Part shown: positions 1 through 64,000 of the stretch, piece by piece | Numbering within the stretch: position 1 is the stretch's first letter | How the letters are laid out: every line of letters starts with the position of its first letter | Assembly (NCBI GenBank): GCA_016841765.1 | Contig: JAENYN010000002.1 | Coordinates: 62,001 to 126,000 of the forward strand | Length of the DNA: 64,000 nucleotides | DNA from: Guptibacillus hwajinpoensis | GTDB lineage: Bacteria; Bacillota; Bacilli; Bacillales; Bacillaceae_O | Direction of reading: 5' to 3' | Notes under the pieces: model-generated | The model's database searches: none | Told to the model about the DNA's origin: nothing | Seen by the model: only the letters and a program-made list of their open reading frames with translations | Made by a program: the position numbers and the translations under genes

Positions 1-705
1 CTGCGCAAATCATTCGGTGACCTCGAAGTGCTGAAAGATGTGTCCATCGATGTGCACAAAGGTGAAGTCGTCGTCATCATCGGCGCCAGCGGATCCGGCA
101 AAAGCACCCTGCTCCGCTGCATCAACCAGCTCGAAAAGACGACAGAAGGGGACATTTTCGTTGATGACGAAAAAATCAATGACCAACAATCCGACCTGAA
201 TAAAATCCGCCAGAACCTCGGCATGGTGTTCCAGCAGTTCAACCTGTTCCCGCACATGACGGTGCTGGAAAACCTGATGGTGGCGCCGCTCAATACGGCA
301 AAACGCGACCGGGAAGAAGTGAAGGATTACTCAATGCAGCTGCTGGAGAAAGTGGGGCTGCTCGATAAAAAGAACGAGTACCCTCTCATGCTGTCCGGCG
401 GCCAGCAGCAGCGCGTCGCCATCGCCAGGGCACTCGCCATGAGGCCGAAAGTGATGCTCTTCGACGAACCGACCTCCGCCCTCGACCCGGAATTGATCGG
501 CGAAGTGCTGCAGGTCATGAAAGCCCTCGCCAATGAAGGGATGACAATGGTCTGTGTGACTCATGAAATGGGATTCGCCAGGGAGGTCGCCGACCGGATC
601 TGTTTCATGGAGGACGGGAAGATTGCGGTGGAGGGATCGCCGGAAGAGGTTTTTGGGAGTACGGAGAATGAGCGGCTGCGGTCGTTTTTGCGTGTGTTGG
701 AGTAG
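1..705 (+). CDS. Amino-acid ABC transporter ATP-binding protein, 5' end cut by window
   Basis: ATPase subunit of a polar amino-acid importer (GlnQ/ArtM type), acting at the cytoplasmic face of the membrane with a permease and binding protein that must lie upstream of the window. Seen: the reading frame is open from base 1 ([12 protein letters not shown]), so the GTG at 28 offered by the ORF track is internal and only a handful of N-terminal residues are missing. Walker [11 protein letters not shown]-loop [12 protein letters not shown], signature LSGGQQQR, Walker [15 protein letters not shown] and switch histidine VTHEMGFA are all intact, so the domain looks functional. The C-terminus ends in a normal family position. 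A weak hairpin with a T-run follows. The substrate cannot be told from the ATPase alone. Confidence 0.9.
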
Positions 706-745
706 TGGGAAGGGATTTTCTATAATTTAATAATTGGAATTAGAT

Positions 746-776
746 AAGCTTTCCAGATTGATGGGAGGCTTTTTTC
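746..776 (+). terminator. Probable intrinsic terminator after the ABC ATPase gene
   Basis: AAGCTTTC pairs with GGAGGCTT (two G-U pairs) around a loop of about ten bases, followed by six T. The stem is modest. It sits 40 bases after the stop codon and separates the transporter operon from the defence island. Confidence 0.5.
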
Positions 777-906
777 TGTTGTAGAAGTGTTCTGGCACAT
801 TTAAAAAGGCTGGCATTATTTATTTGTTGTACCAAAAATGGTCAGGTCTCTTTGTTATTCTATAAATAGAGAGTTTTTGGAAGAGAAACAGAAAGGGGAA
901 AACCAT

Positions 907-1878
907 ATGGCACTTTACAAACTGTCTGAAAGCCAACACTTATCGGAAGGAATCATGGAGAAAGTAAGCGCAGGAAATGTCAATTACGAAAAAGACTTTG
1001 AAAACTGGCTTGAAAACAGTCCGGATGCACTTTTGGATGAATATGAGGGAAATACGATTTTCTGGATCGGGCGGCAGACGAGGGCGGCAATCGGTGATTA
1101 CGGTAAATACCCTGATTTAATGGGGATTGATTCTGAAGGGAATCTTGTTATTGTTGAATTAAAGAAGGGCAGCACCCCTCGCGATGTGGTGGCACAGGCA
1201 CTTGAGTATTCGACGTGGGCTTCCGCTTTATCGGAAACAGAGCTGAATGAAATCTTCCTTTTATACCAGAATGGCAAAGGCCAGAGGAATGCAATTGAAC
1301 TTCGGGACAAGTTTAACGAAGTGTTCTATCCTGATACCCAGGAAAAGGCCGATGTTCAATTTAACCGGAAACAGCGCATTTTCATTATTGCTGAGACTGT
1401 CTCGCCGATTGTCAGAGAAGTAACGGATCATCTCCGGGACCAATATGGGATGGAGGTTTTCTGCATGGAATACACCGTTTATAAAAGCGGCCAGGGTGAG
1501 TATATCATCAGCACCGAACAAATTGGCAGTTCCGCTTCAGTGAAATCATCTTCAGGCCGGTGGAACGAGCCGGTAAAGGTAAAAGAACTGGTGTATGATA
1601 CGGTCCGGAAATTGACGATTTATGATGAAGGAGATGAAACGTTCACTCCTGCCGCCGTTTATAGGGAAATCGCCAAGGACTACCCTGATATCAACCCGAC
1701 CACAGTCCGCTGCCAGTTGATTGCGGATTGTGTGAACCATACTTCGAGAAAGCATTATCCATCGGGCCAGAAGGATTTATACTATCTTGTATCGAAGGGA
1801 AATTATCGGAAATATGATCGCCAGAGGGACGGCGAGTGGAATTGGAAGGGGGAGCCAATAAACGTAACTTCCTCCTAA
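907..1878 (+). CDS. PD-(D/E)XK nuclease protein, DUF91/NucS-like, with C-terminal winged-helix-like part
   Basis: Predicted DNA nuclease of 323 residues. The ATG at 907 is chosen because GAAAGGGG lies just before it; the ORF track start at 838 has no ribosome binding site. Seen: a PD (residues about 69-70) followed by a hydrophobic strand and ELKKG (E84, K86), the classic PD-(D/E)XK active-site layout, as in the DUF91/NucS nuclease fold. The last 100 residues (TVRKLTIYDEG... to the aromatic tail) resemble a small helical DNA-binding appendage found behind such nucleases. It lies 85 bases upstream of mcrB on the same strand, with no clear terminator between, so it may serve as an extra nuclease of the McrBC locus (inference). 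The role in defence is unproven. Confidence 0.7.
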   Translation: MALYKLSESQHLSEGIMEKVSAGNVNYEKDFENWLENSPDALLDEYEGNTIFWIGRQTRAAIGDYGKYPDLMGIDSEGNLVIVELKKGSTPRDVVAQALEYSTWASALSETELNEIFLLYQNGKGQRNAIELRDKFNEVFYPDTQEKADVQFNRKQRIFIIAETVSPIVREVTDHLRDQYGMEVFCMEYTVYKSGQGEYIISTEQIGSSASVKSSSGRWNEPVKVKELVYDTVRKLTIYDEGDETFTPAAVYREIAKDYPDINPTTVRCQLIADCVNHTSRKHYPSGQKDLYYLVSKGNYRKYDRQRDGEWNWKGEPINVTSS

Positions 1879-1962
1879 ACTACCAGTCTTAGTTATGCTT
1901 CCCAATGCAAGATAGCATGCATTGGGAAGTTTCAAAAATACTGGAAAACCGAGGTGAATCAA

Positions 1963-4812
1963 TTGGATAAACAAGCTATTGAAAAGCAGCTTTACCTGGA
2001 CCATTACCTGGATACAGCCTTCAGTGAATACATAAAGTTTAAAGGGACCGATACATATTATGAACAATACAAGTGGGAAATTTTATCGGAACTGAATGAG
2101 TACTTCAAAAATATAGAAGTTAATGAAATGACCATTCATGAGATTATAGATAAATTAAAAAGAAGCAACCCGCAATCAGGAAGTTTTACACACTGGGGTT
2201 CTCTTGCGGATTTAGAGGAATTCGCAAGTGATCAGCCAAACGAAGCAGCAAACCTTCTTCAAAATTTATATAATGAATCATTGCCGCTTACAGACCGAAT
2301 CGAGAGCTTTGTTAATGCCGGCAAACAATATAAAAAAGACCTAAAACTCGGTGCACCATTATTCGGCTATCTGTTGGCAGCCTATGATTATAAACGGTAT
2401 CCAATATATAAAGAAGGGGTTTTTCAGTCTGTAAAAAAGACATTTGGAATCGATAAAAAGCTGGGTTATGTCGCTGAAAACTATAATTTTTATATGGAAT
2501 TTTGTTCTGTGCTTTTTGAGTATTTAACAAAGCAAATGGATCACCCATCCATGCTTGATGTCCAGGATTTTTTATACTCCATTACAGAATATAAGAATCT
2601 TAAAGTGGAGATAGCCGTTTCATATATTTATCGGTATTCAATGAAACTAAAGAGTTTTTCTGAGGAAGAGCAGATGTTCCTTAATGCAATTGATAAGCTG
2701 GATCCTAAATATCTGCAGGAAAGGCTTGCTGCATACAGCAAAGGGGATAAAGTCAATCAAATACGGTATAAAGTCATACAAGAAGCCCTGTCCGGAAACG
2801 GCCTTACTTCAGAAAAATTAGAGAAGTTTAAGCAAGAAGTAAGCAGTAAGCATGAAAAAAATATATTACATTCGTGGTCAAACTTTTCTATTTTGTTTCA
2901 AATTTACTATGATTCTTTCAAGCTGAGGGTCATAGATGAGTTGTCCAAGATTCATCAGTACATCCGTGAGATGAATGAGTTCTCACATGTTTCCTTTGAC
3001 AAAGACAAAACAATTAATGGGTTCAACTGGAATCGAAATCTGGGAACGACAGAGTGTTGGATTGCAGTTTTCCCTTCAGGCTATGGGAGTCACAAAGAAG
3101 CAGCACAACTTTTTTTAAGCGTTAATGCAAACTTAATAAGGTATGGGCTGGTATATGGCAGTAACAATGAAAAGAGAGGCCAGGATAACTTGGATGACTT
3201 GCGCAGTATAGAGGAATTCTCTGCAAGTAAGTTAAGGGAGAAATGTATAGAGGTGTTCCCAGAATTCTTGCAAGGAAATAATCTAGAAGTATTTAATAAC
3301 GAGATAGTAAAAGATGAAAATCCAGACTACCAAACTGAGATGGCTCATCCATTTTCAGAGATTTTCCAATCATCGGAAGAGGCTGAATGGGCTTTTGAAT
3401 TTATGAAGAACGCGGCAGATACATTAGGTGTCTATGCACCGGGTGATGCACGTCTTGCTGTTACATTTCGCAAGGAATATTACTCGATTCACTTGAACTA
3501 TTGTTCCTGGCTATTATTGGGGTTCTATAACAGTGAAGATAACGATTTGCTAGTACGGATGCCGTTATTTGAAGAAAGGATAAAAGATGCATATGAAGTG
3601 GAATACAGTTTCAGACAGTCTGAAAATGAAGATAAAATTAACTGTTATCTTGTTCCAATCAGTGATCTAAAACCAATGAAACAAGATATAAAAGATAATT
3701 TCAATTCAGCTCTCAAGCAAATTAAAGATCGGTTTGCCGGTCAAACGAAGTCTCAGTACAGAATTTATAATATCCCTGAGATAGAACAGGCAGTATTTGA
3801 AGAGAGAAAAAGAAATGACTTATTTACAAATGGGATTAAAGAAATTACACCAGAATCAGTACCAATTACAATCGATCCAGTAGATTTTTCAAGGGAGCTG
3901 GATTCAGGAAGCTTACACTTCCAGGATAGAGACCTTATCCTAAAACAAGTGAAAACAGCTTTAGCCAGCGGCAAAAACATTATTTTTACGGGACCGCCGG
4001 GAACAGGAAAGTCAAAACTGGCCAAGGAAATATGCAATAGCTATGCTGTCCCATTCACCATGACCACCGCAACCTCTGACTGGTCCACCTACGAAACAAT
4101 CGGAGGATACCGTCCGGACCGGGATGGTACGTTGTCGTTTACTCCAGGGCTGTTTTTAAAATGCTTCAAGGACACATCTACAAACCTCCCAAAAAATGAA
4201 TGGCTGATTATTGATGAAATGAATCGGGCAGATATCGACAAGGCGTTTGGATCGCTGTTTTCGGCTCTTACAGGTGATCCTATTACTCTGGCATTTTCGT
4301 CTGAAAGCGGAAAACAGATCATAGTACGGCCGCAGGATGAACATGAACTGGAAGCCAATGATTATGAGTATGTTATCCCGGAAGATTGGCGGCTCATCGG
4401 CACCATGAACACACTGGATAAGGCCTCATTATATGAAATGAGCTATGCTTTCATGAGGCGTTTTGCATTTATTCCGATCGGCATTCCGAAGAAGATTGAT
4501 GAGGCTCTTGTCCATACGTATCTTACCCACTGGAACCTGAATGATTACGCCTATACTGCAACGCTGGCAGAAGTATGGAAGCTGATTAATACAAAGCGGC
4601 AAATCGGTCCTGCCATTGTCGAAGATATCGCAAAGTTCACTGTAGGGGACGGAGATTTTACATCAGCACTTATCATGTATGTTATGCCACAGTTTGAAGG
4701 ATTGATGGATCATCATATTCTTGAATTTGTGGAAAGAGCGGGACAGCTGGAGGAAGTAAATGAAAATTCACTTAAAGAGTTTGCCGCAGACTTCTTTCAA
4801 ATCGGGGAATAA
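1963..4812 (+). CDS. mcrB: McrB-like AAA+ GTPase of a modified-cytosine restriction system
   Basis: Motor subunit of a McrBC-type restriction complex, which in the family translocates DNA using GTP after the N-terminal part recognises methylated sites. TTG at 1963 is preferred: GAGGTG lies six bases upstream, whereas the GTG at 1954 of the track is part of that ribosome binding site. Seen in the C-terminal AAA+ domain: Walker A GPPGTGKSK (about residue 676), Walker B EWLIIDEMNRAD (about 748) and the McrB signature GTMNTLDKASL (about 813, MNTxD). The first 630 residues include a segment resembling MrcB-N/DUF3578 (CWIAVFPSGYG) and are not E. coli McrB-like, so the recognised modification cannot be predicted. 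Three bases separate it from mcrC. Confidence 0.88.
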   Translation: MDKQAIEKQLYLDHYLDTAFSEYIKFKGTDTYYEQYKWEILSELNEYFKNIEVNEMTIHEIIDKLKRSNPQSGSFTHWGSLADLEEFASDQPNEAANLLQNLYNESLPLTDRIESFVNAGKQYKKDLKLGAPLFGYLLAAYDYKRYPIYKEGVFQSVKKTFGIDKKLGYVAENYNFYMEFCSVLFEYLTKQMDHPSMLDVQDFLYSITEYKNLKVEIAVSYIYRYSMKLKSFSEEEQMFLNAIDKLDPKYLQERLAAYSKGDKVNQIRYKVIQEALSGNGLTSEKLEKFKQEVSSKHEKNILHSWSNFSILFQIYYDSFKLRVIDELSKIHQYIREMNEFSHVSFDKDKTINGFNWNRNLGTTECWIAVFPSGYGSHKEAAQLFLSVNANLIRYGLVYGSNNEKRGQDNLDDLRSIEEFSASKLREKCIEVFPEFLQGNNLEVFNNEIVKDENPDYQTEMAHPFSEIFQSSEEAEWAFEFMKNAADTLGVYAPGDARLAVTFRKEYYSIHLNYCSWLLLGFYNSEDNDLLVRMPLFEERIKDAYEVEYSFRQSENEDKINCYLVPISDLKPMKQDIKDNFNSALKQIKDRFAGQTKSQYRIYNIPEIEQAVFEERKRNDLFTNGIKEITPESVPITIDPVDFSRELDSGSLHFQDRDLILKQVKTALASGKNIIFTGPPGTGKSKLAKEICNSYAVPFTMTTATSDWSTYETIGGYRPDRDGTLSFTPGLFLKCFKDTSTNLPKNEWLIIDEMNRADIDKAFGSLFSALTGDPITLAFSSESGKQIIVRPQDEHELEANDYEYVIPEDWRLIGTMNTLDKASLYEMSYAFMRRFAFIPIGIPKKIDEALVHTYLTHWNLNDYAYTATLAEVWKLINTKRQIGPAIVEDIAKFTVGDGDFTSALIMYVMPQFEGLMDHHILEFVERAGQLEEVNENSLKEFAADFFQIGE

Positions 4813-4815
4813 ATC

Positions 4816-6138
4816 ATGAGCCAAAAAAGTGAACGGATCATAGAGGAAATCAGCGACCTGCTGGCCGTTTATCTTAAGGCCGGAAAGGTTGGATTGAATT
4901 CCTTTATTAAAAAAGCCCATTTGAATATTTCACAGCTGGAGCAGCTTTTGAACATTCACTTTCTTTTAAAAAAAGATGTACAAAAGTTTGTAAATGATTT
5001 ACCATCTCTCATCAGAAGGTTCAAGACATCGACAATGGTGGTGCATGAAACATATATCGGGGAAGTACGCGGACAAATCAACTGGCCGAACACCTTGAAA
5101 GAACGGTACAGGATGAATCCTGAAGATAAAACGATCTTCTCGTGCAATGAACGGAACCGAAACTATGATATTCCTGAAAATCTAGTTTTAAAGGAACTGC
5201 TGTATACAATCTATAACGTCCTGTTTGTGAAAATTGACAGCGAGCGCCTTGAACGTTACGAGTACTTTAAGGAATGGAAAACATTGAAACCGCTGCTGGA
5301 GGAACTGCTGCGGAAAAATGTTTATCTTTCCAGGATCAAAACAGACACTAGAGTCACAGACAGGATGATTCAAAAAACATTAAGGCACCGTAATCCGCTG
5401 TACCAGGAAGCGGCCAGACTGCTCAGAGATTACCGGCAGCTGATGAAAGAAAAGCTTAACGAGAAACTCATCCGTGATCTGCTGACCGAAACGTTTATTT
5501 TCCCGGAAAAAGAAGAAGTGCTCTTTGAATTATACTGGGTCATGCAGCTGATTAAACAGAATACAACCAATGCAGAACTGCAGTTGATTGACGGGAAAAA
5601 CAACCTTGTTGCCAGCTGGGAAAATGATGATTTTATTTATGATATCTATCATGATTCCCAGGGATCACGGGAACTAGCTTTTAATATCAGTACAGAAGAG
5701 GTCAGTGCTTATTCACATCCCTATATAGATAGAAAACTCGCTTCGATAAATCGGGCTGAGAATGCGGCAAAGCAATATTTTGGTTCCGCATTTGATTCTT
5801 CAACGTTTTGGAGCGGGAGGCCTGATATTCTTATAGAGGTTTATCGGAAAGATATAGGTAAGCTTGCCAGGGTGATAATCGGGGAAGTTAAAGATACAGA
5901 GCGGAAGGAATATGCAATTACAGGCCTAAGGGAACTTGTGGATTATATGACGTTTGTTAAAGGGCGGAACGGCAGTTATCTTAATGCTAATCCTGATATG
6001 GAAGTAGAAGGCTTTTTATTTGTCGGGGAAATGGGCCTCCAGTCAGCTGATATCAATCAGATAAAAGTGTTTTCTTTAAAAGGGTACAATCAGGAAGAGC
6101 TATTGTTAAACGATGTTGAAGAAAACTCTTCGTTGTAA
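4816..6138 (+). CDS. mcrC: McrC-like nuclease subunit
   Basis: Endonuclease partner of McrB: in the family McrC binds the McrB hexamer, stimulates GTP hydrolysis and cuts DNA. Seen: 440 residues with a helical McrC-type middle (LLEELLRKNVYLSRIKTD) and a C-terminal PD-(D/E)XK core, GRPDILIEVY (about residue 335) and IIGEVKDTE (about 355), giving D and E-x-K. ATG at 4816 follows the mcrB stop by three bases, so the two are translationally linked. A good intrinsic terminator follows at 6161, closing the operon. Confidence 0.85.
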   Translation: MSQKSERIIEEISDLLAVYLKAGKVGLNSFIKKAHLNISQLEQLLNIHFLLKKDVQKFVNDLPSLIRRFKTSTMVVHETYIGEVRGQINWPNTLKERYRMNPEDKTIFSCNERNRNYDIPENLVLKELLYTIYNVLFVKIDSERLERYEYFKEWKTLKPLLEELLRKNVYLSRIKTDTRVTDRMIQKTLRHRNPLYQEAARLLRDYRQLMKEKLNEKLIRDLLTETFIFPEKEEVLFELYWVMQLIKQNTTNAELQLIDGKNNLVASWENDDFIYDIYHDSQGSRELAFNISTEEVSAYSHPYIDRKLASINRAENAAKQYFGSAFDSSTFWSGRPDILIEVYRKDIGKLARVIIGEVKDTERKEYAITGLRELVDYMTFVKGRNGSYLNANPDMEVEGFLFVGEMGLQSADINQIKVFSLKGYNQEELLLNDVEENSSL

Positions 6139-6160
6139 TTTGAATGTTTTAATGCTTTTT

Positions 6161-6194
6161 CAGGTGTACCGTAAATGGTGCGCCTGTTTTGTTA
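6161..6194 (+). terminator. Intrinsic terminator after mcrC
   Basis: CAGGTGTACC pairs over ten positions with GGTGCGCCTG (three G-U pairs), loop GTAAAT, then TTTT. It lies 22 bases after the mcrC stop. Confidence 0.7.
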
Positions 6195-6281
6195 TTATTG
6201 TTATATAGGATAACTTGACTCTGATGGTAAAATGAGGATAAATACATAGATTAAGAAATCAGGATTTCGGGAGGATTACAT

Positions 6282-6608
6282 ATGCCAGTATATAACAAGC
6301 TTGTCCGTGACTTCATTCCTCAGATTATAGAAAAAACAGGAAAAAATTATTCAACCAGAACTTTATCTGATAAAGAATACATAACTTCACTCCGCCGGAA
6401 GCTTACAGAAGAAGTGGAGGAATACTTCGAAACGACCAACAATGAAAACGCTGTCGAAGAACTTGCCGATGTTCTTGAATTGATCCATGCTCTGGCAAAA
6501 ACCCATGGGTCATCAATAGAACAAGTGGAAGAAGCCCGAAAACAAAAGGCCGAAAAAAGAGGCGGCTTCAACGACAAAATTTTCTTGATCGAGGTAGAAG
6601 ATGAGTAA
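6282..6608 (+). CDS. MazG-like nucleoside triphosphate pyrophosphohydrolase
   Basis: Small all-alpha NTP pyrophosphohydrolase (108 residues) of the MazG/HisE-like superfamily; members hydrolyse (d)NTPs to the monophosphate. Seen: the metal-binding acidic pattern EEVEEYFE and, after a gap of about 20 residues, EELADVLEL, matching EExxE...ExxD. The N-terminus MPVYNKLVRDFIPQII is typical of the phosphoribosyl-ATP pyrophosphohydrolase-like subfamily. A ribosome binding site (GGGAGGA) precedes the ATG. The 3' end overlaps the next gene by eight bases, so it is almost surely cotranslated with the PLD-helicase; a joint role in nucleotide or nucleic-acid defence is inference. There is no link to histidine synthesis here. 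Confidence 0.8.
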   Translation: MPVYNKLVRDFIPQIIEKTGKNYSTRTLSDKEYITSLRRKLTEEVEEYFETTNNENAVEELADVLELIHALAKTHGSSIEQVEEARKQKAEKRGGFNDKIFLIEVEDE

Positions 6609-9048
6609 AATCAAACTGGTTACTGAAAACATACAGAACCAGATCATAAAAGGAATCACTGAATCTGCCACCATTTATATCCTGACCTCGTTTGTAATGA
6701 AATCAGGGGTCCAGCTGCTTAAACCCGATTTACTGGATGCGGCAAAACGGGGTGCGGATATAAAAATATGCACCGGTGACTACTTATTTGTTTCGCAGCC
6801 CGAGGCGCTGAAAGAACTATTGTTACCGGATTATGAGAATATTGAAGTGCGTTTGTGGAGGAGCAATGGGATTTCTTTTCATCCAAAGGCATACTTGTTT
6901 AAAAATGAAAAGGAAGGCACCTTTATTGTAGGCTCCTCCAATCTTTCACGTTCAGCCCTTACTACGGGGGTTGAATGGAATTTAGTCATGGAAAAGGATG
7001 CGGAACCGGATACATATGAAGATGCTGTAGACAGGTTTTTGAAGGTTTTTTATGATGACCTTACGATTCCCGTAAATGAAGAAACGGTAAAAGCATATGA
7101 AAAGCAATATGATCAGTATCATCAAAAACACCCGCACCTTGCCAGGTCCTGGGCGAAACAAGAAGAAATCGAAATGATGATTCCTGCTGAAGAAGAAAAC
7201 AGGCGCAGTGGACAAGTTATAGATCCGCCTGAAACATACGATATAAGGATTGAACCACGGCCTGCACAAAAAGAGGCACTGGAAGCGTTATATTCAACTA
7301 TAGAAGAAGATTACAACCGGGCGATGGTCGTGATGGCAACAGGCCTCGGAAAAACTTATCTGGCTGCGTTCTGGGCGAAGAAGTTTAAGCGTGTCCTCTT
7401 CATTGCCCACAGGGAAGAAATCCTGCACCAGGCACATAAATCATTTAACAGGGTCATACCGGATCGGACATACGGGATCTATAACGGAAGAATAAAAGAA
7501 GGAAGCGCCGATACAATTTTCGCTTCCATATATACATTGAGCATGAAAGAGCATCTAGCACACTTTCCGCCTGGTCATTTTGACTTGATCATTGTAGATG
7601 AATTTCACCATGCAGCTGCCAAGTCGTATGAACGAGTTCTTAATCATTTCAAGCCACAGTTCCTTCTGGGAATTACAGCAACTCCCGACCGAATGGATGG
7701 AAAAGATGTTTATGCCATCTGCGACGGCAACGTCGCTTTCCAAATGCATTTCATTAAGGCAATCCAACACGGCTGGCTGGCGCCGTTCCATTACTATGGG
7801 GTTTACGATGATACCGATTATTCGCAGATTACCTGGCTCGGCACAAAATACGACCAGGCAGAACTTCTGGCAGCCCAGCTGAGGGATGAAACAGCGGAGA
7901 ATATAATTCAGGCGTGGGAAAAGCATAAGCAAACAAGAACGATTGGATTCTGTTCTTCAATTAAACAAGCCCAATTCCTGTCTGATTATTTTAATAGTAA
8001 AGGATATCACACAATCAGCCTTCATTCACAGACTGTCGATATTGGCAGGAGTGAGGCCATTCAGAAGCTGGAAAAGGGCGAAATTGATGTCATCTTTACC
8101 GTCGATCTATTTAATGAAGGTGTCGATATTCCTCCTGTGGATACCCTGCTCTTTGTCAGGCCGACTGAATCTCTGACTGTCTTTACGCAACAGGTAGGGC
8201 GCGGCCTCCGTTTGCATGACGGCAAGCAGCATTGCACCATCATCGATTTAATCGGAAACTATCGAAATGCGGATATTAAACTGAGTCTATTTGATACAGA
8301 AAGAGCAGATAGCAAACAGAAAAAGAAAAAGGCCACAGAGCCAGTCGTACCTGAGCAATGCAAAGTTGATCTTGATGTTAACGTTATTAATCTGTTAGAC
8401 GAACTGGCTAAAAAGAAACAGCCAAGGAAGGAAAAACTCCGAGATGCTTATTTTGCTTTAAAAGAGGAATTGGGAAGGCGTCCAACATATCTCGAAATGC
8501 ATTTGCAAGGAAATGTAAACACCAGAGAATACAAGCAAGAATTTAAGTCTTTTGCTGGGTTCCTATACTGGGCAAATGAGTTGAGTGAGCATGAGAGTGA
8601 AGTGTACAGGCGTTACCGGGAGTGGCTTGAAGAAGTTGAGCGGACCGGTATGGCCAAGAGTTATAAGATGGTTTTGTTGAAATATATGCTGAGCAGGGGA
8701 GAGCAGGATTGGTATAAGCCGGTTACTCCGGAGGAGGTTGCTCCGTTTTTTCATAGTTATTTTATGGAGAAGGAATACAGGAAAAAGGCTGATTTCTCGG
8801 ATAAGAAGACGAAGAAGATGTGGGATTATGATCGGGATGCTGTAGCGAAGCTGGTGGCTGAGATGCCAATGAGTAAGTGGAGTGGGAGTTCCAGATCAAT
8901 AGTTTCTTTTAATGATTATATTTTTGAATTGAATTTAGAGATAAAAAAATCCGAGAACCACAAATTGTCTTCTTTTACAAATGAGATCTGTGAATATCGA
9001 CTTAAGAAATATTTTGAGAGAAAAACTGATGAATCAAATAGTATCTAA
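6601..9048 (+). CDS. PLD-nuclease/superfamily 2 helicase fusion protein
   Basis: Predicted DNA helicase-nuclease of 815 residues. Seen in order: an N-terminal phospholipase-D-like domain (FHPKAYLF, about residues 94-101, H-x-K, then GSSNLSRSAL); a superfamily 2 helicase core with MATGLGKT (Walker A, about 246), DEFHH (motif II, about 333), ITATPDRMDG (motif III) and QQVGRGLRLH (motif VI, about 530); and about 250 C-terminal residues of unknown fold. Only one HxK motif is visible, so an active PLD site would need dimerisation, as in BfiI-type enzymes. The start ATG lies inside the preceding MazG-like gene (eight-base overlap). Island position suggests phage or plasmid defence; the substrate is not known. 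Confidence 0.8.
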   Translation: MSKIKLVTENIQNQIIKGITESATIYILTSFVMKSGVQLLKPDLLDAAKRGADIKICTGDYLFVSQPEALKELLLPDYENIEVRLWRSNGISFHPKAYLFKNEKEGTFIVGSSNLSRSALTTGVEWNLVMEKDAEPDTYEDAVDRFLKVFYDDLTIPVNEETVKAYEKQYDQYHQKHPHLARSWAKQEEIEMMIPAEEENRRSGQVIDPPETYDIRIEPRPAQKEALEALYSTIEEDYNRAMVVMATGLGKTYLAAFWAKKFKRVLFIAHREEILHQAHKSFNRVIPDRTYGIYNGRIKEGSADTIFASIYTLSMKEHLAHFPPGHFDLIIVDEFHHAAAKSYERVLNHFKPQFLLGITATPDRMDGKDVYAICDGNVAFQMHFIKAIQHGWLAPFHYYGVYDDTDYSQITWLGTKYDQAELLAAQLRDETAENIIQAWEKHKQTRTIGFCSSIKQAQFLSDYFNSKGYHTISLHSQTVDIGRSEAIQKLEKGEIDVIFTVDLFNEGVDIPPVDTLLFVRPTESLTVFTQQVGRGLRLHDGKQHCTIIDLIGNYRNADIKLSLFDTERADSKQKKKKATEPVVPEQCKVDLDVNVINLLDELAKKKQPRKEKLRDAYFALKEELGRRPTYLEMHLQGNVNTREYKQEFKSFAGFLYWANELSEHESEVYRRYREWLEEVERTGMAKSYKMVLLKYMLSRGEQDWYKPVTPEEVAPFFHSYFMEKEYRKKADFSDKKTKKMWDYDRDAVAKLVAEMPMSKWSGSSRSIVSFNDYIFELNLEIKKSENHKLSSFTNEICEYRLKKYFERKTDESNSI

Positions 9049-9136
9049 AATCGATTTTATAAAAATTAAAGAATAAATAGGATTGTAATTTAACTTGGTA
9101 TGGTGTAAGTTTTCGATATGTATTATAATTTAATGA

Positions 9137-9148
9137 GAACGAATGTTC
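9137..9148. promoter_or_regulatory. LexA (SOS) box match upstream of the C5 methyltransferase
   Basis: GAACGAATGTTC fits the Gram-positive LexA/DinR core GAAC-RNRY-GTTC at every defined position. It lies 40-50 bases before the ATG at 9188, just after a TATAAT (9124-9129) and before TATACT (9157-9162), so bound LexA would block either candidate promoter. DNA-damage control of the locus is inferred from this site only. Confidence 0.6.
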
Positions 9149-9151
9149 TTG

Positions 9152-9163
9152 TAGTATATACTA
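9152..9163. promoter_or_regulatory. Perfect 12-base palindrome, possible operator
   Basis: TAGTATATACTA is a perfect inverted repeat four bases downstream of the SOS-box match. It overlaps a TATACT -10-like hexamer and lies 24 bases before the methyltransferase start. It could be an operator for a second regulator or merely AT-rich promoter sequence. Confidence 0.3.
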
Positions 9164-9187
9164 AGTTAAAACAGGAGTTGAAAATCC

Positions 9188-10969
9188 ATGGATAGTTCAA
9201 AGCCCAAAATTAAATTAATAGATTTATTTTCTGGAGCTGGAGGTCTTAGCAACGGCTTTGAACAAACTGGAAGATATGAGGTAGTCGGAGCTGTGGAAAT
9301 TAATGATTCAGCAGCTGAAACATATATTTATAATCATAAACAGGATAGAGATATAATCATTAAGGCTGAAAACGGAAAAAGTGACATAACAAAGATAAAA
9401 TTTGATACCGTACTTAAAGACAGAATCTCACCCAAGGATAAAGTGGTAGTTATTGGAGGGCCTCCTTGTCAAGGTTTCTCAAATGCAAATAGACAAAAAA
9501 ACTACTTAATTTCTGGGAATAATCTCCTGGTTATTGAGTTTGTCAGAGCTATAAAAGAAATTAATCCTGTAGCTTTTCTTATGGAAAATGTTAAAACAAT
9601 GGGTTCTGAAAAACATAAGTTTTTTGTCACAGAACACGTAGAAAATCAGAAGTTTGAATTTACTTCAGAAAAATTTTTAAAAGAAATTAAAGACAAGCAA
9701 GGGCTTAAAAAAGATTTATGGAAGCCAGACGAACTTGAGTTATTGCAAACTAGGCATCAAAACTTAGATCCAATTATTAAAGAAATTTGTAAAGAGGAAA
9801 ATAGCAATAAAAACATTGATCCTATAGTAATAAATCCACTGTTGTTATCGAGGTTACGCAGCATTGAAAGAATCTATCGAAAACTAGATAAATTAATTTT
9901 AAAGACATCAAAAGAACAAAAAGAAATAAACCTTTTAATACAAAGCATCTCAGAGTATAAAAATAATAAATCTTATAGTGTATTTGATGCGGTTATAAAT
10001 AACGCTTTAGGCTCACTTGAGGAACTAAAAGAACATAAAGAGATTTCAAGCAGTGAAATAAAAGAAACCGTAGGGTCACTAATTGATCTTAATAGTTTTT
10101 TACTTCGAATAAAAGAATTAAAAGATGAAAAAATAATTTGGTCGAAACCTTTAGATTATGACAAAGAAAGTTTAACAGTTAAAGCGCATGTAAAGTCTTA
10201 TAACTTAGTGAAGTACTTAAAAAGTGTCTTTAAACACATGGGCTACAAAGTAGATCACAAAGTATTAACAGCTTCTGATTTTGGAGTTCCACAAAATCGT
10301 AATCGTTTCATGATCTTTGGAGTTAAAGGAAAAACAGAAGAGGATATTAAGGTCGAACTTCCAAAAGCCTTGATAAAAGATAAATTTACCACTAGAGATG
10401 CTATTTATGACTTAGAAGAAATTGAACCTCAGCAGGATATTAAAAATTATGTGCCGGTATCTTATAAGGTAATGAAGGAAGAAAAGAAGGAAAAAAATAC
10501 TCTTCGGCTTTATTATCAAAAGGATAATGAAGAAAGAAAAATTTATGATCATATAAATACTGCCAGCAGGGATTTAAGCAGAAAAAGATTTGAAGCTATA
10601 AAAGACGGCGAAGGAAAAAACTTTCACAGCCTCTCAGACGAATTGAAAAGTACGTATACTGATGTTACCCGTACACAAAATACTATTTATCTTCGTCTGA
10701 ACTATGAAGAACCTTCCCCTACTGTTGTAAATGTTAGAAAGTCTATGTGGAACCATCCTAAAAATGCAGTTGCCTTAAGTATAAGGGAAGCCGCAAGACT
10801 TCAGTCATTTAAAGATGATTTTAAGTTTTGTGGGACAAAAGATCAGCGCTATCAACAAATAGGAAATGCAGTACCGCCTCTAATGGCAAGAGCAGTTGCT
10901 GAGACAATACTAAAGCTACTAGGTGATGAGCCAGAAATACCTTTGGTAAAAGAACTTGGATTTAAATAA
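9188..10969 (+). CDS. DNA (cytosine-5) methyltransferase with long internal insertion
   Basis: Transfers methyl from SAM to C5 of cytosine in DNA. Seen: motif I LIDLFSGAGGLSNGF (residues about 10-24), motif IV GGPPCQGFS with the catalytic Cys (about 89-97), motif VI MENVK, motif VIII QNRNRFMIFGV (about 372), and motif X QRYQQIGNAVPPLMARA (about 556). About 220 lysine-rich, probably helical residues sit between motifs VI and VIII, making it 593 residues against about 400 for ordinary enzymes. ATG at 9188 follows AGGAG. Iyer, Abhiman and Aravind described C5 methylases beside MORC/MutL-like ATPases and Z1 helicases, and the same set is called Mza. It has its own terminator and an SOS-box match upstream, so it may be expressed separately from the effector genes. 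It could also serve the DISARM-like block 12 kb downstream. Confidence 0.9.
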   Translation: MDSSKPKIKLIDLFSGAGGLSNGFEQTGRYEVVGAVEINDSAAETYIYNHKQDRDIIIKAENGKSDITKIKFDTVLKDRISPKDKVVVIGGPPCQGFSNANRQKNYLISGNNLLVIEFVRAIKEINPVAFLMENVKTMGSEKHKFFVTEHVENQKFEFTSEKFLKEIKDKQGLKKDLWKPDELELLQTRHQNLDPIIKEICKEENSNKNIDPIVINPLLLSRLRSIERIYRKLDKLILKTSKEQKEINLLIQSISEYKNNKSYSVFDAVINNALGSLEELKEHKEISSSEIKETVGSLIDLNSFLLRIKELKDEKIIWSKPLDYDKESLTVKAHVKSYNLVKYLKSVFKHMGYKVDHKVLTASDFGVPQNRNRFMIFGVKGKTEEDIKVELPKALIKDKFTTRDAIYDLEEIEPQQDIKNYVPVSYKVMKEEKKEKNTLRLYYQKDNEERKIYDHINTASRDLSRKRFEAIKDGEGKNFHSLSDELKSTYTDVTRTQNTIYLRLNYEEPSPTVVNVRKSMWNHPKNAVALSIREAARLQSFKDDFKFCGTKDQRYQQIGNAVPPLMARAVAETILKLLGDEPEIPLVKELGFK

Positions 10970-10985
10970 ATTTATTTTGTTTATG

Positions 10986-11013
10986 AGCAGATGTCTAAGG
11001 CATTTGCTTTTTT
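10986..11013 (+). terminator. Intrinsic terminator after the methyltransferase
   Basis: AGCAGATG pairs with CATTTGCT (one G-U) and is followed by six T. It separates the methyltransferase from the GHKL-Z1 operon. Confidence 0.6.
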
Positions 11014-11062
11014 GTTATGTTAGAAAAACTATAAAGTAATTTCCCAAAGCCAACTTACTATT

Positions 11063-11071
11063 TGTTATAAT
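11063..11071 (+). promoter_or_regulatory. Extended -10 promoter for the GHKL-Z1-DUF4420-AIPR operon
   Basis: TGTTATAAT, a perfect TATAAT with the TGn extension, lies 32 bases before the GTG start at 11103. No good -35 hexamer is seen 17 bases upstream, which is tolerated by extended -10 promoters. Confidence 0.45.
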
Positions 11072-11102
11072 TTAGTAAAAGGTTTTAGAACGGGGTTTTA
11101 AT

Positions 11103-12587
11103 GTGAGTACAATAATAACACAGCCTTCTGCAGCTCCAGTAATTCAAGCGTTAAGATCATTAGGTTATAACGCCAAAACAGCCATTGCAGATCTAGTTGA
11201 TAATAGCCTTGATGCGAAAGCTTCCGAAGTACACCTTTCTTTTACTTACGGCGAAGAAGACGGGATTATTAAAATCTTGGATAACGGGATAGGGATGAAC
11301 GAGGAAATGATTCAGCTAGCTATGAATATAGGCTCAAAAGATCCTCGCGACGTAAGAAATCCAAAAGAATTGGGACGCTTCGGCATGGGGTTAAAGACAG
11401 CTTCTTTTTCACTAGGTAAAAGATTAAGTGTTCTAACGAAACAAGATGGAGTATATCATGAGCGATGCTGGGATTTAGATCATGTATCTGAATGCAATGA
11501 ATGGCAGCTTTTTACCAGTATTCCTAATGATGTAAGAATTAAGATGGGGGAAATTGAAGGTCGGAGCGGTACTATTGTTTGTATTGATAAATTAGATAGA
11601 TTTATGGGCTATGGGACTAACAAGACTATTCAAGAAAGCAGTTTCTATACCAAAGTTAGAAGAGTCCATAATCACTTAGAATTTGTTTTTCATTCAATTC
11701 TTGAAAATAAAGAAGTTCAAATATTTATTAATGATAACTTTATAACCCCTTGGGATCCATTTTTAAGTAAACATCCATCCACTCTAGAGGGCGAATTGCA
11801 AGTAATTAGAATAAACGGCAATAAAATTAAAGTGAAATACTATATACTTCCTCATGCCTCTCACTTAAATAGTCAGGAATATAAAGAAGCAGGAGGAAGC
11901 AAAGGATGGCGTGATCAGCAGGGGTTTTATATATACAGAGAAAATAGGTTGCTTTATTTTGGGGATTGGCTGGGGATGTTTCAAAAAGATGCATCGTCGC
12001 AGTTGGTCCGAATACGTGTTGATATACCGAATTTATCAGATTCATCTTGGCAGGTTGATATAAAAAAATCTGCAGTATATCCTCCGGATGATGCCAAGGT
12101 CCGTCTAGAATCAATTTCTAAACTTGCACGGCAAATCTCCAAGGATATTTTTTACTTTAGAACCCAAGGTTCCTCAAATAATAATTCTTTTAAAGGAAGT
12201 TTAAATACGTGGGAGCAATCTGGTATCGATAATGGTCCCCAATTCATATTAAACAGGAATCATCCTATTCTGTCAGAAATTTTCAATTCAATAGATGATA
12301 AGACTGCTAAAATGTTAAATTTATACTTAAAATTTGTTCAATTAGGATCTCCCAGCAACATTATAGATACTCCAAAGGTAGAGGAAGAGAAATTACAAGA
12401 GGTATCTGATTCAAATAAATTGCTCGTAATTCAGTTTACTAAAACAATACTGGAGCTTCAAGTGGTTGAAAGTGAAGAACAGCTGTTGAATGCGTTAGTC
12501 ACCCAGCCCGCATTTGATGGTATTAACAGAACTACTTTGAAGCATATTATTGATAAGGAGAATTTATGGTATGACGACAGAGGCTAA
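11103..12587 (+). CDS. MORC/MutL-like GHKL ATPase of a Mza-type defence system
   Basis: ATPase of the gyrase/Hsp90/histidine kinase/MutL fold, 494 residues. Seen: N-box IADLVDNSLDAKASEV (about 28-43), G1 ILDNGIGMNEEM (about 57-68) and G2 LGRFGMGLKTASFSLGKRL (about 96-114), all with intact ATP-binding residues. Such proteins are the prokaryotic relatives of eukaryotic MORC ATPases and occur in predicted restriction systems with Z1 helicases. A GTG start is used (GGGG about eight bases upstream); an ATG two bases earlier would read straight into TGA. The 3' end overlaps the Z1 gene by 17 bases. It probably acts as an ATP-driven clamp on DNA that loads the helicase or nuclease (inference). Confidence 0.85.
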   Translation: MSTIITQPSAAPVIQALRSLGYNAKTAIADLVDNSLDAKASEVHLSFTYGEEDGIIKILDNGIGMNEEMIQLAMNIGSKDPRDVRNPKELGRFGMGLKTASFSLGKRLSVLTKQDGVYHERCWDLDHVSECNEWQLFTSIPNDVRIKMGEIEGRSGTIVCIDKLDRFMGYGTNKTIQESSFYTKVRRVHNHLEFVFHSILENKEVQIFINDNFITPWDPFLSKHPSTLEGELQVIRINGNKIKVKYYILPHASHLNSQEYKEAGGSKGWRDQQGFYIYRENRLLYFGDWLGMFQKDASSQLVRIRVDIPNLSDSSWQVDIKKSAVYPPDDAKVRLESISKLARQISKDIFYFRTQGSSNNNSFKGSLNTWEQSGIDNGPQFILNRNHPILSEIFNSIDDKTAKMLNLYLKFVQLGSPSNIIDTPKVEEEKLQEVSDSNKLLVIQFTKTILELQVVESEEQLLNALVTQPAFDGINRTTLKHIIDKENLWYDDRG

Positions 12588-15219
12588 AACGTTGTTCGAA
12601 CAGACTTTTCGAACAAACTACTATAATTTTAGAGATACTAGCGCAAGTCAGGAAGATGCTGCTAAACTTGCTTTGCAAATGGCAAAAATGACAATACAAA
12701 ACAAGGAAATTAATGAGGAACAGTTAGAAGAGTGGTCACTTGAAATGTTTATAAATTATAATGTTGGCTTGGATGTGAAAAAAACTCCTGTCATGAGAGA
12801 AAGTTCAAAAAATGATTGGTATAAAGCCAAGAATATGACTGGAGCTTTTTATTGGTCCAGGTATCGTGAGTACCTAACTCGAATTAAAAATTGGCCGACT
12901 GAAGTAGTTGAATCAATTGATAATTCAACTAATGAAATTATGTATTCATTAGGAAACCCAAACAGTAGAGAGCCTTTTGATATAAGAGGGTTGGTTTTGG
13001 GATACGTACAATCCGGTAAAACAGCAAACTTTACTGGTCTTATAAATAAAGCTTACGATGTCGGTTATAAACTTGTAATAGTCCTTTCAGGTATTCATAA
13101 TGATCTTCGAGCACAAACCCAAATGAGACTTAATGAAGAGGTAGTTGGGAATAAGGTTGATAATAATGGAAATCCTGTAGGGGTAGCACAAATAACAAAG
13201 AATACCTCACAGCACGTTATTCAAACATGGACTACGGTGGATCGTGATATTACTTCTGATCCAAGTGGTGTTATTAATTTAAACAACCCTACATTAATGG
13301 TGGTAAAGAAAAATAAAACTGTATTAGAGTCATTGAGAGACCAGCTTGTAGATCATAGAGATGTATTCCACCTTGATATACCTGTATTAGTTATTGATGA
13401 TGAAGCAGATCAGGCTTCTGTGGATACTTCTGATCCTCGTAAGGGTGAGGATCCTAAAACAATAAATAGATTGATACGCCAAATCTTAGAAGTTTTTACA
13501 CGAAAATGTTATGTGGGTTACACAGCCACACCATTTGCAAATTTATTAATAAGTGCAAATGGAAGTACATTAGAGGAAGGAAAAGATCTTTATCCTAAAG
13601 ATTTCCTCGTTGGGCTGCCAAAACCAAAGGAATACTGCGGCCCGGAAGAATTTTTTAATGTGGAAGAAGAAGCTGATGATCCAAGACCGAGCTTAATCCG
13701 TCCTTTAGGGGATTCTGATATAGAAGTGTTTACGGGTATTAAGAAAAAAGAAGATGCTGAAAAATTTGAAGAAGTCCCACCTCAAATGGAAGAATCCATA
13801 ATGGCATTTCTTTTGACAATTGCAATTAGAAATCTCCGCGGTCAAGGAAATAAGCATAATTCTATGCTTATTCATACTTCCCGTTTTAAAGATGTACAAT
13901 CAAGTGTTAAGGATGGAGTTGAAAAAGCTTTTGACTTGATTGATAAACAAATTCAATATAATCCAAATGGAGATAAAGTTTCAGTTTTAAAAAACCTTTA
14001 TGAGCATGATTTTCTGGAAACTACCAAAGCGTGGCCAAAAGATATCAATGAATACAGCTGGGAAGAAGTTTATGAAGAGTTAAAACAGTCATCAAAAAAA
14101 GTTCAAGTCTTTGAAATTAATGGAAATAGCAAAGATGCCCTGGATTATCATCAGTATAAAGAAAATGGATTAAATGTTATCGCAGTAGGAGGAGATAAAT
14201 TATCACGGGGGTTAACTCTTGAAGGATTGAGTATAACTTACTATTTTAGGAATACGCTGATGTATGACACTTTAATGCAAATGGGACGCTGGTTCGGTTA
14301 TAGAAAAGGATATATGGATCTATGCAGAATTTATACAACTGATGAAATTGCTTCTAATTTTGAACATTTAGCAATTGCGATGATAGATTTGAGGAAAGAA
14401 TTCGAAAAAATAGCTGCGTCCGAAAAGGCTCCTATTGAATACGCAGTAAGAATGTTGAGTCATCCAACCATGACACTAACAAATCCATTAAAAATGAGAA
14501 ATGCAACTGTTTCAAATATTTTATATGGAGGAACTCTTCAGCAAACACGTGTCTATGATAAAAAGAAGTCAACTTTTGAGAATAATATGGAGGCAGCTGA
14601 CAAATTCATTAAGGAAATCTCAGATGAAATTGCCGTGAAAAGATTTGGTACTGGAAGAACACAATACCATATGGCAAGTAATGTTGATTCTCAAAAAGTA
14701 ATTAATTTCTTATCCGAATATCAAACAAGCAGTAGTGCATCTAAAGTAGATGTTAATAAAATATCTGACTATATACGACTTGCAAACGACAATAATGAAT
14801 TGATGGATTGGACAGTTGCTGTAGTAGAAGGAGATCCAAGAGATAGAAGTGATAAGGGGGCATTTCCAGTAGAACTTGGAGGCCTTCATCTCCATTCGGC
14901 AGTAGTGCGTGGAGTAAATGTTACACCCACCACACATAACAGTATTGATATACGTGCTATAGTTGCAGCAGGCCAAGAATTTATTGATATTGAGGAGTCC
15001 AAAAGAAAAGGGAAAAGGAATAAACAAGAGATTCGGAAGTTAAGACCTAAGCAAAACGGAATGCTCTTAATTTATCCGCTTCATCCTAAAGTGGATATAT
15101 TCAAAAACTGTGACACTTCTTTTAGAAAAGATCTAGTTCCTATTGGAATTGCCCTTTCTTTCCCTGAATCAGAAATTGATGAGAAGGAAATTTACGAAAC
15201 TAATAAAACAGTAGGATGA
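12571..15219 (+). CDS. Z1-domain superfamily helicase of the Mza-type system
   Basis: Large P-loop ATPase of 882 residues. The ATG at 12571 (AAGGAG ten bases upstream) is preferred to the track start at 12550. Seen: Walker A GYVQSGKTANFTG (about residue 146), Walker B VLVIDDEADQASVDT, motif III VGYTATPFANLL, and the Z1 block GGDKLSRGLTLEGLSITYY with MQMGRWFGYRKGY, which supplies the arginine fingers. The Z1 family is known from MutL-linked restriction systems and is thought to remodel or translocate DNA. It overlaps the GHKL gene at its start and the DUF4420 gene at its end by four bases (ATGA), so the four effector genes are tightly coupled. Confidence 0.88.
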   Translation: MTTEAKTLFEQTFRTNYYNFRDTSASQEDAAKLALQMAKMTIQNKEINEEQLEEWSLEMFINYNVGLDVKKTPVMRESSKNDWYKAKNMTGAFYWSRYREYLTRIKNWPTEVVESIDNSTNEIMYSLGNPNSREPFDIRGLVLGYVQSGKTANFTGLINKAYDVGYKLVIVLSGIHNDLRAQTQMRLNEEVVGNKVDNNGNPVGVAQITKNTSQHVIQTWTTVDRDITSDPSGVINLNNPTLMVVKKNKTVLESLRDQLVDHRDVFHLDIPVLVIDDEADQASVDTSDPRKGEDPKTINRLIRQILEVFTRKCYVGYTATPFANLLISANGSTLEEGKDLYPKDFLVGLPKPKEYCGPEEFFNVEEEADDPRPSLIRPLGDSDIEVFTGIKKKEDAEKFEEVPPQMEESIMAFLLTIAIRNLRGQGNKHNSMLIHTSRFKDVQSSVKDGVEKAFDLIDKQIQYNPNGDKVSVLKNLYEHDFLETTKAWPKDINEYSWEEVYEELKQSSKKVQVFEINGNSKDALDYHQYKENGLNVIAVGGDKLSRGLTLEGLSITYYFRNTLMYDTLMQMGRWFGYRKGYMDLCRIYTTDEIASNFEHLAIAMIDLRKEFEKIAASEKAPIEYAVRMLSHPTMTLTNPLKMRNATVSNILYGGTLQQTRVYDKKKSTFENNMEAADKFIKEISDEIAVKRFGTGRTQYHMASNVDSQKVINFLSEYQTSSSASKVDVNKISDYIRLANDNNELMDWTVAVVEGDPRDRSDKGAFPVELGGLHLHSAVVRGVNVTPTTHNSIDIRAIVAAGQEFIDIEESKRKGKRNKQEIRKLRPKQNGMLLIYPLHPKVDIFKNCDTSFRKDLVPIGIALSFPESEIDEKEIYETNKTVG

Positions 15220-16247
15220 TAAATATGAATAAGGTTATAAATATTAAGGCGGAATTCGAGGAAATGACAAACCAATTAAAAAGCGATTCTGATGGCAGTG
15301 TATATAAGCTTAAAGTGTTAACTGCTAAAGAACCCATTATTTTGGCCGGGATCGATGCAGTAAACCTGAATAGACTGCTTTATATTGACTTAGGACCAGT
15401 TCAATGGGAAGACAGCCATTTAAAAGGACTGCCAAAATGGCGGGGCCTGTCTATTTCTATAGAATATTATGAACAGCTCATTATTTTAAAGGATCGTTAT
15501 TTTTTAATTATAAAGCAAGAGGATGAGCAGAGCACAGAAATATTCGAAGTTGTTTTGCAAAACTTAGTGGATCACCTTTTAATTAAGGAAGAAGATGAGA
15601 CGCTGTTTTCTATTGTTTTTAAAGTCTTAGACAGATGGAGGAATTTTTTCCAAAAGGGCGGTTACCGCCGATTAACGGACGATCAGCAGATGGGACTTTT
15701 TGGAGAGTTATGGTTTATAAATAACTGGATGGAAACAAACCCTGGAGTTCCTCCTCTTATCATTGAACAATGGGAGGGGCCTACCAGCGGGAGAATTGAT
15801 TTTAAAAACTCTAAATGTGGAGTTGAAATTAAAACAGCAGTTGATAAGTTAACTAAAACGATAAAAATATCTAGTGAGCGCCAGTTAAAGTTAACCAACG
15901 CTGTTTCAAAATTATATTTATATGTTTGTTTTATAGAGATTAGTAAAACTCATGGGCAATCATTGCAAAATATTGTCGAGGAAGTTAGGCAGAAGATAGC
16001 AGCAAAATCTGATAGGTTGGCTCTTTTGTTTAATGATATGCTGACAGAACTGGGATATAAAGAAAATGTATATGAAGATACATACTTTTTTGTAGATAAC
16101 GTTGAAGTTTATGAAGCATCAAGTGACTTCCCAAAGATCTCACAAGAGCAGTTGCCGGTGGGCATTTCTCATGTGAGTTACAGCATAGATTTGTCACACT
16201 GTTCAGAGTTTAAAAGAAAACTCGATGAAGTATTTAAGGTCTATTAA
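15216..16247 (+). CDS. DUF4420 PD-(D/E)XK family protein, probable Mza nuclease
   Basis: Predicted nuclease subunit of 343 residues. Seen: GRIDFKNSKCGVEIKTAV, which gives the D...E-x-K set of the PD-(D/E)XK fold (about residues 193-208), preceded by the helix DDQQMGLFGELWFI typical of DUF4420. The ATG at 15216 overlaps the Z1 stop (ATGA); a second ATG at 15225 is possible. In Mza-type loci this protein sits between Z1 and AIPR, as here, and is the likeliest DNA-cutting component (inference). Fourteen bases separate it from the AIPR gene. Confidence 0.8.
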   Translation: MINMNKVINIKAEFEEMTNQLKSDSDGSVYKLKVLTAKEPIILAGIDAVNLNRLLYIDLGPVQWEDSHLKGLPKWRGLSISIEYYEQLIILKDRYFLIIKQEDEQSTEIFEVVLQNLVDHLLIKEEDETLFSIVFKVLDRWRNFFQKGGYRRLTDDQQMGLFGELWFINNWMETNPGVPPLIIEQWEGPTSGRIDFKNSKCGVEIKTAVDKLTKTIKISSERQLKLTNAVSKLYLYVCFIEISKTHGQSLQNIVEEVRQKIAAKSDRLALLFNDMLTELGYKENVYEDTYFFVDNVEVYEASSDFPKISQEQLPVGISHVSYSIDLSHCSEFKRKLDEVFKVY

Positions 16248-16261
16248 TGGAGAGGGTATAA

Positions 16262-18103
16262 ATGATAGAAAGCAGGCAAAGAAGTGAATTTCTTCAGGAG
16301 TTTCTTGAAGATGTAGATGAAAAGGCGATTAAAACAGGCAGTTATGAGATACCGTTTCTAGAAATAATGCTTCAATATATGGAAAGATCAGACGATCCAG
16401 ATATATTGATTCCCTCTTATTTAGATTCGGCTAAGAAAATTAAAGTCAATGCCTATGGATATGATGAAGACCAAAAAGTTCTTGATCTTTACGTTGTTGA
16501 TTATAATTTTGACCAAGACGAAAATGAACTTCTTCCTATTTCAATGACTTCTGTTATAGATATCGCTAGTAAAGCAAAGAGGTTTTATACTAATTCTAGA
16601 AGCCTGGTACAGACAATTGATAAATCCTTACCATCCCGTGATCTTGCTGAATTAATTATCTCAGATGAAAATGTAATAGATGAGGTTAACATATTTGTTT
16701 TGACTAATCTGTATTATCATTCTAATAAAGCTATTGATTTTAACATACCAGGAGTTGAAACTGTAAATGTACAAGTTTGGGATATAGATAGGATTCAGCA
16801 GCTGGTTACATCCGAGCAAGGAATTCAGTCTATTTACATTGATTTTGAAAGGGAACTTGGCGAATCATTTGAGATGATGTTTGTGCCCGATCCTAAACAA
16901 AGCGGGGTAAAGGATAATTTTGATTGCTTTATCGGGTTTATTTCTGCAGAATTTTTAGCTAGAGCATATGATCAGTGGGGGCCGAAGCTTGTAGAAAGAA
17001 ACGTTAGATCTTTCTTGCAGGCCCGAGGAGGAACAAATAAAGGCATCAGAGATACACTAAAAGATCCAAATCAGAGACAAATGTTTGTTGCTTATAATAA
17101 CGGCATTTCAAGCGTTGCCCGTTCTGGAGAAATTGAAAAGATCAGCAACAACGTTAATTTATATCGGATAAAAGGATTGACTGGATGGCAGATCGTGAAC
17201 GGAGGACAAACTACTGCATCTATTCACCAGGCATATAAAAATGGAATAGATTTAAGCGATGTTTATATTCAAGCCAAGTTAACAATCCTGCAAGTTGAAG
17301 CGGATCAGGAAAAGGATAGACACTTGCTGGAAGATGAAATGGTCGCAAAGATTTCAGAATATGCCAATACCCAGAATAAAATTAATAAATCAGACTTACT
17401 TTCTAATACCAGGTTTATGTCTGAAATTGAAAAATACTCAAGAGATGTTTGGATCCCAGCTAAAGATGGGCGAAAGGCCGAAAGTAAGTGGTATTTTGAG
17501 CGTGCAAGAGGTCAATACATGGTTGATATCAACCGACGGAAACGCGGTAAAGAACAAAATGAATTTAAAAAGCAATATCCTAAAGATAAAGTACTTACTA
17601 AAGTTGATTTAGCTAAATATTTTATGTCATGGGAAGGTTATCCTCATATTTCCAGTAAAGGGGGAGAAATGGCATTTAAACGGTTTATGGAAGCTAATAG
17701 ACAATACTGGAAACATGAAAGAGATAATAACAATGACTTAATTCCTTTAGAGGAAATGAATTCTGATGCTTATAAGAAATTAATTGCCAACAGCATCATA
17801 AACCTTCATGTAAAAGCTATTGTTGAGGAATTGAAACTTAGAGGTTATCGAGCAAATGTTGTTTATTACACTGTTTCAATGCTTAGTTATTTATATGGAA
17901 AAGATATTGATCTGTTGAAAGTATGGGAGCAGCAATCACTCTCTGAAAAATGGGATGAAGTGATTCGTATTATTGCAGACAAAACGTTATTCTATTTAAG
18001 AGAGTCTGCCGGGGACAGGAATGTAACACAATGGGCAAAACAAGAGGCATGCTGGATTCAATATAAAGAAGATAATGCAAAGCAACTTAGTAATTTAATA
18101 TAA
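16262..18103 (+). CDS. AIPR family protein (abortive infection phage resistance)
   Basis: Member of the AIPR family, named from phage-resistance loci, 613 residues. Seen: the family hallmark LTGWQIVNGGQTTASIH with the following helix and DLLSNTRF, and an N-terminal half of mixed alpha/beta. A GGAGAGG ribosome binding site lies seven bases before the ATG. It is last in the four-gene operon and is followed by a strong terminator. AIPR proteins are found with Z1 and DUF4420 proteins and are suspected nucleic-acid effectors, but no biochemical activity can be read from this sequence. The internal ORF at 17295 is a shadow. Confidence 0.85.
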   Translation: MIESRQRSEFLQEFLEDVDEKAIKTGSYEIPFLEIMLQYMERSDDPDILIPSYLDSAKKIKVNAYGYDEDQKVLDLYVVDYNFDQDENELLPISMTSVIDIASKAKRFYTNSRSLVQTIDKSLPSRDLAELIISDENVIDEVNIFVLTNLYYHSNKAIDFNIPGVETVNVQVWDIDRIQQLVTSEQGIQSIYIDFERELGESFEMMFVPDPKQSGVKDNFDCFIGFISAEFLARAYDQWGPKLVERNVRSFLQARGGTNKGIRDTLKDPNQRQMFVAYNNGISSVARSGEIEKISNNVNLYRIKGLTGWQIVNGGQTTASIHQAYKNGIDLSDVYIQAKLTILQVEADQEKDRHLLEDEMVAKISEYANTQNKINKSDLLSNTRFMSEIEKYSRDVWIPAKDGRKAESKWYFERARGQYMVDINRRKRGKEQNEFKKQYPKDKVLTKVDLAKYFMSWEGYPHISSKGGEMAFKRFMEANRQYWKHERDNNNDLIPLEEMNSDAYKKLIANSIINLHVKAIVEELKLRGYRANVVYYTVSMLSYLYGKDIDLLKVWEQQSLSEKWDEVIRIIADKTLFYLRESAGDRNVTQWAKQEACWIQYKEDNAKQLSNLI

Positions 18104-18114
18104 GGTTTTATAGT

Positions 18115-18144
18115 GAGAAAGCACTCTTATGAGTGTTTTTTCTT
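18115..18144 (+). terminator. Intrinsic terminator of the Mza-type operon
   Basis: AAAGCACTC / GAGTGTTTT stem with loop TTAT followed by a T-run, 15 bases after the AIPR stop. Confidence 0.8.
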
Positions 18145-18578
18145 TTATTATAATTATTAGTTATTTGAATTTAACGACAAATAACAAACAGAACTGGCCC
18201 ATGACACATTGCTAACTAGGCCATAATTTTAAAAAACTATACATAATTAAAAATTTGATTATTATTAGTCTTAGTAAATCCTCCAAGTTAACATTAACTC
18301 TTGTATTACATAGTGTACTGATACTGCGCAAGAACGATTGTTATCAATGTGGAAAATAATAACAAGAAATCGTTATCTTCTGTTATGATTATAGTATTAA
18401 GATTTGTGATATTGTGCAGCTATTCACTTTAAATTAAAGTGCAGAATAGTTCAATAGAAAGATAAGTTCATTCTAGAATAAATGGAGTAATTTTCAAAAA
18501 AGATGTGAAGAAAAGTGGCGAGAAGAGGAAAATCAATCCTTAAAATAAGATGGGGAAAAAGAGAAGGGGGGCTATAAA
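18145..18578. other. AT-rich intergenic stretch without a recognised gene
   Basis: About 430 bases with no ORF of convincing length and no clear hairpin-plus-T terminator. It contains scattered TTATC/GATAA motifs, but I see no defined promoter or repeat. Confidence 0.5.
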
Positions 18579-18864
18579 ATGTATGTTAAATTTATTGAAG
18601 GTGAATTAGAAGAAATTAAAGAAGAAATTATATAGCTGTGATTACAATCTATATGTGCGAATTGGTGAAAAAGTTAAGGTAGGTTCAAAATTGTGCAAAA
18701 TAGTTGATGTTGTACACTATCCTTCTACGTTTGAAGACGGTTATTCAGTAAATGTTTTTGTGAAAGTAATAAAAAATTCCCTGAATCTTGGTGGGAGAGG
18801 CCTTTATTCTCACGTGCTAAGAAAAGAAAATAATAATATCTTAGACCAAACAGAAGAGATATAA
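18579..18864 (+). pseudogene. Small hypothetical protein gene split by a one-base frameshift
   Basis: ATG at 18579 has a good ribosome binding site (AAGGGGGG, seven bases away) and reads MYVKFIEGELEEIKEEI before a TAG at 18633. The track ORF at 18655 continues in the +1 frame, and that frame is open back through the junction (LYSCDYNLYVRIGEKVKVG). Dropping one A from GAAGAAATTA near 18625 joins both into a single protein of about 94 residues. I do not recognise the family. Either this is a decayed gene, or the A-run is a sequencing or slippage site. It lies between the Mza operon and the lipoprotein nuclease in the same AT-rich segment. Confidence 0.5.
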
Positions 18865-19040
18865 AAACGTGAAGAATTATCAAAAGATACTAAAAGTTAG
18901 AAGTTTCCTCCTCAACAAACGGAGGCTACAGTTAGATAACGGTCTTCAACAATAGGGAACTTCTCTGTAGTAATCAAATACACTTTATTAGTTTCGGTTT
19001 TTTCAGGATGAACATGAAACTATTATAGGAGGATATTAAA

Positions 19041-19973
19041 ATTAAAAGGAAAATGAACTATTTAATCTTATTTTTAACGACCATTTTTATAGTTGGTTGT
19101 ACTGATGTCCAAGACGTATCTAATACAGATATAGATACGGAACCACAAGAAGCGACCGCAGTTGAAACAAATAAAAACGAAAAAGAAGAAATTGTCACTA
19201 CAGTTGACGAGCCGTTAGCAGAGGAAACACCAAGCCAACCAAATGATGAACTGTTCTTAGGATACAAACTTATTGAAGTTGATGGTGGTGACTTGTCTGG
19301 ATATCGTGAACCTAACGTCGTCGTCGACATTGGATATGGGGACCGTGAATATTGGGCATTTACTAATGAACACGGGCAATTAGTACGTGTCATTGCTGAC
19401 GAAATCATTCTACAAGATGACTATAACGAACCTGTATTATCGTCTGGTAGATACTATTCTGATGAGGCAAAGGTTCCTGGTGTTGAAAGTGACGTTTTAG
19501 ATGAAGGGCATATCATTGCTGATTCTCTTGGAGGGGTATCGAATGCTTATAATATTACACCACAGGATATTACGCTCAACCGACACGGTGATCAAGCCTA
19601 TATGGAAAATGCAATCCGTAGTGCAGGTGGAGCCACTAATTTTGAATCAATTATCACATATCCCAATACTGAAACGCAGATTCCTTCAAGTTATCAGTAT
19701 ACCTATACTTTAAGGGGTAACGAGATCAATGATACATTTGACAATGTGAATCCTGATGAAGTGAACGCTTCACTAGGTTTAACAGGCAGTGAGCCTTCTG
19801 GTTCAACTAGTTCAAACAAAAACGGTGATATTTCTAGTGTTGACACAAACGGTAATGGACAGGTGACCATTAAAGAAGCAAAAGCAGCAGGTTTCAGTAT
19901 GCCAATAACGAGTGATCATTGGTTATACCGATATATGGACGATCGTGATAACGACGGTATGGTAGGCGAGTAA
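19041..19973 (+). CDS. Lipoprotein DNA/RNA non-specific endonuclease with EF-hand-like/Excalibur tail
   Basis: Exported nuclease of about 310 residues anchored as a lipoprotein. Seen: a signal peptide ending in the lipobox IVGC, a low-complexity acidic linker, a beta-beta-metal type nuclease core (DEGHIIADSLGG with NITPQDITLNRHG, as in the Endonuclease_NS_2 family), and a C-terminal DTNGNGQVTIKE EF-hand-like loop plus DRDNDGMVGE (Excalibur-like). The track start ATG at 19053 is 20 bases from the only good ribosome binding site (AGGAGG, 19027). The in-frame ATT at 19041 is eight bases from it and adds MKRK, a normal charged n-region, so an ATT start is proposed. It could degrade extracellular DNA; a defence role is uncertain. 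Confidence 0.75.
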   Translation: MKRKMNYLILFLTTIFIVGCTDVQDVSNTDIDTEPQEATAVETNKNEKEEIVTTVDEPLAEETPSQPNDELFLGYKLIEVDGGDLSGYREPNVVVDIGYGDREYWAFTNEHGQLVRVIADEIILQDDYNEPVLSSGRYYSDEAKVPGVESDVLDEGHIIADSLGGVSNAYNITPQDITLNRHGDQAYMENAIRSAGGATNFESIITYPNTETQIPSSYQYTYTLRGNEINDTFDNVNPDEVNASLGLTGSEPSGSTSSNKNGDISSVDTNGNGQVTIKEAKAAGFSMPITSDHWLYRYMDDRDNDGMVGE

Positions 19974-19996
19974 AGCCCCTAAACTTTGAGGAAAAA

Positions 19997-20107
19997 AATG
20001 AACGGAAAAACATTTTACTCGTTTGACGATTTACAACAATTTGCGAATGGGTGACTGTACAGGAACAACTGAAATTAATGGTCATATCATCAAAATATGT
20101 ATGGTGA
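19997..20107 (+). CDS. Possible 36-residue small protein
   Basis: Short ORF (MNGKTFYSFDDLQQF...) with GAGG six bases before the ATG, 24 bases after the nuclease stop and upstream of the terminator at 20233. It is below the ORF-track cut-off. No family recognised; it may be the start of a decayed gene. Confidence 0.25.
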
Positions 20108-20138
20108 AAATTAAAAGATTTTTTACGAGCGGGTGCTT

Positions 20139-20219
20139 ATGTTTAATAAGAAATCCTCATTTTTAGGTAGTTTAGTTTACGCACAGTACAACGATACTAT
20201 TCAACAATCTGGTGCTTGA
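20139..20219 (+). CDS. Possible 26-residue small protein or gene remnant
   Basis: MFNKKSSFLGSLVYAQ... ends 14 bases before a good terminator. The ribosome binding site is weak. Together with the 36-residue ORF just upstream it may be the debris of one small gene. No family recognised. Confidence 0.2.
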   Translation: MFNKKSSFLGSLVYAQYNDTIQQSGA

Positions 20220-20232
20220 AGAAAGACCAATA

Positions 20233-20273
20233 TGCCTAATTCTTCCTGTTAATAAGAAGAAATAGGCTTTTAT
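20233..20273 (+). terminator. Intrinsic terminator
   Basis: GCCTAATTCTTC pairs with GAAGAAATAGGC (one A-A mismatch) and is followed by TTTT. It would close the transcript of the lipoprotein nuclease and the small ORFs. Confidence 0.7.
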
Positions 20274-20481
20274 TGTTTTCTATTATTAAATACAATGTTA
20301 TAAGATGGTGGATTTCGCGGCAACTGCTGGTAAAAAGCATGGCAGATTCTAATATCTGTACTCAGAGCTGGAAAAAGAACTGTTTTGTTGCATGATTCCC
20401 CACTGTTCATAATATATAAGTACTGTTTAATTTTATGTTTTAGAAATTTATAATAGATAAAAAACCGAAGGGAGTCTTGAA

Positions 20482-21414
20482 ATGTCAGTACAATACAACT
20501 TACCAGCAGATGAAAAACATAAAGGAATTTTAATGAAATTCAACTATTTAAAAGGTGAACTTTTCTATGGACAAAAAGATATAAAAGGAGTTAAAGGTTC
20601 TGGTAGGAGACTGCCACCTGATGAGTTTGTACAAGAGGAACATATGCTACACGATCTAATAAGAGGTTTTTATAAACCTAAAGGTGAAAAATACATGTTA
20701 TCCTATCAAGCAACAGAAGTGAATGAGAATTATGGAAGACAAATTGAATGGATTAATGAAGAAGAGGGTAGATATGCTGAAATAAACATGTCTCCGCCAA
20801 GAGGGGAGAGAGATAATAGAGCCAAAAGCGATATTCAGGCAGCGAGATATAATATGGAAAATAAAATACCTATAGGAATTCTTCATAAATTAGAAAAAGG
20901 AATCAATAGATGTTTAGGGTTAGGAGTTATAGAAAGAGAGACAAATGAAGGTGTATTTATTGTTAAGCCAATTTTTTTACCTAAAGAAAATATATTGAGT
21001 TTTGAGTATGAAGAATCTCCTATTCTTGAAAATACAGATATAGATTTAATAGTTAAGGGAAGGATAGGGCAAAGTCAGTTTAAACGTGATTTAATAAGAA
21101 CCAGAAAATGTTGTCAGATATGTGAGCTAGATAAAAATGAACTGCTTATTGGTAGCCATATTAAACCCTGGAGAAAATCAAATTCGACAGAAAGGTTAGA
21201 TAGACTAAATGGGTTACTTCTTTGTCCTAATCATGACTTTCTTTTTGACAAAGGCTATATTTCTTTTACTGATAGTGGAAATATATTAATTTCCAATCTT
21301 CTGGAAGATGATGATTTAGTAAAATTAAATATTACATTTGATGATTCAATCAGCGTATATAAGGGACAAGAAACTTACTTAAGTTGGCACAGAGAAAATA
21401 TATTTAAAAACTAA
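20482..21414 (+). CDS. HNH endonuclease (HNH_2-type), putative restriction enzyme
   Basis: Predicted DNA endonuclease of 310 residues. Seen: a C-terminal HNH finger CCQICELD...GSHIKPW...RLNGLLLCPNHDFLFDKG (about residues 211-262). It has the two Cys pairs (CQIC and the LLCPNH side), the catalytic His of SHIKPW, and the N and H of the HNH triad, as in HNH_2 nucleases. The N-terminal 200 residues are unique and could be a sequence- or modification-recognition domain. A GAAGGGAG ribosome binding site fits the ATG. No methyltransferase lies beside it, so it may be a modification-dependent or nicking enzyme (inference). It lies between the Mza-type and DISARM-like blocks in the same low-GC region. 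Confidence 0.75.
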   Translation: MSVQYNLPADEKHKGILMKFNYLKGELFYGQKDIKGVKGSGRRLPPDEFVQEEHMLHDLIRGFYKPKGEKYMLSYQATEVNENYGRQIEWINEEEGRYAEINMSPPRGERDNRAKSDIQAARYNMENKIPIGILHKLEKGINRCLGLGVIERETNEGVFIVKPIFLPKENILSFEYEESPILENTDIDLIVKGRIGQSQFKRDLIRTRKCCQICELDKNELLIGSHIKPWRKSNSTERLDRLNGLLLCPNHDFLFDKGYISFTDSGNILISNLLEDDDLVKLNITFDDSISVYKGQETYLSWHRENIFKN

Positions 21415-21517
21415 AAAACTCATTATCTACAATAGTTACACAGACTCTTTCTTTTCTCTAAACATAGAAAAGGAAATAGACTATTCAAATTTTTTACTAT
21501 TGAGGAGTGAACCTGTT

Positions 21518-21751
21518 ATTAAAAGTAATGACTCTGGTTTTAAGAATATTGAGGAAATATCTAAAGCTATTATCAAATCAATGCAAAGTAAAGAGTTAAT
21601 TTTATTAACTCTAAACGTTAATGGGGTCTTATTAAAATTAAAGGTGATTGCCATAGATGTTTTTAAAGATTATATTATATTTCTATCAAAAGATAGAACA
21701 ACCATGCATTATATAAGTATTCATCAAATAGAGAAAGCTAACGTTTTATAA
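21518..21751 (+). CDS. Small hypothetical protein, about 77 residues
   Basis: Unrecognised small protein. The body (NIEEISKAIIKSMQSKE, then alternating beta-like segments to HQIEKANVL) looks folded rather than random. The track start, TTG at 21500, is itself part of the ribosome binding site TTGAGGAGTG. The in-frame codon at a usable distance downstream is ATT at 21518, so the start is uncertain. The spacing to the HNH gene is about 100 bases and no terminator lies between, so it may be cotranscribed. Confidence 0.45.
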   Translation: MKSNDSGFKNIEEISKAIIKSMQSKELILLTLNVNGVLLKLKVIAIDVFKDYIIFLSKDRTTMHYISIHQIEKANVL

Positions 21752-22115
21752 GAAATTAGCGGTATCATTTCACCGATCCCCAGTTTGTGAACTAATAGGT
21801 GTGACTAAGCACTTTATTAAAGGTTGTCTAAAAATGAAAATAAAGGTTTTCAACATCTTGAAATAACGGAATGTACCTCAATTAATAATTCAATCTTTGA
21901 ATTAAATACTTATGGAAATGTCTCCCCTGATTGAAACTGAAAGATCTGAAAAGGGGGGGCGTTTTTTCTTCCTATTTTTTTAGACGGCTCGCATTTCCGA
22001 TTCATGTTTAAAATAGTGTCACTAAAAGTAAGGAAAATGGTGTAGATAGGGTGAAAAATATGTCGATTACTATGATAAAATTACATTTAAGGGAGATACT
22101 GGAGGGGGGATAGAA
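21752..22115. other. Intergenic region before the DISARM-like genes
   Basis: About 360 bases without a convincing gene. A weak hairpin (CTCCCC...GGGGGG followed by TTTTTT, about 21922-21966) may terminate upstream transcription. The DISARM-like promoter must lie between it and 22100, but no clear consensus is seen. Confidence 0.4.
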
Positions 22116-23096
22116 ATGAAAATAAGTGAATTAGAGATTTACTATAAAAACTCACATATTAAAATACCTAATTGGATGAAGTTTGCTTTCGAGCTGGGTA
22201 CATATATTAGTGAAAGCGGTATCAAATACAAAAAACCTTTGAATATATTGATTTCTTTACCAGCTGATCATTATTTTGCTTTATTTATTGCAATGGGTAT
22301 AGCTGATAAATTTTTTTTAGTTAAGAAACAAATGAGATCTATTAGAAAAACTATATTAAGCTTACCAAAAGGCAGCCGAATTATCTATAAAGATGATGTT
22401 TCTTCAAGAAAAGCATCTGTGGTATCAATAGCCCCAAGTCCTGTTTTTGAAAATGAAATGATTTTGAATATAAAGGACGGGAAAATCACCAGAGGAATTC
22501 CAGAACGTCATTGGATGGAAAAAATAATATTAATTGATGAGGAATATGAAGAAATCAAAAGGACAAGAGTAATTCAAAAAAATCAGAAACTCGGGTTACA
22601 AGACAATCATTTATTAAGCTCTCTTTATACCCCTAATCAGCTAAATAAAGCATCCTTTTATCCGGGTGATAAATTTTATTTAGTAGGAAATATAAAAAAA
22701 GTTACAGAAAGTCTAAGTGAAAAAATATTTATTCATCAAAATATCAGAGGATCTGCAGGGGATTTTCTTTATTTAAACAACAAAAGCAGTTATACAAATG
22801 GAAAGTTATTATCATCACAAATGAAAAAAAACAACCTAGAATTAGATGAAGGTATACCTGTTATCTATTCAGATCTGTTGAGTTATTTAAAACAATCAAA
22901 GCGCTTTCAAAACAATCCTCAGATTATTATTTCCAGCAGGACCGATAATGAAAGCAGAATATATGAAGTAAATGAAGATATTAAAAGAAAACTGCTGCAA
23001 GGTGAACACAAGATTCTAACTAACGAAATAGTTGATCACTGTAATGCTGCCGGTGTTAACATTCCCTTTGGAATTGAGTTTATAGTTTGGAGGTAG
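22116..23096 (+). CDS. DISARM-associated protein, probable N-terminal part of a split DrmE
   Basis: 326-residue protein first in a four- or five-gene operon ending in drmA and drmB. In class 2 DISARM, drmE sits next to drmA and encodes a single protein of roughly 800 residues; here this gene and the next add up to 830. Seen: an alpha/beta start (NILISLPADHYFALFIAMGIADKF), basic middle segments and no catalytic motif I can name. The start has a very strong ribosome binding site (GGAGGGGGG). The stop is followed after four bases by the next ATG, with its own GGAGGT, so the split looks natural rather than a sequencing error. Assignment to DrmE rests on position and combined size. Confidence 0.5.
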   Translation: MKISELEIYYKNSHIKIPNWMKFAFELGTYISESGIKYKKPLNILISLPADHYFALFIAMGIADKFFLVKKQMRSIRKTILSLPKGSRIIYKDDVSSRKASVVSIAPSPVFENEMILNIKDGKITRGIPERHWMEKIILIDEEYEEIKRTRVIQKNQKLGLQDNHLLSSLYTPNQLNKASFYPGDKFYLVGNIKKVTESLSEKIFIHQNIRGSAGDFLYLNNKSSYTNGKLLSSQMKKNNLELDEGIPVIYSDLLSYLKQSKRFQNNPQIIISSRTDNESRIYEVNEDIKRKLLQGEHKILTNEIVDHCNAAGVNIPFGIEFIVWR

Positions 23097-23100
23097 CAAT

Positions 23101-24615
23101 ATGAGTTTAAATCAGTTAATGGAATTATATTATTTGAACGGATCTCATGTTTACTTTAAACATATTGAAAGCAACGAGTTAGGACACTTAGCAGAGAGAA
23201 TAGAATCTTACCGTAAAGAAGTACATACTAAATACAATCAAGATGAGCATTTGATAGATACTTTAAATGTATTGAGAAAATACTTATTTAAATTAATTAA
23301 TAGCTTATCCCCATACAGTACCGTTTTTAGCATCGAAGAAAAAGAAACCCTTCTTAAAAACTTTATGAAGATAAAAAACAGTTACCCAGAGTTATTTTCT
23401 AATACAGTAATTGAGATTGCGAAAATTTTTAGAGGACTTTTCGAAAATAATAGAAATTATTTGTATGAATTTATGTGTAATAATTTAAAAACAGGATCAA
23501 AGGATTACAAAAAGTATGCAATTGTTGTAAGACGTGCAATTAAGTCGGAAGAGAAAAAGAGAATACTAGAGAATGTAGATTCTTCATCAATAAAGTTTTT
23601 TACAGAAAATAGTTTTAGAAAGAGTTTGGAAACGTTTAATGAAGTAATTTATATAGGAAGCCCAAATAGTTTTGGTGATTATGTTAAAAACACTTTTAGA
23701 GGAAGAGTAACTGTATTCATAGCCTATGATATATTTACTAATTCTTTGAAACCTAAAAAAATTTTCGAAGATATTGATAAGAACGGGACCTTCAGCACTT
23801 TATTTAAAAATGTAATATTTGGAGATCCAATCCCCCAAAAAAGCAACATTACTTTGGATGAAAGAAACTCACTCAATATAGCAGTTAATAAGTTTATTGA
23901 AGATCAAAAGAGGGAGAGTAATAATCATCATGATGCTATGGATGCTTGTATTCTTTACCTTGAAAACGATCGATTCTTATTTGTGCCAATCGATTCTAAG
24001 ATTCGTGTGTTTACACCAGAGGATAACAGTTTGATTAAACAAATTAACTTCAAAGAAATAGAAGAAGATGATTATATTATATTGAGGAATGAAAGAGACA
24101 CTAAATTAATTGCAGAAGCTGCAGACAGATATGTGCTAAAATCGAATGCTGAAGAGTTTCGGAAAATGCAGGATTTATGGAAAAACAAATTACGAAGGAT
24201 GGTAGAAGAAAAAGGAGCAAAAAAAGTAAGTGATATTCTTTCTAGAAAATACGGTATGAAAACTGCTTCTGTACAATCTGTTCGTTCTTGGTGCAGCGAG
24301 GACACTATATGCCCGCATGAATTAGAAAAACTTTTAAGAGCTACCGGTTACCAAGAGAATGAATCTAGAAATATCTTTAAAATCATGAAACTAATTCAGC
24401 GTTCTCACGTGCAAGCTGGCAAGATTATATCAAATATTCTAACAAAAGAGTTGTCAAAGGAAATTACTGATGAACTCGAAGAAAAAGGATATTACACTTT
24501 TGAATCAAAAGAGTTTGACGGGGCCTCATTTAATATTGAACGTATTATTTCAATTGATCAAACAAAACATAGAATTGCACCATATAATCTTATGAAACCC
24601 ATTGATATTGCTTGA
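23101..24615 (+). CDS. drmE: DISARM-associated protein, probable C-terminal part of DrmE
   Basis: 504-residue protein immediately upstream of drmA. Seen: a largely helical N-terminus, a central alpha/beta stretch with HHDAMDACILYLENDRFLFV, and a C-terminal helical region with an HTH-like segment (KKVSDILSRKYGMKTASVQS). No nuclease or ATPase motif is evident. Position next to drmA-drmB matches drmE of class 2 DISARM, whose function is unknown. It is translationally close to the gene before it (four bases) and 18 bases from drmA. Alternative: an unrelated accessory gene of a DISARM variant. Confidence 0.55.
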   Translation: MSLNQLMELYYLNGSHVYFKHIESNELGHLAERIESYRKEVHTKYNQDEHLIDTLNVLRKYLFKLINSLSPYSTVFSIEEKETLLKNFMKIKNSYPELFSNTVIEIAKIFRGLFENNRNYLYEFMCNNLKTGSKDYKKYAIVVRRAIKSEEKKRILENVDSSSIKFFTENSFRKSLETFNEVIYIGSPNSFGDYVKNTFRGRVTVFIAYDIFTNSLKPKKIFEDIDKNGTFSTLFKNVIFGDPIPQKSNITLDERNSLNIAVNKFIEDQKRESNNHHDAMDACILYLENDRFLFVPIDSKIRVFTPEDNSLIKQINFKEIEEDDYIILRNERDTKLIAEAADRYVLKSNAEEFRKMQDLWKNKLRRMVEEKGAKKVSDILSRKYGMKTASVQSVRSWCSEDTICPHELEKLLRATGYQENESRNIFKIMKLIQRSHVQAGKIISNILTKELSKEITDELEEKGYYTFESKEFDGASFNIERIISIDQTKHRIAPYNLMKPIDIA

Positions 24616-24633
24616 TATGAAAGGAAGTAAATT

Positions 24634-27600
24634 ATGGATATTTCTTTAGAAAGTTCATTAGAAAATCGTCAAAAAGTGATTGATAGTGTTAAAGAAGAAA
24701 TAATAGGTCCTGGTTTAATACGAGACCATTATAAGAAATTTAATCCAGTAGGATCAACAGTTTTTGAATCTCTTGAAGAATTATATAAGCCTTACTATTG
24801 GGAAGTCGGGGGTCAAAAAGAAGAAATACTGCAAAGAGAGACACCAACACAGCGCTATGTCAGCGGTGTGTTATTTCCCCTTGGAACTAGTGATAATGAA
24901 GAAATTCATCTTGAATCTCCAGTTTACAATGAAGAAACTGAAAATCAGGATGAGAATAAAGTTGAAGAGCTGTTTTCTCATCAAAATGAAACTGAGAATA
25001 CTGAAGATGAGGGAGAAACAGAATTATTCCCTCAACGGAATGATTATATGCCGTCAACTATGGGATTAACTTTTTGTGTCAGTAAAAAGGTTCCTAATCT
25101 TAATGTTGTGATTAATGGGGGCAGTTATACTCCTCATAATGTAAGAGTTACAGGCGGAAATTCTCCTGTTCAATGGTGGCTAAGGGAGACTGTCGAAGGA
25201 AATTACACACTGCAGCTTGACAAGTTACAGAAATTAAAACAAACAGAAAGTACAGTAACTATGTTAAATAAAAACGGACAAAAATTAAGTCAGTTTAAAA
25301 TTCAATTGCAAGCTCGTCTAAGGGAAGTAAATGAATATTACATTATTACTGTAAGTGTAAGTAACAGATCAGAAGAAAAGAATTATAAAAGACAGCAATT
25401 GATACTGTTTCAAGCTGTAATGAACATAATGACCCCTGCAAATTATACATTTTCAATTTATCCGAAACAATACCAGATGAAAAGATACCTTAGTGAAGAA
25501 GAAGCTTCCACAGAGCTGTTATATCGGAATGAAGGAGTTTATGCTTTCGGTCATGGGTGTGCAGCTCACTGGAAACAAAATAGTCCAAATGTTAATGAAG
25601 TATCTACTACCTTTATGCCAGAATATGAAACTCTAAGCATGACCCCTAATATTTCTATTAAGCAAGGGAATATAGAAAAAGAACTTGAAATTAAAATGAG
25701 TGATCTAGCTGGGCTTTCTACAAATGAACATCCCGAACGCTTTTTAATGCCACTTATAAATGGGTATAAAGCATGGATTGAAGTAAATGAAAAGAGGATA
25801 ACTAATATCCCAAAACCTCTCCAGCCTGCGGCAGTAAAACACATGAATTTATGCAAAGAAGGCTTAAGCAGGATGCAAAAAGGCCTCAGCCTCCTTCATG
25901 ACAAGGAAATTCTAGAAGCCTTTCAGCTTGCTAATACTGCAATACTTTTACAGCAGGAAAACGGGACAGCTAAACGTACAGGGTATGTTGACGCTCAAAA
26001 AATAATATTCAATAAATCTTTTAGCGTCAGTGTAAAGGATGAAAACTCTCTAAAGAAAGCAAAAAACTCTTGGAGAGCATTTCAAATTGCGTTTTTCTTA
26101 ATGTCACTGGATTCTTTATCAGAGGAACAAAGTGATTCACGAGAAATCGTAGATTTAATCTGGTTCCCTACCGGTGGAGGAAAAACTGAAGCTTACTTAG
26201 GAGTAGCAGCTTTTCAGATGATACTTAGAAGACACCGGAATCCAATGGATGCCGGAGTAGATATCATGATGAGATATACCTTGAGGCTGCTAACAGCAGA
26301 CCAATTTCAAAGGTCGTCCAGATTAATTTGTTCGTTAGAATATTTAAGACAGAAAAATGAAGAAAAGCTTGGAGAAATACCATTTTCAATTGGAATATGG
26401 GTAGGTTCTAAAACCACTCCAAACAATAATATAGCAGCTAAAAAATCTCTGCAAAAGTTACAGAAAAATGATAAAGATGCCCAACAATTTATTGTAAATA
26501 ACTGCCCGTGGTGCGGAGCAAGCCTTGGGTTTTATGAAGAAAAAGGCAAGAAGAAGAAACATTATTTTGGTTATAAAATAAAAAACGACAGGTTAAGTGT
26601 TCATTGTCCAGATATTAACTGCCATTTTCACGATGAACTGCCTATTTATATAGTTGATGAAACAATTTACGAAAAACGGCCTACTTTTTTAATTGGAACA
26701 GTTGATAAATTTGTACAATTAGTCTGGCAGCCTAAAGCTAGATCTTTATTTGGCATTGAACGTGACGGCACCCGAATAGTAAGCCCTCCATCGTTAATTA
26801 TACAGGATGAGCTTCATCTAATATCTGGACCATTAGGAACATTAACCGGTTTATTTGAAACACTAATAGAGGAATTATGTCTGAAAACTGTAAACGGTAA
26901 AATTATAAAGCCTAAAATAATTGCTGCTACTGCAACAATCAAACAATTTGAAGAACAGGCGCAGGCACTGTTCGGCAGAGAGAATGCTAGACTATTTCCG
27001 AGTCCTGGTCTTGACGCCAACGATTCCTTTTTTGCCAAACCTGCATTAAATGAAGAGGCAGGAAGACCGATGCCGGGAAGAAAATACGTGGGGGTCTATA
27101 CTTCTTCGGTAAGAATTATGATGGCTCAGGTGATGACTTTTTCATCGATACTTCAGTCTGCTGCGGAAATTGAAGAAAAAACAAGAGATCCATATTGGAC
27201 ACTTCTGTCATTTTATAATACTCTTCGTGAATTAGGAGGCGGACTAACCTTAACACAAACTGATATACCTCAATATTCTAAATCGATGGCAATGAGAAAA
27301 GGCAATATGAAGGACATCAGATACCTAAATAACGTTCTTGAATTAACATCCAGAAAACAGAGTCACGAAATATCAAAGACACTAGATGATCTAAAAGTTG
27401 GCTACAAACCATCTAAAGGTAATTCTAAGGAATCATCAATAGATTTATGTTTAGCTTCAAACATTATTGAAGTAGGAGTAGATATTGATCGTCTGTCATT
27501 AATGACAATTGTAGGTCAGCCTAAAATGACTGCACAGTATATTCAGGTCAGTGGCCGTGTAGGACGCAGATGGTGGGAAAGACCAGGGGTGATATTTACT

Positions 27601-28146
27601 ATTTATTCTAATACAAAATCAAGGGACAAATCACATTTTGAGCATTTTAGAGAGTATCATCAAAAATTATATGCCCAAGTAGAACCTACAAGTGTTACTC
27701 CTTTTTCTGATTCAAGTTTAGAGAGAGGACTGCATGCAATAATAGTAGGATTTTTACGCCAAGCGTTAAATGAATTCTTGGCAGGAACACCTGATTGGGA
27801 AGAGATAAGAAAACATATGAACAGCAAAATTCTCCCATTCTACAACCGCTTGATTGATAGATCCGAGTTAGTTGATCCTGAACAAACGGAAGAGCTGAAA
27901 GAAAGATTTCTCGGTATATTAAAAACATTTGAAGCAGGAGGTTACACTGCTTGGAAAGTGGACCCCAATGTAAATGGATATATGTACCCTGCAGGAATAA
28001 CATTGCCGCAAACTCTAAAGAACAAATCAGTGTCAATGATAAACTCAATGAGAAATGTCGACTCAGAATGCAGGGGGTTGATAGTTTCCATTTATAACAA
28101 TGATGGGGAAAACAAAAGCAGTGATTGGGAGGCATTATTTTCATGA
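24634..28146 (+). CDS. drmA: DISARM helicase DrmA
   Basis: Large superfamily 2 helicase (1170 residues), the core motor of DISARM, which restricts incoming phage DNA. Seen: Walker A FPTGGGKTEAYLG (about residue 511), a cysteine cluster CPWCG...CPDINCHF (about 628-665) inserted in the helicase core, motif II IIQDELHLISGPLG (about 721), motif III AATATIK, and motifs V/VI ASNIIEVGVDIDRLS and QVSGRVGRRW (about 945-985). The first 500 residues form the unique N-terminal DrmA region. The stop overlaps the drmB start (ATGA). The pairing of this helicase with a DUF1998 protein is the diagnostic core of DISARM. Confidence 0.85.
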   Translation: MDISLESSLENRQKVIDSVKEEIIGPGLIRDHYKKFNPVGSTVFESLEELYKPYYWEVGGQKEEILQRETPTQRYVSGVLFPLGTSDNEEIHLESPVYNEETENQDENKVEELFSHQNETENTEDEGETELFPQRNDYMPSTMGLTFCVSKKVPNLNVVINGGSYTPHNVRVTGGNSPVQWWLRETVEGNYTLQLDKLQKLKQTESTVTMLNKNGQKLSQFKIQLQARLREVNEYYIITVSVSNRSEEKNYKRQQLILFQAVMNIMTPANYTFSIYPKQYQMKRYLSEEEASTELLYRNEGVYAFGHGCAAHWKQNSPNVNEVSTTFMPEYETLSMTPNISIKQGNIEKELEIKMSDLAGLSTNEHPERFLMPLINGYKAWIEVNEKRITNIPKPLQPAAVKHMNLCKEGLSRMQKGLSLLHDKEILEAFQLANTAILLQQENGTAKRTGYVDAQKIIFNKSFSVSVKDENSLKKAKNSWRAFQIAFFLMSLDSLSEEQSDSREIVDLIWFPTGGGKTEAYLGVAAFQMILRRHRNPMDAGVDIMMRYTLRLLTADQFQRSSRLICSLEYLRQKNEEKLGEIPFSIGIWVGSKTTPNNNIAAKKSLQKLQKNDKDAQQFIVNNCPWCGASLGFYEEKGKKKKHYFGYKIKNDRLSVHCPDINCHFHDELPIYIVDETIYEKRPTFLIGTVDKFVQLVWQPKARSLFGIERDGTRIVSPPSLIIQDELHLISGPLGTLTGLFETLIEELCLKTVNGKIIKPKIIAATATIKQFEEQAQALFGRENARLFPSPGLDANDSFFAKPALNEEAGRPMPGRKYVGVYTSSVRIMMAQVMTFSSILQSAAEIEEKTRDPYWTLLSFYNTLRELGGGLTLTQTDIPQYSKSMAMRKGNMKDIRYLNNVLELTSRKQSHEISKTLDDLKVGYKPSKGNSKESSIDLCLASNIIEVGVDIDRLSLMTIVGQPKMTAQYIQVSGRVGRRWWERPGVIFTIYSNTKSRDKSHFEHFREYHQKLYAQVEPTSVTPFSDSSLERGLHAIIVGFLRQALNEFLAGTPDWEEIRKHMNSKILPFYNRLIDRSELVDPEQTEELKERFLGILKTFEAGGYTAWKVDPNVNGYMYPAGITLPQTLKNKSVSMINSMRNVDSECRGLIVSIYNNDGENKSSDWEALFS

Positions 28147-30041
28147 AAGACTTACCTTTAAGAAGAGGACAGCTTGTAACAACGTTTGGTCCAGGCAGTC
28201 TTGTCATTAGCCCAGAAGGTGAATCAGCAATGATTGGTTCTTTAGATAAATGGTTTTATGATAAAAATGAAAATAAAATCGATTCTGTAGATGAATTTGA
28301 AATACATGAACCTAGACTAAGATCACTACTGAAGGTTAAGAAACTTCTTTTGCCGCCAGATTATAGGCCCAGTTATCCATATAAGGGTTCAGGAGAATCA
28401 ATTCAGCAAACAAACACAGATATTTACATTCCGCTGTTACGTTTTCCTACTTGGCATTATTGTCCAACATGCAAAACCTTACATCAATCTTCAATGTCAT
28501 CAAGAACAAGCTGGCTATATTGTAAAGAATGTAATAAACAGCGAAAAATGATTCAAGTTCCATTTGTAATTGTTTGCAAACATGGTCATATTTCTGATTT
28601 CCCGTGGAAAGAGTGGGTTCACAGTAAACAAGATACAAAGTGCGAAGGAAGAATGAAACTAATTTCGACTGGAGGTGCAACTTTAGACTCCTTAAAAGTA
28701 AAATGTGAATGTAATAAAGAGAGATCGTTAAGAGGTATTATGTCCCGCAAAACAAGCAATGACAATGAAGAAGAAGGAGTAAGTCAATTAAGTTTAATGC
28801 TGAACAGCAGCAAAGAAGAGTTATATCATTGTCCTGGCCATAAACCTTGGTACGGATCCGAAAACGAGGCAGAAAATTGTTCTGCCTATCCGGTGGCTGT
28901 ATTAAAAAATTCAATTAATATTTACTATCCAAATACAATCAGTGCTATTCATTTGCCGGATGAGAATCCTGAAGTAGATAGACTCATAGACATGTTTGAA
29001 AGGTATGGCGTTACTTCATCGTGGCTGAGCTTAGCTGATAACAAGATAGAGATGGTTAAAAAACTGTGTCCGCCTGAAATCAAAGACTTTAAACAAACAG
29101 ATATTAATCTGGCTATATTATATATTGAGGGGTCTGTTGATCAGGAAATGGTTTCTGAGGAAGCCAGTACTCACAGAGTTGAAAATGAATTAAGGTTGAA
29201 GGAATTTGAGACGTTAGAAAAAGAAGTAGACAGAAAAAGCTTAAAAGTAAGATCAGAATGGAAATGTGAACTTCCTGATGATAAAGATATCACTACTTTT
29301 TTTAATTTGGTTAACAGAGTTACAAAGCTAAAAGAAACAATCGTTTTAACTGGATTTAGCCGTCTCACATCGGACGATAGTGAAACAAGTAAAAAACAGT
29401 TAATTAAAGGTAAAAAATTATTATTTAAAAATTCTGATGACAAGGATAATAATTGGTTGCCGGCATATAAGGTATACGGTGAAGGGATTTTTTTTACCCT
29501 TAATATAGACCATCTGAGAACTTGGGAGAATAAAAAAGATGTTTCTAATTATTTTAATAGGCTTATAAGCAGAGCAGAGAACAGGAATTCAACCATTGAT
29601 TTTTCTTTTTTAAAGCCTAGAAATATTATGCTTCACACGTTATCCCATATCATAATTGATGAACTTGCTTTAACATGCGGTTATAATACATCTTCCATAA
29701 GAGAAAGATTATATTTGAATAATAGTCAATCAGGTATTCTTATCTATACTTCTTCAGGAGACATTGATGGTACTTTTGGAGGTTTAGTAAGAATGGGAAA
29801 ACAAAAAAACTTTTTCCCTGTTGTTGAAAGAGCTCTAGATAAAGCAAGATGGTGTAGTTCGGATCCAGTTTGTACAGAGATAGGAAAGTCCTCTGGACAA
29901 GGTGTTAATAATTTAAATGGCGCTGCGTGTCATAACTGTGCCTATCTTCCAGAAACTTCTTGTGAAATGGGAAATCTTTTTTTGGACCGTGTGCTGTTAA
30001 CAGATCCTAAAATAGGGTTTTTTAAGAATGTAATAAATTAA
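28143..30041 (+). CDS. drmB: DISARM protein DrmB (DUF1998)
   Basis: Partner of DrmA; in DISARM the DrmA-DrmB complex engages DNA ends or unmethylated foreign DNA. ATG at 28143 (GGGAGG upstream, ATGA overlap with drmA) replaces the track start. Seen: the conserved opening LPLRRGQLVTTFGPGSL, a zinc-finger-like CPTCKTLHQ...CKECNK (about 105-135), the DUF1998 helix HTLSHIIIDELALTCGY and the C-terminal CHNCAYLPETSCEMGN zinc-binding signature. All typical cysteines appear present, so the protein looks functional. No drmC gene follows; instead a Vsr-like nuclease starts 69 bases on. Confidence 0.85.
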   Translation: MKDLPLRRGQLVTTFGPGSLVISPEGESAMIGSLDKWFYDKNENKIDSVDEFEIHEPRLRSLLKVKKLLLPPDYRPSYPYKGSGESIQQTNTDIYIPLLRFPTWHYCPTCKTLHQSSMSSRTSWLYCKECNKQRKMIQVPFVIVCKHGHISDFPWKEWVHSKQDTKCEGRMKLISTGGATLDSLKVKCECNKERSLRGIMSRKTSNDNEEEGVSQLSLMLNSSKEELYHCPGHKPWYGSENEAENCSAYPVAVLKNSINIYYPNTISAIHLPDENPEVDRLIDMFERYGVTSSWLSLADNKIEMVKKLCPPEIKDFKQTDINLAILYIEGSVDQEMVSEEASTHRVENELRLKEFETLEKEVDRKSLKVRSEWKCELPDDKDITTFFNLVNRVTKLKETIVLTGFSRLTSDDSETSKKQLIKGKKLLFKNSDDKDNNWLPAYKVYGEGIFFTLNIDHLRTWENKKDVSNYFNRLISRAENRNSTIDFSFLKPRNIMLHTLSHIIIDELALTCGYNTSSIRERLYLNNSQSGILIYTSSGDIDGTFGGLVRMGKQKNFFPVVERALDKARWCSSDPVCTEIGKSSGQGVNNLNGAACHNCAYLPETSCEMGNLFLDRVLLTDPKIGFFKNVIN

Positions 30042-30110
30042 TGATATTTGGAGACGTTTTAGGGAATTTAACTATAGAAAGGAGAGCACTGCAGCAAAGG
30101 ACTGATTATA

Positions 30111-30530
30111 ATGACTGATATATTTACGAAGGAACAGCGACGTCGAAATATGCAGGCTATAAAATCACGTTCTAAACTGGAGGACAGGGTAACTAAGAGA
30201 CTTTGGAAAAAGGGTATCCGCTATAGAAAAAATGTTAGAAACCTTTATGGCAAACCAGATATTTCAATTAAAAAGTATAAAGTAGTAGTATTTATCGACT
30301 CATGTTTTTGGCATGCTTGCCCAGTTCATGGAAATATGCCGAAAAGTAATACTTCTTATTGGTCAAAAAAACTAAAGAGGAACCAAGAAAGGGATATTGA
30401 GGTTAATGCATTTTATCGAGAACGTGGATGGCATGTGCTGAGAATTTGGGAACATGAAGTAAAGGAAGATATTAACCGTGTAGTTGATAATATAATTAAA
30501 TTTATTAATAATGCTAAGATTAATCACTAG
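30111..30530 (+). CDS. vsr: Very short patch repair (Vsr-type) endonuclease
   Basis: Predicted nicking endonuclease of 139 residues that cuts 5' of T at T:G mismatches arising from deaminated 5-methylcytosine, and so protects C5-methylated genomes from mutation. Seen: the Vsr opening TKEQRRRNMQAIKSRSK, the strand GKPDISIKKYKVVVFIDSCFWHACPVHG with the catalytic Asp and the CFWH histidine and cysteines, and WEHEV near the end. It lies 69 bases after drmB in the same orientation without a terminator between, and the only C5 methyltransferase in the window is at 9188. Known for the family: vsr genes accompany C5 methylases. Inference: it serves the shared methylase. Confidence 0.85.
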   Translation: MTDIFTKEQRRRNMQAIKSRSKLEDRVTKRLWKKGIRYRKNVRNLYGKPDISIKKYKVVVFIDSCFWHACPVHGNMPKSNTSYWSKKLKRNQERDIEVNAFYRERGWHVLRIWEHEVKEDINRVVDNIIKFINNAKINH

Positions 30531-30611
30531 ATATCACATGCTGGAAGGGATTCTTATCATAGTAAGACCAGAAGAATAAAAATAGTATAGTATCTTTCCT
30601 GTGAAAGTTAT

Positions 30612-30637
30612 AGGATGTCGAATATGACATCCTTTTT
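30612..30637 (+). terminator. Intrinsic terminator after vsr
   Basis: AGGATGTC / GACATCCT perfect stem of eight pairs, loop of six, followed by TTTTT. It closes the DISARM-like operon. Confidence 0.85.
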
Positions 30638-30882
30638 ACTTGCAAAAAATTACACCAAATCTATAAACAACATAAAAAATAATATACAATTAAGATTATA
30701 ATTGCCAGCTGTGGCAGAGATTAATTATGCTAAAAAAAAAACACTTTGGATATGAGGTCAGTCTCTGTTTAGAGATAAAACAGCAGCTAGAAATGGCTGC
30801 CAAAATACAGACTAACATTAAAATCAAACGACTATAACAGCACTTACATAATCAGTTACAAGGCACAAGGGAGTTGAACTAA
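30638..30882. other. AT-rich spacer before the type III system
   Basis: No gene seen. It contains an AT-rich stretch with TATAAT near 30695 that could drive mod, and marks the sharp change from the low-GC DISARM block to the GC-rich type III genes. Confidence 0.35.
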
Positions 30883-32697
30883 GTGGAAAGAATGGACGGA
30901 AAAACATTCGACGTCATAAACGACAACATCACCAAGCTGAAAGAACTATTTCCAGACGTGTTCACGGAAAACAAAGTCGATATCGACAAACTGCGGCTTG
31001 CGCTCGGTGAAAACGTCGAGAAAGAGAAAGAGCGCTTCGAGTTCAGTTGGAACGGGAAAACGGAAGCGATCCAGCTTGCCCAGAAACAGACAGCCGGTAC
31101 ATTGCGTCCGGCGAAAGCGGAGAGCGTCGACTGGGATACGACGCAGAACCTTTATATCGAAGGCGACAACCTGGAAGTGCTGCGCACCCTGCAGAACGCG
31201 TACCGCAATAAAGTGAAACTCATTTATATCGATCCGCCGTACAACACGGGCAAGGATTTTGTCTATAAAGATGACTTCAAGGACAATGTGAAGAGCTATA
31301 AAGAGAGACTCGATGAAAACATGAAGTCGAATGCGGAAATCAGCGGCCGCTTCCATACCGACTGGCTGAACATGATGTACCCGCGCCTGAAAATCGCCCG
31401 CAACTTTTTGACGGATGACGGGGTCATTTTCATCAGCATCGACGACCAGGAAGTCGACAACCTGAAGAAAATCTGCAATGAAATTTTCGGCGAAAATAAT
31501 TTCGTCGCAAGCGTGATCTGGGAGCGGGCGTTTTCGCCGGTCAACACGAAAAAGCATTTTTCCGAGAACCATGACTACATACTCGTGTATGCGAAAAACT
31601 TGCCCGAGCTTGAGTGCTACGGCATCAAACGCGACGATGAATCGAACGATAGGTATACAAACCCGGATGACGATCCGCGCGGCCCGTGGACGTCCGGCGA
31701 TTTGTCGGTCGGCCCGATCGTGCCGGCCAAGGTATATGAAATCACGACGCCGTCCGGCCGCAAGGTCATGCCGCCGAGCGGGTACTGCTGGCGCCTGACG
31801 AGAGAGCGGTTTGAGGAGTTTGTCGCCGACAACCGCATCTGGTTCGGGGAAGACGGCAATAACGTCCCGCGCATCAAGCGGTTTTTGAGCGAAGTCAAAA
31901 CGGGCATCACGCCGATGACGGTGTGGCGCTATACAGATGTCGGCCATTCCCAGGACGCGAAGCAGAAGCTGAAGGAACTGTTCGGCGGGAAAGCGTATTT
32001 CGACTATCCGAAATCGACCGGCTTGATCAAGCGGATGCTGGATTTGTATACAGATGACAATTCGCTCGTCATGGACTTCTTTTCCGGCTCGGCGACGACC
32101 GCGCAGGCGATTTTTGAAAAGAACGCGGAGGACGGCACGAACCGTCGTTTCCTTCTCGTGCAGCTCCCGGAAGCGGTTGATGAGAAGTCGGAAGCCTATA
32201 AGGACGGGTACCGGACGATCAGCGACATCGCGATGGAACGGATCCGCCGGGCCGGGAAAAAGGTGCAGGCAGATGAAGCAGGCGCCGGCCGGCTTGATTC
32301 CGGGTTCAAAGTGTTCAAGCTTGATGAAACGAACCTGAAAGTATGGGATGAGGAATCTGCGGATCTGGAACAGGATTTACTCGATCTGGTCGAGCCGGTC
32401 AAAGAGGGCCGTTCGCAGGAAGATGTCGTATATGAGATTTTGCTGAAATACGGGGTTGATCTGACGGTTCCGATCGAAAAGACGGAAATCGCCGGCAAGA
32501 CGGTGTATTCGGCGGGATTCGGCTATCTGCTCGTTTGCCTCGAACGCGATCTGACGCTGGATCAAATTGAAGAAATGGCGAAACAGCAGCCGGCGCGCAT
32601 CGTTTTTTACGACGAAGGCTTCAAGGACGACACGGTCCGCACGAACGCCCAGCAAATCCTGAAACGGTACGGCGTTGAAGATATCCGGGTGATATAA
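30883..32697 (+). CDS. mod: Type III restriction-modification methyltransferase subunit Mod
   Basis: Beta-class adenine-N6 methyltransferase of 604 residues that recognises an asymmetric site and methylates one strand; it also supplies target recognition to Res. Seen: motif IV DPPYNTGKDF (about residue 117) preceding motif I DFFSGSATTAQAIF (about 400), the beta-class order, with a variable recognition region between. GTG start at 30883 with AAGGGAG nine bases upstream; an ATG at 30892 is a less likely alternative. It is followed after 13 bases by res. Codon use and GC are clearly higher than in the neighbouring DISARM genes, suggesting separate acquisition. The large minus-strand ORF at 30946 is a shadow. 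Confidence 0.93.
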   Translation: MERMDGKTFDVINDNITKLKELFPDVFTENKVDIDKLRLALGENVEKEKERFEFSWNGKTEAIQLAQKQTAGTLRPAKAESVDWDTTQNLYIEGDNLEVLRTLQNAYRNKVKLIYIDPPYNTGKDFVYKDDFKDNVKSYKERLDENMKSNAEISGRFHTDWLNMMYPRLKIARNFLTDDGVIFISIDDQEVDNLKKICNEIFGENNFVASVIWERAFSPVNTKKHFSENHDYILVYAKNLPELECYGIKRDDESNDRYTNPDDDPRGPWTSGDLSVGPIVPAKVYEITTPSGRKVMPPSGYCWRLTRERFEEFVADNRIWFGEDGNNVPRIKRFLSEVKTGITPMTVWRYTDVGHSQDAKQKLKELFGGKAYFDYPKSTGLIKRMLDLYTDDNSLVMDFFSGSATTAQAIFEKNAEDGTNRRFLLVQLPEAVDEKSEAYKDGYRTISDIAMERIRRAGKKVQADEAGAGRLDSGFKVFKLDETNLKVWDEESADLEQDLLDLVEPVKEGRSQEDVVYEILLKYGVDLTVPIEKTEIAGKTVYSAGFGYLLVCLERDLTLDQIEEMAKQQPARIVFYDEGFKDDTVRTNAQQILKRYGVEDIRVI

Positions 32698-32710
32698 GGG
32701 GGATGGAATT

Positions 32711-35698
32711 GTGAAGATTAAGTTTGATAAGCAGCAATACCAGCTTGATGCCATCCAGTCCATCACCGATATTTTCGCAGGCCAGACGGTGAAAGCGTCC
32801 AATTTCACGGTCAGCATGGGTGATATTATCGGCCAGGAGATCACCGAGCTCGGGATCGGCAACAAGCTCGAGCTGTCGGAAGCGGAAGTGCTCGAAAACG
32901 TCCAGAACGTGCAGATGCGCAACCACCTGCAGAAAAGCCGGAACATCCAAGACTGGAACTTCACGGTCGAAATGGAGACGGGGACCGGGAAAACGTATGT
33001 GTACACACGGACGATGTTCGAACTGAACAAACGATACGGGTTTTCCAAGTTCATCATCGTCGTGCCGAGTGTCGCGATCCGCGAAGGGGTCTACAAATCG
33101 CTGCAGATGACAGAAGAGCATTTTGAACAGGAATATCCGGGCCAGCACTGCCATTTTTTCAAATACGATTCGTCGAAACTCGAGCAGGTGCGCGAGTTTG
33201 CGACGAGCACGAATATCGAAGTGATGATCATCAATATTGATGCGTTCCGGAAAAGTTTTGACGACCCGGAGAAGGAAAACAAGGCGAATCTGATCCACCG
33301 CGAGCGCGACACGATGAACGGCAAAAAGCCGATCCAGTTCATCCAGGAGACGAATCCGATCGTCATCATCGATGAGCCCCAGAGCGTCGATAACACCGGG
33401 AAGGCGAAGGAAGCGATCGCGTCGCTGAATCCGCTCTGCAAGCTGCGTTATTCCGCGACCCACCGCGAAACGTATAACCTGATGTATAAGCTCGATCCGG
33501 TCGATGCATATGAGCAGAAGCTCGTGAAAAAGATCGAGGTGCTGTCGATCAACTCGGATGATGACTATAACGATCCGTACATCAAGCTACTTGATGTTTC
33601 GAATAAAAACGGCTATAAAGCGGTGGTCGAGCTCGATGTGCTTTCGAAAAAGGGAACCGTGAAGCGGGCGAAGAAGGAAATCAATCCGAATTCGAAAAAC
33701 GATCTGTATCTCGTCTCCGGTGAGCGCGATTTGTACCGCGGCTATGTCGTGGCCGGCATCGACTGCCTGCCCGGCAATGAATCGGTCGAGTTCGAAAACG
33801 GCAGCGTGCTGCGGCTCGGCGAAGCTGTCGGAGGGATTGATGACGATCTGCTAAAACGGTATCAGATCCGGGAAGCGATCCGGACGCACCTTGATAAGGA
33901 ACTCAGGCTCATCCACCGCGGCATCAAAGTGTTGACGCTGTTTTTCATCGATAAAGTCGAAAATTACCGCGTGTATCCGAAAGGGGAAGCCTGGCAAAAA
34001 GGGAAATATGCCGGGATGTTCGAAGAGGAGTACAGCGGGTTAATCAAGCAGCCGAAATACCGGACGCTGTTTGAGGAGGATGCGTACATTTCCAGTCAAA
34101 AGGCGGAAGACGTGCATGACGGTTACTTTTCACAGGACAAACAGGGACATTACAAGGACAGCAAGATAAACAAGGACGGCAGCCTGCGGTCGAACAAAGC
34201 GGACGAATCGGCGTTCGAGCTCATCATGAAGGAAAAAGAGCGGCTGCTAAGTTTTGAGACACCGCTTCGGTTCATATTTTCCCACTCGGCCCTGAAAGAA
34301 GGCTGGGACAACCCGAACGTGTTCCAGATCTGCACGCTTGTGGAAACGAAGGACCCGCTCACAAAGCGGCAGAAAATCGGGCGCGGCCTGCGGCTTGCCG
34401 TCGACCAGGACGGCAAACGCAGCTACGATGATAACGTCAATATCCTGACGGTGATCGCCAACGAATCGTACCAGCAGTTCGCCGAGACGCTGCAAAACGA
34501 AATGGAAGAGGAAACCGGCGTCAAGTTCGGCTACATTGAGGAGCATTCGTTTGCATTGATACCTGTTCAGGATGAGGCGACAGGTGAAAACAGGGAGATC
34601 GGCTATGAGGCGTCCGCTCAAATCTTTTCGTACCTTGTGAAAGAAAACTATGTGACGAAACAGGGGAAAGTGAAGGAAGCGCTAAAGGAATCGATCGCAT
34701 CCGAATCGTTCGCGGTTCCCGAAGCGTTTGCAGGGATAAAAACGGACATCGAGCAGGTCATCCGCAAGTCGGTCAAGAAGCTGCCGGTTTTCAACAAGAA
34801 GGATGAGGCGGATATCAAGCTGAATAAGGAAGTTCTTTTGACGGACGAATTCAGGGAGCTGTGGGACCGCATCAAGTACAAGACGACGTATTCCGTCGAG
34901 CTCGATGCTGAAACGTTGAAACAGCGTTCGATTGAAGAAATCCAGAAGCTCGACCGGTTCAAGGCAAGGAGGATCCGGCGCGAAAACGCGCGCATCAACG
35001 TCGATCACTCCGGCATCTCCGGCGAAGGCCAGACGATGCGCGTCTATGAAGCGGACGAGGAAAAACGGCGCCTGCCTGATATCCTCCGCTACTTGCAGGA
35101 ACAGACGAACCTGAAACGGCGGACGCTCGTTGATATTCTGATTGGTTCGAAGCGTCTTGACGAGTTCGAGAAAAATCCGCAGGCGTTCATGGAAGCGGTC
35201 ATGAAGATCATCAACCGCGAAAAGAAAAAGCTCATCGTCGATGGCATCAAATATGAGCGGATCGGCGACCATGCCTTTTATGAGCAGTCGCTGTTCGAGC
35301 ACCAGGAGCTTGTTGGCTACATGAAGGCGAATGCGGTCGAAGTATCGAATGACAAATCCGTATACAACTACATCTGTTATGACTCCAATGTTGAACGGGA
35401 ATTTGCGGAAAACCTGAATCATGATGACGATGTGAAGCTGTACATTAAGCTGCCGTCATCGTTTGTCATCGACACGCCGCTCGGCAACTATAACCCGGAC
35501 TGGGCCATTCTTGTGGAAAAAGACGGGGCCGAAACGCTGTACTTTGTTGTGGAGACAAAGGGAAGCACGGCCCAGGAAGATTTGCGTTTCAACGAACACG
35601 GCAAAATCATGTGCGGGCGGAAGCATTTTGAGGCGCTGGAAAATGGTGTGGCATATAAGCTGGCAGATCAGTATGAGAGATTTAAAGAGGGGATTTAG
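32711..35698 (+). CDS. res: Type III restriction enzyme Res subunit (helicase-nuclease)
   Basis: ATP-dependent restriction subunit of 995 residues; with Mod it moves along DNA from unmethylated sites and cleaves about 25 bp downstream. Seen: Walker A ETGTGKTYVYTR (about residue 90), motif II IIDEPQSVDN (about 219), a motif III-like YSATHRE and motif VI KIGRGLRLAVD, and a C-terminal PD-(D/E)XK nuclease NYNPDWAILVEK...VVETKGST (about 928-951) with intact D, E and K. GTG start with GGGGGA ribosome binding site. The gene is full length. A strong hairpin terminator follows six bases after the stop. Minus-strand ORFs within it are shadows caused by high GC. Confidence 0.93.
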   Translation: MKIKFDKQQYQLDAIQSITDIFAGQTVKASNFTVSMGDIIGQEITELGIGNKLELSEAEVLENVQNVQMRNHLQKSRNIQDWNFTVEMETGTGKTYVYTRTMFELNKRYGFSKFIIVVPSVAIREGVYKSLQMTEEHFEQEYPGQHCHFFKYDSSKLEQVREFATSTNIEVMIINIDAFRKSFDDPEKENKANLIHRERDTMNGKKPIQFIQETNPIVIIDEPQSVDNTGKAKEAIASLNPLCKLRYSATHRETYNLMYKLDPVDAYEQKLVKKIEVLSINSDDDYNDPYIKLLDVSNKNGYKAVVELDVLSKKGTVKRAKKEINPNSKNDLYLVSGERDLYRGYVVAGIDCLPGNESVEFENGSVLRLGEAVGGIDDDLLKRYQIREAIRTHLDKELRLIHRGIKVLTLFFIDKVENYRVYPKGEAWQKGKYAGMFEEEYSGLIKQPKYRTLFEEDAYISSQKAEDVHDGYFSQDKQGHYKDSKINKDGSLRSNKADESAFELIMKEKERLLSFETPLRFIFSHSALKEGWDNPNVFQICTLVETKDPLTKRQKIGRGLRLAVDQDGKRSYDDNVNILTVIANESYQQFAETLQNEMEEETGVKFGYIEEHSFALIPVQDEATGENREIGYEASAQIFSYLVKENYVTKQGKVKEALKESIASESFAVPEAFAGIKTDIEQVIRKSVKKLPVFNKKDEADIKLNKEVLLTDEFRELWDRIKYKTTYSVELDAETLKQRSIEEIQKLDRFKARRIRRENARINVDHSGISGEGQTMRVYEADEEKRRLPDILRYLQEQTNLKRRTLVDILIGSKRLDEFEKNPQAFMEAVMKIINREKKKLIVDGIKYERIGDHAFYEQSLFEHQELVGYMKANAVEVSNDKSVYNYICYDSNVEREFAENLNHDDDVKLYIKLPSSFVIDTPLGNYNPDWAILVEKDGAETLYFVVETKGSTAQEDLRFNEHGKIMCGRKHFEALENGVAYKLADQYERFKEGI

Positions 35699-35704
35699 GA
35701 ATGT

Positions 35705-35748
35705 GGGGCCAATGCCGGGGATGAGCCGGTGTTGGCCCTGGTTTTTAT
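35705..35748 (+). terminator. Intrinsic terminator of the type III operon
   Basis: GGGCCAATGCCGG pairs with CCGGTGTTGGCCC almost perfectly (G-U pairs), with a short GGATGAG loop followed by a TTTTT run. Confidence 0.8.
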
Positions 35749-35784
35749 GGAAAAATGAGTTGTGCTGCAGGTAAATAATTTACA

Positions 35785-35862
35785 ATGAAATATGCGAATG
35801 TCGGCATCGGCACGGTGGAGAAGCTGTTTGAGCAGCTGAAGGAGAGGCAGCAGATGGTTTGA
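35785..35862 (+). CDS. 25-codon ORF, possible gene remnant
   Basis: MKYANVGIGTVEKLFEQLK... is an amphipathic-helix-like peptide with no convincing ribosome binding site. It could be the remnant of a larger gene at the island edge. No family assigned. Confidence 0.15.
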   Translation: MKYANVGIGTVEKLFEQLKERQQMV

Positions 35863-35954
35863 GTGAAAGCAGATAGATTTGAAGATATAAGATCAGGGCA
35901 CAACCGTATATGGCAGGTAAGATGGCCGGTTTTTGGCAACCTGATAATGACATA

Positions 35955-35990
35955 CAAAAAGCCGCCGAGCCCTTTGCTCTGCGGCTTTTA
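35955..35990. terminator. Bidirectional intrinsic terminator
   Basis: AAAAGCCGC / GCGGCTTTT with an inner CGAGC/GCTCT extension; T-runs on both strands. It serves paiA (minus strand) and backs up termination from the island side. Confidence 0.8.
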
Positions 35991-36022
35991 GAATATTAAG
36001 GGTAATCCACCTTTTAAAAAAT

Positions 36023-36556
<534 letters not shown>

Positions 36557-36710
36557 TTATATTAAAATTTGCCTAGTTTTTGTTTCACATGTAAGAATGA
36601 TTGACGAAGAATAACGTAATTGCTGTGTGGACTCGTTAATTTGCATCGCATACCGAAGTTGTATTTTTAGAATTATTATACAGAAAAGTTAAAATATTAT
36701 AAAAAAACAG

Positions 36711-36740
36711 TTGCTTTTATTTGGAAGTTATAGGTACAAT
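36711..36740 (+). promoter_or_regulatory. Candidate sigma-A promoter for the comK leader
   Basis: TTGCTT, an 18-base spacer and TACAAT. If used, transcription would start near 36747 and give a leader of about 480 bases before comK. Judged by consensus only. Confidence 0.35.
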
Positions 36741-36822
36741 GGATTATGTTAAGAAGTCTTATGTCAACAATTCAAATCAGAAAGGATAACCATACAAGAG
36801 CAAGAAACGGACGGACCAATAG

Positions 36823-36969
36823 ATGCTGAACGAAACGGAACACTGGACATACGCGGATTCAGGTACTGCAAGGAAATGGACAACTGGCGGAAAACATCAT
36901 TCAACCTACACTCCGGGTGCTGCTATTGCAGGACTCTTTTATTTTTGGGTTTTGGCACGGGTGGGTTGA
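36823..36969 (+). CDS. Possible 48-residue small protein in the comK leader
   Basis: Open frame MLNETEHWTYADSGTARK... ending in a hydrophobic stretch (AAIAGLFYFWVLARVG) that could be membrane-seeking. The ribosome binding site is poor. It is below the ORF-track threshold and unrecognised. Confidence 0.2.
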   Translation: MLNETEHWTYADSGTARKWTTGGKHHSTYTPGAAIAGLFYFWVLARVG

Positions 36970-37063
36970 AGTTTATTGTCAGGGAGTCAGAAAGAGGAAT
37001 CCTTTCAAGGTGGAGATCTGCAGGATAAAAAGAGAGACAAGCCTGAAAGGAGGTGAAAGCAAT

Positions 37064-37129
37064 GTGAGGATAACAAGCGGGTTTGGGGACAGCGAACAAT
37101 CCAGAATCATAAGGAAAACCCTCAGGTAG
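37064..37129 (+). CDS. Possible 21-residue leader peptide
   Basis: A near-perfect ribosome binding site AAAGGAGGTGA (37046-37056) is followed by ATGTGA, i.e. an ATG immediately stopped, and by an overlapping GTG that opens a 21-codon frame (VRITSGFGDSEQ...). Its last codons ACC CTC AGG TAG form the 5' arm of the first leader hairpin, so translation would melt that hairpin. This is the arrangement of an attenuation leader, and the assignment is inferred. Confidence 0.35.
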   Translation: MRITSGFGDSEQSRIIRKTLR

Positions 37130-37221
37130 GCCGCGAAACCTGTACCTGAGGGCAGGGAAAAGAGGACAAGCCTCTCATCTATTTCCTAGTATATCCTCTT
37201 TTCCCTTAAAATGAAAGGGAG
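37119..37221 (+). promoter_or_regulatory. Multi-hairpin RNA leader with mutually exclusive stems before comK
   Basis: Stem 1: CCCTCAGGTA (37119-37128) with TACCTGAGGG (37143-37152), ten perfect pairs. Stem 2: AGGGAAAAGAGGA (37154-37166) with TCCTCTTTTCCCT (37194-37206), 13 perfect pairs. Stem 3: TTCCCTT (37201-37207) with AAGGGAG (37215-37221), which is the comK ribosome binding site. Stems 2 and 3 share the same arm, so only one can form. A small AGAGG/CCTCT stem competes for the 5' arm of stem 2. The layout predicts control of comK translation by RNA folding. Confidence 0.5.
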
Positions 37222-37228
37222 TGGGTTG

Positions 37229-37705
37229 GTGGACAGGAAAAATAAATACGTTATTAATCAGGAAACAATGGCATTGGTTCCGTATTTTGACGAGAACGGA
37301 AATGCCTGCACGGTGGCAAAGGAAACGACCGGTTCATACAAGCTGAAAGGCGCGCCGAAGAAGCATCTGGAGAGCAGCTGCGAATTTTACGGGAACACGT
37401 TCGACGGGAGCCGCAAAGCTGCCGGAATCCTGCTGCAAAGCAAACAGATGCTGCCGCTGTCCGTATCCTATGCACTCGGGATTATCGCATTTCCGACCCG
37501 GTCGCATGAGGATGTCATGGTTACATATCTCTTCCTGAATCATATCGAACATGCAGAAGCGGGGCCTGAAAATGCATGCAGGCTCATCTTCAGCAATGAT
37601 GAGGAAATGTTTCTCGAAGAAGTCTATTCGTCCATCCGTCCAAAGCTTCACCGTACGACGATGCTTAAATGGATTCTGGATAAACGGAATAAACCGGGGG
37701 AGTAG
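37229..37705 (+). CDS. comK: ComK family competence transcription factor
   Basis: DNA-binding master regulator of competence; in Bacillus, ComK binds AT-rich boxes (AAAA-N5-TTTT) at DNA-uptake genes. Seen: the ComK opening KYVINQETMALVPYFDENGN, the core SCEFYGNTFDGSRKAA followed by the conserved GIIAFPTRS and NHIEHAE segments, and a C-terminal basic helix. At about 158 residues it is shorter than B. subtilis ComK (192), lacking the extended tail that is involved in proteolytic control there. GTG at 37229 is preferred (AAGGGAG seven bases upstream) to ATG 37211, which lies upstream of that site. It sits behind the structured leader and is followed by a strong terminator. Confidence 0.8.
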   Translation: MDRKNKYVINQETMALVPYFDENGNACTVAKETTGSYKLKGAPKKHLESSCEFYGNTFDGSRKAAGILLQSKQMLPLSVSYALGIIAFPTRSHEDVMVTYLFLNHIEHAEAGPENACRLIFSNDEEMFLEEVYSSIRPKLHRTTMLKWILDKRNKPGE

Positions 37706-37724
37706 GGGAGCTTTCCTTGTTTAG

Positions 37725-37758
37725 AAAAGGTGCGGAATCAAGAGGTTCCGCACCTTTT
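37725..37758 (+). terminator. Intrinsic terminator after comK
   Basis: AAAAGGTGCGGAA pairs perfectly with TTCCGCACCTTTT around an eight-base loop. Confidence 0.9.
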
Positions 37759-37841
37759 CATGCCTATTAGTCTGCCTACCTATCTTTCTGTAAAACTGCT
37801 ACACTTATACCAAGAACCAATAATAGGGAGTGGAACAGACG

Positions 37842-39818
37842 ATGGCCCAAAATTTTACGGCGGAAGACTTATACCAATTCAAGTTTGTCAGTGATCCCGT
37901 CATATCGCCGGACGGAAAGAAAGCGTTGTACGTCAAAAAGGAAATCAATGAGGAAAAGAAGTACCAGTCACATTTACATATGATCGATTTGGATTCAAAA
38001 GAGGATATCCAGTGGACTTCAGGCGCATCGCTTGATACGTCGCCGAAATGGTCGCCTGATGGCAAGGCGGTCGCGTTTGTGTCCAACCGCTCGGAACAGA
38101 ACCAACTCTGGCTTATTTCGACTGCAGGCGGGGAAGCGAAGCAGCTGACGCATTGCAAAAACGGGGCCGGATCGCCTGTTTGGATGCCTGATGCAAAAGG
38201 GCTTTTGTTCTCAACCCCGCTTGCAGATGATGAATCGATTGAAGAGGCAGAATCAAAAGAGAAGGAAGAGGAAGAGAAGAAGCCGCTCGTCATTGAACAG
38301 CTCCGGTACAAAGCGGACGGGGTCGGCTTTTTGGAAAACACATATGACCAGATCGGATTGCTTAATCTGGAAGACGGTACGGTGCGGCAGCTGACCGAAG
38401 GCACTTTTGATTATGAGTCAGCCGCAGTTTCAGCTGATGGCAAGAAGCTTGCTTATGTCAGGAGGCTGGAGGAAGCGCCTGACCGGTATATGAGATCGGA
38501 CGTATTTGTCATGAATCTTGAGGACGAATCGACTATTAAGGTGAATACGTTTGAAGGCAGTTTTTTGGCACCGGCTTTTTCACCGGACGGCAACTCGCTT
38601 GCCTTCCTTGGCCATGACTTTGAATTTGAAGGTGCAACGATTGAGAATGTGTTCGTTGCGGACCTTGAGGGCGGTGAACCGGTCAATCTGACAAAAGAAA
38701 CAGAGCTGGTACCGCTTGATGTGAACATGAATGACCTGCAATCCGGCCAGATGGCGGTATTGGAGTGGTCAGAAAACGGGGAAGGCCTTTATTTTCTTGG
38801 GAGTGAAAAAGGGAATACCAATGTCTTTTATCTGAAATTCGATGGTTCGCTTGAACAGATTGCCGCCGGTACGCGCCAGGTGTATGGATTTAGCATCCAT
38901 CACGGAGATAATCGTGCTGTTCTCGCTGTCAACGATCCGGTGACACCGGGGGATCTCTTTTTGTTCGACCTCAAGAGCGGGGAAGAAGAGCGCCTGACCC
39001 GTTTGAATAAAGAGTTGTTGAACGGCATAGAAATTTCCGTTCCGGAAACATTCGATGTTGAAACGGAAGACGGCTTTACTGTTCAGTGCTGGATGATGAA
39101 GCCGGCGGGTTATGAAGAAGGCAAGCAATATCCGATGGTGCTTGAAATCCACGGCGGCCCCCATATGATGTACGGCAATACGTTCTTCCATGAAATGCAG
39201 GTGCTCGCTTCGAAAGGGTATGCGGTTTTGTTCACTAATCCTCGTGGCAGCCAGGGATATGGGCAGAAGTTCGTGAATGCAAACCGGAGCGACTATGGCG
39301 GCGGTGATTTCCGTGATTTGATGACGGCGGTCGACCGGACGCTTGAACGGTATTCCTTCATTGACAGGGAGCAGCTGTTTGTGACCGGCGGCAGCTACGG
39401 CGGCTTTATGACGAATTGGATCGTCGGGCATGACCACCGTTTCAAAGCGGCGGTGACACAGCGTTCGATTTCGAACTGGCACAGCTTTTACGGTGTCAGT
39501 GATATCGGCTACTTCTTTACGAAATGGGAAGTCGGCAGCACAGTGTTTGAAGACCCTGGCAAACTGTGGGACCAATCGCCGATCAAATATGTTAAGGACA
39601 TCGAGACGCCTCTGTTAATCCTTCATTCGGAAAATGATCTGCGCTGTCCGATCGAACAGGGCGAGCAGCTGTTCATTGCACTGAAGCATCAGGGCAAAGA
39701 AACACGATTCGTCCGCTTTCCGGGTGCGAACCACAATCTGTCGAGAAGCGGCGACCCGCAGATGCGGGTGGCGCGACTGGAGGAGATTGTTGGGTGGTTT
39801 GAGCGGTATCGGAAATGA
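37842..39818 (+). CDS. yuxL: S9 family acylaminoacyl-type peptidase (YuxL-like)
   Basis: Cytosolic serine peptidase of the prolyl oligopeptidase clan, about 658 residues, close to B. subtilis YuxL. Seen: an N-terminal beta-propeller with repeated WSPDG/FSPDG blades (KWSPDGKAVAF, AFSPDGNSLAF), then an alpha/beta-hydrolase domain with oxyanion HGGPHMMYGN, nucleophile GGSYGG (about residue 516), Asp in SENDLRCP and His in GANHNLSR. It likely removes N-acylated residues or cleaves short peptides. ATG at 37842 gives the standard MAQNFTAEDLYQF start; the track GTG at 37830 overlaps the GGGAG site. No signal peptide. A palindromic repeat follows the stop. Confidence 0.9.
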   Translation: MAQNFTAEDLYQFKFVSDPVISPDGKKALYVKKEINEEKKYQSHLHMIDLDSKEDIQWTSGASLDTSPKWSPDGKAVAFVSNRSEQNQLWLISTAGGEAKQLTHCKNGAGSPVWMPDAKGLLFSTPLADDESIEEAESKEKEEEEKKPLVIEQLRYKADGVGFLENTYDQIGLLNLEDGTVRQLTEGTFDYESAAVSADGKKLAYVRRLEEAPDRYMRSDVFVMNLEDESTIKVNTFEGSFLAPAFSPDGNSLAFLGHDFEFEGATIENVFVADLEGGEPVNLTKETELVPLDVNMNDLQSGQMAVLEWSENGEGLYFLGSEKGNTNVFYLKFDGSLEQIAAGTRQVYGFSIHHGDNRAVLAVNDPVTPGDLFLFDLKSGEEERLTRLNKELLNGIEISVPETFDVETEDGFTVQCWMMKPAGYEEGKQYPMVLEIHGGPHMMYGNTFFHEMQVLASKGYAVLFTNPRGSQGYGQKFVNANRSDYGGGDFRDLMTAVDRTLERYSFIDREQLFVTGGSYGGFMTNWIVGHDHRFKAAVTQRSISNWHSFYGVSDIGYFFTKWEVGSTVFEDPGKLWDQSPIKYVKDIETPLLILHSENDLRCPIEQGEQLFIALKHQGKETRFVRFPGANHNLSRSGDPQMRVARLEEIVGWFERYRK

Positions 39819-39825
39819 TGAAAAA

Positions 39826-39869
39826 GGTGCCTGACCCCCGGCGCTTTAGCGCGCCGGGGGTCAGGCACC
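39826..39869. repeat. REP-like palindromic repeat, copy 1
   Basis: GGTGCCTGACCCCCGGCGC, short TTTAGC centre and the inverse arm. It lies eight bases after the yuxL stop. Six copies of the same element occur in the window, all directly downstream of genes outside the defence island. Confidence 0.9.
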
Positions 39870-39912
39870 CAATTTGCCATATGAATTTAGAAAAGGCAGG
39901 TGCAACTTCACA

Positions 39913-40515
39913 TTGAAAAAACTGCTACTGACAGGTTTTGAACCCTTCCTCAACCATAGTCTGAACCCGACCGAAAAAATCGTGAAAGAGTTGGACGGAA
40001 GCGAAATCGGGAATTACCGGATATATGGGCGAGTGCTCCCGGTAGACTATTCCCGGTCTGCCGCACAGCTTATCGATCACTACAATAAAATCAAACCTGA
40101 TACCGTCATTTCACTCGGCCTGGCCGCCGGCAGGAACCGGATAACCCCTGAGCGTGTTGCCATCAATGTGAATGACGGGGTAAGAGATAACAGGGGAGAG
40201 ACGCCGGTCGATGAACGTATCGCTGACGATGGCCCTGATGCGTATTTTTCTACTTTGCCGATTCGGAAGTTTGTGGACGGGTTGCATGAAAAGGGGTTTC
40301 CCGCCGAAATTTCAAATACGGCTGGCACTTATTTGTGCAATAACGTGATGTATCAAATGCTGCATGAGATCAAAATAACCGGTGCTGATTGTTTATCGGG
40401 ATTCGTGCACTTGCCGGCATCCCATGCCCTGGCGATGGAGAATAGGAGTGTGCCGAGCTGGTCTGATGGAGATTTGCTGGCTGCTGTATCGGTGATTGTG
40501 GAAATGGTTGATTGA
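39913..40515 (+). CDS. pcp: Pyroglutamyl-peptidase I
   Basis: Cysteine peptidase (family C15) removing N-terminal pyroglutamate from peptides; cytosolic, 200 residues. TTG at 39913 gives the family-standard MKKLLLTGFEPF; the track start at 39874 lies within repeat-flanking sequence. Seen: GLAAGRNRITPERVAINVND (with the catalytic Glu), NTAGTYLCNNVMYQ with the nucleophile Cys (about residue 140), and FVHLPASH with the catalytic His. The length is normal for the family. The gene is flanked on both sides by palindromic repeats, so it is probably a single-gene transcript. Confidence 0.93.
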   Translation: MKKLLLTGFEPFLNHSLNPTEKIVKELDGSEIGNYRIYGRVLPVDYSRSAAQLIDHYNKIKPDTVISLGLAAGRNRITPERVAINVNDGVRDNRGETPVDERIADDGPDAYFSTLPIRKFVDGLHEKGFPAEISNTAGTYLCNNVMYQMLHEIKITGADCLSGFVHLPASHALAMENRSVPSWSDGDLLAAVSVIVEMVD

Positions 40516-40528
40516 GGGTGGAGGGGGG

Positions 40529-40571
40529 GGGCCTGACCCCCGGCGCTTTAGCGCGCTGGGGGTCAGGCACC
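40529..40571. repeat. REP-like palindromic repeat, copy 2
   Basis: GCCTGACCCCCGGCGCTTTA with the inverse arm GCGCGCTGGGGGTCAGGC; the 5' end has decayed into a G-run. It lies 14 bases after pcp. Confidence 0.85.
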
Positions 40572-40615
40572 TTTAAGCTCCACACTCCTTTTCCACTATT
40601 CCCACCATAAAAACG

Positions 40616-40644
40616 TTGACAGAAAATTCACATTCGTTTATTAT
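40616..40644 (+). promoter_or_regulatory. Sigma-A promoter for the glaH-lhgO leader
   Basis: TTGACA, 17 bases, TATTAT: near-consensus. Transcription would begin near 40651, leaving about 267 bases of leader before glaH. Confidence 0.65.
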
Positions 40645-40650
40645 AATTCT

Positions 40651-40838
40651 TAACAGTAATGAATTCCCGTTTAGAAAGGCAGCCCCTTTCAAAATCCGGC
40701 GAGTCATGCTGCATTCAAAGCATACGTAAATGAATAACGATTATAGACTGTCAAAGCTCCCATAACCTCGGCAAAGGGAAAACGGAGTTTAGAGCCAGTG
40801 ATTTTCCTCAACAGGAGAATTGCTGGCTTTTTGTGTTT
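40651..40838 (+). promoter_or_regulatory. Candidate transcription attenuator or orphan riboswitch before glaH
   Basis: Between promoter and gene lies a folded leader: GAAAGG/CCTTTC hairpin, an ATGCT/AGCAT hairpin, possible closing pairs CCGTTT/AAACGG, then a strong terminator-like hairpin AGCCAGTGATTTTCCT...AGGAGAATTGCTGGCT followed by TTTTT (40793-40833). A terminator upstream of a coding region implies conditional read-through. I do not recognise any known riboswitch consensus (lysine, glycine, SAM and T-box were considered). Confidence 0.5.
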
Positions 40839-40917
40839 GAAAAGGGCCCTTTTCACGTCGGCATGTTGTTTGAAAGCGGGATATCAAAATTTCACATTTA
40901 ATATGGAGGGAAATCAT

Positions 40918-41847
40918 ATGTGCGCGATGAAGGTAGAAGAACAAGCGGTGAAGAAAGGCAATGGCTATACGATTACGGTGAATCCTGACCACAGCAGGCT
41001 TTACAGAGTGGAACTTGACGATGAGGTCATCAAACGCTTCCTTGATGAAACAAAGGATATCGGCAGTCAGCAGCTCGAGTACACCCCCTATATGCGCTTC
41101 TTCGTTTCAGATACGCTGTTGAAGCTCACTGACAAAAGCCTGCAGGATGATGTGCGGAGCATCCTTCATGACCGGAAGACGGGCGGTTTTACGATCGGGC
41201 TGAACGGACTAACAGATGACAAGGATGAATATGTGAAGTTCTCGACGGCTTTGACCCACCTTGTCGGCATCCCGAATTATGACGCGATGAGCGGCAAATA
41301 CTATGCGCGTTTTTCCGTGAAGCATACGGATAACAGCGATTCATACCTGCGCCAGGCGTACCGCCAGTTCACGCTTCACACGGATGGAACGTATGTGGAT
41401 GAGCCGACAGACTGGCTTCTCATGATGAAGTTCGAAGAGAAGAATGCGGTTGGCGGCCGTTCACGCCTGCTCCACCTTGATGACTGGGAAGATCTCGATA
41501 AGTTTTACACTCATCCGCTTGCGAAGCAGAAGATCGTCTACAAGGCGCCGCCAAGCAAGAATGTGGAAGAAACCGTTTTGCGGACGACGTTTTACGAGCA
41601 TAACAATGGGCCGTGCATCTGCTTCATCGACCAGTTCGCCAATCCGGAGAACATCCAGGAGGCCAATTACTTGAAAGAACTGTCCGACTCAATGGAAAAT
41701 TCCCCGGCTACATTCGGGCTTGACCTGCCGTCCGGCGAGCTGATCATGCTGAACAACCGGTTCTGGCTGCATGGCCGTGAAGCGTTTGAACGCAATCCTG
41801 AACTGCACCGTGAACTGCTGCGCCAGCGCGGCCGGTTTGCGCGCTAA
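40918..41847 (+). CDS. glaH: Glutarate 2-hydroxylase GlaH (CsiD family)
   Basis: Fe(II)/2-oxoglutarate dioxygenase converting glutarate to L-2-hydroxyglutarate with release of succinate, a step in lysine catabolism through glutarate. ATG at 40918 has GGAGGG seven bases upstream; the track start at 40798 lies in the leader terminator. Seen: the metal-binding HTDGTYVDEP (His and Asp about residues 154-156), distal His in NNRFWLHGRE (about 286), and the following Arg-rich stretch for 2-oxoglutarate. Length of 309 residues is normal. It is followed after 87 bases by lhgO, which consumes the product, giving a functional pair as in E. coli glaH-lhgO. Confidence 0.92.
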   Translation: MCAMKVEEQAVKKGNGYTITVNPDHSRLYRVELDDEVIKRFLDETKDIGSQQLEYTPYMRFFVSDTLLKLTDKSLQDDVRSILHDRKTGGFTIGLNGLTDDKDEYVKFSTALTHLVGIPNYDAMSGKYYARFSVKHTDNSDSYLRQAYRQFTLHTDGTYVDEPTDWLLMMKFEEKNAVGGRSRLLHLDDWEDLDKFYTHPLAKQKIVYKAPPSKNVEETVLRTTFYEHNNGPCICFIDQFANPENIQEANYLKELSDSMENSPATFGLDLPSGELIMLNNRFWLHGREAFERNPELHRELLRQRGRFAR

Positions 41848-41934
41848 CACCCTTTTTTATAAAATCAGCTTCGGGTTCCCTAGGTTTAAAGCCTGCGGGA
41901 ACCCGGTTATTCATCTGGAGAGGAGATACGTCAC

Positions 41935-43152
41935 ATGTATGATTTTGCGGTAATCGGCGGCGGGATTGTCGGCCTGTCGACGGCTCTGGCCCTGTCAGAC
42001 CGGTTTCCTGCTGCCAAAATAGCAGTCATCGAAAAAGAGGAAAAACTGGCGGCCCATCAGACCGGGCGCAACAGCGGCGTCATTCATTCCGGCATCTATT
42101 ACAAGCCGGGCAGCCTGAAGGCGCAGCTTGCCGTCAAAGGGAGCCGGTCGATGGTCGAGTTCAGCAGGGAGCACGGCATTGACCATGATGTTTGCGGAAA
42201 AGTGATTGTCGCGACCGAAGAAAAAGAGCTTCCGATCATGGACAACCTGTACAGACGCGGTCTTGAAAATGGGCTTGCTGTTTCGAAAATATCACCGGAA
42301 GAAACCCATGAGATCGAGCCGTATGTCAACACGGTCGGAGCTCTCAGGGTCCCGAGTACCGGGATTGTCAATTACAGCCAGGTGACGGAAACGATCGGGC
42401 GCCTGCTCATCGAACGGGGCGCAGATATTCTGCTCGGCACCACCGTGAAGGATATTGCCGACCGTACCGATGAAGTGACAATCCAGACGGATAAAGGCGA
42501 GGTGCGAGCCGGATTTCTCGTCAATTGTGCCGGGCTGCACAGCGACCGGATGGCGAAAGCGGCCGGCATCCATACCGATTTGAAAATCGTGCCGTTCCGC
42601 GGTGAGTATTATGAATTGACGGAAGAGAAGCGCCATCTTGTCAAAAACCTCATTTATCCGGTACCGAATCCGGACTTCCCGTTCCTCGGCGTCCATTTGA
42701 CGCGGATGATCGACGGCACGATTCATGCCGGCCCGAATGCCGTCCTGAGCTTCAAACGGGAAGGCTACCGCAAGACGGACTTCAACTTGAAGGATGCTTT
42801 TGACGTGCTGACGTTCCCGGGCTTCTGGAAAATGGCGGGCGGCAACCTGAAGGAAGGGATGATGGAAATGGTCCGTTCCTTCCATAAACAGACGTTTGTG
42901 AAAAGCCTGCAGCGGCTTGTCCCGGATATTATGGAGGATGATGTCATCCCGACACATGCCGGTGTGCGCGCCCAGGCCATGCTGATGAACGGACAGCTTG
43001 TTGATGACTTTTTCGTTATTCCGGGCAAGCGCTCGATTCACGTCTGCAACGCACCGTCTCCGGCTGCCACCGCTTCGCTTGAAATCGGGAAGGTGATCGC
43101 GGAGCGGGCGGCAGAACGGCTGCCTGAACAGCGGGTTGCGGAGAAAGTCTAG
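41935..43152 (+). CDS. lhgO: L-2-hydroxyglutarate oxidase LhgO
   Basis: FAD-dependent oxidase/dehydrogenase turning L-2-hydroxyglutarate into 2-oxoglutarate, regenerating the GlaH cosubstrate and passing electrons to the quinone pool in characterised relatives. Seen: Rossmann FAD motif VIGGGIVGLSTALALS at residues about 6-21, AHQTGRNSGVIHSGIYY (substrate and flavin region), FRGEYYEL, and the C-terminal NAPSPAATASLEIG. GGAGAGG lies ahead of the ATG. It shares the promoter and attenuator with glaH. Length of 405 residues is typical. Confidence 0.92.
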   Translation: MYDFAVIGGGIVGLSTALALSDRFPAAKIAVIEKEEKLAAHQTGRNSGVIHSGIYYKPGSLKAQLAVKGSRSMVEFSREHGIDHDVCGKVIVATEEKELPIMDNLYRRGLENGLAVSKISPEETHEIEPYVNTVGALRVPSTGIVNYSQVTETIGRLLIERGADILLGTTVKDIADRTDEVTIQTDKGEVRAGFLVNCAGLHSDRMAKAAGIHTDLKIVPFRGEYYELTEEKRHLVKNLIYPVPNPDFPFLGVHLTRMIDGTIHAGPNAVLSFKREGYRKTDFNLKDAFDVLTFPGFWKMAGGNLKEGMMEMVRSFHKQTFVKSLQRLVPDIMEDDVIPTHAGVRAQAMLMNGQLVDDFFVIPGKRSIHVCNAPSPAATASLEIGKVIAERAAERLPEQRVAEKV

Positions 43153-43227
43153 CAGGAGAACTTTTTATTCAGGCAAAAAAGGCATTGGAATGATGACAAG
43201 TAGTTCCGTTTCGGTGGAGAAACATAC

Positions 43228-43330
43228 GAAATAGCATACCAATTAGCAGACCAAATCACATATGATTTGGTCTATTCTTTTTTCCTTGTATATCAACGAT
43301 TATTGGATATTGACGCTTGAAATAGCATAC
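43228..43330. repeat. Short direct repeat pair GAAATAGCATAC
   Basis: Exact 12-base copies at 43228-43239 and 43319-43330 with similar flanks (both followed by AAATCAC within 20 bases). Meaning unknown; perhaps a local duplication around a terminator. Confidence 0.4.
43248..43281 (+). terminator. Intrinsic terminator after lhgO
   Basis: AGACCAAATCA / TGATTTGGTCT, 11 perfect pairs, loop CATA, then a T-rich tail (ATTCTTTTTT). Confidence 0.85.
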
Positions 43331-43537
43331 AAATCACAACCCAAATAATATAATGTCAAAAGCTGTTGCCAATTAAAACCTAGAGGGTAATTGTTATTTT
43401 ATGTTGAAATGAATGTAGAGTTTGTAAAAGAATGTACTTAAACGATTGGGCAGGTTAGTGAAAGATGGATTGGAACCATAATTGTGTTTCTTATTGTAAA
43501 ATTAAGTTGAATAATTGGTGCCAGAAGGGAGTATTAC

Positions 43538-44203
43538 ATGGATAACTATAAAGTAATTTTATTTGATTTAGATGGAACTCTTTCAGACCCAAAGGTAGGA
43601 ATAACTAAATCCGTTCAATATGCGTTGCATAGAATGGGAATTGATGAGCCTGACATTGATAAACTAGAATGTTTTATTGGACCACCATTACAAGTTTCAT
43701 TTGCTGAACATTACAATTTTGATGAGGCACGTACCCAAAAAGCAATAGATTTATATAGGGAGATGTTTAAGGAAAAGGGAATGTTTGAGAATGAGTTATA
43801 TTCAAATATCCCCTTGCTTTTAAAATCGTTAAAAGAACATGGATTTACTTTAGTTGTTGCAACTTCAAAGCCAACTGTTTTCGCAGAGCAAATATTAAAG
43901 TATTTTAATATTGAGCATTATTTTCAACTTATTGTAGGAAGTAACCTTGATGGAACAAGAGTGTCAAAAACTGAAATCATTCAATACATACTAGACAAAT
44001 ATAATGAACATGAACTTAGTGAATTTATTATGATTGGAGATAGGAAGCACGATATTATAGGGGCAAGTAATACTGGAATTGATTCTATTGGAGTTACCTA
44101 TGGATATGGTTCATTTGAAGAATTAAGTCAGTCCAACCCTACGCATATTATCAAAAGAGTTAATCAGTTAAAAGATATTCTGATGGGTACTCAAGTAAAT
44201 TAA
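43538..44203 (+). CDS. HAD family hydrolase, phosphoglycolate-phosphatase-like
   Basis: Haloacid-dehalogenase-type phosphatase of 221 residues with a helical cap. Seen: motif I ILFDLDGTLSDP with both catalytic Asp (residues about 9-11), motif II VVATSKP, a lysine in the RVSKTEII segment and motif III MIGDRKHDIIGA. Similar proteins act on small phosphate monoesters such as phosphoglycolate or nucleotides; the substrate is not defined. The gene is markedly more AT-rich than its neighbours, suggesting recent transfer. It is a single gene between terminators, with AAGGGAG before the ATG. Confidence 0.85.
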   Translation: MDNYKVILFDLDGTLSDPKVGITKSVQYALHRMGIDEPDIDKLECFIGPPLQVSFAEHYNFDEARTQKAIDLYREMFKEKGMFENELYSNIPLLLKSLKEHGFTLVVATSKPTVFAEQILKYFNIEHYFQLIVGSNLDGTRVSKTEIIQYILDKYNEHELSEFIMIGDRKHDIIGASNTGIDSIGVTYGYGSFEELSQSNPTHIIKRVNQLKDILMGTQVN

Positions 44204-44257
44204 GTATACTTTATTGTTCAGCTAACGGAGGATTTAGTTTAACAAAAGAATATAAAA

Positions 44258-44296
44258 AAGGCCGCTTGGAAAATAAAATCCAGGCGGCTTTTGTTT
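44258..44296. terminator. Bidirectional intrinsic terminator
   Basis: GCCGCTTGGA / TCCAGGCGGC with an eight-base loop, A-run before and T-run after. It serves the HAD gene and, in reverse, the converging DUF4362 gene. Confidence 0.8.
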
Positions 44297-44425
44297 GCTA
44301 TTTGTACTGTTAATTATGGTGTAAAAAAGTAGTGTGTGTTTGCATGTCATTTCACATGTTAATTTAGATTTTCTCCACAGTATCGGAACTATTTAGAATG
44401 ATGACAATGCCTTTTTGCCGTGTTA

Positions 44426-44863
44426 TTACTTCCAAATCACCAGGATGTTGTTATCCCCGTTCGGCTCGCCGCATCCGGTTAAAGTATAATCCGTTCTTTC
44501 GGCCGTTTCCTCAGTGGCTACAGATTCGCACGATACGGTCGTTATCTCGCCGGAGCCATATGTATCTCTTCTTGTGTCTGTTGTTGATATGATGGATTTC
44601 CCGTCATATTCAAGGTCATGAAGCATGGGGTCCCCTTCTTCCGTGTACCTCACCACCCGGATTTTATCTTTTTTCCCATCACTGACATTCTCCAGAAAGG
44701 TGAAAAACGTATCCAGGTTCGTGATTTCACCGTGCATGTCGACAATGTCTGATGGGGATTGATTATACTCAAGTGAAGGTTTTGGTGCGGTGGTGCTCTC
44801 ATCCGGTTGGCAGCCGGCAATGATGAATGCTGTCAGCGCGGCAGGAAGTAAATATTTTTTCAT
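44426..44863 (-). CDS. Lipoprotein with DUF4362-like domain
   Basis: Small membrane-anchored lipoprotein (145 residues) of unknown role. The ATG at 44863 (AAAGGGG upstream) replaces the longer track start. Seen: signal peptide MKKYLLPAALTAFIIAGC with lipobox IAGC, then a domain with DIVDMHGEITNLDTFFTF and KIRVVRYTEEGDPMLHDLEY, the pattern of DUF4362 proteins common in Bacillaceae. Two Cys in the C-terminal half could form a disulfide. Function not predictable. Confidence 0.75.
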   Translation of the reverse strand: MKKYLLPAALTAFIIAGCQPDESTTAPKPSLEYNQSPSDIVDMHGEITNLDTFFTFLENVSDGKKDKIRVVRYTEEGDPMLHDLEYDGKSIISTTDTRRDTYGSGEITTVSCESVATEETAERTDYTLTGCGEPNGDNNILVIWK

Positions 44864-45011
44864 TTTGCACTTCCCCTTTCTAGAATCCATTTTATCACGT
44901 AAACGGCTAGTGATGGATAAAACTGTAACTTCATAAAGGGTGATTACGGCAAAAGAAAGATGCCCAGAGATAATTTGGACATCCATTTAAGAGCTATGAA
45001 GTTTCATTTGG

Positions 45012-45479
45012 TCAACGAGTAGAGGGCCAGGATCCTTGCATTTTTCGTATTTGCATAATTTGGCCGGTATGATAAGCATCGTGAAGCATGATATCAAGCA
45101 ATTTCCTCTCAAGTGACTGATCAAGCTCTGTGTCGGAAGTTTTATTCAAGGCCTGTCGTAAATTGTGCTGTGCGTTTTCAGCACGCTCAACGATATTCTT
45201 CCATTCCTGATCATCGCTCGATTGCTCGGTAAGGTGAAAGGTTTCATCACCATCAAGATTGTGTGTCCATTCACGGCCTTCCAGGTTTGCCGCAAGTCTC
45301 TCCTTGTAATACGTAAGATGATTAACGTTTTCCCAAATGGACTTTGTCGCTTCTTCAGCTGGTTTCCAGGAAGCCTGTTCAGCTGTAAGTCCTGCGGTGG
45401 CATCCCTGAAAGGTGCATACCAGCTTTCTTTATCAAATGTAGAATCCAGCACGTCTAGAAGTAAGTCAGTTCGTTTCAA
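45012..45479 (-). CDS. DinB family protein
   Basis: Four-helix-bundle protein of the DinB/YfiT superfamily, often metal-dependent thiol (bacillithiol) transferases. TTG at 45479 is eight bases from AAGGAGG and is preferred; an ATG at 45485 is too close to the site. Seen: a helix-1 His in ENVNHLTYYKER and the C-terminal LLDIMLHDAYHTGQIMQIRK with the two His of the metal triad. Substrate unknown; a detoxification role is usual for the family. No operon partner is obvious. Confidence 0.8.
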   Translation of the reverse strand: MKRTDLLLDVLDSTFDKESWYAPFRDATAGLTAEQASWKPAEEATKSIWENVNHLTYYKERLAANLEGREWTHNLDGDETFHLTEQSSDDQEWKNIVERAENAQHNLRQALNKTSDTELDQSLERKLLDIMLHDAYHTGQIMQIRKMQGSWPSTR

Positions 45480-45593
45480 AATCATCTCCTCCTTGTATAG
45501 GTAGAAACTCAGTAAACCGGCAATGAAATCAACTCTGTTAAGATTTTGCATTTTTATAAAACATCCTGCTGTTTTTTTATCAAAAGGTGCCTT

Positions 45594-45902
45594 TTATGCC
45601 ATCATCTGCTCATACTGCTTATAAGAATCCTTCAATGCAGCCGCCAGGGCATTCTCCGCTTTGCCGTGATAGCCTTCTGCCAGCAGTTTGAGCGGTTCGT
45701 CGATTCCGTCTTTGAGGCTGCAGCCTTTCAGCAGGTGTTTGACGAAGGTGCGGCCGTGTTCGGTGGCGAGTGTGCACGATGCGTCCACGATGACGCCGTA
45801 TTTTTTGTCAATTTCAAGTGTCATTGTCAGTGTTTCGGATATGCTGTTTGCGGCCATGCCGGACGGCAGCCGGGAATGGCCTGCGATTAAGAGTGTGTTC
45901 AT
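45594..45902 (-). CDS. DUF3870 domain-containing protein
   Basis: About 102 residues, matching the DUF3870 pattern: GHSRLPSGMAANSI at the start, YGVIVDASCTLATEHGRTFV in the middle and YHGKAENALAAALKDSYKQY at the end. Function unknown; relatives often sit next to carboxylate transport and catabolic genes, as here next to dctB. The ATG at 45902 is preferred; TTG at 45905 is equally possible. It follows dctB by 19 bases on the minus strand and is likely cotranscribed. Confidence 0.75.
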   Translation of the reverse strand: MNTLLIAGHSRLPSGMAANSISETLTMTLEIDKKYGVIVDASCTLATEHGRTFVKHLLKGCSLKDGIDEPLKLLAEGYHGKAENALAAALKDSYKQYEQMMA

Positions 45903-45921
45903 CAAAGCTCCCCCCGTGACA

Positions 45922-46980
45922 TCATTTCATGTATTTTTCGCGTAATTGGTAGACTTCTTTCATTAACTTGCCGTCGATTTCCGGCTCGAATCGTTCGTAG
46001 ACAGGCTGCAGGGCGTTTTGCCAGCGGCTCTGTTCCTCTTTTGTCAGCACATGGATTTCCATGTCGCTGTTCCTTTTTAACGCACGGACGTAGCGGTCGT
46101 TCATTTCGATTGAATGGCGCCGCACCCAGTCGGTTGTTTCATCAAGGGATGCCTGAATTTGCTCCTGGATATCTTTCGGCAGGCTGTCCCAGAATTGCTG
46201 GTTGATGAGCACGACCGAACCGAGGTAGCCGTGATTGCTCATCGTCAAGTATTGCTGTTCGAGGTAGAATCGTTTCGTGTAAATGTTGGCGATCGTGTTT
46301 TCCTGGCCGTCGATGAAATCGACCTCAAGGTTGCGGTACGTTTTATTGAAAGGGATGACGCTTGTACTTGCGTTCAATTGATCGAACTGTTCTTTGATGA
46401 CGGCGCTCGGCATGATGCGGAAATGCAGCCGTTTGAAATCGTATGGATGGATGATCGGGCGCCTGTCGTTTGTCACCTGCTTGAAGCCGCTGTACCAGAA
46501 GGTGAGGCCTTTTACCGGTTCGCCTTCAAGGTCGGCCATCAGCTGTTGGCCGATCGGCCCTTTGTAGGCCTCTTCAACGGCGGCGTAGTTCGGAAACAAA
46601 AATGGCAAATCGAGCACCTGCCAGTTCGGGAAGCGGGACGTCATTTTCGAAGTGGCGGGTGCGATCATTTCGACATGGCCGTCTTCGACCGCTTTGTATT
46701 CGTTTATATCACCGTATAAAACTCCGTTGGCATATACTTCGACCTTCACTTTCCCATCTGTCCGTTCCTGCACAAGGCTGGCGAACCGCCTGACCGCCTG
46801 TCCTTTCGGCGTGTTTTCAGCCGCGACATGGCTGAACCGCAGGACGATCTGGTCATCGAGCCCTTCCTGTTCATCATCGGCGGCAAGCGGCGCCCTGCCG
46901 CCCTGGATGTCGAATCCGATGAATACGGCGGTGAAAAGTCCGGCGATAATAAAGATGGAGATGGCGAAGACTGTCCGCAT
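45922..46980 (-). CDS. dctB: TRAP-type C4-dicarboxylate binding protein, DctB-like co-sensor
   Basis: DctP-family extracytoplasmic solute-binding protein of 352 residues. Seen: an N-terminal hydrophobic anchor (residues 3-23), VLRFSHVAAENTPKG at the mature start, and LHFRIMPSAV with the arginine that binds the carboxylate. In B. subtilis, DctB assists the DctS sensor kinase rather than transport. The divergent position against dctS-dctR (86 bases between starts) supports the same co-sensor role here. GGAGGGGGA ribosome binding site. Alternative: the binding protein of a DctQM transporter elsewhere. Confidence 0.82.
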   Translation of the reverse strand: MRTVFAISIFIIAGLFTAVFIGFDIQGGRAPLAADDEQEGLDDQIVLRFSHVAAENTPKGQAVRRFASLVQERTDGKVKVEVYANGVLYGDINEYKAVEDGHVEMIAPATSKMTSRFPNWQVLDLPFLFPNYAAVEEAYKGPIGQQLMADLEGEPVKGLTFWYSGFKQVTNDRRPIIHPYDFKRLHFRIMPSAVIKEQFDQLNASTSVIPFNKTYRNLEVDFIDGQENTIANIYTKRFYLEQQYLTMSNHGYLGSVVLINQQFWDSLPKDIQEQIQASLDETTDWVRRHSIEMNDRYVRALKRNSDMEIHVLTKEEQSRWQNALQPVYERFEPEIDGKLMKEVYQLREKYMK

Positions 46981-47066
46981 GCTCCCCCTCCGTTCGGCGT
47001 AATCGTTTTCAACATTGTATCATAAAGTGCTAAAATATTGATAACCTAAGCGAAAGGACGAGGCCG

Positions 47067-48707
47067 ATGTCATTAAGCAGGATTCCGTTAAGCCGCAAGA
47101 TTATGATACTGTCATTCGGTGTAGTTCTATTTTCGCTGTTGATTGGCGGAATCATTCTGATCGGCAATATTTATAATCAGAGAGAACAGGAGCTGGGGGA
47201 GCGCGGCTTGATCACCGGCAGGATTGTCGCCAATTTGCCGGAAACAGAGGAATACATGAAAGCTTCAAAGGGCTGGGAACAGCTGAACCCGGTTGTCGAT
47301 AGGATCCGGACGATCAACCGGGCCGATTATATCACGGTTCTTGACATGAACAGAATCCGGTATTCCCATCCGGTCAAGAGCCGGCTCGGCACGGTTTCAT
47401 CCGGTAAAGATGAAGGGGCGGCGTTTGCCCAGCACAGCTATGTGTCAAAGGCGGAAGGCGACCTCGGTGTGGCTGTCCGCTCGTTTGTCCCGATCATGGA
47501 TGAAAATCAGGAACAGATCGGGGTTGTCATTGTCGGCAATATGATGCCGTCGCTGTTTGATATCCTGCAGTCGATCCGGCGCGAAATCCTGCTGACCGGC
47601 GTGTTGACGCTGCTGTTCGGTGTGATCGGCTCCTGGATGCTCGCCAGGCAAATCAAAAAGCAGACGTTCCAGCTTGAGCCGCACGAAATCGCCGGGCTTC
47701 TCATTGAACGGACGGCGATTTTCCAGGCGATGAATGAAGGGATCATAGCCGTTGACCGTGAAGAAAAGATTGTCGTATTCAATGAAAAGGCGAAAATGAT
47801 GTTCGGAATCGAAAAAGATGTGGCCGGCCGCAGTCTTCATGATGTCATCAAGGAGCCGGGCGTCAGTGAAAAGCTTCTGAACGGTCCTGTGCTCGATCAT
47901 GAGATGGTACGGATCGGCGAGAAAGTCGTGATGGCGACGCGCGTTCCGATAACGGTGGAAGACGAACGGACAGGCGAAGTGATCGTTGCGGTCGACCGGA
48001 CGGAAATGGCGCGGCTTGCCGAAGAGCTGACAGGCGTGAAGGCATTTGTCGATGCGCTCCGCGTCCAAAATCATGAGCATATGAACAAAATGCACACGCT
48101 GGCCGGCTTGATTCAGCTGGACCAGAAAGATAAAGCGCTCGATTACGTTTTCAGTGAAGCGGGCCGGCAGGAAAAGCTGTCGGGACTTTTGACGAAAAAC
48201 ATCAAAGACTACAGCATTGCCGGACTGCTGCTCAGCAAAGTAAGCAGAGGGCAGGAGCTCGGCATTTCCGTCAGGATCGATAGCCACAGCAGGCTGCTTG
48301 AATACCCGCGTCTTTTGGACCGCCATGACTTCGTCATCATGCTTGGCAATTTGATCGAAAATGCGTTTGATGCATTGAAGGGTACAGGAAAGACGGAAAA
48401 AGTGATCGACATTTCAATCGAGCAGGATGAGGAGATATGCAGCCTGTCGGTTGAAGATAACGGCAAAGGGATGGAAGAAGCGGAGGTCAAATCGATTTTT
48501 GAAAAAGGCTTTACGACGAAAGCGGACGCAGGCGGCTCCGGAATCGGTCTTTATTTGATAAAGAAGATTGTTGAAAAGGGTGCCGGTGAAGTAGAAGTGG
48601 AATCGCATCCGGGAGAGGGCACGCGATTTGTGCTGACATTCCCGATGGAGATGGAGGAGGAACATGATGAGCGGCAAACCGGAAAAAATCGGCGTCTTGT
48701 TAATTGA
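47067..48707 (+). CDS. dctS: Sensor histidine kinase DctS-like (CitA/DcuS family)
   Basis: Membrane sensor kinase for C4-dicarboxylates or related carboxylates, 546 residues. Seen: TM1 (about 10-32), extracytoplasmic PAS-type sensor domain (about 33-170), TM2 (about 172-192), cytoplasmic PAS (about 215-325), the Spo0B-type phospho-acceptor region QNHEHMNKMHTLAGL with the His, and ATPase boxes N (NLIENAFDAL), G1 (VEDNGKGMEE) and G2 (GGSGIGLYLIKKI). Its 3' end overlaps dctR by 44 bases. The co-sensor gene dctB is divergent and the TRAP genes lie downstream. Confidence 0.9.
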   Translation: MSLSRIPLSRKIMILSFGVVLFSLLIGGIILIGNIYNQREQELGERGLITGRIVANLPETEEYMKASKGWEQLNPVVDRIRTINRADYITVLDMNRIRYSHPVKSRLGTVSSGKDEGAAFAQHSYVSKAEGDLGVAVRSFVPIMDENQEQIGVVIVGNMMPSLFDILQSIRREILLTGVLTLLFGVIGSWMLARQIKKQTFQLEPHEIAGLLIERTAIFQAMNEGIIAVDREEKIVVFNEKAKMMFGIEKDVAGRSLHDVIKEPGVSEKLLNGPVLDHEMVRIGEKVVMATRVPITVEDERTGEVIVAVDRTEMARLAEELTGVKAFVDALRVQNHEHMNKMHTLAGLIQLDQKDKALDYVFSEAGRQEKLSGLLTKNIKDYSIAGLLLSKVSRGQELGISVRIDSHSRLLEYPRLLDRHDFVIMLGNLIENAFDALKGTGKTEKVIDISIEQDEEICSLSVEDNGKGMEEAEVKSIFEKGFTTKADAGGSGIGLYLIKKIVEKGAGEVEVESHPGEGTRFVLTFPMEMEEEHDERQTGKNRRLVN

Positions 48708-49389
48708 AGATGATCCGATGGTCCAGGAAGTGAACAGGCAGTTCATTGAACAGGTGCAGGGCTTTGAAGTGATCGGAATCGGCAGTGACGGGGCGGAAGG
48801 CCTTGCCCTGGCGAAGGAAAAACGGCCGGATCTCATCCTGCTTGATATTTTTATGCCCGAACAGGACGGTATTGCGGTTCTGCAGCAGTTCAGAACAGAG
48901 AATATCGATGTCGACGTCATTGTGGTCACAGCGGCAAACGATGGCGACACCATCCGGAAAATGCTCCAAAACGGCGCCGTTGACTATATCATCAAACCCT
49001 TTACGTTCGACAGGCTGAAGAAGTCGCTTGAAAATTATCGCCTATATGTAGAACAGTTCGCCGGAGAGGAAACCGTCTCCCAGCAGCAAATCGACCGGTG
49101 GCTGTCTGCAAATGCCGCTGGTGACGAAGGAGAGGAAACGGTGGTCGTGGAAGAAGCCGAAGATCTTCCAAAAGGGCTGAACAGGCAAACGCTGAAACAG
49201 GTGCTCCTGTTTTTGATGAACCAGGACAAACCGGTTTCCGCGGAAGAAGCAGCACAGGCGATCGGCATTGCCCGGGTGACGGCGCGCAGGTATCTCGACT
49301 ATTTTGAAAAGATCGGAAAAGTCGAACTTGATGTCCAGTACGGCGGGGTGGGGCGGCCGGTTAATAGGTATCAATTGCAGATGCAGTGA
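48664..49389 (+). CDS. dctR: Response regulator DctR-like
   Basis: Transcriptional regulator of 241 residues paired with DctS. Seen: receiver domain with acidic pocket IEDDPMVQEV, phospho-Asp in LILLDIFMPEQDG, Thr/Ser region VVTAAND and Lys in YIIKPF; a linker; and a C-terminal DcuR/CitB-type helix-turn-helix (EEAAQAIGIARVTARRYLDYF, GGVGRPVNRYQL). The ATG pair at 48664/48667 follows GGAGGA inside dctS. The likely target is the TRAP operon 180 bases downstream (inference from position). Confidence 0.9.
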   Translation: MMSGKPEKIGVLLIEDDPMVQEVNRQFIEQVQGFEVIGIGSDGAEGLALAKEKRPDLILLDIFMPEQDGIAVLQQFRTENIDVDVIVVTAANDGDTIRKMLQNGAVDYIIKPFTFDRLKKSLENYRLYVEQFAGEETVSQQQIDRWLSANAAGDEGEETVVVEEAEDLPKGLNRQTLKQVLLFLMNQDKPVSAEEAAQAIGIARVTARRYLDYFEKIGKVELDVQYGGVGRPVNRYQLQMQ

Positions 49390-49393
49390 AGAG

Positions 49394-49437
49394 GGTGCCT
49401 GACCCCCGGCGCGTTAAAGCGCCGGGGGTCAGGCACC
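49394..49437. repeat. REP-like palindromic repeat, copy 3
   Basis: GGTGCCTGACCCCCGGCGC, GTTAAA centre and inverse arm, followed by TTTTT; five bases after the dctR stop. It can act as the dctR terminator. Confidence 0.9.
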
Positions 49438-49512
49438 TTTTTCTGTTTATGAACATTCTGTGAACAAAAAGACCAAAACGACTAATATGTTCGTAATATT
49501 CAAAAATCATTC

Positions 49513-49526
49513 TGTAAGCGTTACCA
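49513..49526. promoter_or_regulatory. cre-like CcpA site upstream of the TRAP operon
   Basis: TGTAAGCGTTACCA matches the catabolite-responsive element TGWAANCGNTNWCA at all but one position. It lies 46 bases before the binding-protein gene, so glucose repression of carboxylate uptake is expected. Confidence 0.55.
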
Positions 49527-49571
49527 TGTAATCAAGTTGAAAAATAATAGTTTGATTGAGGGGGACTTACA

Positions 49572-50597
49572 TTGAAAAAACGATTGGCATTTATTTTAGT
49601 GCTGGCGGTTACGATGCTGCTTGCGGCCTGTGGAGGCGGCGGTGGCGGTGACCAGGCCGAAAATGGCGAAGGCGGCGGTGACGGCGGAGAAGGTGGCGGA
49701 GCTGAAGCGCAATCACTGGTTTTCGGTACTGGCGGCACATCCGGAACTTATTATCCGATTGGCGGCGCGCTGAAGCCGATTTTTGAGGAAAATGATCTTG
49801 TTGAGAATGTGACAGTTGAATCAACAGGCGCTTCCGTTGCCAATATCCAGAACATCCAGGACGGATTGAACCAGATCGCCATCATCATGAGTGATGTCGG
49901 CTTTGATGCGGTCGAAGGCAAGGGCCAGTTTGAAGGAAACAAGGTGGATGTCCAGGCGATTGCCGGCATGTACCAGAATGTCGTTCAAATTGTCGCGCTG
50001 AAAGACAGCGGCATTGAATCCGTTGAAGATTTGAAAGGTAAAAAGGTCGGTGTCGGGAAAGTCGGCTCAGGCGTTGAACAAAGTGCGAAAAAGGTTCTTG
50101 AAGCCGTCGACATGACGTATGATGACCTTGCAAAAGTGACGCATACCGGTTATGCGGACAGCGTACAGGAAATGAAAAACGGCAATCTTGATGCAGCTTT
50201 CTTCACATCCGGTGTTCCGAACAGCAACATCACCGACTTGATGCAGCAGACGGATGTCAATTTCGTGGAAATCAAGGGCGACGTGGCAGACAAGCTGATG
50301 GAAAAGTATCCGTTCTATAAGAGCAATACCATTCCTGCAGGTGATGAAGCGAAGTACAACCTTGAAGAGGAAGTGCAGACGGTAGGTATCCAGAATGCAC
50401 TGATCGCTTCTCCGGACCTTTCCGAAGAACTTGTCTACCAGCTGACAAAGAGCTTCTATGAGTATCTCGGTAATCCGGATGAAGTGTCTGTCGGAGCGCT
50501 GAAACAGTTTGACCGTGACGAGATGGGCAACGGCCTGGTTATGCCGCTTCACCCGGGCGCCAAGAAATTCTATGAAGAAAACGATCTTCTGAAGTAA
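49572..50597 (+). CDS. TAXI family TRAP transporter solute-binding lipoprotein
   Basis: Extracytoplasmic binding protein of 341 residues delivering a carboxylate or related solute to the fused TRAP permease downstream. Seen: signal peptide MKKRLAFILVLAVTMLLAAC with lipobox Cys20, a long Gly-rich linker, then the TAXI core VFGTGGTSGTYYPIGGAL, GLNQIAIIMSDVGFDA and GKKVGVGKVGSGVEQ. The family is named TRAP-associated extracytoplasmic immunogenic. ATG with GAGGGGG upstream. A hairpin terminator follows, which may reduce read-through so that binding protein exceeds permease. Confidence 0.9.
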   Translation: MKKRLAFILVLAVTMLLAACGGGGGGDQAENGEGGGDGGEGGGAEAQSLVFGTGGTSGTYYPIGGALKPIFEENDLVENVTVESTGASVANIQNIQDGLNQIAIIMSDVGFDAVEGKGQFEGNKVDVQAIAGMYQNVVQIVALKDSGIESVEDLKGKKVGVGKVGSGVEQSAKKVLEAVDMTYDDLAKVTHTGYADSVQEMKNGNLDAAFFTSGVPNSNITDLMQQTDVNFVEIKGDVADKLMEKYPFYKSNTIPAGDEAKYNLEEEVQTVGIQNALIASPDLSEELVYQLTKSFYEYLGNPDEVSVGALKQFDRDEMGNGLVMPLHPGAKKFYEENDLLK

Positions 50598-50605
50598 GGG
50601 GGAAA

Positions 50606-50634
50606 AGGGCATCAGTACGGTGCCCTTTTTTTAC
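50606..50634 (+). terminator. Terminator/attenuator between binding protein and permease genes
   Basis: AAAGGGCA and TGCCCTTTTTT pair around a short loop; the T-run ends five bases before the next ATG. Confidence 0.75.
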
Positions 50635-50638
50635 CATT

Positions 50639-51121
50639 ATGAAGAGGATTTGGCTGTTGCTGGCCGCTCTCTTTCTTCTCCTGGCGGGCCTGGCGGTTCT
50701 TCGGCTCGATATGCTGACAGTAAGGCAGGAAGGTGAGCTGTTTTATGCTGCACCGGTAAAAGGGGAAGGGCAATTCTCGATCCGGTGGGTCCATTCGGTC
50801 GAGAAAGAGGAGTGGGAAGAGTTTTTCAGGCTGGATGATGAGGAAATCATCATCGATTCGACACGGTTCAAAACGTTCGGAGCCGGCGTGCCGAGTCATG
50901 CGGGAAGCGGCTCCTTTATAAAAGACGGCTGGGTTTATATGGTGGACATTGACCGGCCGATCGGGGAAACGCTCGTCATCCGGACCGGGGAGGAAACATC
51001 CCATCGGCTTATTCAGAAGGGAAACGAGTTAGTGTTTCCATCCGGGTCGGATGCTTACGAGATAAAAAAAGAATCGCTTTCTGTATTTCAATATGCAGTG
51101 TATAGACTGATGCATTTGTGA
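50639..51121 (+). CDS. DUF1850 domain-containing protein of the TRAP operon
   Basis: 160-residue protein with an N-terminal hydrophobic segment (residues 3-22) and an exported DUF1850 domain. DUF1850 genes regularly lie between TAXI binding-protein and fused permease genes, so a role in assembly or function of the transporter is likely. Seen: FSIRWVHSVEKEEWEEFF and FGAGVPSHAGSG, the conserved DUF1850 blocks. There is no Shine-Dalgarno sequence: the T-run of the preceding hairpin abuts the ATG, so translation may be weak or start differently. Confidence 0.8.
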   Translation: MKRIWLLLAALFLLLAGLAVLRLDMLTVRQEGELFYAAPVKGEGQFSIRWVHSVEKEEWEEFFRLDDEEIIIDSTRFKTFGAGVPSHAGSGSFIKDGWVYMVDIDRPIGETLVIRTGEETSHRLIQKGNELVFPSGSDAYEIKKESLSVFQYAVYRLMHL

Positions 51122-51131
51122 GGTGAGAGTA

Positions 51132-53291
51132 TTGGAAGAAAAAAACACAGTGGATGTGGCGGCATATGACCGCGAAAGCAACATCAGATCCGGCTATCCG
51201 CGGATGATCGGCTGGCTGATCACAATCCTGGCGGTCGGGCTGGCGCTTTTTCACCTGTATACGTCTTATGCCGGCTCGCTGGTTGATATCAAGCAGCGCA
51301 GCATCCATCTTTATATATTGATGGCGCTCGGATTTTTCCTTTATCCGGCCTTCGGGAAAAAAAAGAAGAAAAAAGGATTGCCTTTTTATGATTATTTGAC
51401 TTCGGGACTGGCACTTTTTGTCCTTATTTATATGCTAATGTCCGCAGAGCGCATTATCGAATCAGGCGGGCGGATCAACGATTTCGACTTCTATGTCGGC
51501 ATTTTGATTCTTGTTCTCTTGTTTGATATCACGCGCCGGGTTACAGGTTGGGGGCTTGCGCTTCTCGGGCTTGGCTTTCTTATCTACGGATTCTACGTCA
51601 AGCTTTCGATTTATCCGCAGCTTACACCGCCGGTTATCGAGAGTGTTTCCAAGCAAGTCGTCACCCAGCTTGTGTTCATCACAGAAGGGATTCTTGGAAC
51701 AGCGGTCGGCGTCTCGGCCAGTTATATCATTTTGTTCATCCTGTTCGGCGCCTTTCTTGAGAAATCGGGAATGGGCCAGCTGTTCAATGATATGGCGCTT
51801 GCCATTGCCGGGCATACAAAAGGCGGGCCGGCAAAAGTGGCTGTCATTGCCAGCGGATTCCTCGGTTCCATTAACGGTTCCGCGATTGCAAACGTCGTGA
51901 CGACCGGCACATTCACAATCCCGCTTATGAAAAAAATCGGTTATCATAAAAACTTCGCGGGCGCCGTTGAATCGGCGGCGAGTGTTGGAGGCCAAATTTT
52001 GCCGCCGATCATGGGGGCAGCCGCCTTCATTATGGCGGAGAACCTGAACATCCCTTATACACAGGTAATCCTGGCCGGCATCATACCGGCATTGCTCTTT
52101 TACCTGGGAATTTTGCTCCAGATTCATTTCCGAGCCTCAAAACGGGGCTTGCAGGGCCTTCCGAAGAGCGAGCTTCCAACTGTAAAAGAAGTACTTGTGG
52201 AACGCGGCCATTTGCTGATTCCGATGGTGTTTCTGCTTTATTTGCTGTTTTCTGGTAAAACACCTTTTTACGCTGCTTTCTGGGCGATCATCGCGACAAT
52301 CGTCATTTCGGCTGCGCGGAACATGCTGTTTTTTATAACAGGCATCTCTGTCTTCTTGATATTCCAGCCGCAAATCGAAGCGTTGGTCACAGGTTCCTCT
52401 ATGCCCAATCCCCGCTCTGACTGGTGGGAGCTGCTCATTATCGTAGCGGTTCCGCTGCTGGTGAACATCATCAGGAAAGCGGCCGGGCTGCGTGCAGAGG
52501 AAATCGCAGTGAAAGATTTCTTTGATGCCCTTGAAAATGGCGCGAAGACAACAGTTCCGGTCGCCATTGCCTGCGGTGCAGTCGGCATCGTCGTCGGCAT
52601 CGCCTCACTGACAGGAGTTGCGATTGAAATCGCCAATAGCATTGTAAGCATCGGCAGCATGGTCAACAATGAGCTCATCCAGCTGGTCATCACGCTGTTC
52701 CTGACGATGATCACCTCCATCATCCTTGGAATGGGACTGCCGAGCATCCCGACGTATATTATCACAAGTACGATGGCAGCACCGATCCTGCTGCAGCTGC
52801 CGCTGTTCCGTGAACTGGCCGGCACATCAGAAACAGCAGTGTTCGTTGCCCATATGTTTGTGTTTTACTTCGGTATTTTCGCCAACATCACGCCTCCTGT
52901 GGCACTTGCCGCCTTTGCCGGAGCGGGGATAAGCGGCGGGGAACCGAACAAAACCGGTTTCCAGGCGATGAAACTTGCGATCGCCGGGTTCATCGTGCCG
53001 TTCATGTTCGTGTTTTCCCATGAGATGCTGATGATTGATGCGACGGTCATGAACGTGCTGCTGATCACGGTAACATCTATCCTTGGCGTCTTCTTGCTGT
53101 CGATCATGACGGAGGGCTTTTTATCTAAAGCGATTCCAGGATGGACACGCGTTCTTTCCGCAGCAGGCGCGCTGCTGCTCATTTATCCCGGAATTGTGAC
53201 AGATGCCATCGGATTGATCGCCTTCATCATGGTTCTGATTGTCAACAGGAGCGGGAATCCGGGTCCGAAGGTCATTGAAAAAAGCGGTTAA
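51132..53291 (+). CDS. TRAP transporter fused permease (DctQM/4TM-12TM)
   Basis: Integral membrane permease of about 719 residues importing the solute bound by the TAXI protein with sodium or proton symport. TTG at 51132 is preferred (GAGGTG six bases upstream); the track GTG at 51123 is within that site. Seen: an N-terminal DctQ-like set of helices, then the large DctM domain with family signatures GSINGSAIANVVTTGTFTIP, AVESAASVGGQILPPIMGAA and ILGMGLPSIPTYII. It is cotranscribed with the DUF1850 gene (11 bases apart). Confidence 0.92.
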   Translation: MEEKNTVDVAAYDRESNIRSGYPRMIGWLITILAVGLALFHLYTSYAGSLVDIKQRSIHLYILMALGFFLYPAFGKKKKKKGLPFYDYLTSGLALFVLIYMLMSAERIIESGGRINDFDFYVGILILVLLFDITRRVTGWGLALLGLGFLIYGFYVKLSIYPQLTPPVIESVSKQVVTQLVFITEGILGTAVGVSASYIILFILFGAFLEKSGMGQLFNDMALAIAGHTKGGPAKVAVIASGFLGSINGSAIANVVTTGTFTIPLMKKIGYHKNFAGAVESAASVGGQILPPIMGAAAFIMAENLNIPYTQVILAGIIPALLFYLGILLQIHFRASKRGLQGLPKSELPTVKEVLVERGHLLIPMVFLLYLLFSGKTPFYAAFWAIIATIVISAARNMLFFITGISVFLIFQPQIEALVTGSSMPNPRSDWWELLIIVAVPLLVNIIRKAAGLRAEEIAVKDFFDALENGAKTTVPVAIACGAVGIVVGIASLTGVAIEIANSIVSIGSMVNNELIQLVITLFLTMITSIILGMGLPSIPTYIITSTMAAPILLQLPLFRELAGTSETAVFVAHMFVFYFGIFANITPPVALAAFAGAGISGGEPNKTGFQAMKLAIAGFIVPFMFVFSHEMLMIDATVMNVLLITVTSILGVFLLSIMTEGFLSKAIPGWTRVLSAAGALLLIYPGIVTDAIGLIAFIMVLIVNRSGNPGPKVIEKSG

Positions 53292-53302
53292 TGTTTTGAT
53301 AA

Positions 53303-53350
53303 GGAAGCGGGACGGCGGTACCTTAAGGCAGCGGACCGCCGTGTGCTTCC
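53303..53350 (+). terminator. Strong hairpin after the TRAP permease
   Basis: GGAAGC/GCTTCC outer and ACGGCGGT/ACCGCCGT inner stems. There is no T-run, so it may stabilise or terminate imperfectly. Confidence 0.4.
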
Positions 53351-53376
53351 ATACATATTGAAAGCGGGGAGATTCT

Positions 53377-54255
53377 ATGCGGTTTGCAACAATTAAACGA
53401 AATGGGGAAGAAACGGCTGCCGTTGTAACGGAAAACGGCCTGCTTGCGGTTAAGGACTTGAATGAAGCGTCGGAGAGGCAATGGCCGGTGGGCTTGTTCA
53501 GCTTGATTCAGCCGGAGACTTTTAACCCTTTTAAGGAATGGTTCACAAATAATAGGGAAAAGCTTTTGGAGCAGTATTCAGGGAAGGTGATTTCTCAGGA
53601 AGCAGCCGAATATGGGCCGTTATACCGGCACCCGCGGAAAATCTGGGGAATCGGACTAAACTACGTGGAACACGCTTCCGACTTGCACGAAAAGGCGCCG
53701 AATACCGAACCGGCCAGCTTCATGAAGCCCGATACCACAGTTATCGGGCCGGGTGATGCGATCAACATTCCGGAGCAATCGGAACGGACGACGGCGGAAG
53801 CTGAACTCGGCATCGTCATCGGCCGGACATGCAAAGACGTGTCCGAAGCTGAAGCGCTTGACATGGTGGCCGGCTATACGACTATCATTGATATGACAGC
53901 AGAAGATATTCTTCAAAAGAACCCGCGCTATCTGACCCGGTCGAAAAGCTTCGATACATTTTTCAGCTTCGGCCCGCAGCTCGTGACACCGGATGAAGTA
54001 GAGGACCTGGCGGGGTTGCAGGTGACAACGGTATTGAACGGAAAAATGCACCGCACCAATAGCGTCAGCAACATGACCTTCAGCCCTGAATATCTCGTCT
54101 CGTTCCATTCGAAGGTGATGACACTGCTGCCGGGCGATATCATATCGACAGGCACACCCGGTGCAGCCGTGATCCGGAACGGGGATGTTGTCAGGTGTGA
54201 GATTGATGGGTTTGCAGCGCTGGAGAACGGGGTTGTGGATTTGAAGGTGGAGTAG
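53377..54255 (+). CDS. Fumarylacetoacetate hydrolase family protein
   Basis: FAH-superfamily enzyme of 292 residues; relatives hydrolyse or decarboxylate beta-keto and acylpyruvate-type acids. Seen: a short N-terminal domain, then KIWGIGLNYVEHASD, SFMKPDTTVIGPGD and the metal ligands in AEAELGIVIGRT (E-x-E) with the later Asp in YTTIIDMTAED, and STGTPGA near the end. The substrate is not identifiable; the neighbouring TRAP transporter and SDR gene suggest a carboxylate catabolic module. GCGGGGAG before the ATG. A palindromic repeat follows 14 bases after the stop. Confidence 0.88.
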   Translation: MRFATIKRNGEETAAVVTENGLLAVKDLNEASERQWPVGLFSLIQPETFNPFKEWFTNNREKLLEQYSGKVISQEAAEYGPLYRHPRKIWGIGLNYVEHASDLHEKAPNTEPASFMKPDTTVIGPGDAINIPEQSERTTAEAELGIVIGRTCKDVSEAEALDMVAGYTTIIDMTAEDILQKNPRYLTRSKSFDTFFSFGPQLVTPDEVEDLAGLQVTTVLNGKMHRTNSVSNMTFSPEYLVSFHSKVMTLLPGDIISTGTPGAAVIRNGDVVRCEIDGFAALENGVVDLKVE

Positions 54256-54269
54256 CACATGGTGTAGAG

Positions 54270-54313
54270 GGTGCCTGACCCCCGGCGCTTTAACGCGCCG
54301 GGGGTCAGGCACC
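54270..54313. repeat. REP-like palindromic repeat, copy 4
   Basis: GGTGCCTGACCCCCGGCGC, TTTAAC centre and inverse arm, between the FAH and SDR genes. Confidence 0.9.
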
Positions 54314-54338
54314 GAAAGAACAGAAAGGGGAGAAACAA

Positions 54339-55130
54339 ATGGATATGAACGTGCAGGGAAAAACGGTCATCGTGACAGCAGCAAGCAAAGGGTTAGGTAA
54401 AGCGACGGCGCTTGAGTTTGCCCGGGAAGGTGCGAATGTCTTGATTTCAAGCCGGAATCAGGAGGAGCTGGAAGCGGCGGTAACCGAAATCAAAGGTGAA
54501 TCAGGCAATAATTATGTTGACTACGCGGTATGTGACATAACAAAACCGGAAGATATCAAAGCACTTGTTGAAAAAGCGGTCAAGTGGAACGGCACTGTAG
54601 ATGTCCTTATCAATAATGCCGGTGGGCCGCCGGCAGGAACGTTTGAAAAATTTGCTGATGAAGACTGGCAGAAGGCGTTTGAACTTAACCTGCTCAGCTT
54701 CATCCGCACAATCCGCGAAGTGCTTCCTTACATGAAAAAGCAGCAAAGCGGCCGTATCGTCAACTTTGCATCATCATCGATTAAGCAGTCGCTTGATAAC
54801 TTGATCCTATCGAACACATTCCGGGCGGGCATCGTTGGGCTTGCGAAAAGCCTCTCCCAGGAACTCGCCGGGGACGGTATTTTGATCAACACCCTCGGGC
54901 CGGGCCGTATCGCGACGGACCGTGTCGCCCAACTTGACCAGATCCGCGCGGATAAAACAGGCGTGCCGGTTGAAGAACTAAAAGCGCAAACGGAAGCTTC
55001 CATTCCGATCGGCCGTTACGGCAAACCGGAAGAATTCGCAAAAGTTGCGGTATTCCTCGCTTCAGAATCAAATTCTTATGTGACAGGCCAAGCGTTTGTT
55101 GTTGATGGCGGAATGGTGAAGGCGCTCTAG
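54339..55130 (+). CDS. SDR family protein with non-canonical active site
   Basis: Short-chain dehydrogenase/reductase fold, 263 residues, NAD(P)-binding. Seen: cofactor motif VTAASKGLGKATA (residues about 12-24), structural NNAGGPPAG, and the C-terminal SYVTGQAFVVDGGM. The catalytic YxxxK is missing: where YSASK is expected the sequence reads LSNTFRAGIVGL, so both Tyr and Lys are replaced. The N and preceding Ser (FASSSIKQ) are kept. A subgroup of Bacillus FabG-like proteins shares this feature; its reaction is uncertain. A strong terminator follows. Confidence 0.85.
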   Translation: MDMNVQGKTVIVTAASKGLGKATALEFAREGANVLISSRNQEELEAAVTEIKGESGNNYVDYAVCDITKPEDIKALVEKAVKWNGTVDVLINNAGGPPAGTFEKFADEDWQKAFELNLLSFIRTIREVLPYMKKQQSGRIVNFASSSIKQSLDNLILSNTFRAGIVGLAKSLSQELAGDGILINTLGPGRIATDRVAQLDQIRADKTGVPVEELKAQTEASIPIGRYGKPEEFAKVAVFLASESNSYVTGQAFVVDGGMVKAL

Positions 55131-55158
55131 TGAACTGCTTTTATCTTTAGTGAAGCTG

Positions 55159-55200
55159 AAAAAACTCTTTCCGGTGGATACGGCCGGAAAGAGTTTTTTA
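55159..55200 (+). terminator. Intrinsic terminator after the SDR gene
   Basis: AAAACTCTTTCCGG / CCGGAAAGAGTTTT perfect stem followed by T-run. Confidence 0.92.
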
Positions 55201-55483
55201 TAGAAAAAGATAGTAAACACCCTACTGACATGGGTGAGGCCCCGGAAAGTGCCCAATTCGTTATATAAGTTATCTTGGTGTGTTTCATATGGAGTAAGTA
55301 GTGGGAGCAGGCAGGCTTTTTTAAAGTGGCTGCGAGTTTTGGCAGAAAGGGGCTAACAATGTTTCAGCGTAACTGGATGGTCAGTTGAAGGGAAGGAGTG
55401 CTTGATAAACTGAACTATAATCCATATAAGGGTTGAATTTGAAATGTCCATTGGCAGGTTCGTTCATTCATACGTGAAGCCCG
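55201..55483. other. Spacer without recognised gene
   Basis: About 280 bases between convergent genes; no ORF, hairpin or repeat worth naming was seen. Confidence 0.4.
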
Positions 55484-56053
55484 TTATTCAGCCTTTTCAT
55501 ACGTAAGGCCAACCACACCTGAGTCAAAAAGTCTGTTTCCGGTCAGTTTGAGTTTTACCAAACCATTGTCAGTAAATAAGGGAACTCCTTCTCCCAGCAC
55601 AATAGGATTGATATTCAGGCGATATTCATCAACAAGGCCCAACTCCATCACAGTGTGGGCAAACCGTGGGCTTCCGATAATGATGAAATCATTGCCGGGC
55701 TGTTCTTTCATGCGGACGATTTCTTCCCTGACATGATCCTTGACCAATCTCGAATTGGCCCATTCAGCCTTATCAAGTGTTGTCGAAAAAACGATCTTTG
55801 GGGTCCTTTCCAACCAGCGGGCATGTTCCAGTTCATGTTGCGAGCTTTCAGGGTTTTCCGGGACAGATTCCCAGTATTGCTGCATGCCGAGGTATGTTGA
55901 ACGCCCCCATAAGACGGTATCAACTGAACGCAGAATCTCTTTGGAGTACGTCTCCAATTCCTTGTCATATGTTATCCAACTTAAATCCCAATCCTCACGC
56001 CCCTGGACGAAGCCATCCAGTGAAACATGCATGAACACGCTTAATTTTCTCAT
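55484..56053 (-). CDS. Dihydrofolate reductase family protein (RibD C-terminal-like)
   Basis: Reductase-fold protein of 189 residues of the YyaP/YwjB type, related to DHFR and the RibD reductase domain; substrate unknown. Seen: MRKLSVFMHVSLDGFVQG at the start, VDTVLWGRSTYLGM (nucleotide-binding region), IIIGSPRFAHTVMELGLVDEY and NPIVLGEGVPLF. The N-terminus and length match the family. AGGTGATG precedes the ATG. The remnant of a TetR-type regulator lies divergently just upstream. Confidence 0.85.
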   Translation of the reverse strand: MRKLSVFMHVSLDGFVQGREDWDLSWITYDKELETYSKEILRSVDTVLWGRSTYLGMQQYWESVPENPESSQHELEHARWLERTPKIVFSTTLDKAEWANSRLVKDHVREEIVRMKEQPGNDFIIIGSPRFAHTVMELGLVDEYRLNINPIVLGEGVPLFTDNGLVKLKLTGNRLFDSGVVGLTYEKAE

Positions 56054-56119
56054 TTCATCACCTGCTTCTTATGTTTTATAATCAGCCGCCAGCCACCTCT
56101 GCAGTCCTACGTTGAGGAT

Positions 56120-56341
56120 ATGAGGTCCAAGCAGGAGATGGGATTGGTCCCGGAGGAGTTGGATCCGGCCCTGATCACGTTGATGATTTCCAGCCTGACG
56201 GTTTATCCGCTCCTTTACAGCAATGTTACCAGGATGATAACAGGCCTTTCCCCTGAGGATCCCGAGTTTGACGAAAAGTGGACGACGTTTCTCCGTGTGA
56301 TAAGTGAGCGGATTTTTAAAACAGAATCGGATAAGCCTTGA
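56120..56341 (+). pseudogene. C-terminal fragment of a TetR family regulator
   Basis: 73 residues that look like the ligand-binding C-terminal end of a TetR repressor (ALITLMISSLTVYPLLYSNV, FDEKWTTFLRVISERIF). The DNA-binding domain is absent: upstream sequence quickly runs into the 5' end of the divergent reductase gene. The in-frame homology seems to begin slightly before the ATG (LQSYVED). There is no ribosome binding site. Probably a remnant left by a deletion; identity as TetR is moderately sure. Confidence 0.5.
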
Positions 56342-56408
56342 ATTTCATGGCTGGCGGAGCTTTTCATCCGGTGATTTGAAGAGGGGGCTTATTAGCCAAT
56401 AACTGCAG

Positions 56409-56957
56409 TTAAACTCTTTTACTCTTTCTGATCAACAAAATAACAAAGAACAAAGAAACAAATCCTAAAATGAATTTACCTTGCCAATTCCAATTAATGA
56501 CCTGTTGGATTGAGTATGCTTCTGCAAAGAGTGCAGGTATTTTTCCAAGTGTACTGGCTGCTGAAAAATTGACGATGCTTACCCTGCTGGCAGCCCCTGC
56601 CAGTGTAACGGCTCCAGATGGAACAAATGGAAATATCCTGAGGGACAATATAAGCAAAAATGCTTCTACCCCTTTTGAACGCATTAGCTTTTTTGCATAT
56701 TGATTATTTATTTTTTCCTTATTGAACAATTTCGTTAAGCCTTTACGATACAGATAAAAACTTATGATTGCACCGGCGGCTTCCCCCAAGATCGATATCA
56801 ATAATCCGTTTTCAAATCCAAAGAACTTGATGTTAGCCGAAGTAATAAATACACTGGGCACGACACCAAGCACACTGATGACTATATTTAAAATAACACT
56901 TAACCATATGGCAAAAACTGCAGCTGATTCCAACCAGTTTAAAATGTAGGATTCCAT
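56409..56957 (-). CDS. TVP38/TMEM64 family membrane protein
   Basis: Polytopic membrane protein of 182 residues of the VTT/DedA-related superfamily; roles in membrane lipid handling are suspected. Seen: hydrophobic segments near residues 12-40 and 48-70, the conserved GEAAGAIISFYLYRKG, the LRIFPFVPSGAVTLAGAAS motif with the family's R-x-x-P-x-x-P, and a terminal TM helix followed by basic residues (RKSKRV). GGAG precedes the ATG. More AT-rich than its neighbours. Confidence 0.82.
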   Translation of the reverse strand: MESYILNWLESAAVFAIWLSVILNIVISVLGVVPSVFITSANIKFFGFENGLLISILGEAAGAIISFYLYRKGLTKLFNKEKINNQYAKKLMRSKGVEAFLLILSLRIFPFVPSGAVTLAGAASRVSIVNFSAASTLGKIPALFAEAYSIQQVINWNWQGKFILGFVSLFFVILLIRKSKRV

Positions 56958-57069
56958 TTATTTCTCCGTCCGAAATATATTTAATGCAAGTATGTATATC
57001 ATACTTTTTTTACAAGGGACTTAAAAGACTTATAATATTATCCTTCCACTTCCTTTTTCCGTTTCTTTT

Positions 57070-58301
57070 TCATCCGGATGTTTTCATTGTTTCTGCTTCA
57101 GCTGAAATGCGGTTAATTTCATAACGTTTGAACTTTCTCATCGCTGCAATTCCCAATAAAGGCCCAAAAGCAAGGATCGTAAATACCCATTCCCAACCGA
57201 TCAATTTTTGAATAACCGGAATGAGATTAATAGAAACGATTGTAATAAGAAAGCCGACCGACATCTGGAACGTCAGGGCTGTCCCGACATATTCCACTTC
57301 GGCAAACTCGGAGACGGCAGCTGAAAACTGGGCGGAATCTGCAATGACGGACATGCCCCAGATAAACGAAAGAATGAGGGTCACCCAGATCGACTGGCCG
57401 TATGTGAGGCCAATTAATATAGAACAGATTGCACTTATTGCCATGGCAATAATCGTCAGCCGAGCCCGGCCGATTTTGTCCGCGGCAAATCCTCCTAAAA
57501 TAGCACCGAGAGCCCCGGCAATCCCGATTGACACGAAAGAGGCCAGCGCACCAAACCACGGGCTGGCATCGGCCTGTGCGGCAAAACTCGCTGCCAGGAA
57601 AACCGGCAGCCATGTCCACATCGCATAAAGTTCCCACATGTGACCGAAGTAACCATAGTTTGCGAGCATCACCGGCTTGTTGGCAACAACCCTTTTTAAC
57701 AGTTTGAAAGAAAAAGGCGTTTTGCCGGCTGCATTCGGGGCGTCAGCGAGCAGCCAATAGACGATTCCCGACGCCAGCAAAGCGAGCAGGGAACTCATCA
57801 AGATGACGAGCTTCCAGTTGACGGCAGAGAAAAACAGGATGATGAAGTGGGGCAGAGATGAGCCGAGCGTAAGCGATGCAATCAGGATGCCGATGGCAAG
57901 CCCCGTTTTTTCGGAAACCATTGCGAAAGAAGTTTTACCGCTGTCGGATAGACGCCCGCCAGTGAAACACCTGTCAGAATGCGAAGGGTGATGCCGAGGA
58001 AAGCATTGCCTGAGAATATGAGCAAGCCATTCAATACGGCGCCCGCCAACGCTGAAACTGCAAACACTTTTCGGGTGTTGAAACGGTCTGCGATGCCGAA
58101 ATAAGAGCTTGTCAATGCCCCGGCCACAAAGCCGATCGGTACTGATGCCGACACCCAGGCCTCGGTACGGGCGGTCAGATTCCAGACTTGCTGCAATTCG
58201 GGAATGAGAACGGAAGCACTGAACCAGAGGCTGAGGGCGAAGAGTTCGGCAACGGCGATGAGGGAGAGGGCGGCCCATTTGTTTTGGTTCAATCTATACA
58301 C
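57070..58301 (-). pseudogene. MFS transporter interrupted by a frameshift
   Basis: Twelve-helix major facilitator protein of about 410 residues carried in two frames. Seen: the frame starting at 58301 (MYRLNQNKWAALSLIAVAEL) covers the first 135 residues, including a motif A-like GIADRFNTRKV, and then ends in GLPSAS at 57882. The remaining protein (GLAIGILIASLTLGSS... to the basic C-terminus) is in the -1 frame within the 57070-58278 ORF. The break lies at CCGAAAAAACGGGGCTTGCC; one missing G would restore WFPKKRGLAIG. It could be a genuine inactivation, a sequencing error in a homopolymer, or slippage on the A-run. Confidence 0.75.
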
Positions 58302-58498
58302 TCCTTTATTATACAGAAGGATAATTTACAGATAATTCTGTCTTAAAGTGTATCTTAACATAATTGGCTGATTTTGGTTAGCTGTTTTAAGACTAGCTCT
58401 TCTTTTAACTTAAAGCTCTCTTATCAAAAGGGGCTTTTAACTATGATATAATGAGGACCTCTTTTACATACATAAATAGGAAAGAAAGGAGGGGCAGC

Positions 58499-59419
58499 AT
58501 GAAGGCCTACATATTTTTAACACTTGTCATGCTGATGTTTTCCGGGAATCTGATCGTGGGAAAAGCAATAAGCGAGCTTCCGCCTTTCACGATTGCTTTT
58601 TTCAGGATTTTTATCGCCTTTCTTGTCATGCTGCCTGTCGGAATCGGGCAATGGCAGCGGAACCGTGCTGTTTTCAGAAAGGAATGGAAGCCGTTCCTCG
58701 GTCTTGCGGTGACCGGGATTGCGCTGTTTAATGCGCTGATTTATATGGCGCTTCGCTATACGTCCTCAACTAACGTGGCGATTGTCGAGACGACGACTCC
58801 TGTTTTTACAATCGGCCTTGGGATTCTGTTTTTGAAGGAGCGGCTGACTGCTCTGCAAAGTATTGGTGTCACTCTTTCCCTGGCAGGCGCCGTCTGGGTG
58901 ATCAGCGGCGGTTCTTTGGAAGCACTGGTCAATTTTTCTTTCAATCGGGGCGACTTGATCATGCTGGCTGCGGTGCTGGTCTGGTCGGTGTATTCTGTGC
59001 TGGTAAAACGGCATAATCATAAGTTCCCAATGTATGGAGGACTTGTGGGCATGCTCGGCGTTGCGGTTGTTACGCTGTTTCCGTTTGCGCTCTATGAATG
59101 GATCCGGTTCTCACCCCAGATTTTCAATGCACCTGTTGCTATGGGGCTTTTATATCTGGGGATTTTCCCATCTGTCATCGCACTTTTATTATATAATCAT
59201 GCCGTCAGTGAAATCGGGCCATCGACGTCATCGGTGTTTTTTAACCTTCTCCCTGTCTTCACTATGGTTGGTGCGGTCCTTTTATTGGATGAAACCGTGA
59301 AAAATGCCCAGCTTATCGGAGGAGCGCTCGTCATCGGCGGTGTTTATTTGACCACGAGGAGAAAGCGCGAGAGGAGCAAATTTGGCCAATCATCCGTTTC
59401 TGCTGGTGAGTCGAAATGA
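58499..59419 (+). CDS. EamA/DMT family transporter
   Basis: Drug/metabolite-transporter superfamily permease, 306 residues with ten predicted helices in two EamA repeats. ATG at 58499 follows AAGGAGGGG, so the track start at 58451 is too early. Seen: ISELPPFTIAFFRIF and the ALRYTSSTNVAIVETTTPVF segment of repeat 1, SEIGPSTSSVFFNLLPVFTM of repeat 2, and the basic C-terminal tail RRKRERSK. Likely an exporter of metabolites or amino acids; substrate unknown. Divergent from the frameshifted MFS gene. Confidence 0.88.
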   Translation: MKAYIFLTLVMLMFSGNLIVGKAISELPPFTIAFFRIFIAFLVMLPVGIGQWQRNRAVFRKEWKPFLGLAVTGIALFNALIYMALRYTSSTNVAIVETTTPVFTIGLGILFLKERLTALQSIGVTLSLAGAVWVISGGSLEALVNFSFNRGDLIMLAAVLVWSVYSVLVKRHNHKFPMYGGLVGMLGVAVVTLFPFALYEWIRFSPQIFNAPVAMGLLYLGIFPSVIALLLYNHAVSEIGPSTSSVFFNLLPVFTMVGAVLLLDETVKNAQLIGGALVIGGVYLTTRRKRERSKFGQSSVSAGESK

Positions 59420-59441
59420 GTCACAGTTGCCGATAAAAAGG

Positions 59442-59473
59442 GAAAGAGCCTGGATGAAACCAGGTTCTTTTTC
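59442..59473 (+). terminator. Intrinsic terminator after the EamA gene
   Basis: AAAGAGCCTGG and CCAGGTTCTTT pair around ATGAAA, then TTC. Confidence 0.75.
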
Positions 59474-59545
59474 GTATCTAACCCTGTTTGTTTACACACA
59501 AACTTGGGCAAAATGGATGCCGACTACATCAAAGGAGGTCCATCC

Positions 59546-60028
59546 ATGAAAAAAATTTTGTTACTGGCCAGTCTATTCGTTATAGTGGCTTTTGCAGGAG
59601 CCTGCACGCCGCAAGCTGAAAGGAAAGGCAGCGATACCATTGATTCCGGCAGCCCGGAAATGCCCGAACAAGTGACTGATGAAGAATCGGCAGAAGTTGC
59701 ATCGAGTTTGGGTGAGGGTGAGAACAGCCCTAACTGGGCACAGGGAATTGAACCTGTCATCGCAAATGTAAAAGAGTTGAAAGCGGCTGCGTCCGAATCA
59801 CCGGAAAAAGTTAAAGAGCTGGGCGAAAAGCTTCACGATGACTGGGAAGTGATTGAAGAAGAAGTTGAAGAACGGTATCCGGAAGACTACAAAAGCATCG
59901 AAGACAGCCTCTATCCGCTGATCGGCGAGGCGAATAAAGATCAGCCGGACATGAACAAAATAACAGGACTTTCTGATGAGGTCATTGCAAAGCTTGAAGC
60001 ATTCAAACAAAAAATTGCTTCCCGCTAA
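59546..60028 (+). CDS. Lipoprotein, unknown family, paralogue 1
   Basis: 160-residue lipoprotein. ATG at 59546 has AAAGGAGG ideally placed; the track start is too early. Seen: signal peptide MKKILLLASLFVIVAFAGAC with lipobox AGAC, an acidic linker, then a helical C-terminal domain (ELGEKLHDDWEVIEEEVEERYP, SLYPLIGEANKDQPD, KLEAFKQK). The domain closely resembles that of the next gene, so the two are tandem duplicates. I do not recognise the family; a surface or periplasm-like role is inferred from the signal only. Confidence 0.8.
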   Translation: MKKILLLASLFVIVAFAGACTPQAERKGSDTIDSGSPEMPEQVTDEESAEVASSLGEGENSPNWAQGIEPVIANVKELKAAASESPEKVKELGEKLHDDWEVIEEEVEERYPEDYKSIEDSLYPLIGEANKDQPDMNKITGLSDEVIAKLEAFKQKIASR

Positions 60029-60029
60029 A

Positions 60030-60078
60030 AAGCCTGAATCCTGCTGCACGATGCGGCGGGATTCAGGTTTTCTTTTTG
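60030..60078 (+). terminator. Intrinsic terminator between the two lipoprotein genes
   Basis: AGCCTGAATCC and GGATTCAGGTT pair with a GC-rich inner extension, followed by TTTTCTTTTT. Confidence 0.85.
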
Positions 60079-60297
60079 CCATATAAAAAAGTCAGCAAGG
60101 GAGTAATAAGGCGCAGCTTGCAATTTTAAGGATAGGGCAACTTTGCCTCTATTTTCGCATAGAAGCTCGCCAACCGCCGAGTTTTCTTTACCGGGCCCCG
60201 TACTTTTTTCCCTGTTAAAAATGTGACCTTTGTGGTCGTTTGCTTGGCTGGAGAGCTGGGAACTATGAAGGCGAAACCATTTAAAGGAGGCTCATCC

Positions 60298-60828
60298 ATG
60301 AAAAAATATCCTCTCCTGATCGCACTGCTGCTTGCACTCGGTGTCACCGCTGCCGGCTGCAGCACAGCTGACGAAGAGAAAGGCGGATCTGAAGACCAGG
60401 CAGCCAATGAAACCTCAGAAGAAAAGGCTCAGACAGAAGAACAGCCAGAAGAAAAGACGGAAGAAGCACCTGCTGAAGAGGAGCAGGCTGAACAACCTTC
60501 CGGCAATGGAGAAAATGTGGAGTCAGGCAGCCTGGAGGAAGGCGTCGAGAACGTCCGGGCGTCTGTTGAAGACCTGGGTGCAGCTGTCACCACCTCCCCT
60601 GAACGGATAAAAGAGCAGGGGAAAACGGTTGAAGAGGAATGGGATTCAATTGAGAAACAGGTAGAGGAAAAGTATCCGGATGAATACTCAAAGATTGAAG
60701 AAAGTCTCTATCCATTAATCGATGAAGCGAAAAAGGAAAGTCCTGATAACGAGAAAATAACAAAATTGGTGGATGAGACGACAACGAAATTGGAAGAGTT
60801 TAAGAAGAAGGTCGGCGGAGCAGAGTGA
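60298..60828 (+). CDS. Lipoprotein, unknown family, paralogue 2
   Basis: 176-residue lipoprotein. ATG at 60298 follows AAAGGAGGCTCATCC, nearly identical to the site of paralogue 1. Seen: signal peptide MKKYPLLIALLLALGVTAAGC with lipobox AAGC, a long Glu-rich disordered linker (more than 20 Glu), and the same C-terminal helical domain (SLYPLIDEAKKESPD, TTKLEEFKKKVG). The two genes are separated by a terminator, so each has its own control. Function unknown. Confidence 0.8.
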   Translation: MKKYPLLIALLLALGVTAAGCSTADEEKGGSEDQAANETSEEKAQTEEQPEEKTEEAPAEEEQAEQPSGNGENVESGSLEEGVENVRASVEDLGAAVTTSPERIKEQGKTVEEEWDSIEKQVEEKYPDEYSKIEESLYPLIDEAKKESPDNEKITKLVDETTTKLEEFKKKVGGAE

Positions 60829-60847
60829 TGTGATATGTTGTATTGGT

Positions 60848-60891
60848 GGTGCCTGACCCCCAGTGCGTTAAAGCACCGGGGGTCAGGCACC
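60848..60891. repeat. REP-like palindromic repeat, copy 5
   Basis: GGTGCCTGACCCCCAGTGC, GTTAAA centre and a diverged inverse arm (GCACCGGGGGTCAGGCACC); T-run follows. The arm changes are largely compensatory (AGTGC against GCACC), which keeps the fold. Confidence 0.85.
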
Positions 60892-60970
60892 TTTTTTGAA
60901 GCACCTTTTTTGCCCGCTTTTCCGGCATCTGGTAAATTAAAATGACAATCGTTGAGAGAGGGATGTTCGG

Positions 60971-62029
60971 ATGAAACAGATACATAGCGATGTTCTGCAA
61001 TTCAGGGGGACGCATTATGATTTTGGCGTCTGGCAGGGGGAACAGCTGCGGGATTCCCTTACGGTCAGGAACCGGGCGAAGCAATGGAAGGTGAGAAAGC
61101 CGCGTTTCACGGTTTCAGAAAAAGAAGTGAAAGATGCCATTACCCGCTTTGCACCGGGCGTGTGGGAGGAGATGCTCGGCCTTCGCGATGCGCTGGAATG
61201 GCCGATGGAACGGGTGATGATGGAGTTTGGGGGATATAGGACCGAATATATGCGGTCGGGCTGTTCGATTGTGACCGGTGACAATTTCCTGGTCCGCAAC
61301 TATGACTATCAGCCGAAAACGTATGAGGGCCGGTATGTCTTTTTCCAGCCCGTGGGCCAGGGCTATGCGATTGCCGGGCCTACGCAGCGGATCACCGGCC
61401 GGATGGATGGCATAAATGAGAAGGGACTTGTGCTCGGCTATAATTTTATGCACCGGAAAAGTCCGGGCGATGGGTTCATTTGCTGCATGATCGGCCGGCT
61501 TGTGCTTGAGAGCTGCGCAAATGTGGAGGAAGCGGCCGAGATGCTGAAGGACATTCCGCATCGTCATTCGTTCAGCTATATTGTTCATGATAAAAGCGGG
61601 AAAACGTTTGTCGTGGAAGCGTCACCGCGCAGCGTGGAGGTGAGGGAATCCCAGATGTGCACGAACCATTTCGAGGTTTTGACGCATGAAAATCGCCATC
61701 ATCTTACCGATTCATATGACCGGATGCAGGCCTTGGAAGAGGGAAATACGGATAAAGCTTATGATGCTTTCCGGGTGCTGAACGATACGGATAAAGGAGT
61801 ATTTTCAAAAAAATATAAGAGCTGGTCGGGAACCATCCATACTTCCGCATATCTGCCCGGTGATATGGAAACCTGGTTTGCCCTCGGCGGTGATCAGGAG
61901 CCGGCTGTGTTTGATTTTGGGGAATGGCTGGAAGGGAAGGATATTGAGAGCGGGAAAGTGCTGGGCGAGGTGGATACGGATATGCCGTTTGTGCATATGG
62001 ATGAGAGTGCCCATTTCAGCAAGGGCTGA
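60971..62029 (+). CDS. C45-type autoproteolytic amidohydrolase/acyltransferase family protein
   Basis: Ntn-hydrolase-like protein of 352 residues related to acyl-CoA:6-aminopenicillanate acyltransferase and bile-salt-type amidohydrolases. Seen: LQFRGTHYDFGVWQGEQL at the start, the candidate nucleophile Cys in RSGCSIVTGDNFLVRNYDY (about residue 97, with the conserved RNYDY), NEKGLVLGYNFMHR and FSYIVHDKSGKTFVVEASP. In the family the Cys becomes N-terminal after self-cleavage. It probably cleaves a linear amide; the substrate is unknown. GAGGG precedes the ATG; a repeat follows. Confidence 0.82.
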   Translation: MKQIHSDVLQFRGTHYDFGVWQGEQLRDSLTVRNRAKQWKVRKPRFTVSEKEVKDAITRFAPGVWEEMLGLRDALEWPMERVMMEFGGYRTEYMRSGCSIVTGDNFLVRNYDYQPKTYEGRYVFFQPVGQGYAIAGPTQRITGRMDGINEKGLVLGYNFMHRKSPGDGFICCMIGRLVLESCANVEEAAEMLKDIPHRHSFSYIVHDKSGKTFVVEASPRSVEVRESQMCTNHFEVLTHENRHHLTDSYDRMQALEEGNTDKAYDAFRVLNDTDKGVFSKKYKSWSGTIHTSAYLPGDMETWFALGGDQEPAVFDFGEWLEGKDIESGKVLGEVDTDMPFVHMDESAHFSKG

Positions 62030-62044
62030 AGAGAGAGTGAGGTG

Positions 62045-62086
62045 GGTGCCTGACCCCCTGCGCTATAGCGCAGGGGGTCAGGCACC
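62045..62086. repeat. REP-like palindromic repeat, copy 6
   Basis: GGTGCCTGACCCCCTGCGC, TATA centre, inverse arm. It lies between the two convergent stop codons of the C45-type and NhaC genes, where it can serve as a terminator for both. Confidence 0.9.
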
Positions 62087-62104
62087 CTTTTCGCCACACC
62101 CCGC

Positions 62105-63514
62105 TCAACCCCAAAAAGCAAACCCAACATACAACACCGCCGCCGCCCCGGCAGCCATCAGCGCCGGCTTCAGCTTAAACCGCGCATATTTCACCGCATT
62201 CAAATCAAGGATGCCAGCGGTCGTGTTCGTGTCGTCGCTTAACGGCGAAGCGAAGGCGCCAAAGGTACCGCTCGCAAACACCGCACCGATGACGATCGGC
62301 AGTGAGCCTCCGGTCGCAGCGGCAATGGAGACGCCGACCGGCATGAGGATGCCCCATGTGCCCCAGGAAGATCCGATAAAGTATGAGAGCCCGCACCCGG
62401 CCACGAAAATCACGGCGGCCACAAAGCTTGGCGGAATCCATTCAAACGAAGCAGAAACGGTTTCGGCAAAGCCGAGTGCTTCCGATCCTTTGCTGAGCCC
62501 CCACACCAATGCCAGCAGAAGGATGATCCCCATGATTTCATTGCCGCCGTATATTAAGCTGTTCATCAGGCGGCTCATCGGCTGCCCTGCCGCTTTAAGC
62601 CAGACGGCAAGAGCAATAAGGGTGACTAGAACAGCCAGAACCATGGCATCAAGGACATTGGCATCAATGAGCGCCTGGAATCCTTCCGCGTTATTTTCGC
62701 GGCCGAGAACGTACATCAATAGAAAGGTCAGAATGATGACAAGGAAAAGCGGGATGATAAGCGTCCACGGTTTGGAAGGGAGGTCTTTTGCGACTGCAGG
62801 GTGGCAGTCCTGCCATTCATCCTTGCCCTTTTGGGGCTGGACGTCTTCATTTTCCGCTCCGACAGCAGGTTTTTTGCTATGATGGAAAAAACTTAAGTAA
62901 AAGCCGAGCAGCAGCATGGCGATTGCGAAAAAGTTAAATGGAAGACTGCTCAGAAAAAGCATATAAGGATCGCCTTCCACTCCCGACTGATGCAGGGAAA
63001 GCTCGATGACGGATGTCATATAGCCGACAAACGCTGTCGCAACAGGAATCAGTACGACCAGCGGGGATGCGGTCGTTTCGATGACAAAACCGAGCTCCTG
63101 CTTTGTCATCGGCAGGTTTTTACGCATTGCCTTCATGACCGGCGCGATGGTGACGATGCGGAAGCTCGGGGCTGCAAACGTACCGAGGGCCGACAGCCAG
63201 GTGAGCAGGAATGCGTCGCGCTTGCCGGTTATTTTTTTCGTCGCCGCTTCGACGAACCCTTTGATACCGCCAGCTGTTTTGATCAGGCCGATCAGGGCTG
63301 AAAAAGCATAGAGGAAAATGATGATTTTTAAATTATTTTCATCCTGAAGACCTTCGATAATGAACCTGAGGGCTGCTGTCAGGCCGCCGAGCCAGTCCGG
63401 TTCGACGAGATAACCGGCGACGATGACCGAAAAAAGCAGGCTCGGGATCACTTGTTTTGTCCAGATGGCGGCAAGCACGACAGCCGCAAATGGGATGATC
63501 GGATACCAGTCCAT
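62105..63514 (-). CDS. NhaC family Na+/H+ antiporter
   Basis: Polytopic membrane antiporter of 469 residues, sodium (or organic solute such as malate/lactate) against protons, important for pH and salt homeostasis. Seen: about ten to twelve hydrophobic segments, the conserved TFAAPSFRIVTIAPVM, the YFIGSSWGTWGILMPVGV signature and FASGTFGAFASPLSDDTNTTAG with the charged residues of the ion site. A cytoplasmic loop around residues 215-245 is hydrophilic (KKPAVGAENEDVQPQKGKD). The ribosome binding site is weak. Confidence 0.88.
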   Translation of the reverse strand: MDWYPIIPFAAVVLAAIWTKQVIPSLLFSVIVAGYLVEPDWLGGLTAALRFIIEGLQDENNLKIIIFLYAFSALIGLIKTAGGIKGFVEAATKKITGKRDAFLLTWLSALGTFAAPSFRIVTIAPVMKAMRKNLPMTKQELGFVIETTASPLVVLIPVATAFVGYMTSVIELSLHQSGVEGDPYMLFLSSLPFNFFAIAMLLLGFYLSFFHHSKKPAVGAENEDVQPQKGKDEWQDCHPAVAKDLPSKPWTLIIPLFLVIILTFLLMYVLGRENNAEGFQALIDANVLDAMVLAVLVTLIALAVWLKAAGQPMSRLMNSLIYGGNEIMGIILLLALVWGLSKGSEALGFAETVSASFEWIPPSFVAAVIFVAGCGLSYFIGSSWGTWGILMPVGVSIAAATGGSLPIVIGAVFASGTFGAFASPLSDDTNTTAGILDLNAVKYARFKLKPALMAAGAAAVLYVGFAFWG

Positions 63515-63658
63515 ATGTATGCCTCGTTTCGTAAGAGTTCCTTGTGTTAGCTTGCGGAAACAGGAGCCGAACTATACTGTGGAAAAGAGGTTGAAACTTT
63601 AAATAGGCCCGTCCCCGTTATATACTGTTAAGAAACATGAGCCACGGGAGGGTTGGAT

Positions 63659-64000
63659 ATGCTGGTCGATTATCAAAGCCTGAAAACGATTTATGAAAAC
63701 AATATAACCGTCCGCCACATTGCGGAAGATCTTGATGTGCGCAATATCGAGGAAGATGCTGTGAAGGTGAAGGAACTTCTTGAGATGCACGGGTTTGACT
63801 CTATCGGGATCAAACAGGGAGACCGGCTGATCGGATATGTGGAAGCGGAGGATCTTGCTGATGGGTCATGCCGCCATTTTATGAAAAGCTTCCATTCCAC
63901 CGAGCTCATTACCGACAGCACTCCGCTTATTGAGATCTTTGAGCTTCTGGAGGAAAAGCGACGCCTGTTTGTTTTGACGAAAAATGAAGTGTCCGGCATT
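63659..64000 (+). CDS. CBS-domain-like protein, 3' end cut by window
   Basis: Partial gene, 114 codons open to the window edge and therefore absent from the ORF track. GGGAGG lies seven bases before the ATG. Seen: LKTIYENNITVRHIAED followed by a short alpha/beta segment with GIKQGDRLIGYVEAEDL, then LITDSTPLIEIFELLEEKRRLFVLTKNEVSGI, which reads as CBS-type repeats (the last is a typical RLFVLxxxxVxGI strand). CBS pairs bind adenine nucleotides; the effector part would lie beyond the window. Function uncertain. Confidence 0.6.
   Translation, partial: MLVDYQSLKTIYENNITVRHIAEDLDVRNIEEDAVKVKELLEMHGFDSIGIKQGDRLIGYVEAEDLADGSCRHFMKSFHSTELITDSTPLIEIFELLEEKRRLFVLTKNEVSGI

What the first reader, a model, noticed from the sequence alone, without database searches (positions are those of the whole stretch)
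9129..9187. LexA box in front of the Mza-type methyltransferase
GAACGAATGTTC fits the Bacillus LexA core completely and sits inside the promoter region, next to a second perfect palindrome (TAGTATATACTA). The methyltransferase also has its own terminator, and the effector operon has a separate promoter. This would let DNA damage or phage entry raise protective methylation independently of the effector genes, an unusual control for a defence locus.
Basis: partly seen in the sequence, partly recalled or inferred. Interest (0 to 1): 0.7.

Follow-up and report, generated by a model that had tools for sequence, protein, structure and literature searches.

The report
LexA-controlled methyltransferase of a defence system
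In this bacterium and many relatives, the protective DNA methyltransferase of an anti-phage restriction-like system carries, in its own promoter, a binding site for LexA, the DNA-damage repressor, while the attacking genes beside it do not, so DNA damage should raise self-protection without raising the attack.

Summary
AGAACGAATGTTCT (9136-9149) is the best LexA-like site in the 64-kb window, 7 bases past a TATAAT and ahead of a 593-aa m5C methyltransferase. A matrix built only from boxes beside SOS genes of the same genome gives it 16.5 bits; the next window site has 11.5.

Among 31 orthologues from different species, 13 have exact GAACN4GTTC and 17 have GAACN4GTTY within about 200 bp upstream. 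The rest of the same loci hold one exact copy in 135 kb. The label needs three changes on the tree, and in a 13-member clade all members keep the arms while spacer and flanks vary. The effector operon has no box upstream in any of 16 loci.

Corrections: the methyltransferase is not MzaA (a sigma factor in canonical MZA). The locus is a MORC/Z1/DUF4420/AIPR restriction-modification system related to MZA. Phage sensing is not supported. The second palindrome probably holds a -10 and is not conserved.

Unexpected: ten other orthologues lack a box and instead share TATGCTGC across the -10, possibly a methylation-sensitive switch. Most likely role: SOS-coupled self-protection. Binding and induction are untested.

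The parts
9136..9149 (+). LexA box AGAACGAATGTTCT (core 9137-9148)
   Evidence: 16.5 bits with a matrix from SOS-gene boxes of the same genome, top of the window; recurs in orthologues
9124..9129 (+). -10-like TATAAT; the box starts 7 bases after it
   Evidence: the -35 is weak. The same order (TATAAT, then box within 5-10 bases) is seen in L019 and L020
9133..9162 (+). Alternative promoter: ATGAGA, 18 nt, TATACT, with the LexA box in the spacer
   Evidence: 9 of 12 matches; the box lies between -35 and -10 in many of the 13-member clade
9152..9163 (.). Second palindrome TAGTATATACTA; contains the -10-like TATACT
   Evidence: not seen in the orthologue upstream regions read
9089..9170 (.). Inverted repeat flanking the promoter: arms 9089-9101 and 9158-9170, 92% complementary
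   Evidence: function unknown, conservation not tested
9188..10969 (+). C5-cytosine DNA methyltransferase, 593 aa
   Evidence: PF00145 203 bits; TIGR00675; PADLOC MTase_II 604 bits
10985..11009 (+). Intrinsic terminator between methyltransferase and effector operon
   Evidence: equivalent hairpins in 7 of 13 loci with a strict scan
11066..11071 (+). -10 of the effector operon (extended -10 TGTTATAAT), no LexA box
11103..12587 (+). MzaB-like MORC/MutL-type GHKL ATPase
12550..15219 (+). MzaC-like Z1 helicase protein
15216..16247 (+). MzaD-like PD-(D/E)XK protein (DUF4420)
16262..18103 (+). MzaE-like AIPR protein
18115..18142 (+). Terminator of the effector operon
30111..30530 (+). Vsr mismatch endonuclease; beside the methyltransferase in many relatives, here 19 kb away behind DrmA/DrmB
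   Evidence: TIGR00632 136 bits

Best explanation
The site is a LexA operator over the methyltransferase promoter. In undamaged cells LexA holds expression at a low level that still maintains methylation. When RecA filaments form, LexA is cleaved and the methyltransferase rises, while the MORC/Z1/nuclease/AIPR operon, behind a terminator and with its own promoter, is not directly changed. The purpose is self-protection: newly synthesised, unmethylated DNA made during repair, or breaks made by the system's own nuclease, trigger SOS, and SOS brings more methylation. It works like damage-induced restriction alleviation, but by raising modification, not by removing the nuclease. Shown: the site, its match to the genome's other LexA boxes, its recurrence in orthologues and its absence from the effector operon. 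Inferred: LexA binding, induction, and the self-protective purpose.
For: Best LexA match in 64 kb. The same genome encodes LexA and has matching boxes between yneA and lexA (three) and by genes read here as recA, pcrA, a Y-family polymerase and addB. 31 orthologues: 13 exact and 17 relaxed boxes; one exact box in 135 kb of the rest of those loci; GAAC-N4-GTTC is the commonest of all 4-base palindromes with spacers 0-12, and spacers 3, 5, 6 give none. The LexA label needs 3 changes on the tree, shuffled mean 10.5. In the 13-member clade all have the box; arms 96% conserved, middle 62%, flanks 60%. The box lies just after a -10 or between -35 and -10. Effector operon upstream: 0 of 16. Other m5C methyltransferases: 0 of 24 exact. 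SOS is induced when R-M activities are unbalanced (PMC3874152); damage-induced restriction alleviation is established (PMC12707154); loss of a solitary cytosine methyltransferase caused a Vsr-dependent SOS response in Caulobacter (PMC12907096).
Against: No binding or expression data. 14 of 31 orthologues have no box, so LexA control is not needed for the system as such. The orthologues are not independent (13 form one clade). The -35 hexamers of the window promoter are weak, so the start site is unknown. Whether the effector complex cuts unmethylated DNA is not known, so 'protective' is inferred from R-M logic.
Confidence: 0.72

Rival explanations
1. The box is LexA-bound but serves mobility or prophage timing: under SOS, mobile elements excise and replicate, and extra methylation marks the outgoing element DNA as modified.
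For: R-M systems are often specified by mobile elements; the window is a dense defence island.
Against: No integrase or transfer gene was identified beside the system here. The box recurs at loci with quite different neighbours and is tied to the methyltransferase promoter.
Confidence: 0.1
2. Another regulator with a GAAC-N4-GTTC site, not LexA, binds here.
For: Sites were identified by sequence only; no binding data.
Against: The boxes include GTTT variants like the genome's own lexA boxes, and a matrix from SOS genes alone ranks most methyltransferase boxes at the top of 280 kb. No shared regulator gene was noticed next to these loci, though this was not searched systematically.
Confidence: 0.08
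3. The window's site is a chance match.
For: The 12-mer pattern is expected 0.8 times in 64 kb and the site was picked by eye.
Against: The conservation test was independent of the pick: 13 of 31 upstream regions against one copy in 135 kb elsewhere.
Confidence: 0.04
4. One reading: phage entry raises methylation through LexA as part of the defence response.
For: Phage or plasmid DNA can trigger SOS (established knowledge; no tool result here).
Against: More methyltransferase during infection would also modify the invader. Nothing in the locus points to phage sensing.
Confidence: 0.06

Closest known systems
MORC/MutL-type restriction-modification neighbourhoods (Iyer et al. 2008, PMC2292703)
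   Same: GHKL ATPase, helicase, RE-fold nuclease, cytosine methylase, Vsr and AIPR gene content
   Different: That paper describes gene content; LexA and SOS control is not mentioned ('SOS' has 0 hits)
MZA (mzaABCDE) and the Z1/DUF4420/m5C methyltransferase 'type II' systems of Miller et al. 2022 (PMC9523054)
   Same: Homologues of MzaB-E in the same order; the cytosine methyltransferase is a core gene of the 2022 systems
   Different: No sigma-factor MzaA found; all four proteins are below the MZA equivalog cut-offs; the methyltransferase is a separate unit with a LexA box
BsuM R-M of Bacillus subtilis (ydiO-ydiP in the LexA regulon; from memory, not verified: the paper is not held)
   Same: As recalled: methyltransferase genes under LexA with a separate restriction operon
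   Different: Ordinary type II R-M without MORC/Z1/AIPR; methyltransferase not compared here
CfrBI, LlaDII and AhdI promoter-methylation control (PMC12707154)
   Same: A methyltransferase gene regulated by methylation of its own promoter; a model for the TATGCTGC orthologues
   Different: The window's promoter has no such site; the target of this methyltransferase is unknown
UV/2-AP restriction alleviation of type I systems (PMC12707154)
   Same: DNA damage shifts the balance toward not cutting self
   Different: There the restriction complex is degraded by ClpXP; here modification would be raised by transcription

Membership tests
LexA (SOS) regulon of Bacilli | Box matching CGAACRNRYGTTYG in the promoter | tested here: met
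   16.5 bits, top site of the window; flank A/T not C/G
LexA (SOS) regulon of Bacilli | A LexA protein and matching boxes at standard SOS genes in the same genome | tested here: met
   LexA 211 aa; boxes at lexA/yneA, recA, pcrA, Y-family polymerase, addB
LexA (SOS) regulon of Bacilli | Site conserved upstream of orthologues | tested here: met
   17 of 31 (13 exact), on three or more lineages
LexA (SOS) regulon of Bacilli | LexA binding and RecA-dependent induction by damage | not testable with these tools
   Needs gel shift or ChIP and expression assays
MZA (mzaABCDE) | MzaB-E homologues in order | tested here: met
   PADLOC 267/491/61/229 bits
MZA (mzaABCDE) | NCBIfam MZA equivalog cut-offs | tested here: not met
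   310 of 850, 586 of 1500, 108 of 420, 321 of 1050 bits
MZA (mzaABCDE) | MzaA sigma-70-type protein in the operon | tested here: not met
   The gene ahead of MzaB is an m5C methyltransferase, not a sigma factor; canonical order seen in Thalassospira
MORC/Z1 restriction-modification (PMC2292703) | GHKL ATPase + helicase + RE-fold nuclease + DNA methylase | tested here: met
   PF13589, PF10593, PF14390, PF00145, PF10592
Promoter-methylation control of a methyltransferase | The methyltransferase's own target in its promoter | tested here: inconclusive
   TATGCTGC at the -10 in 10 of 31 orthologues, not in the window; target specificity unknown

The most novel reading that the evidence does not exclude
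One family of defence methyltransferases uses two interchangeable ways to sense that self-methylation is too low: a LexA box that senses the resulting DNA damage, or a GCTGC element on the -10 that is the enzyme's own target and reports methylation directly.
Probability: 0.35. Interest if true: 0.75.

Novelty: new variant of a known kind. Interest (0 to 1): 0.6.

Why it matters
It puts the modification half of a MORC/Z1 defence system, and not the attack half, under the cell's DNA-damage switch. That suggests how cells can carry a dangerous nuclease through repair episodes, and it makes self-restriction testable as an SOS signal. It also suggests that SOS-inducing conditions could lower restriction of incoming DNA by raising methylation.

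Tried and rejected
Chance: rejected by orthologue conservation. 'MzaA' as the name of the methyltransferase: rejected. A general property of m5C methyltransferases: rejected as a rule, 0 of 24 other family members have an exact box, though one Metabacillus-genus enzyme has CGAACTAATGTTTG just upstream and three related ones have weaker candidates. Alphaproteobacterial MORC/Z1 systems on plasmids: only one of six loci has an alpha-type LexA-like repeat upstream of its dcm (GAACN7GAAC, Neorhizobium), suggestive only. Plasmid and viral-contig searches for the methyltransferase itself found nothing. Two more family searches gave no new orthologues. Literature searches found no report of LexA control of this system in the papers held; the paper expected for B. 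subtilis is not held. The second palindrome and the 13-nt inverted repeat were not taken further.

Full report
Observation. The sequence AGAACGAATGTTCT lies at 9136-9149; its core starts 7 bases after TATAAT (9124-9129), and the box ends 38 bases before the start codon of a 593-residue methyltransferase. GAACN4GTTC occurs twice in the window, against 0.8 expected; the other copy (3495) is inside a gene. In the whole 4.27-Mb genome there are 43 such sites, about half the number of the reversed control pattern.

Is it a LexA box? The genome encodes one LexA. Between yneA and lexA there are three candidate boxes (AGAATATATGTTCG, GGAACAGATGTTTC, CGAACTTATGTTTG), and boxes stand by pcrA, a Y-family polymerase, addB and recA (gene names read from the protein sequences). 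A matrix made only from eight such sites (one of them beside a gene I did not identify) gives the window site 16.5 bits, with the next best window position at 11.5. No other defence gene of the island has a comparable site.

Conservation. The methyltransferase was searched in about 1,250 genomes. In 31 orthologues with a readable upstream region, exact GAACN4GTTC is present in 13 and GAACN4GTTY in 17 within about 200 bp; the remaining 135 kb of the same loci hold 1 and 11. Of all 4-base palindromes with spacers 0-12, this one is the most frequent; spacers of 3, 5 and 6 give none. The window's gene (L018) and its two nearest box-bearing relatives by tree (L019, L020) belong to three different families; their flanks are 27-36% identical when registered on the box (background level), yet all eight arm bases agree. 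In a second clade of 13, every member has the box, with arms 96% conserved and the middle and flanks about 60%. L032 carries the window's own 12-mer in reverse. The tree needs three changes for the LexA label against 10.5 when shuffled. The rows are related, so the number of independent events is about three, not seventeen.

Uncoupling from the effector genes. A terminator follows the methyltransferase in the window and in 7 of 13 loci of the same order by a strict scan. The effector operon has its own -10, and none of 16 upstream regions holds a box. In the second clade a MzaB-E-like set about 70% identical to the window's, with no methyltransferase of this family found beside it, ends just upstream of the LexA-controlled methyltransferase, which in some of them is followed by a second, diverged set. 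In several of these loci vsr is divergent from the methyltransferase with the box between them.

A second control type. Ten of the remaining orthologues share TATGCTGC, usually with a -35 at 17 bases, so that GCTGC overlaps the -10; two more have GCTGC beside the -10. Under the patterns used, no orthologue has both TATGCTGC and a LexA box; weaker LexA-like matches exist in L034, L047, L028 and L026. The target-recognition region is as conserved as the rest of the protein across both types, which hints at one shared target. Control by promoter methylation is known for CfrBI, LlaDII and AhdI (PMC12707154). I therefore propose, without proof, that GCTGC is the target and that the two promoter types are alternative sensors of low methylation.

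What the system is. PADLOC and Pfam give a MORC/MutL ATPase, Z1 protein, DUF4420 nuclease and AIPR protein. They are homologues of MzaB-E but far below the MZA equivalog cut-offs, and MzaA, a sigma factor (PMC9523054), was not found. With the cytosine methyltransferase, and Vsr nearby in many relatives, the locus fits the MORC-type R-M neighbourhoods of PMC2292703 and the type II systems of PMC9523054.

Mechanism. Best reading: LexA represses, SOS derepresses, and the cell gains methylation when repair synthesis or its own nuclease leaves sites at risk. Unbalanced R-M is known to induce SOS (PMC3874152), and loss of a solitary cytosine methyltransferase in Caulobacter induced an SOS response that depended on a Vsr-like protein (PMC12907096). 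Binding, induction and cutting are all untested. Phage-triggered induction is not supported, since it would also protect the phage.

Novelty. From memory, the BsuM methyltransferase genes of B. subtilis are in the LexA regulon; I could not check this. If so, LexA control of an R-M methyltransferase has a precedent, and what is new is its repeated use in MORC/Z1 systems and the alternation with a GCTGC promoter.

Noticed in passing
window 24634-30530: DrmA-like and DrmB-family genes (DISARM components) directly followed by vsr, with no methyltransferase identified beside them; the LexA-controlled methyltransferase also matches DrmMII models and might serve both systems.
   Followed up: partly
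L021-L025, L030, L034, L047-L049: TATGCTGC shared across the -10 of the methyltransferase promoter in orthologues without an exact LexA box; possible methylation-sensitive promoter.
   Followed up: partly
L083-L091: A MzaB-E-like set about 70% identical to the window's, with no methyltransferase of this family found beside it, ends just upstream of a LexA-controlled methyltransferase; a second diverged set follows in some loci (L073, L076).
   Followed up: partly
L101: A different m5C methyltransferase in another Metabacillus-genus genome has CGAACTAATGTTTG just before its ribosome-binding site.
   Followed up: partly
L124 about 4714: Alphaproteobacterial-type LexA repeat (GTTCN7GTTC) upstream of dcm-vsr in a Neorhizobium MORC/Z1 locus.
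   Followed up: no
window 838-9048 and 30883-35698: Further defence genes in the island: McrB-like AAA protein with a partner, a PLD-helicase type IV-like enzyme, and what reads as a type III mod/res pair.
   Followed up: no
window 9089-9101 and 9158-9170: 13-nt inverted repeat (92%) flanking the methyltransferase promoter; no role known.
   Followed up: no

Follow-up and report, generated by a model that had tools for sequence, protein, structure and literature searches.

What controls glaH and lhgO in this genome, and which signal would the control respond to? The window, meaning the whole analysed stretch of 64,000 nucleotides, carries both genes behind a leader. An earlier note, made without database searches, had described a near-consensus promoter, about 140 bases with several possible helices, a strong terminator hairpin with a T-run and then glaH-lhgO, and had read this as a candidate orphan riboswitch or attenuator that serves glutarate catabolism. 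Each part of this layout was confirmed (Table 1). The promoter matches the consensus at 11 of 12 positions and ranks best among 13 sites in 5 kb. Transcription is inferred to start near 40651. The element TTGACAGAA(A/T) was also found ahead of the leader RNA in 26 of 74 glaH leaders. The terminator hairpin (40791-40830) is followed by a T-run, and its trimmed form has a folding energy of -23.6 kcal/mol. A ribosome-binding site, GGAGG, lies at 40905-40909 before glaH. The closest named GlaH proteins come from Pseudalkalibacillus (about 72% identical), and the window genome is of the Bacillales type.

Table 1. Features of the glaH leader and its operon (window coordinates).
Feature	Position	Strand	Remarks
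Sigma-A type promoter	40616-40644	+	-35 TTGACA 40616-40621, 17-nt spacer, -10 TATTAT 40639-40644
Leader RNA, full covariance-model match	40661-40799	+	Model R1, 84.9 bits, E 6.4e-15
Domain 1	40654-40711	+	P1 and P2; covariation; -17.2 kcal/mol folded alone
P1	40662-40668 with 40698-40705	+	In this species extended outward to 40654/40711
P2	40670-40679 with 40685-40693	+	Covariation
Linker between domains 1 and 2	40712-40746	+	Variable in length and sequence (alignment A1)
Antiterminator helix, 5' strand ACUG	40747-40750	+	Pairs with CAGU 40796-40799
Domain 2 core	40754-40790	+	P3 (40754-40760 with 40784-40790) and P4 (about 40766-40776); covariation
Intrinsic terminator	40791-40832	+	GAGCCAGUGAUUUUCC-UCAA-CAGGAGAAUUGCUGGCUUUUU; CAGU of the antiterminator helix lies inside its 5' strand
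Perfect palindrome	40838-40855	+	TGAAAAGGGCCCTTTTCA; between terminator and glaH
glaH (csiD), glutarate dioxygenase	40918-41847	+	NF002814, 457 bits against a cut-off of 333, E 3.4e-137
lhgO, L-2-hydroxyglutarate oxidase	41935-43152	+	NF008726, E 2.4e-175

The leader (40651-40840) folded to -57.5 kcal/mol (z = -3.85), and none of 200 shuffles equalled it. Much of this energy is supplied by the terminator. Therefore, the fold of a single sequence is weak evidence, and conservation was tested instead. The decisive evidence for the leader is its conservation across genera with covariation. GlaH homologues were taken from named genomes (L004-L083) and relatives (L084-L113). Upstream of many of their genes the same blocks recurred, namely TTTAGAAAGG...CCTTTCAAAATC, then ACTG...GCCAGT, and a terminator ending in CTGGC-TTTTT. 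The leaders of 47 glaH genes were aligned with MAFFT by sequence alone (alignment A1). MAFFT and RNAalifold on separate domains gave only part of the structure, which was then set by hand and tested. The structure common to the 47 leaders consists of domain 1 (the P1/P2 hairpin), a linker and domain 2 (an ACUG/CAGU helix enclosing P3/P4). With its five helices and 32 pairs, 87.2% of the cells were paired, compared with 72.6 ± 0.7 in shuffles. The covariation score was 0.483 against 0.223 ± 0.010 in shuffles, and double changes occurred at 28 of the 32 pairs. Every slid control failed, and covariation fell to about 0.15 or less when partners were moved by 1-3 columns. Since the structure was derived from the same 47 sequences on which it was tested, the paired percentage is somewhat inflated, whereas the double changes are not affected to such a degree.

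In a 112-row alignment fitted to the model, the strongest covarying column pairs were the proposed pairs. P3 and P4 were paired in 90.7% and 87% of cells, respectively (108 sequences), with double changes at every pair. Domain 1 covaries as strongly as domain 2. Some members (L153, L160, L191, and L192) seem to lack its canonical form or to have it changed, so domain 2 may be the core. Mutual information gave one extra nested pair in the search for pseudoknots and loop-loop contacts, and no convincing interdomain pair. There was no obvious strictly conserved unpaired pocket, and the P3-P4 internal loop varies by clade (alignment A2). Compensating base changes preserve the shape of the leader across dozens of bacterial genera, where it almost always stands ahead of glutarate-breakdown genes. 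It is near certain that this RNA is a real, widespread and undescribed cis-regulatory element of glutarate catabolism. The conserved structured 5' leader with covarying helices that is expected of a riboswitch is present.

The mode of control can be read from the end of the leader. The CAGU strand that pairs with ACUG also belongs to the 5' strand of the terminator, GCCAGU. Because this strand is common to both, the ACUG/CAGU helix and the terminator are mutually exclusive. The outer pair of the helix is A-U in 94, G-C in 7 and G-U in 7 of 108 distinct sequences and is unpaired in none, while the remaining three pairs are nearly invariant. The ACUG strand has no part in the terminator itself. 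When window transcripts of growing length were folded, the ACUG/CAGU helix was part of the minimum-energy structure for 3' ends as far as 40823, and at 40827 the terminator had taken its place. The antiterminator helix is short, with only 4 pairs. The mutually exclusive structures required of an expression platform are present, and control through terminator/antiterminator exchange is very likely. Given a ligand that stabilises domain 2, this anatomy would be that of an ON switch acting on transcription; both the direction and the ligand binding are inferred.

No known family accounts for the leader. Rfam at the gathering score gave no match in the whole window, and no match in 40500-41000 looked real at E up to 10. 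Across the window and 22 related loci, Rfam 15 (4227 families tested, among them every curated riboswitch as well as the lysine L box) gave only unrelated matches, and no T-box model matched. According to the earlier note, none of the known riboswitch consensuses that it considered fits, and Rfam indeed contains no matching family. It had also named two outcomes that would refute its proposal, a leader not conserved upstream of other glaH genes and an Rfam match to a known element. Neither occurred. The proposal of an orphan riboswitch or attenuator is supported by a conserved and covarying leader that is not known to Rfam, in the absence of binding data. No description of a leader RNA or riboswitch for glaH/csiD, glutarate, glutaryl-CoA dehydrogenase or 5-aminovalerate was found in the open-licence literature, including recent lists of orphans. 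As only open-licence papers were covered, a prior description cannot be excluded. Reviews count about 55 validated riboswitch classes. A survey of riboswitch ligands mentions neither glutarate nor any other dicarboxylate (PMC9971707).

Several known systems resemble the glaH leader in part. The lysine riboswitch (L box, RF00168) belongs to the wider lysine pathway and likewise combines a leader RNA with a terminator of transcription. However, its architecture is different, and Rfam gave no match of the glaH leader to it. The L box also acts as an OFF switch on biosynthesis and transport genes, in contrast to the glaH leader with its place ahead of catabolic genes. The glycine (gcvT) riboswitch, an ON-type catabolic switch, likewise precedes degradation genes with expected induction by the pathway substrate, but its gene set is different and its Rfam sequence and structure do not match the glaH leader. 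CsiR, GcdR and LhgR regulate glutarate and L-2-hydroxyglutarate catabolism and, if our reading is right, the signal would be common (glutarate in the case of CsiR). In contrast to the glaH element, which is an RNA with a terminator, they are proteins that bind DNA at promoters. The odc1 motif, a candidate structured RNA, has pfam02515 CoA-transferases among the genes that follow it (PMC8632094). It is an alphaproteobacterial single hairpin with a pseudoknot and an 11-aa uORF, it controls translation start, and no terminator was described (PMC8632094). The glaH leader was rejected as an odc1 motif because the architecture differs.

The distribution of the leader was determined with covariance models. 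R1, trained on glaH leaders only, was run over 399 genomes of the order and matched in 68 of them, some of which have two to four copies; the window leader is the single R1 copy in its own genome. All of the 29 GlaH-positive relatives carried an R1 match, and among 250 genomes there were 11 RNA-positive ones that had no GlaH over the cut-off. A wider model, R2, was run on 350 genomes from other orders of the class; 27 of these had copies, and the genes downstream were of the same kinds. In Gammaproteobacteria, R2 gave clear copies in two MAGs, one of Wohlfahrtiimonas (L069) and one of a member of the Lysobacteraceae (L071), which R1 had already matched, and a weak copy in Ignatzschineria (L072). 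Three loci (L065, L070, and L074) look similar by eye and are not detected by R2.

Apart from glaH, the commonest target is a CaiB-type CoA-transferase, followed by an acyl-CoA dehydrogenase. The best NCBIfam match of the former is succinate-glutarate CoA-transferase and its best PDB matches are 9br6/9br7, succinate-hydroxymethylglutarate CoA-transferase (SUGCT), at 1e-104. The latter is best matched in NCBIfam by glutaryl-CoA dehydrogenase (GcdH), and its second-best PDB match is a glutaryl-CoA dehydrogenase (3mpi). Since neither NCBIfam score reaches its curated cut-off, the exact substrates are inferred. Further targets are a 4-aminobutyrate/5-aminovalerate transaminase (GabT) with a semialdehyde dehydrogenase (ALDH), caprolactamase-type CapAB, GntR-lhgO, and transporters, namely APC permeases, a PotABCD-like ABC transporter, and TRAP (DctM and TAXI) followed by the CoA-transferase. 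GlaH, LhgO, CoA-transferase, GcdH, GabT, ALDH or CapA was encoded within the first three same-strand genes at 83 of 106 automatically classified places, and reading the remaining places added at least six (L152 3375-, L163, L165, L247, L161 4567+, and L064 5088+). The fraction is a description and not a statistic, because the set includes close relatives and the glaH set itself. A few copies, mostly weaker, precede genes without a clear glutarate link (SAV0927-like, DUF3870, M3 peptidase, and luciferase-like). With their substrates partly inferred, the downstream genes serve to form, take up or use glutarate or its precursors, and the association with the pathway genes of one metabolite that is expected of a riboswitch is met.

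Conserved structure, mutually exclusive pairing, an intrinsic terminator and an association with glutarate genes were observed computationally. We consider it probable that the leader represents an undescribed class of antitermination cis-regulatory RNA, most likely a glutarate-binding riboswitch that switches the operon on; binding, ligand identity and the ON direction are inferred. It is likely a metabolite-binding riboswitch, although direct binding of a small molecule is itself an inference, and the explanation is limited by the lack of binding, probing or expression data. In the nascent RNA, domain 1 would fold first and then domain 2, with the ACUG/CAGU helix closed round P3/P4. Without ligand, the terminator hairpin would invade and take CAGU, and transcription would end about 85 nt upstream of glaH. 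A bound ligand would stabilise domain 2 (together with domain 1) and so keep CAGU in the antiterminator helix, and read-through would follow.

Glutarate is favoured as the ligand in the absence of binding data. The GlaH-LhgO and CoA-transferase-GcdH routes have glutarate as their common substrate and diverge below it, and the transaminase, dehydrogenase, lactamase and transporters lead to it. Therefore, glutarate is the most economical signal. It is also plausible as a pathway signal because in E. coli glutarate relieves repression of the csiD operon by way of the CsiR protein (PMC6265302). The earlier note had suggested a lysine-pathway intermediate such as glutarate or 2-hydroxyglutarate, and only the first of these remains attractive. 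L-2-Hydroxyglutarate is unlikely because the 11 RNA-bearing genomes mentioned above have no GlaH over the cut-off and copies precede the CoA-transferase/GcdH route in genomes without GlaH. In our ranking, glutarate stands first and 5-aminovalerate next.

Among the other readings, a leader that is the target of a glutarate-responsive RNA-binding antiterminator protein, rather than a metabolite-binding RNA, is unlikely but has to be kept in mind. The overlap of domain 2 with the terminator resembles that of ribonucleic antiterminator sites, and the clade-dependent internal loops without a strictly conserved pocket would suit a protein. However, two covarying domains over about 140 nt exceed what such sites, for example those of the BglG/LicT type, need, and no one gene recurs beside all copies. 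The other main rival, about as unlikely, is that the same switch responds to 5-aminovalerate or another precursor (such as glutarate semialdehyde or delta-valerolactam). Several copies do stand ahead of genes of 5-aminovalerate metabolism, namely GabT/ALDH, an APC permease, a PotABCD-like transporter adjoining an aminotransferase, and the CapAB lactamase. On the other hand, many copies control only glutarate-consuming genes, that is glaH-lhgO, CoA-transferase-GcdH, or TRAP with CoA-transferase (L169, L172, L180, and L248), and the known protein regulator CsiR responds specifically to glutarate (PMC6265302).

Leader-peptide attenuation, in which translation of a short frame chooses between two hairpins, was rejected as very improbable. 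An ATG near 40660 of the window opens a frame of 24 codons, but it has no ribosome-binding site, its distance from the inferred start is about 10 nt, and other members (L004, L006, and L052, for example) do not have it. A conserved short frame with a ribosome-binding site, as this mechanism demands, is not present, and the paired base changes run through the whole leader. Chance hairpins ahead of an ordinary terminator, without any regulatory role, could appeal only to the weak, terminator-dominated single-sequence fold and are practically ruled out, already refuted by covariation beyond shuffles and slid controls and by model matches ahead of pathway-related genes outside the training set.

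We give slightly better than even chances to a new class of riboswitch for glutarate. Its regulon would take in the two routes of glutarate use and the formation of glutarate from 5-aminovalerate, from valerolactam and perhaps from trimethylaminovalerate, along with transporters and a family of tiny Cys-rich proteins, in many Bacilli and a few gammaproteobacteria. The class was found with its regulon intact, so that its ligand can be tested directly and the leader with its terminator is available as a ready-made construct. If true, the reading would explain the control of lysine, 5-aminovalerate and glutarate breakdown in many Bacilli. It would provide a riboswitch for a simple dicarboxylate without a validated riboswitch in the above survey (PMC9971707), and a sensor of glutarate for the engineering of nylon precursors. 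A place in glutarate metabolism would also be given to unknown genes with the same leader (transporters, a Rieske oxygenase/BCCT pair, and the tiny Cys-rich proteins).

Some further observations were made at these loci. A tiny Cys-rich protein with a ribosome-binding site, such as MCKKTGCGKCKDCPLANVEKKSK or MCKLASGCKNCGGCKNSGKVIKQQKK, recurs directly behind leader copies (L150:515-, L152:524-, L155:518-, L156, L158, L159, L064:230+, L061:3514+, L036:3408+, and L162), and also directly 3' of glaH in L058 and L059. All five of the proteins tested had no NCBIfam family match. They are possibly metal or Fe-S helpers of the pathway. On the minus strand of L145 (5316-5455), a leader copy precedes a Rieske ring-hydroxylating oxygenase and a BCCT betaine transporter, and adjoins copies before a semialdehyde dehydrogenase and a CoA-transferase/GcdH pair. 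This cluster suggests that 5-trimethylaminovalerate is degraded to glutarate semialdehyde. At a distance of a few kb from glaH, a DctP-type TRAP solute-binding protein is encoded next to a DUF3870 protein (window 45594-46980, minus strand), and another DUF3870 gene (L227) directly follows a leader copy, hinting at a role of DUF3870 together with dicarboxylate uptake.

In the own genome, a 48-nt, 80% identical match to the linker region (L003:1501-1549, E 7e-4) lies inside a CdaR-type regulator gene. It was dropped as a second leader because of this coding position, and is a chance match or a decayed fragment. A near-identical GC-rich palindrome, GGTGCCTGACCCCCGGCGC-TTTA-GCGC(C/T)GGGGGTCAGGCACC, occurs in the window at 39825-39870, at about 40524-40571, and near 49394, 54270, 60848 and 62045. 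Its 18-nt arm has 76 genome matches per strand with at most 2 mismatches, and it is a dispersed REP-like element. The palindrome between terminator and glaH, centred on GGCC/GGGCCC, is also found in other halophilic Bacillaceae (L014, L017-L021, L026, L037, L089, L100, and L101), where the arms differ between species and stay self-complementary. In Thalassobacillus cyri (L006:1934-2051), a BsrF small RNA (RF01411, 77 bits) lies just upstream of the glaH leader.
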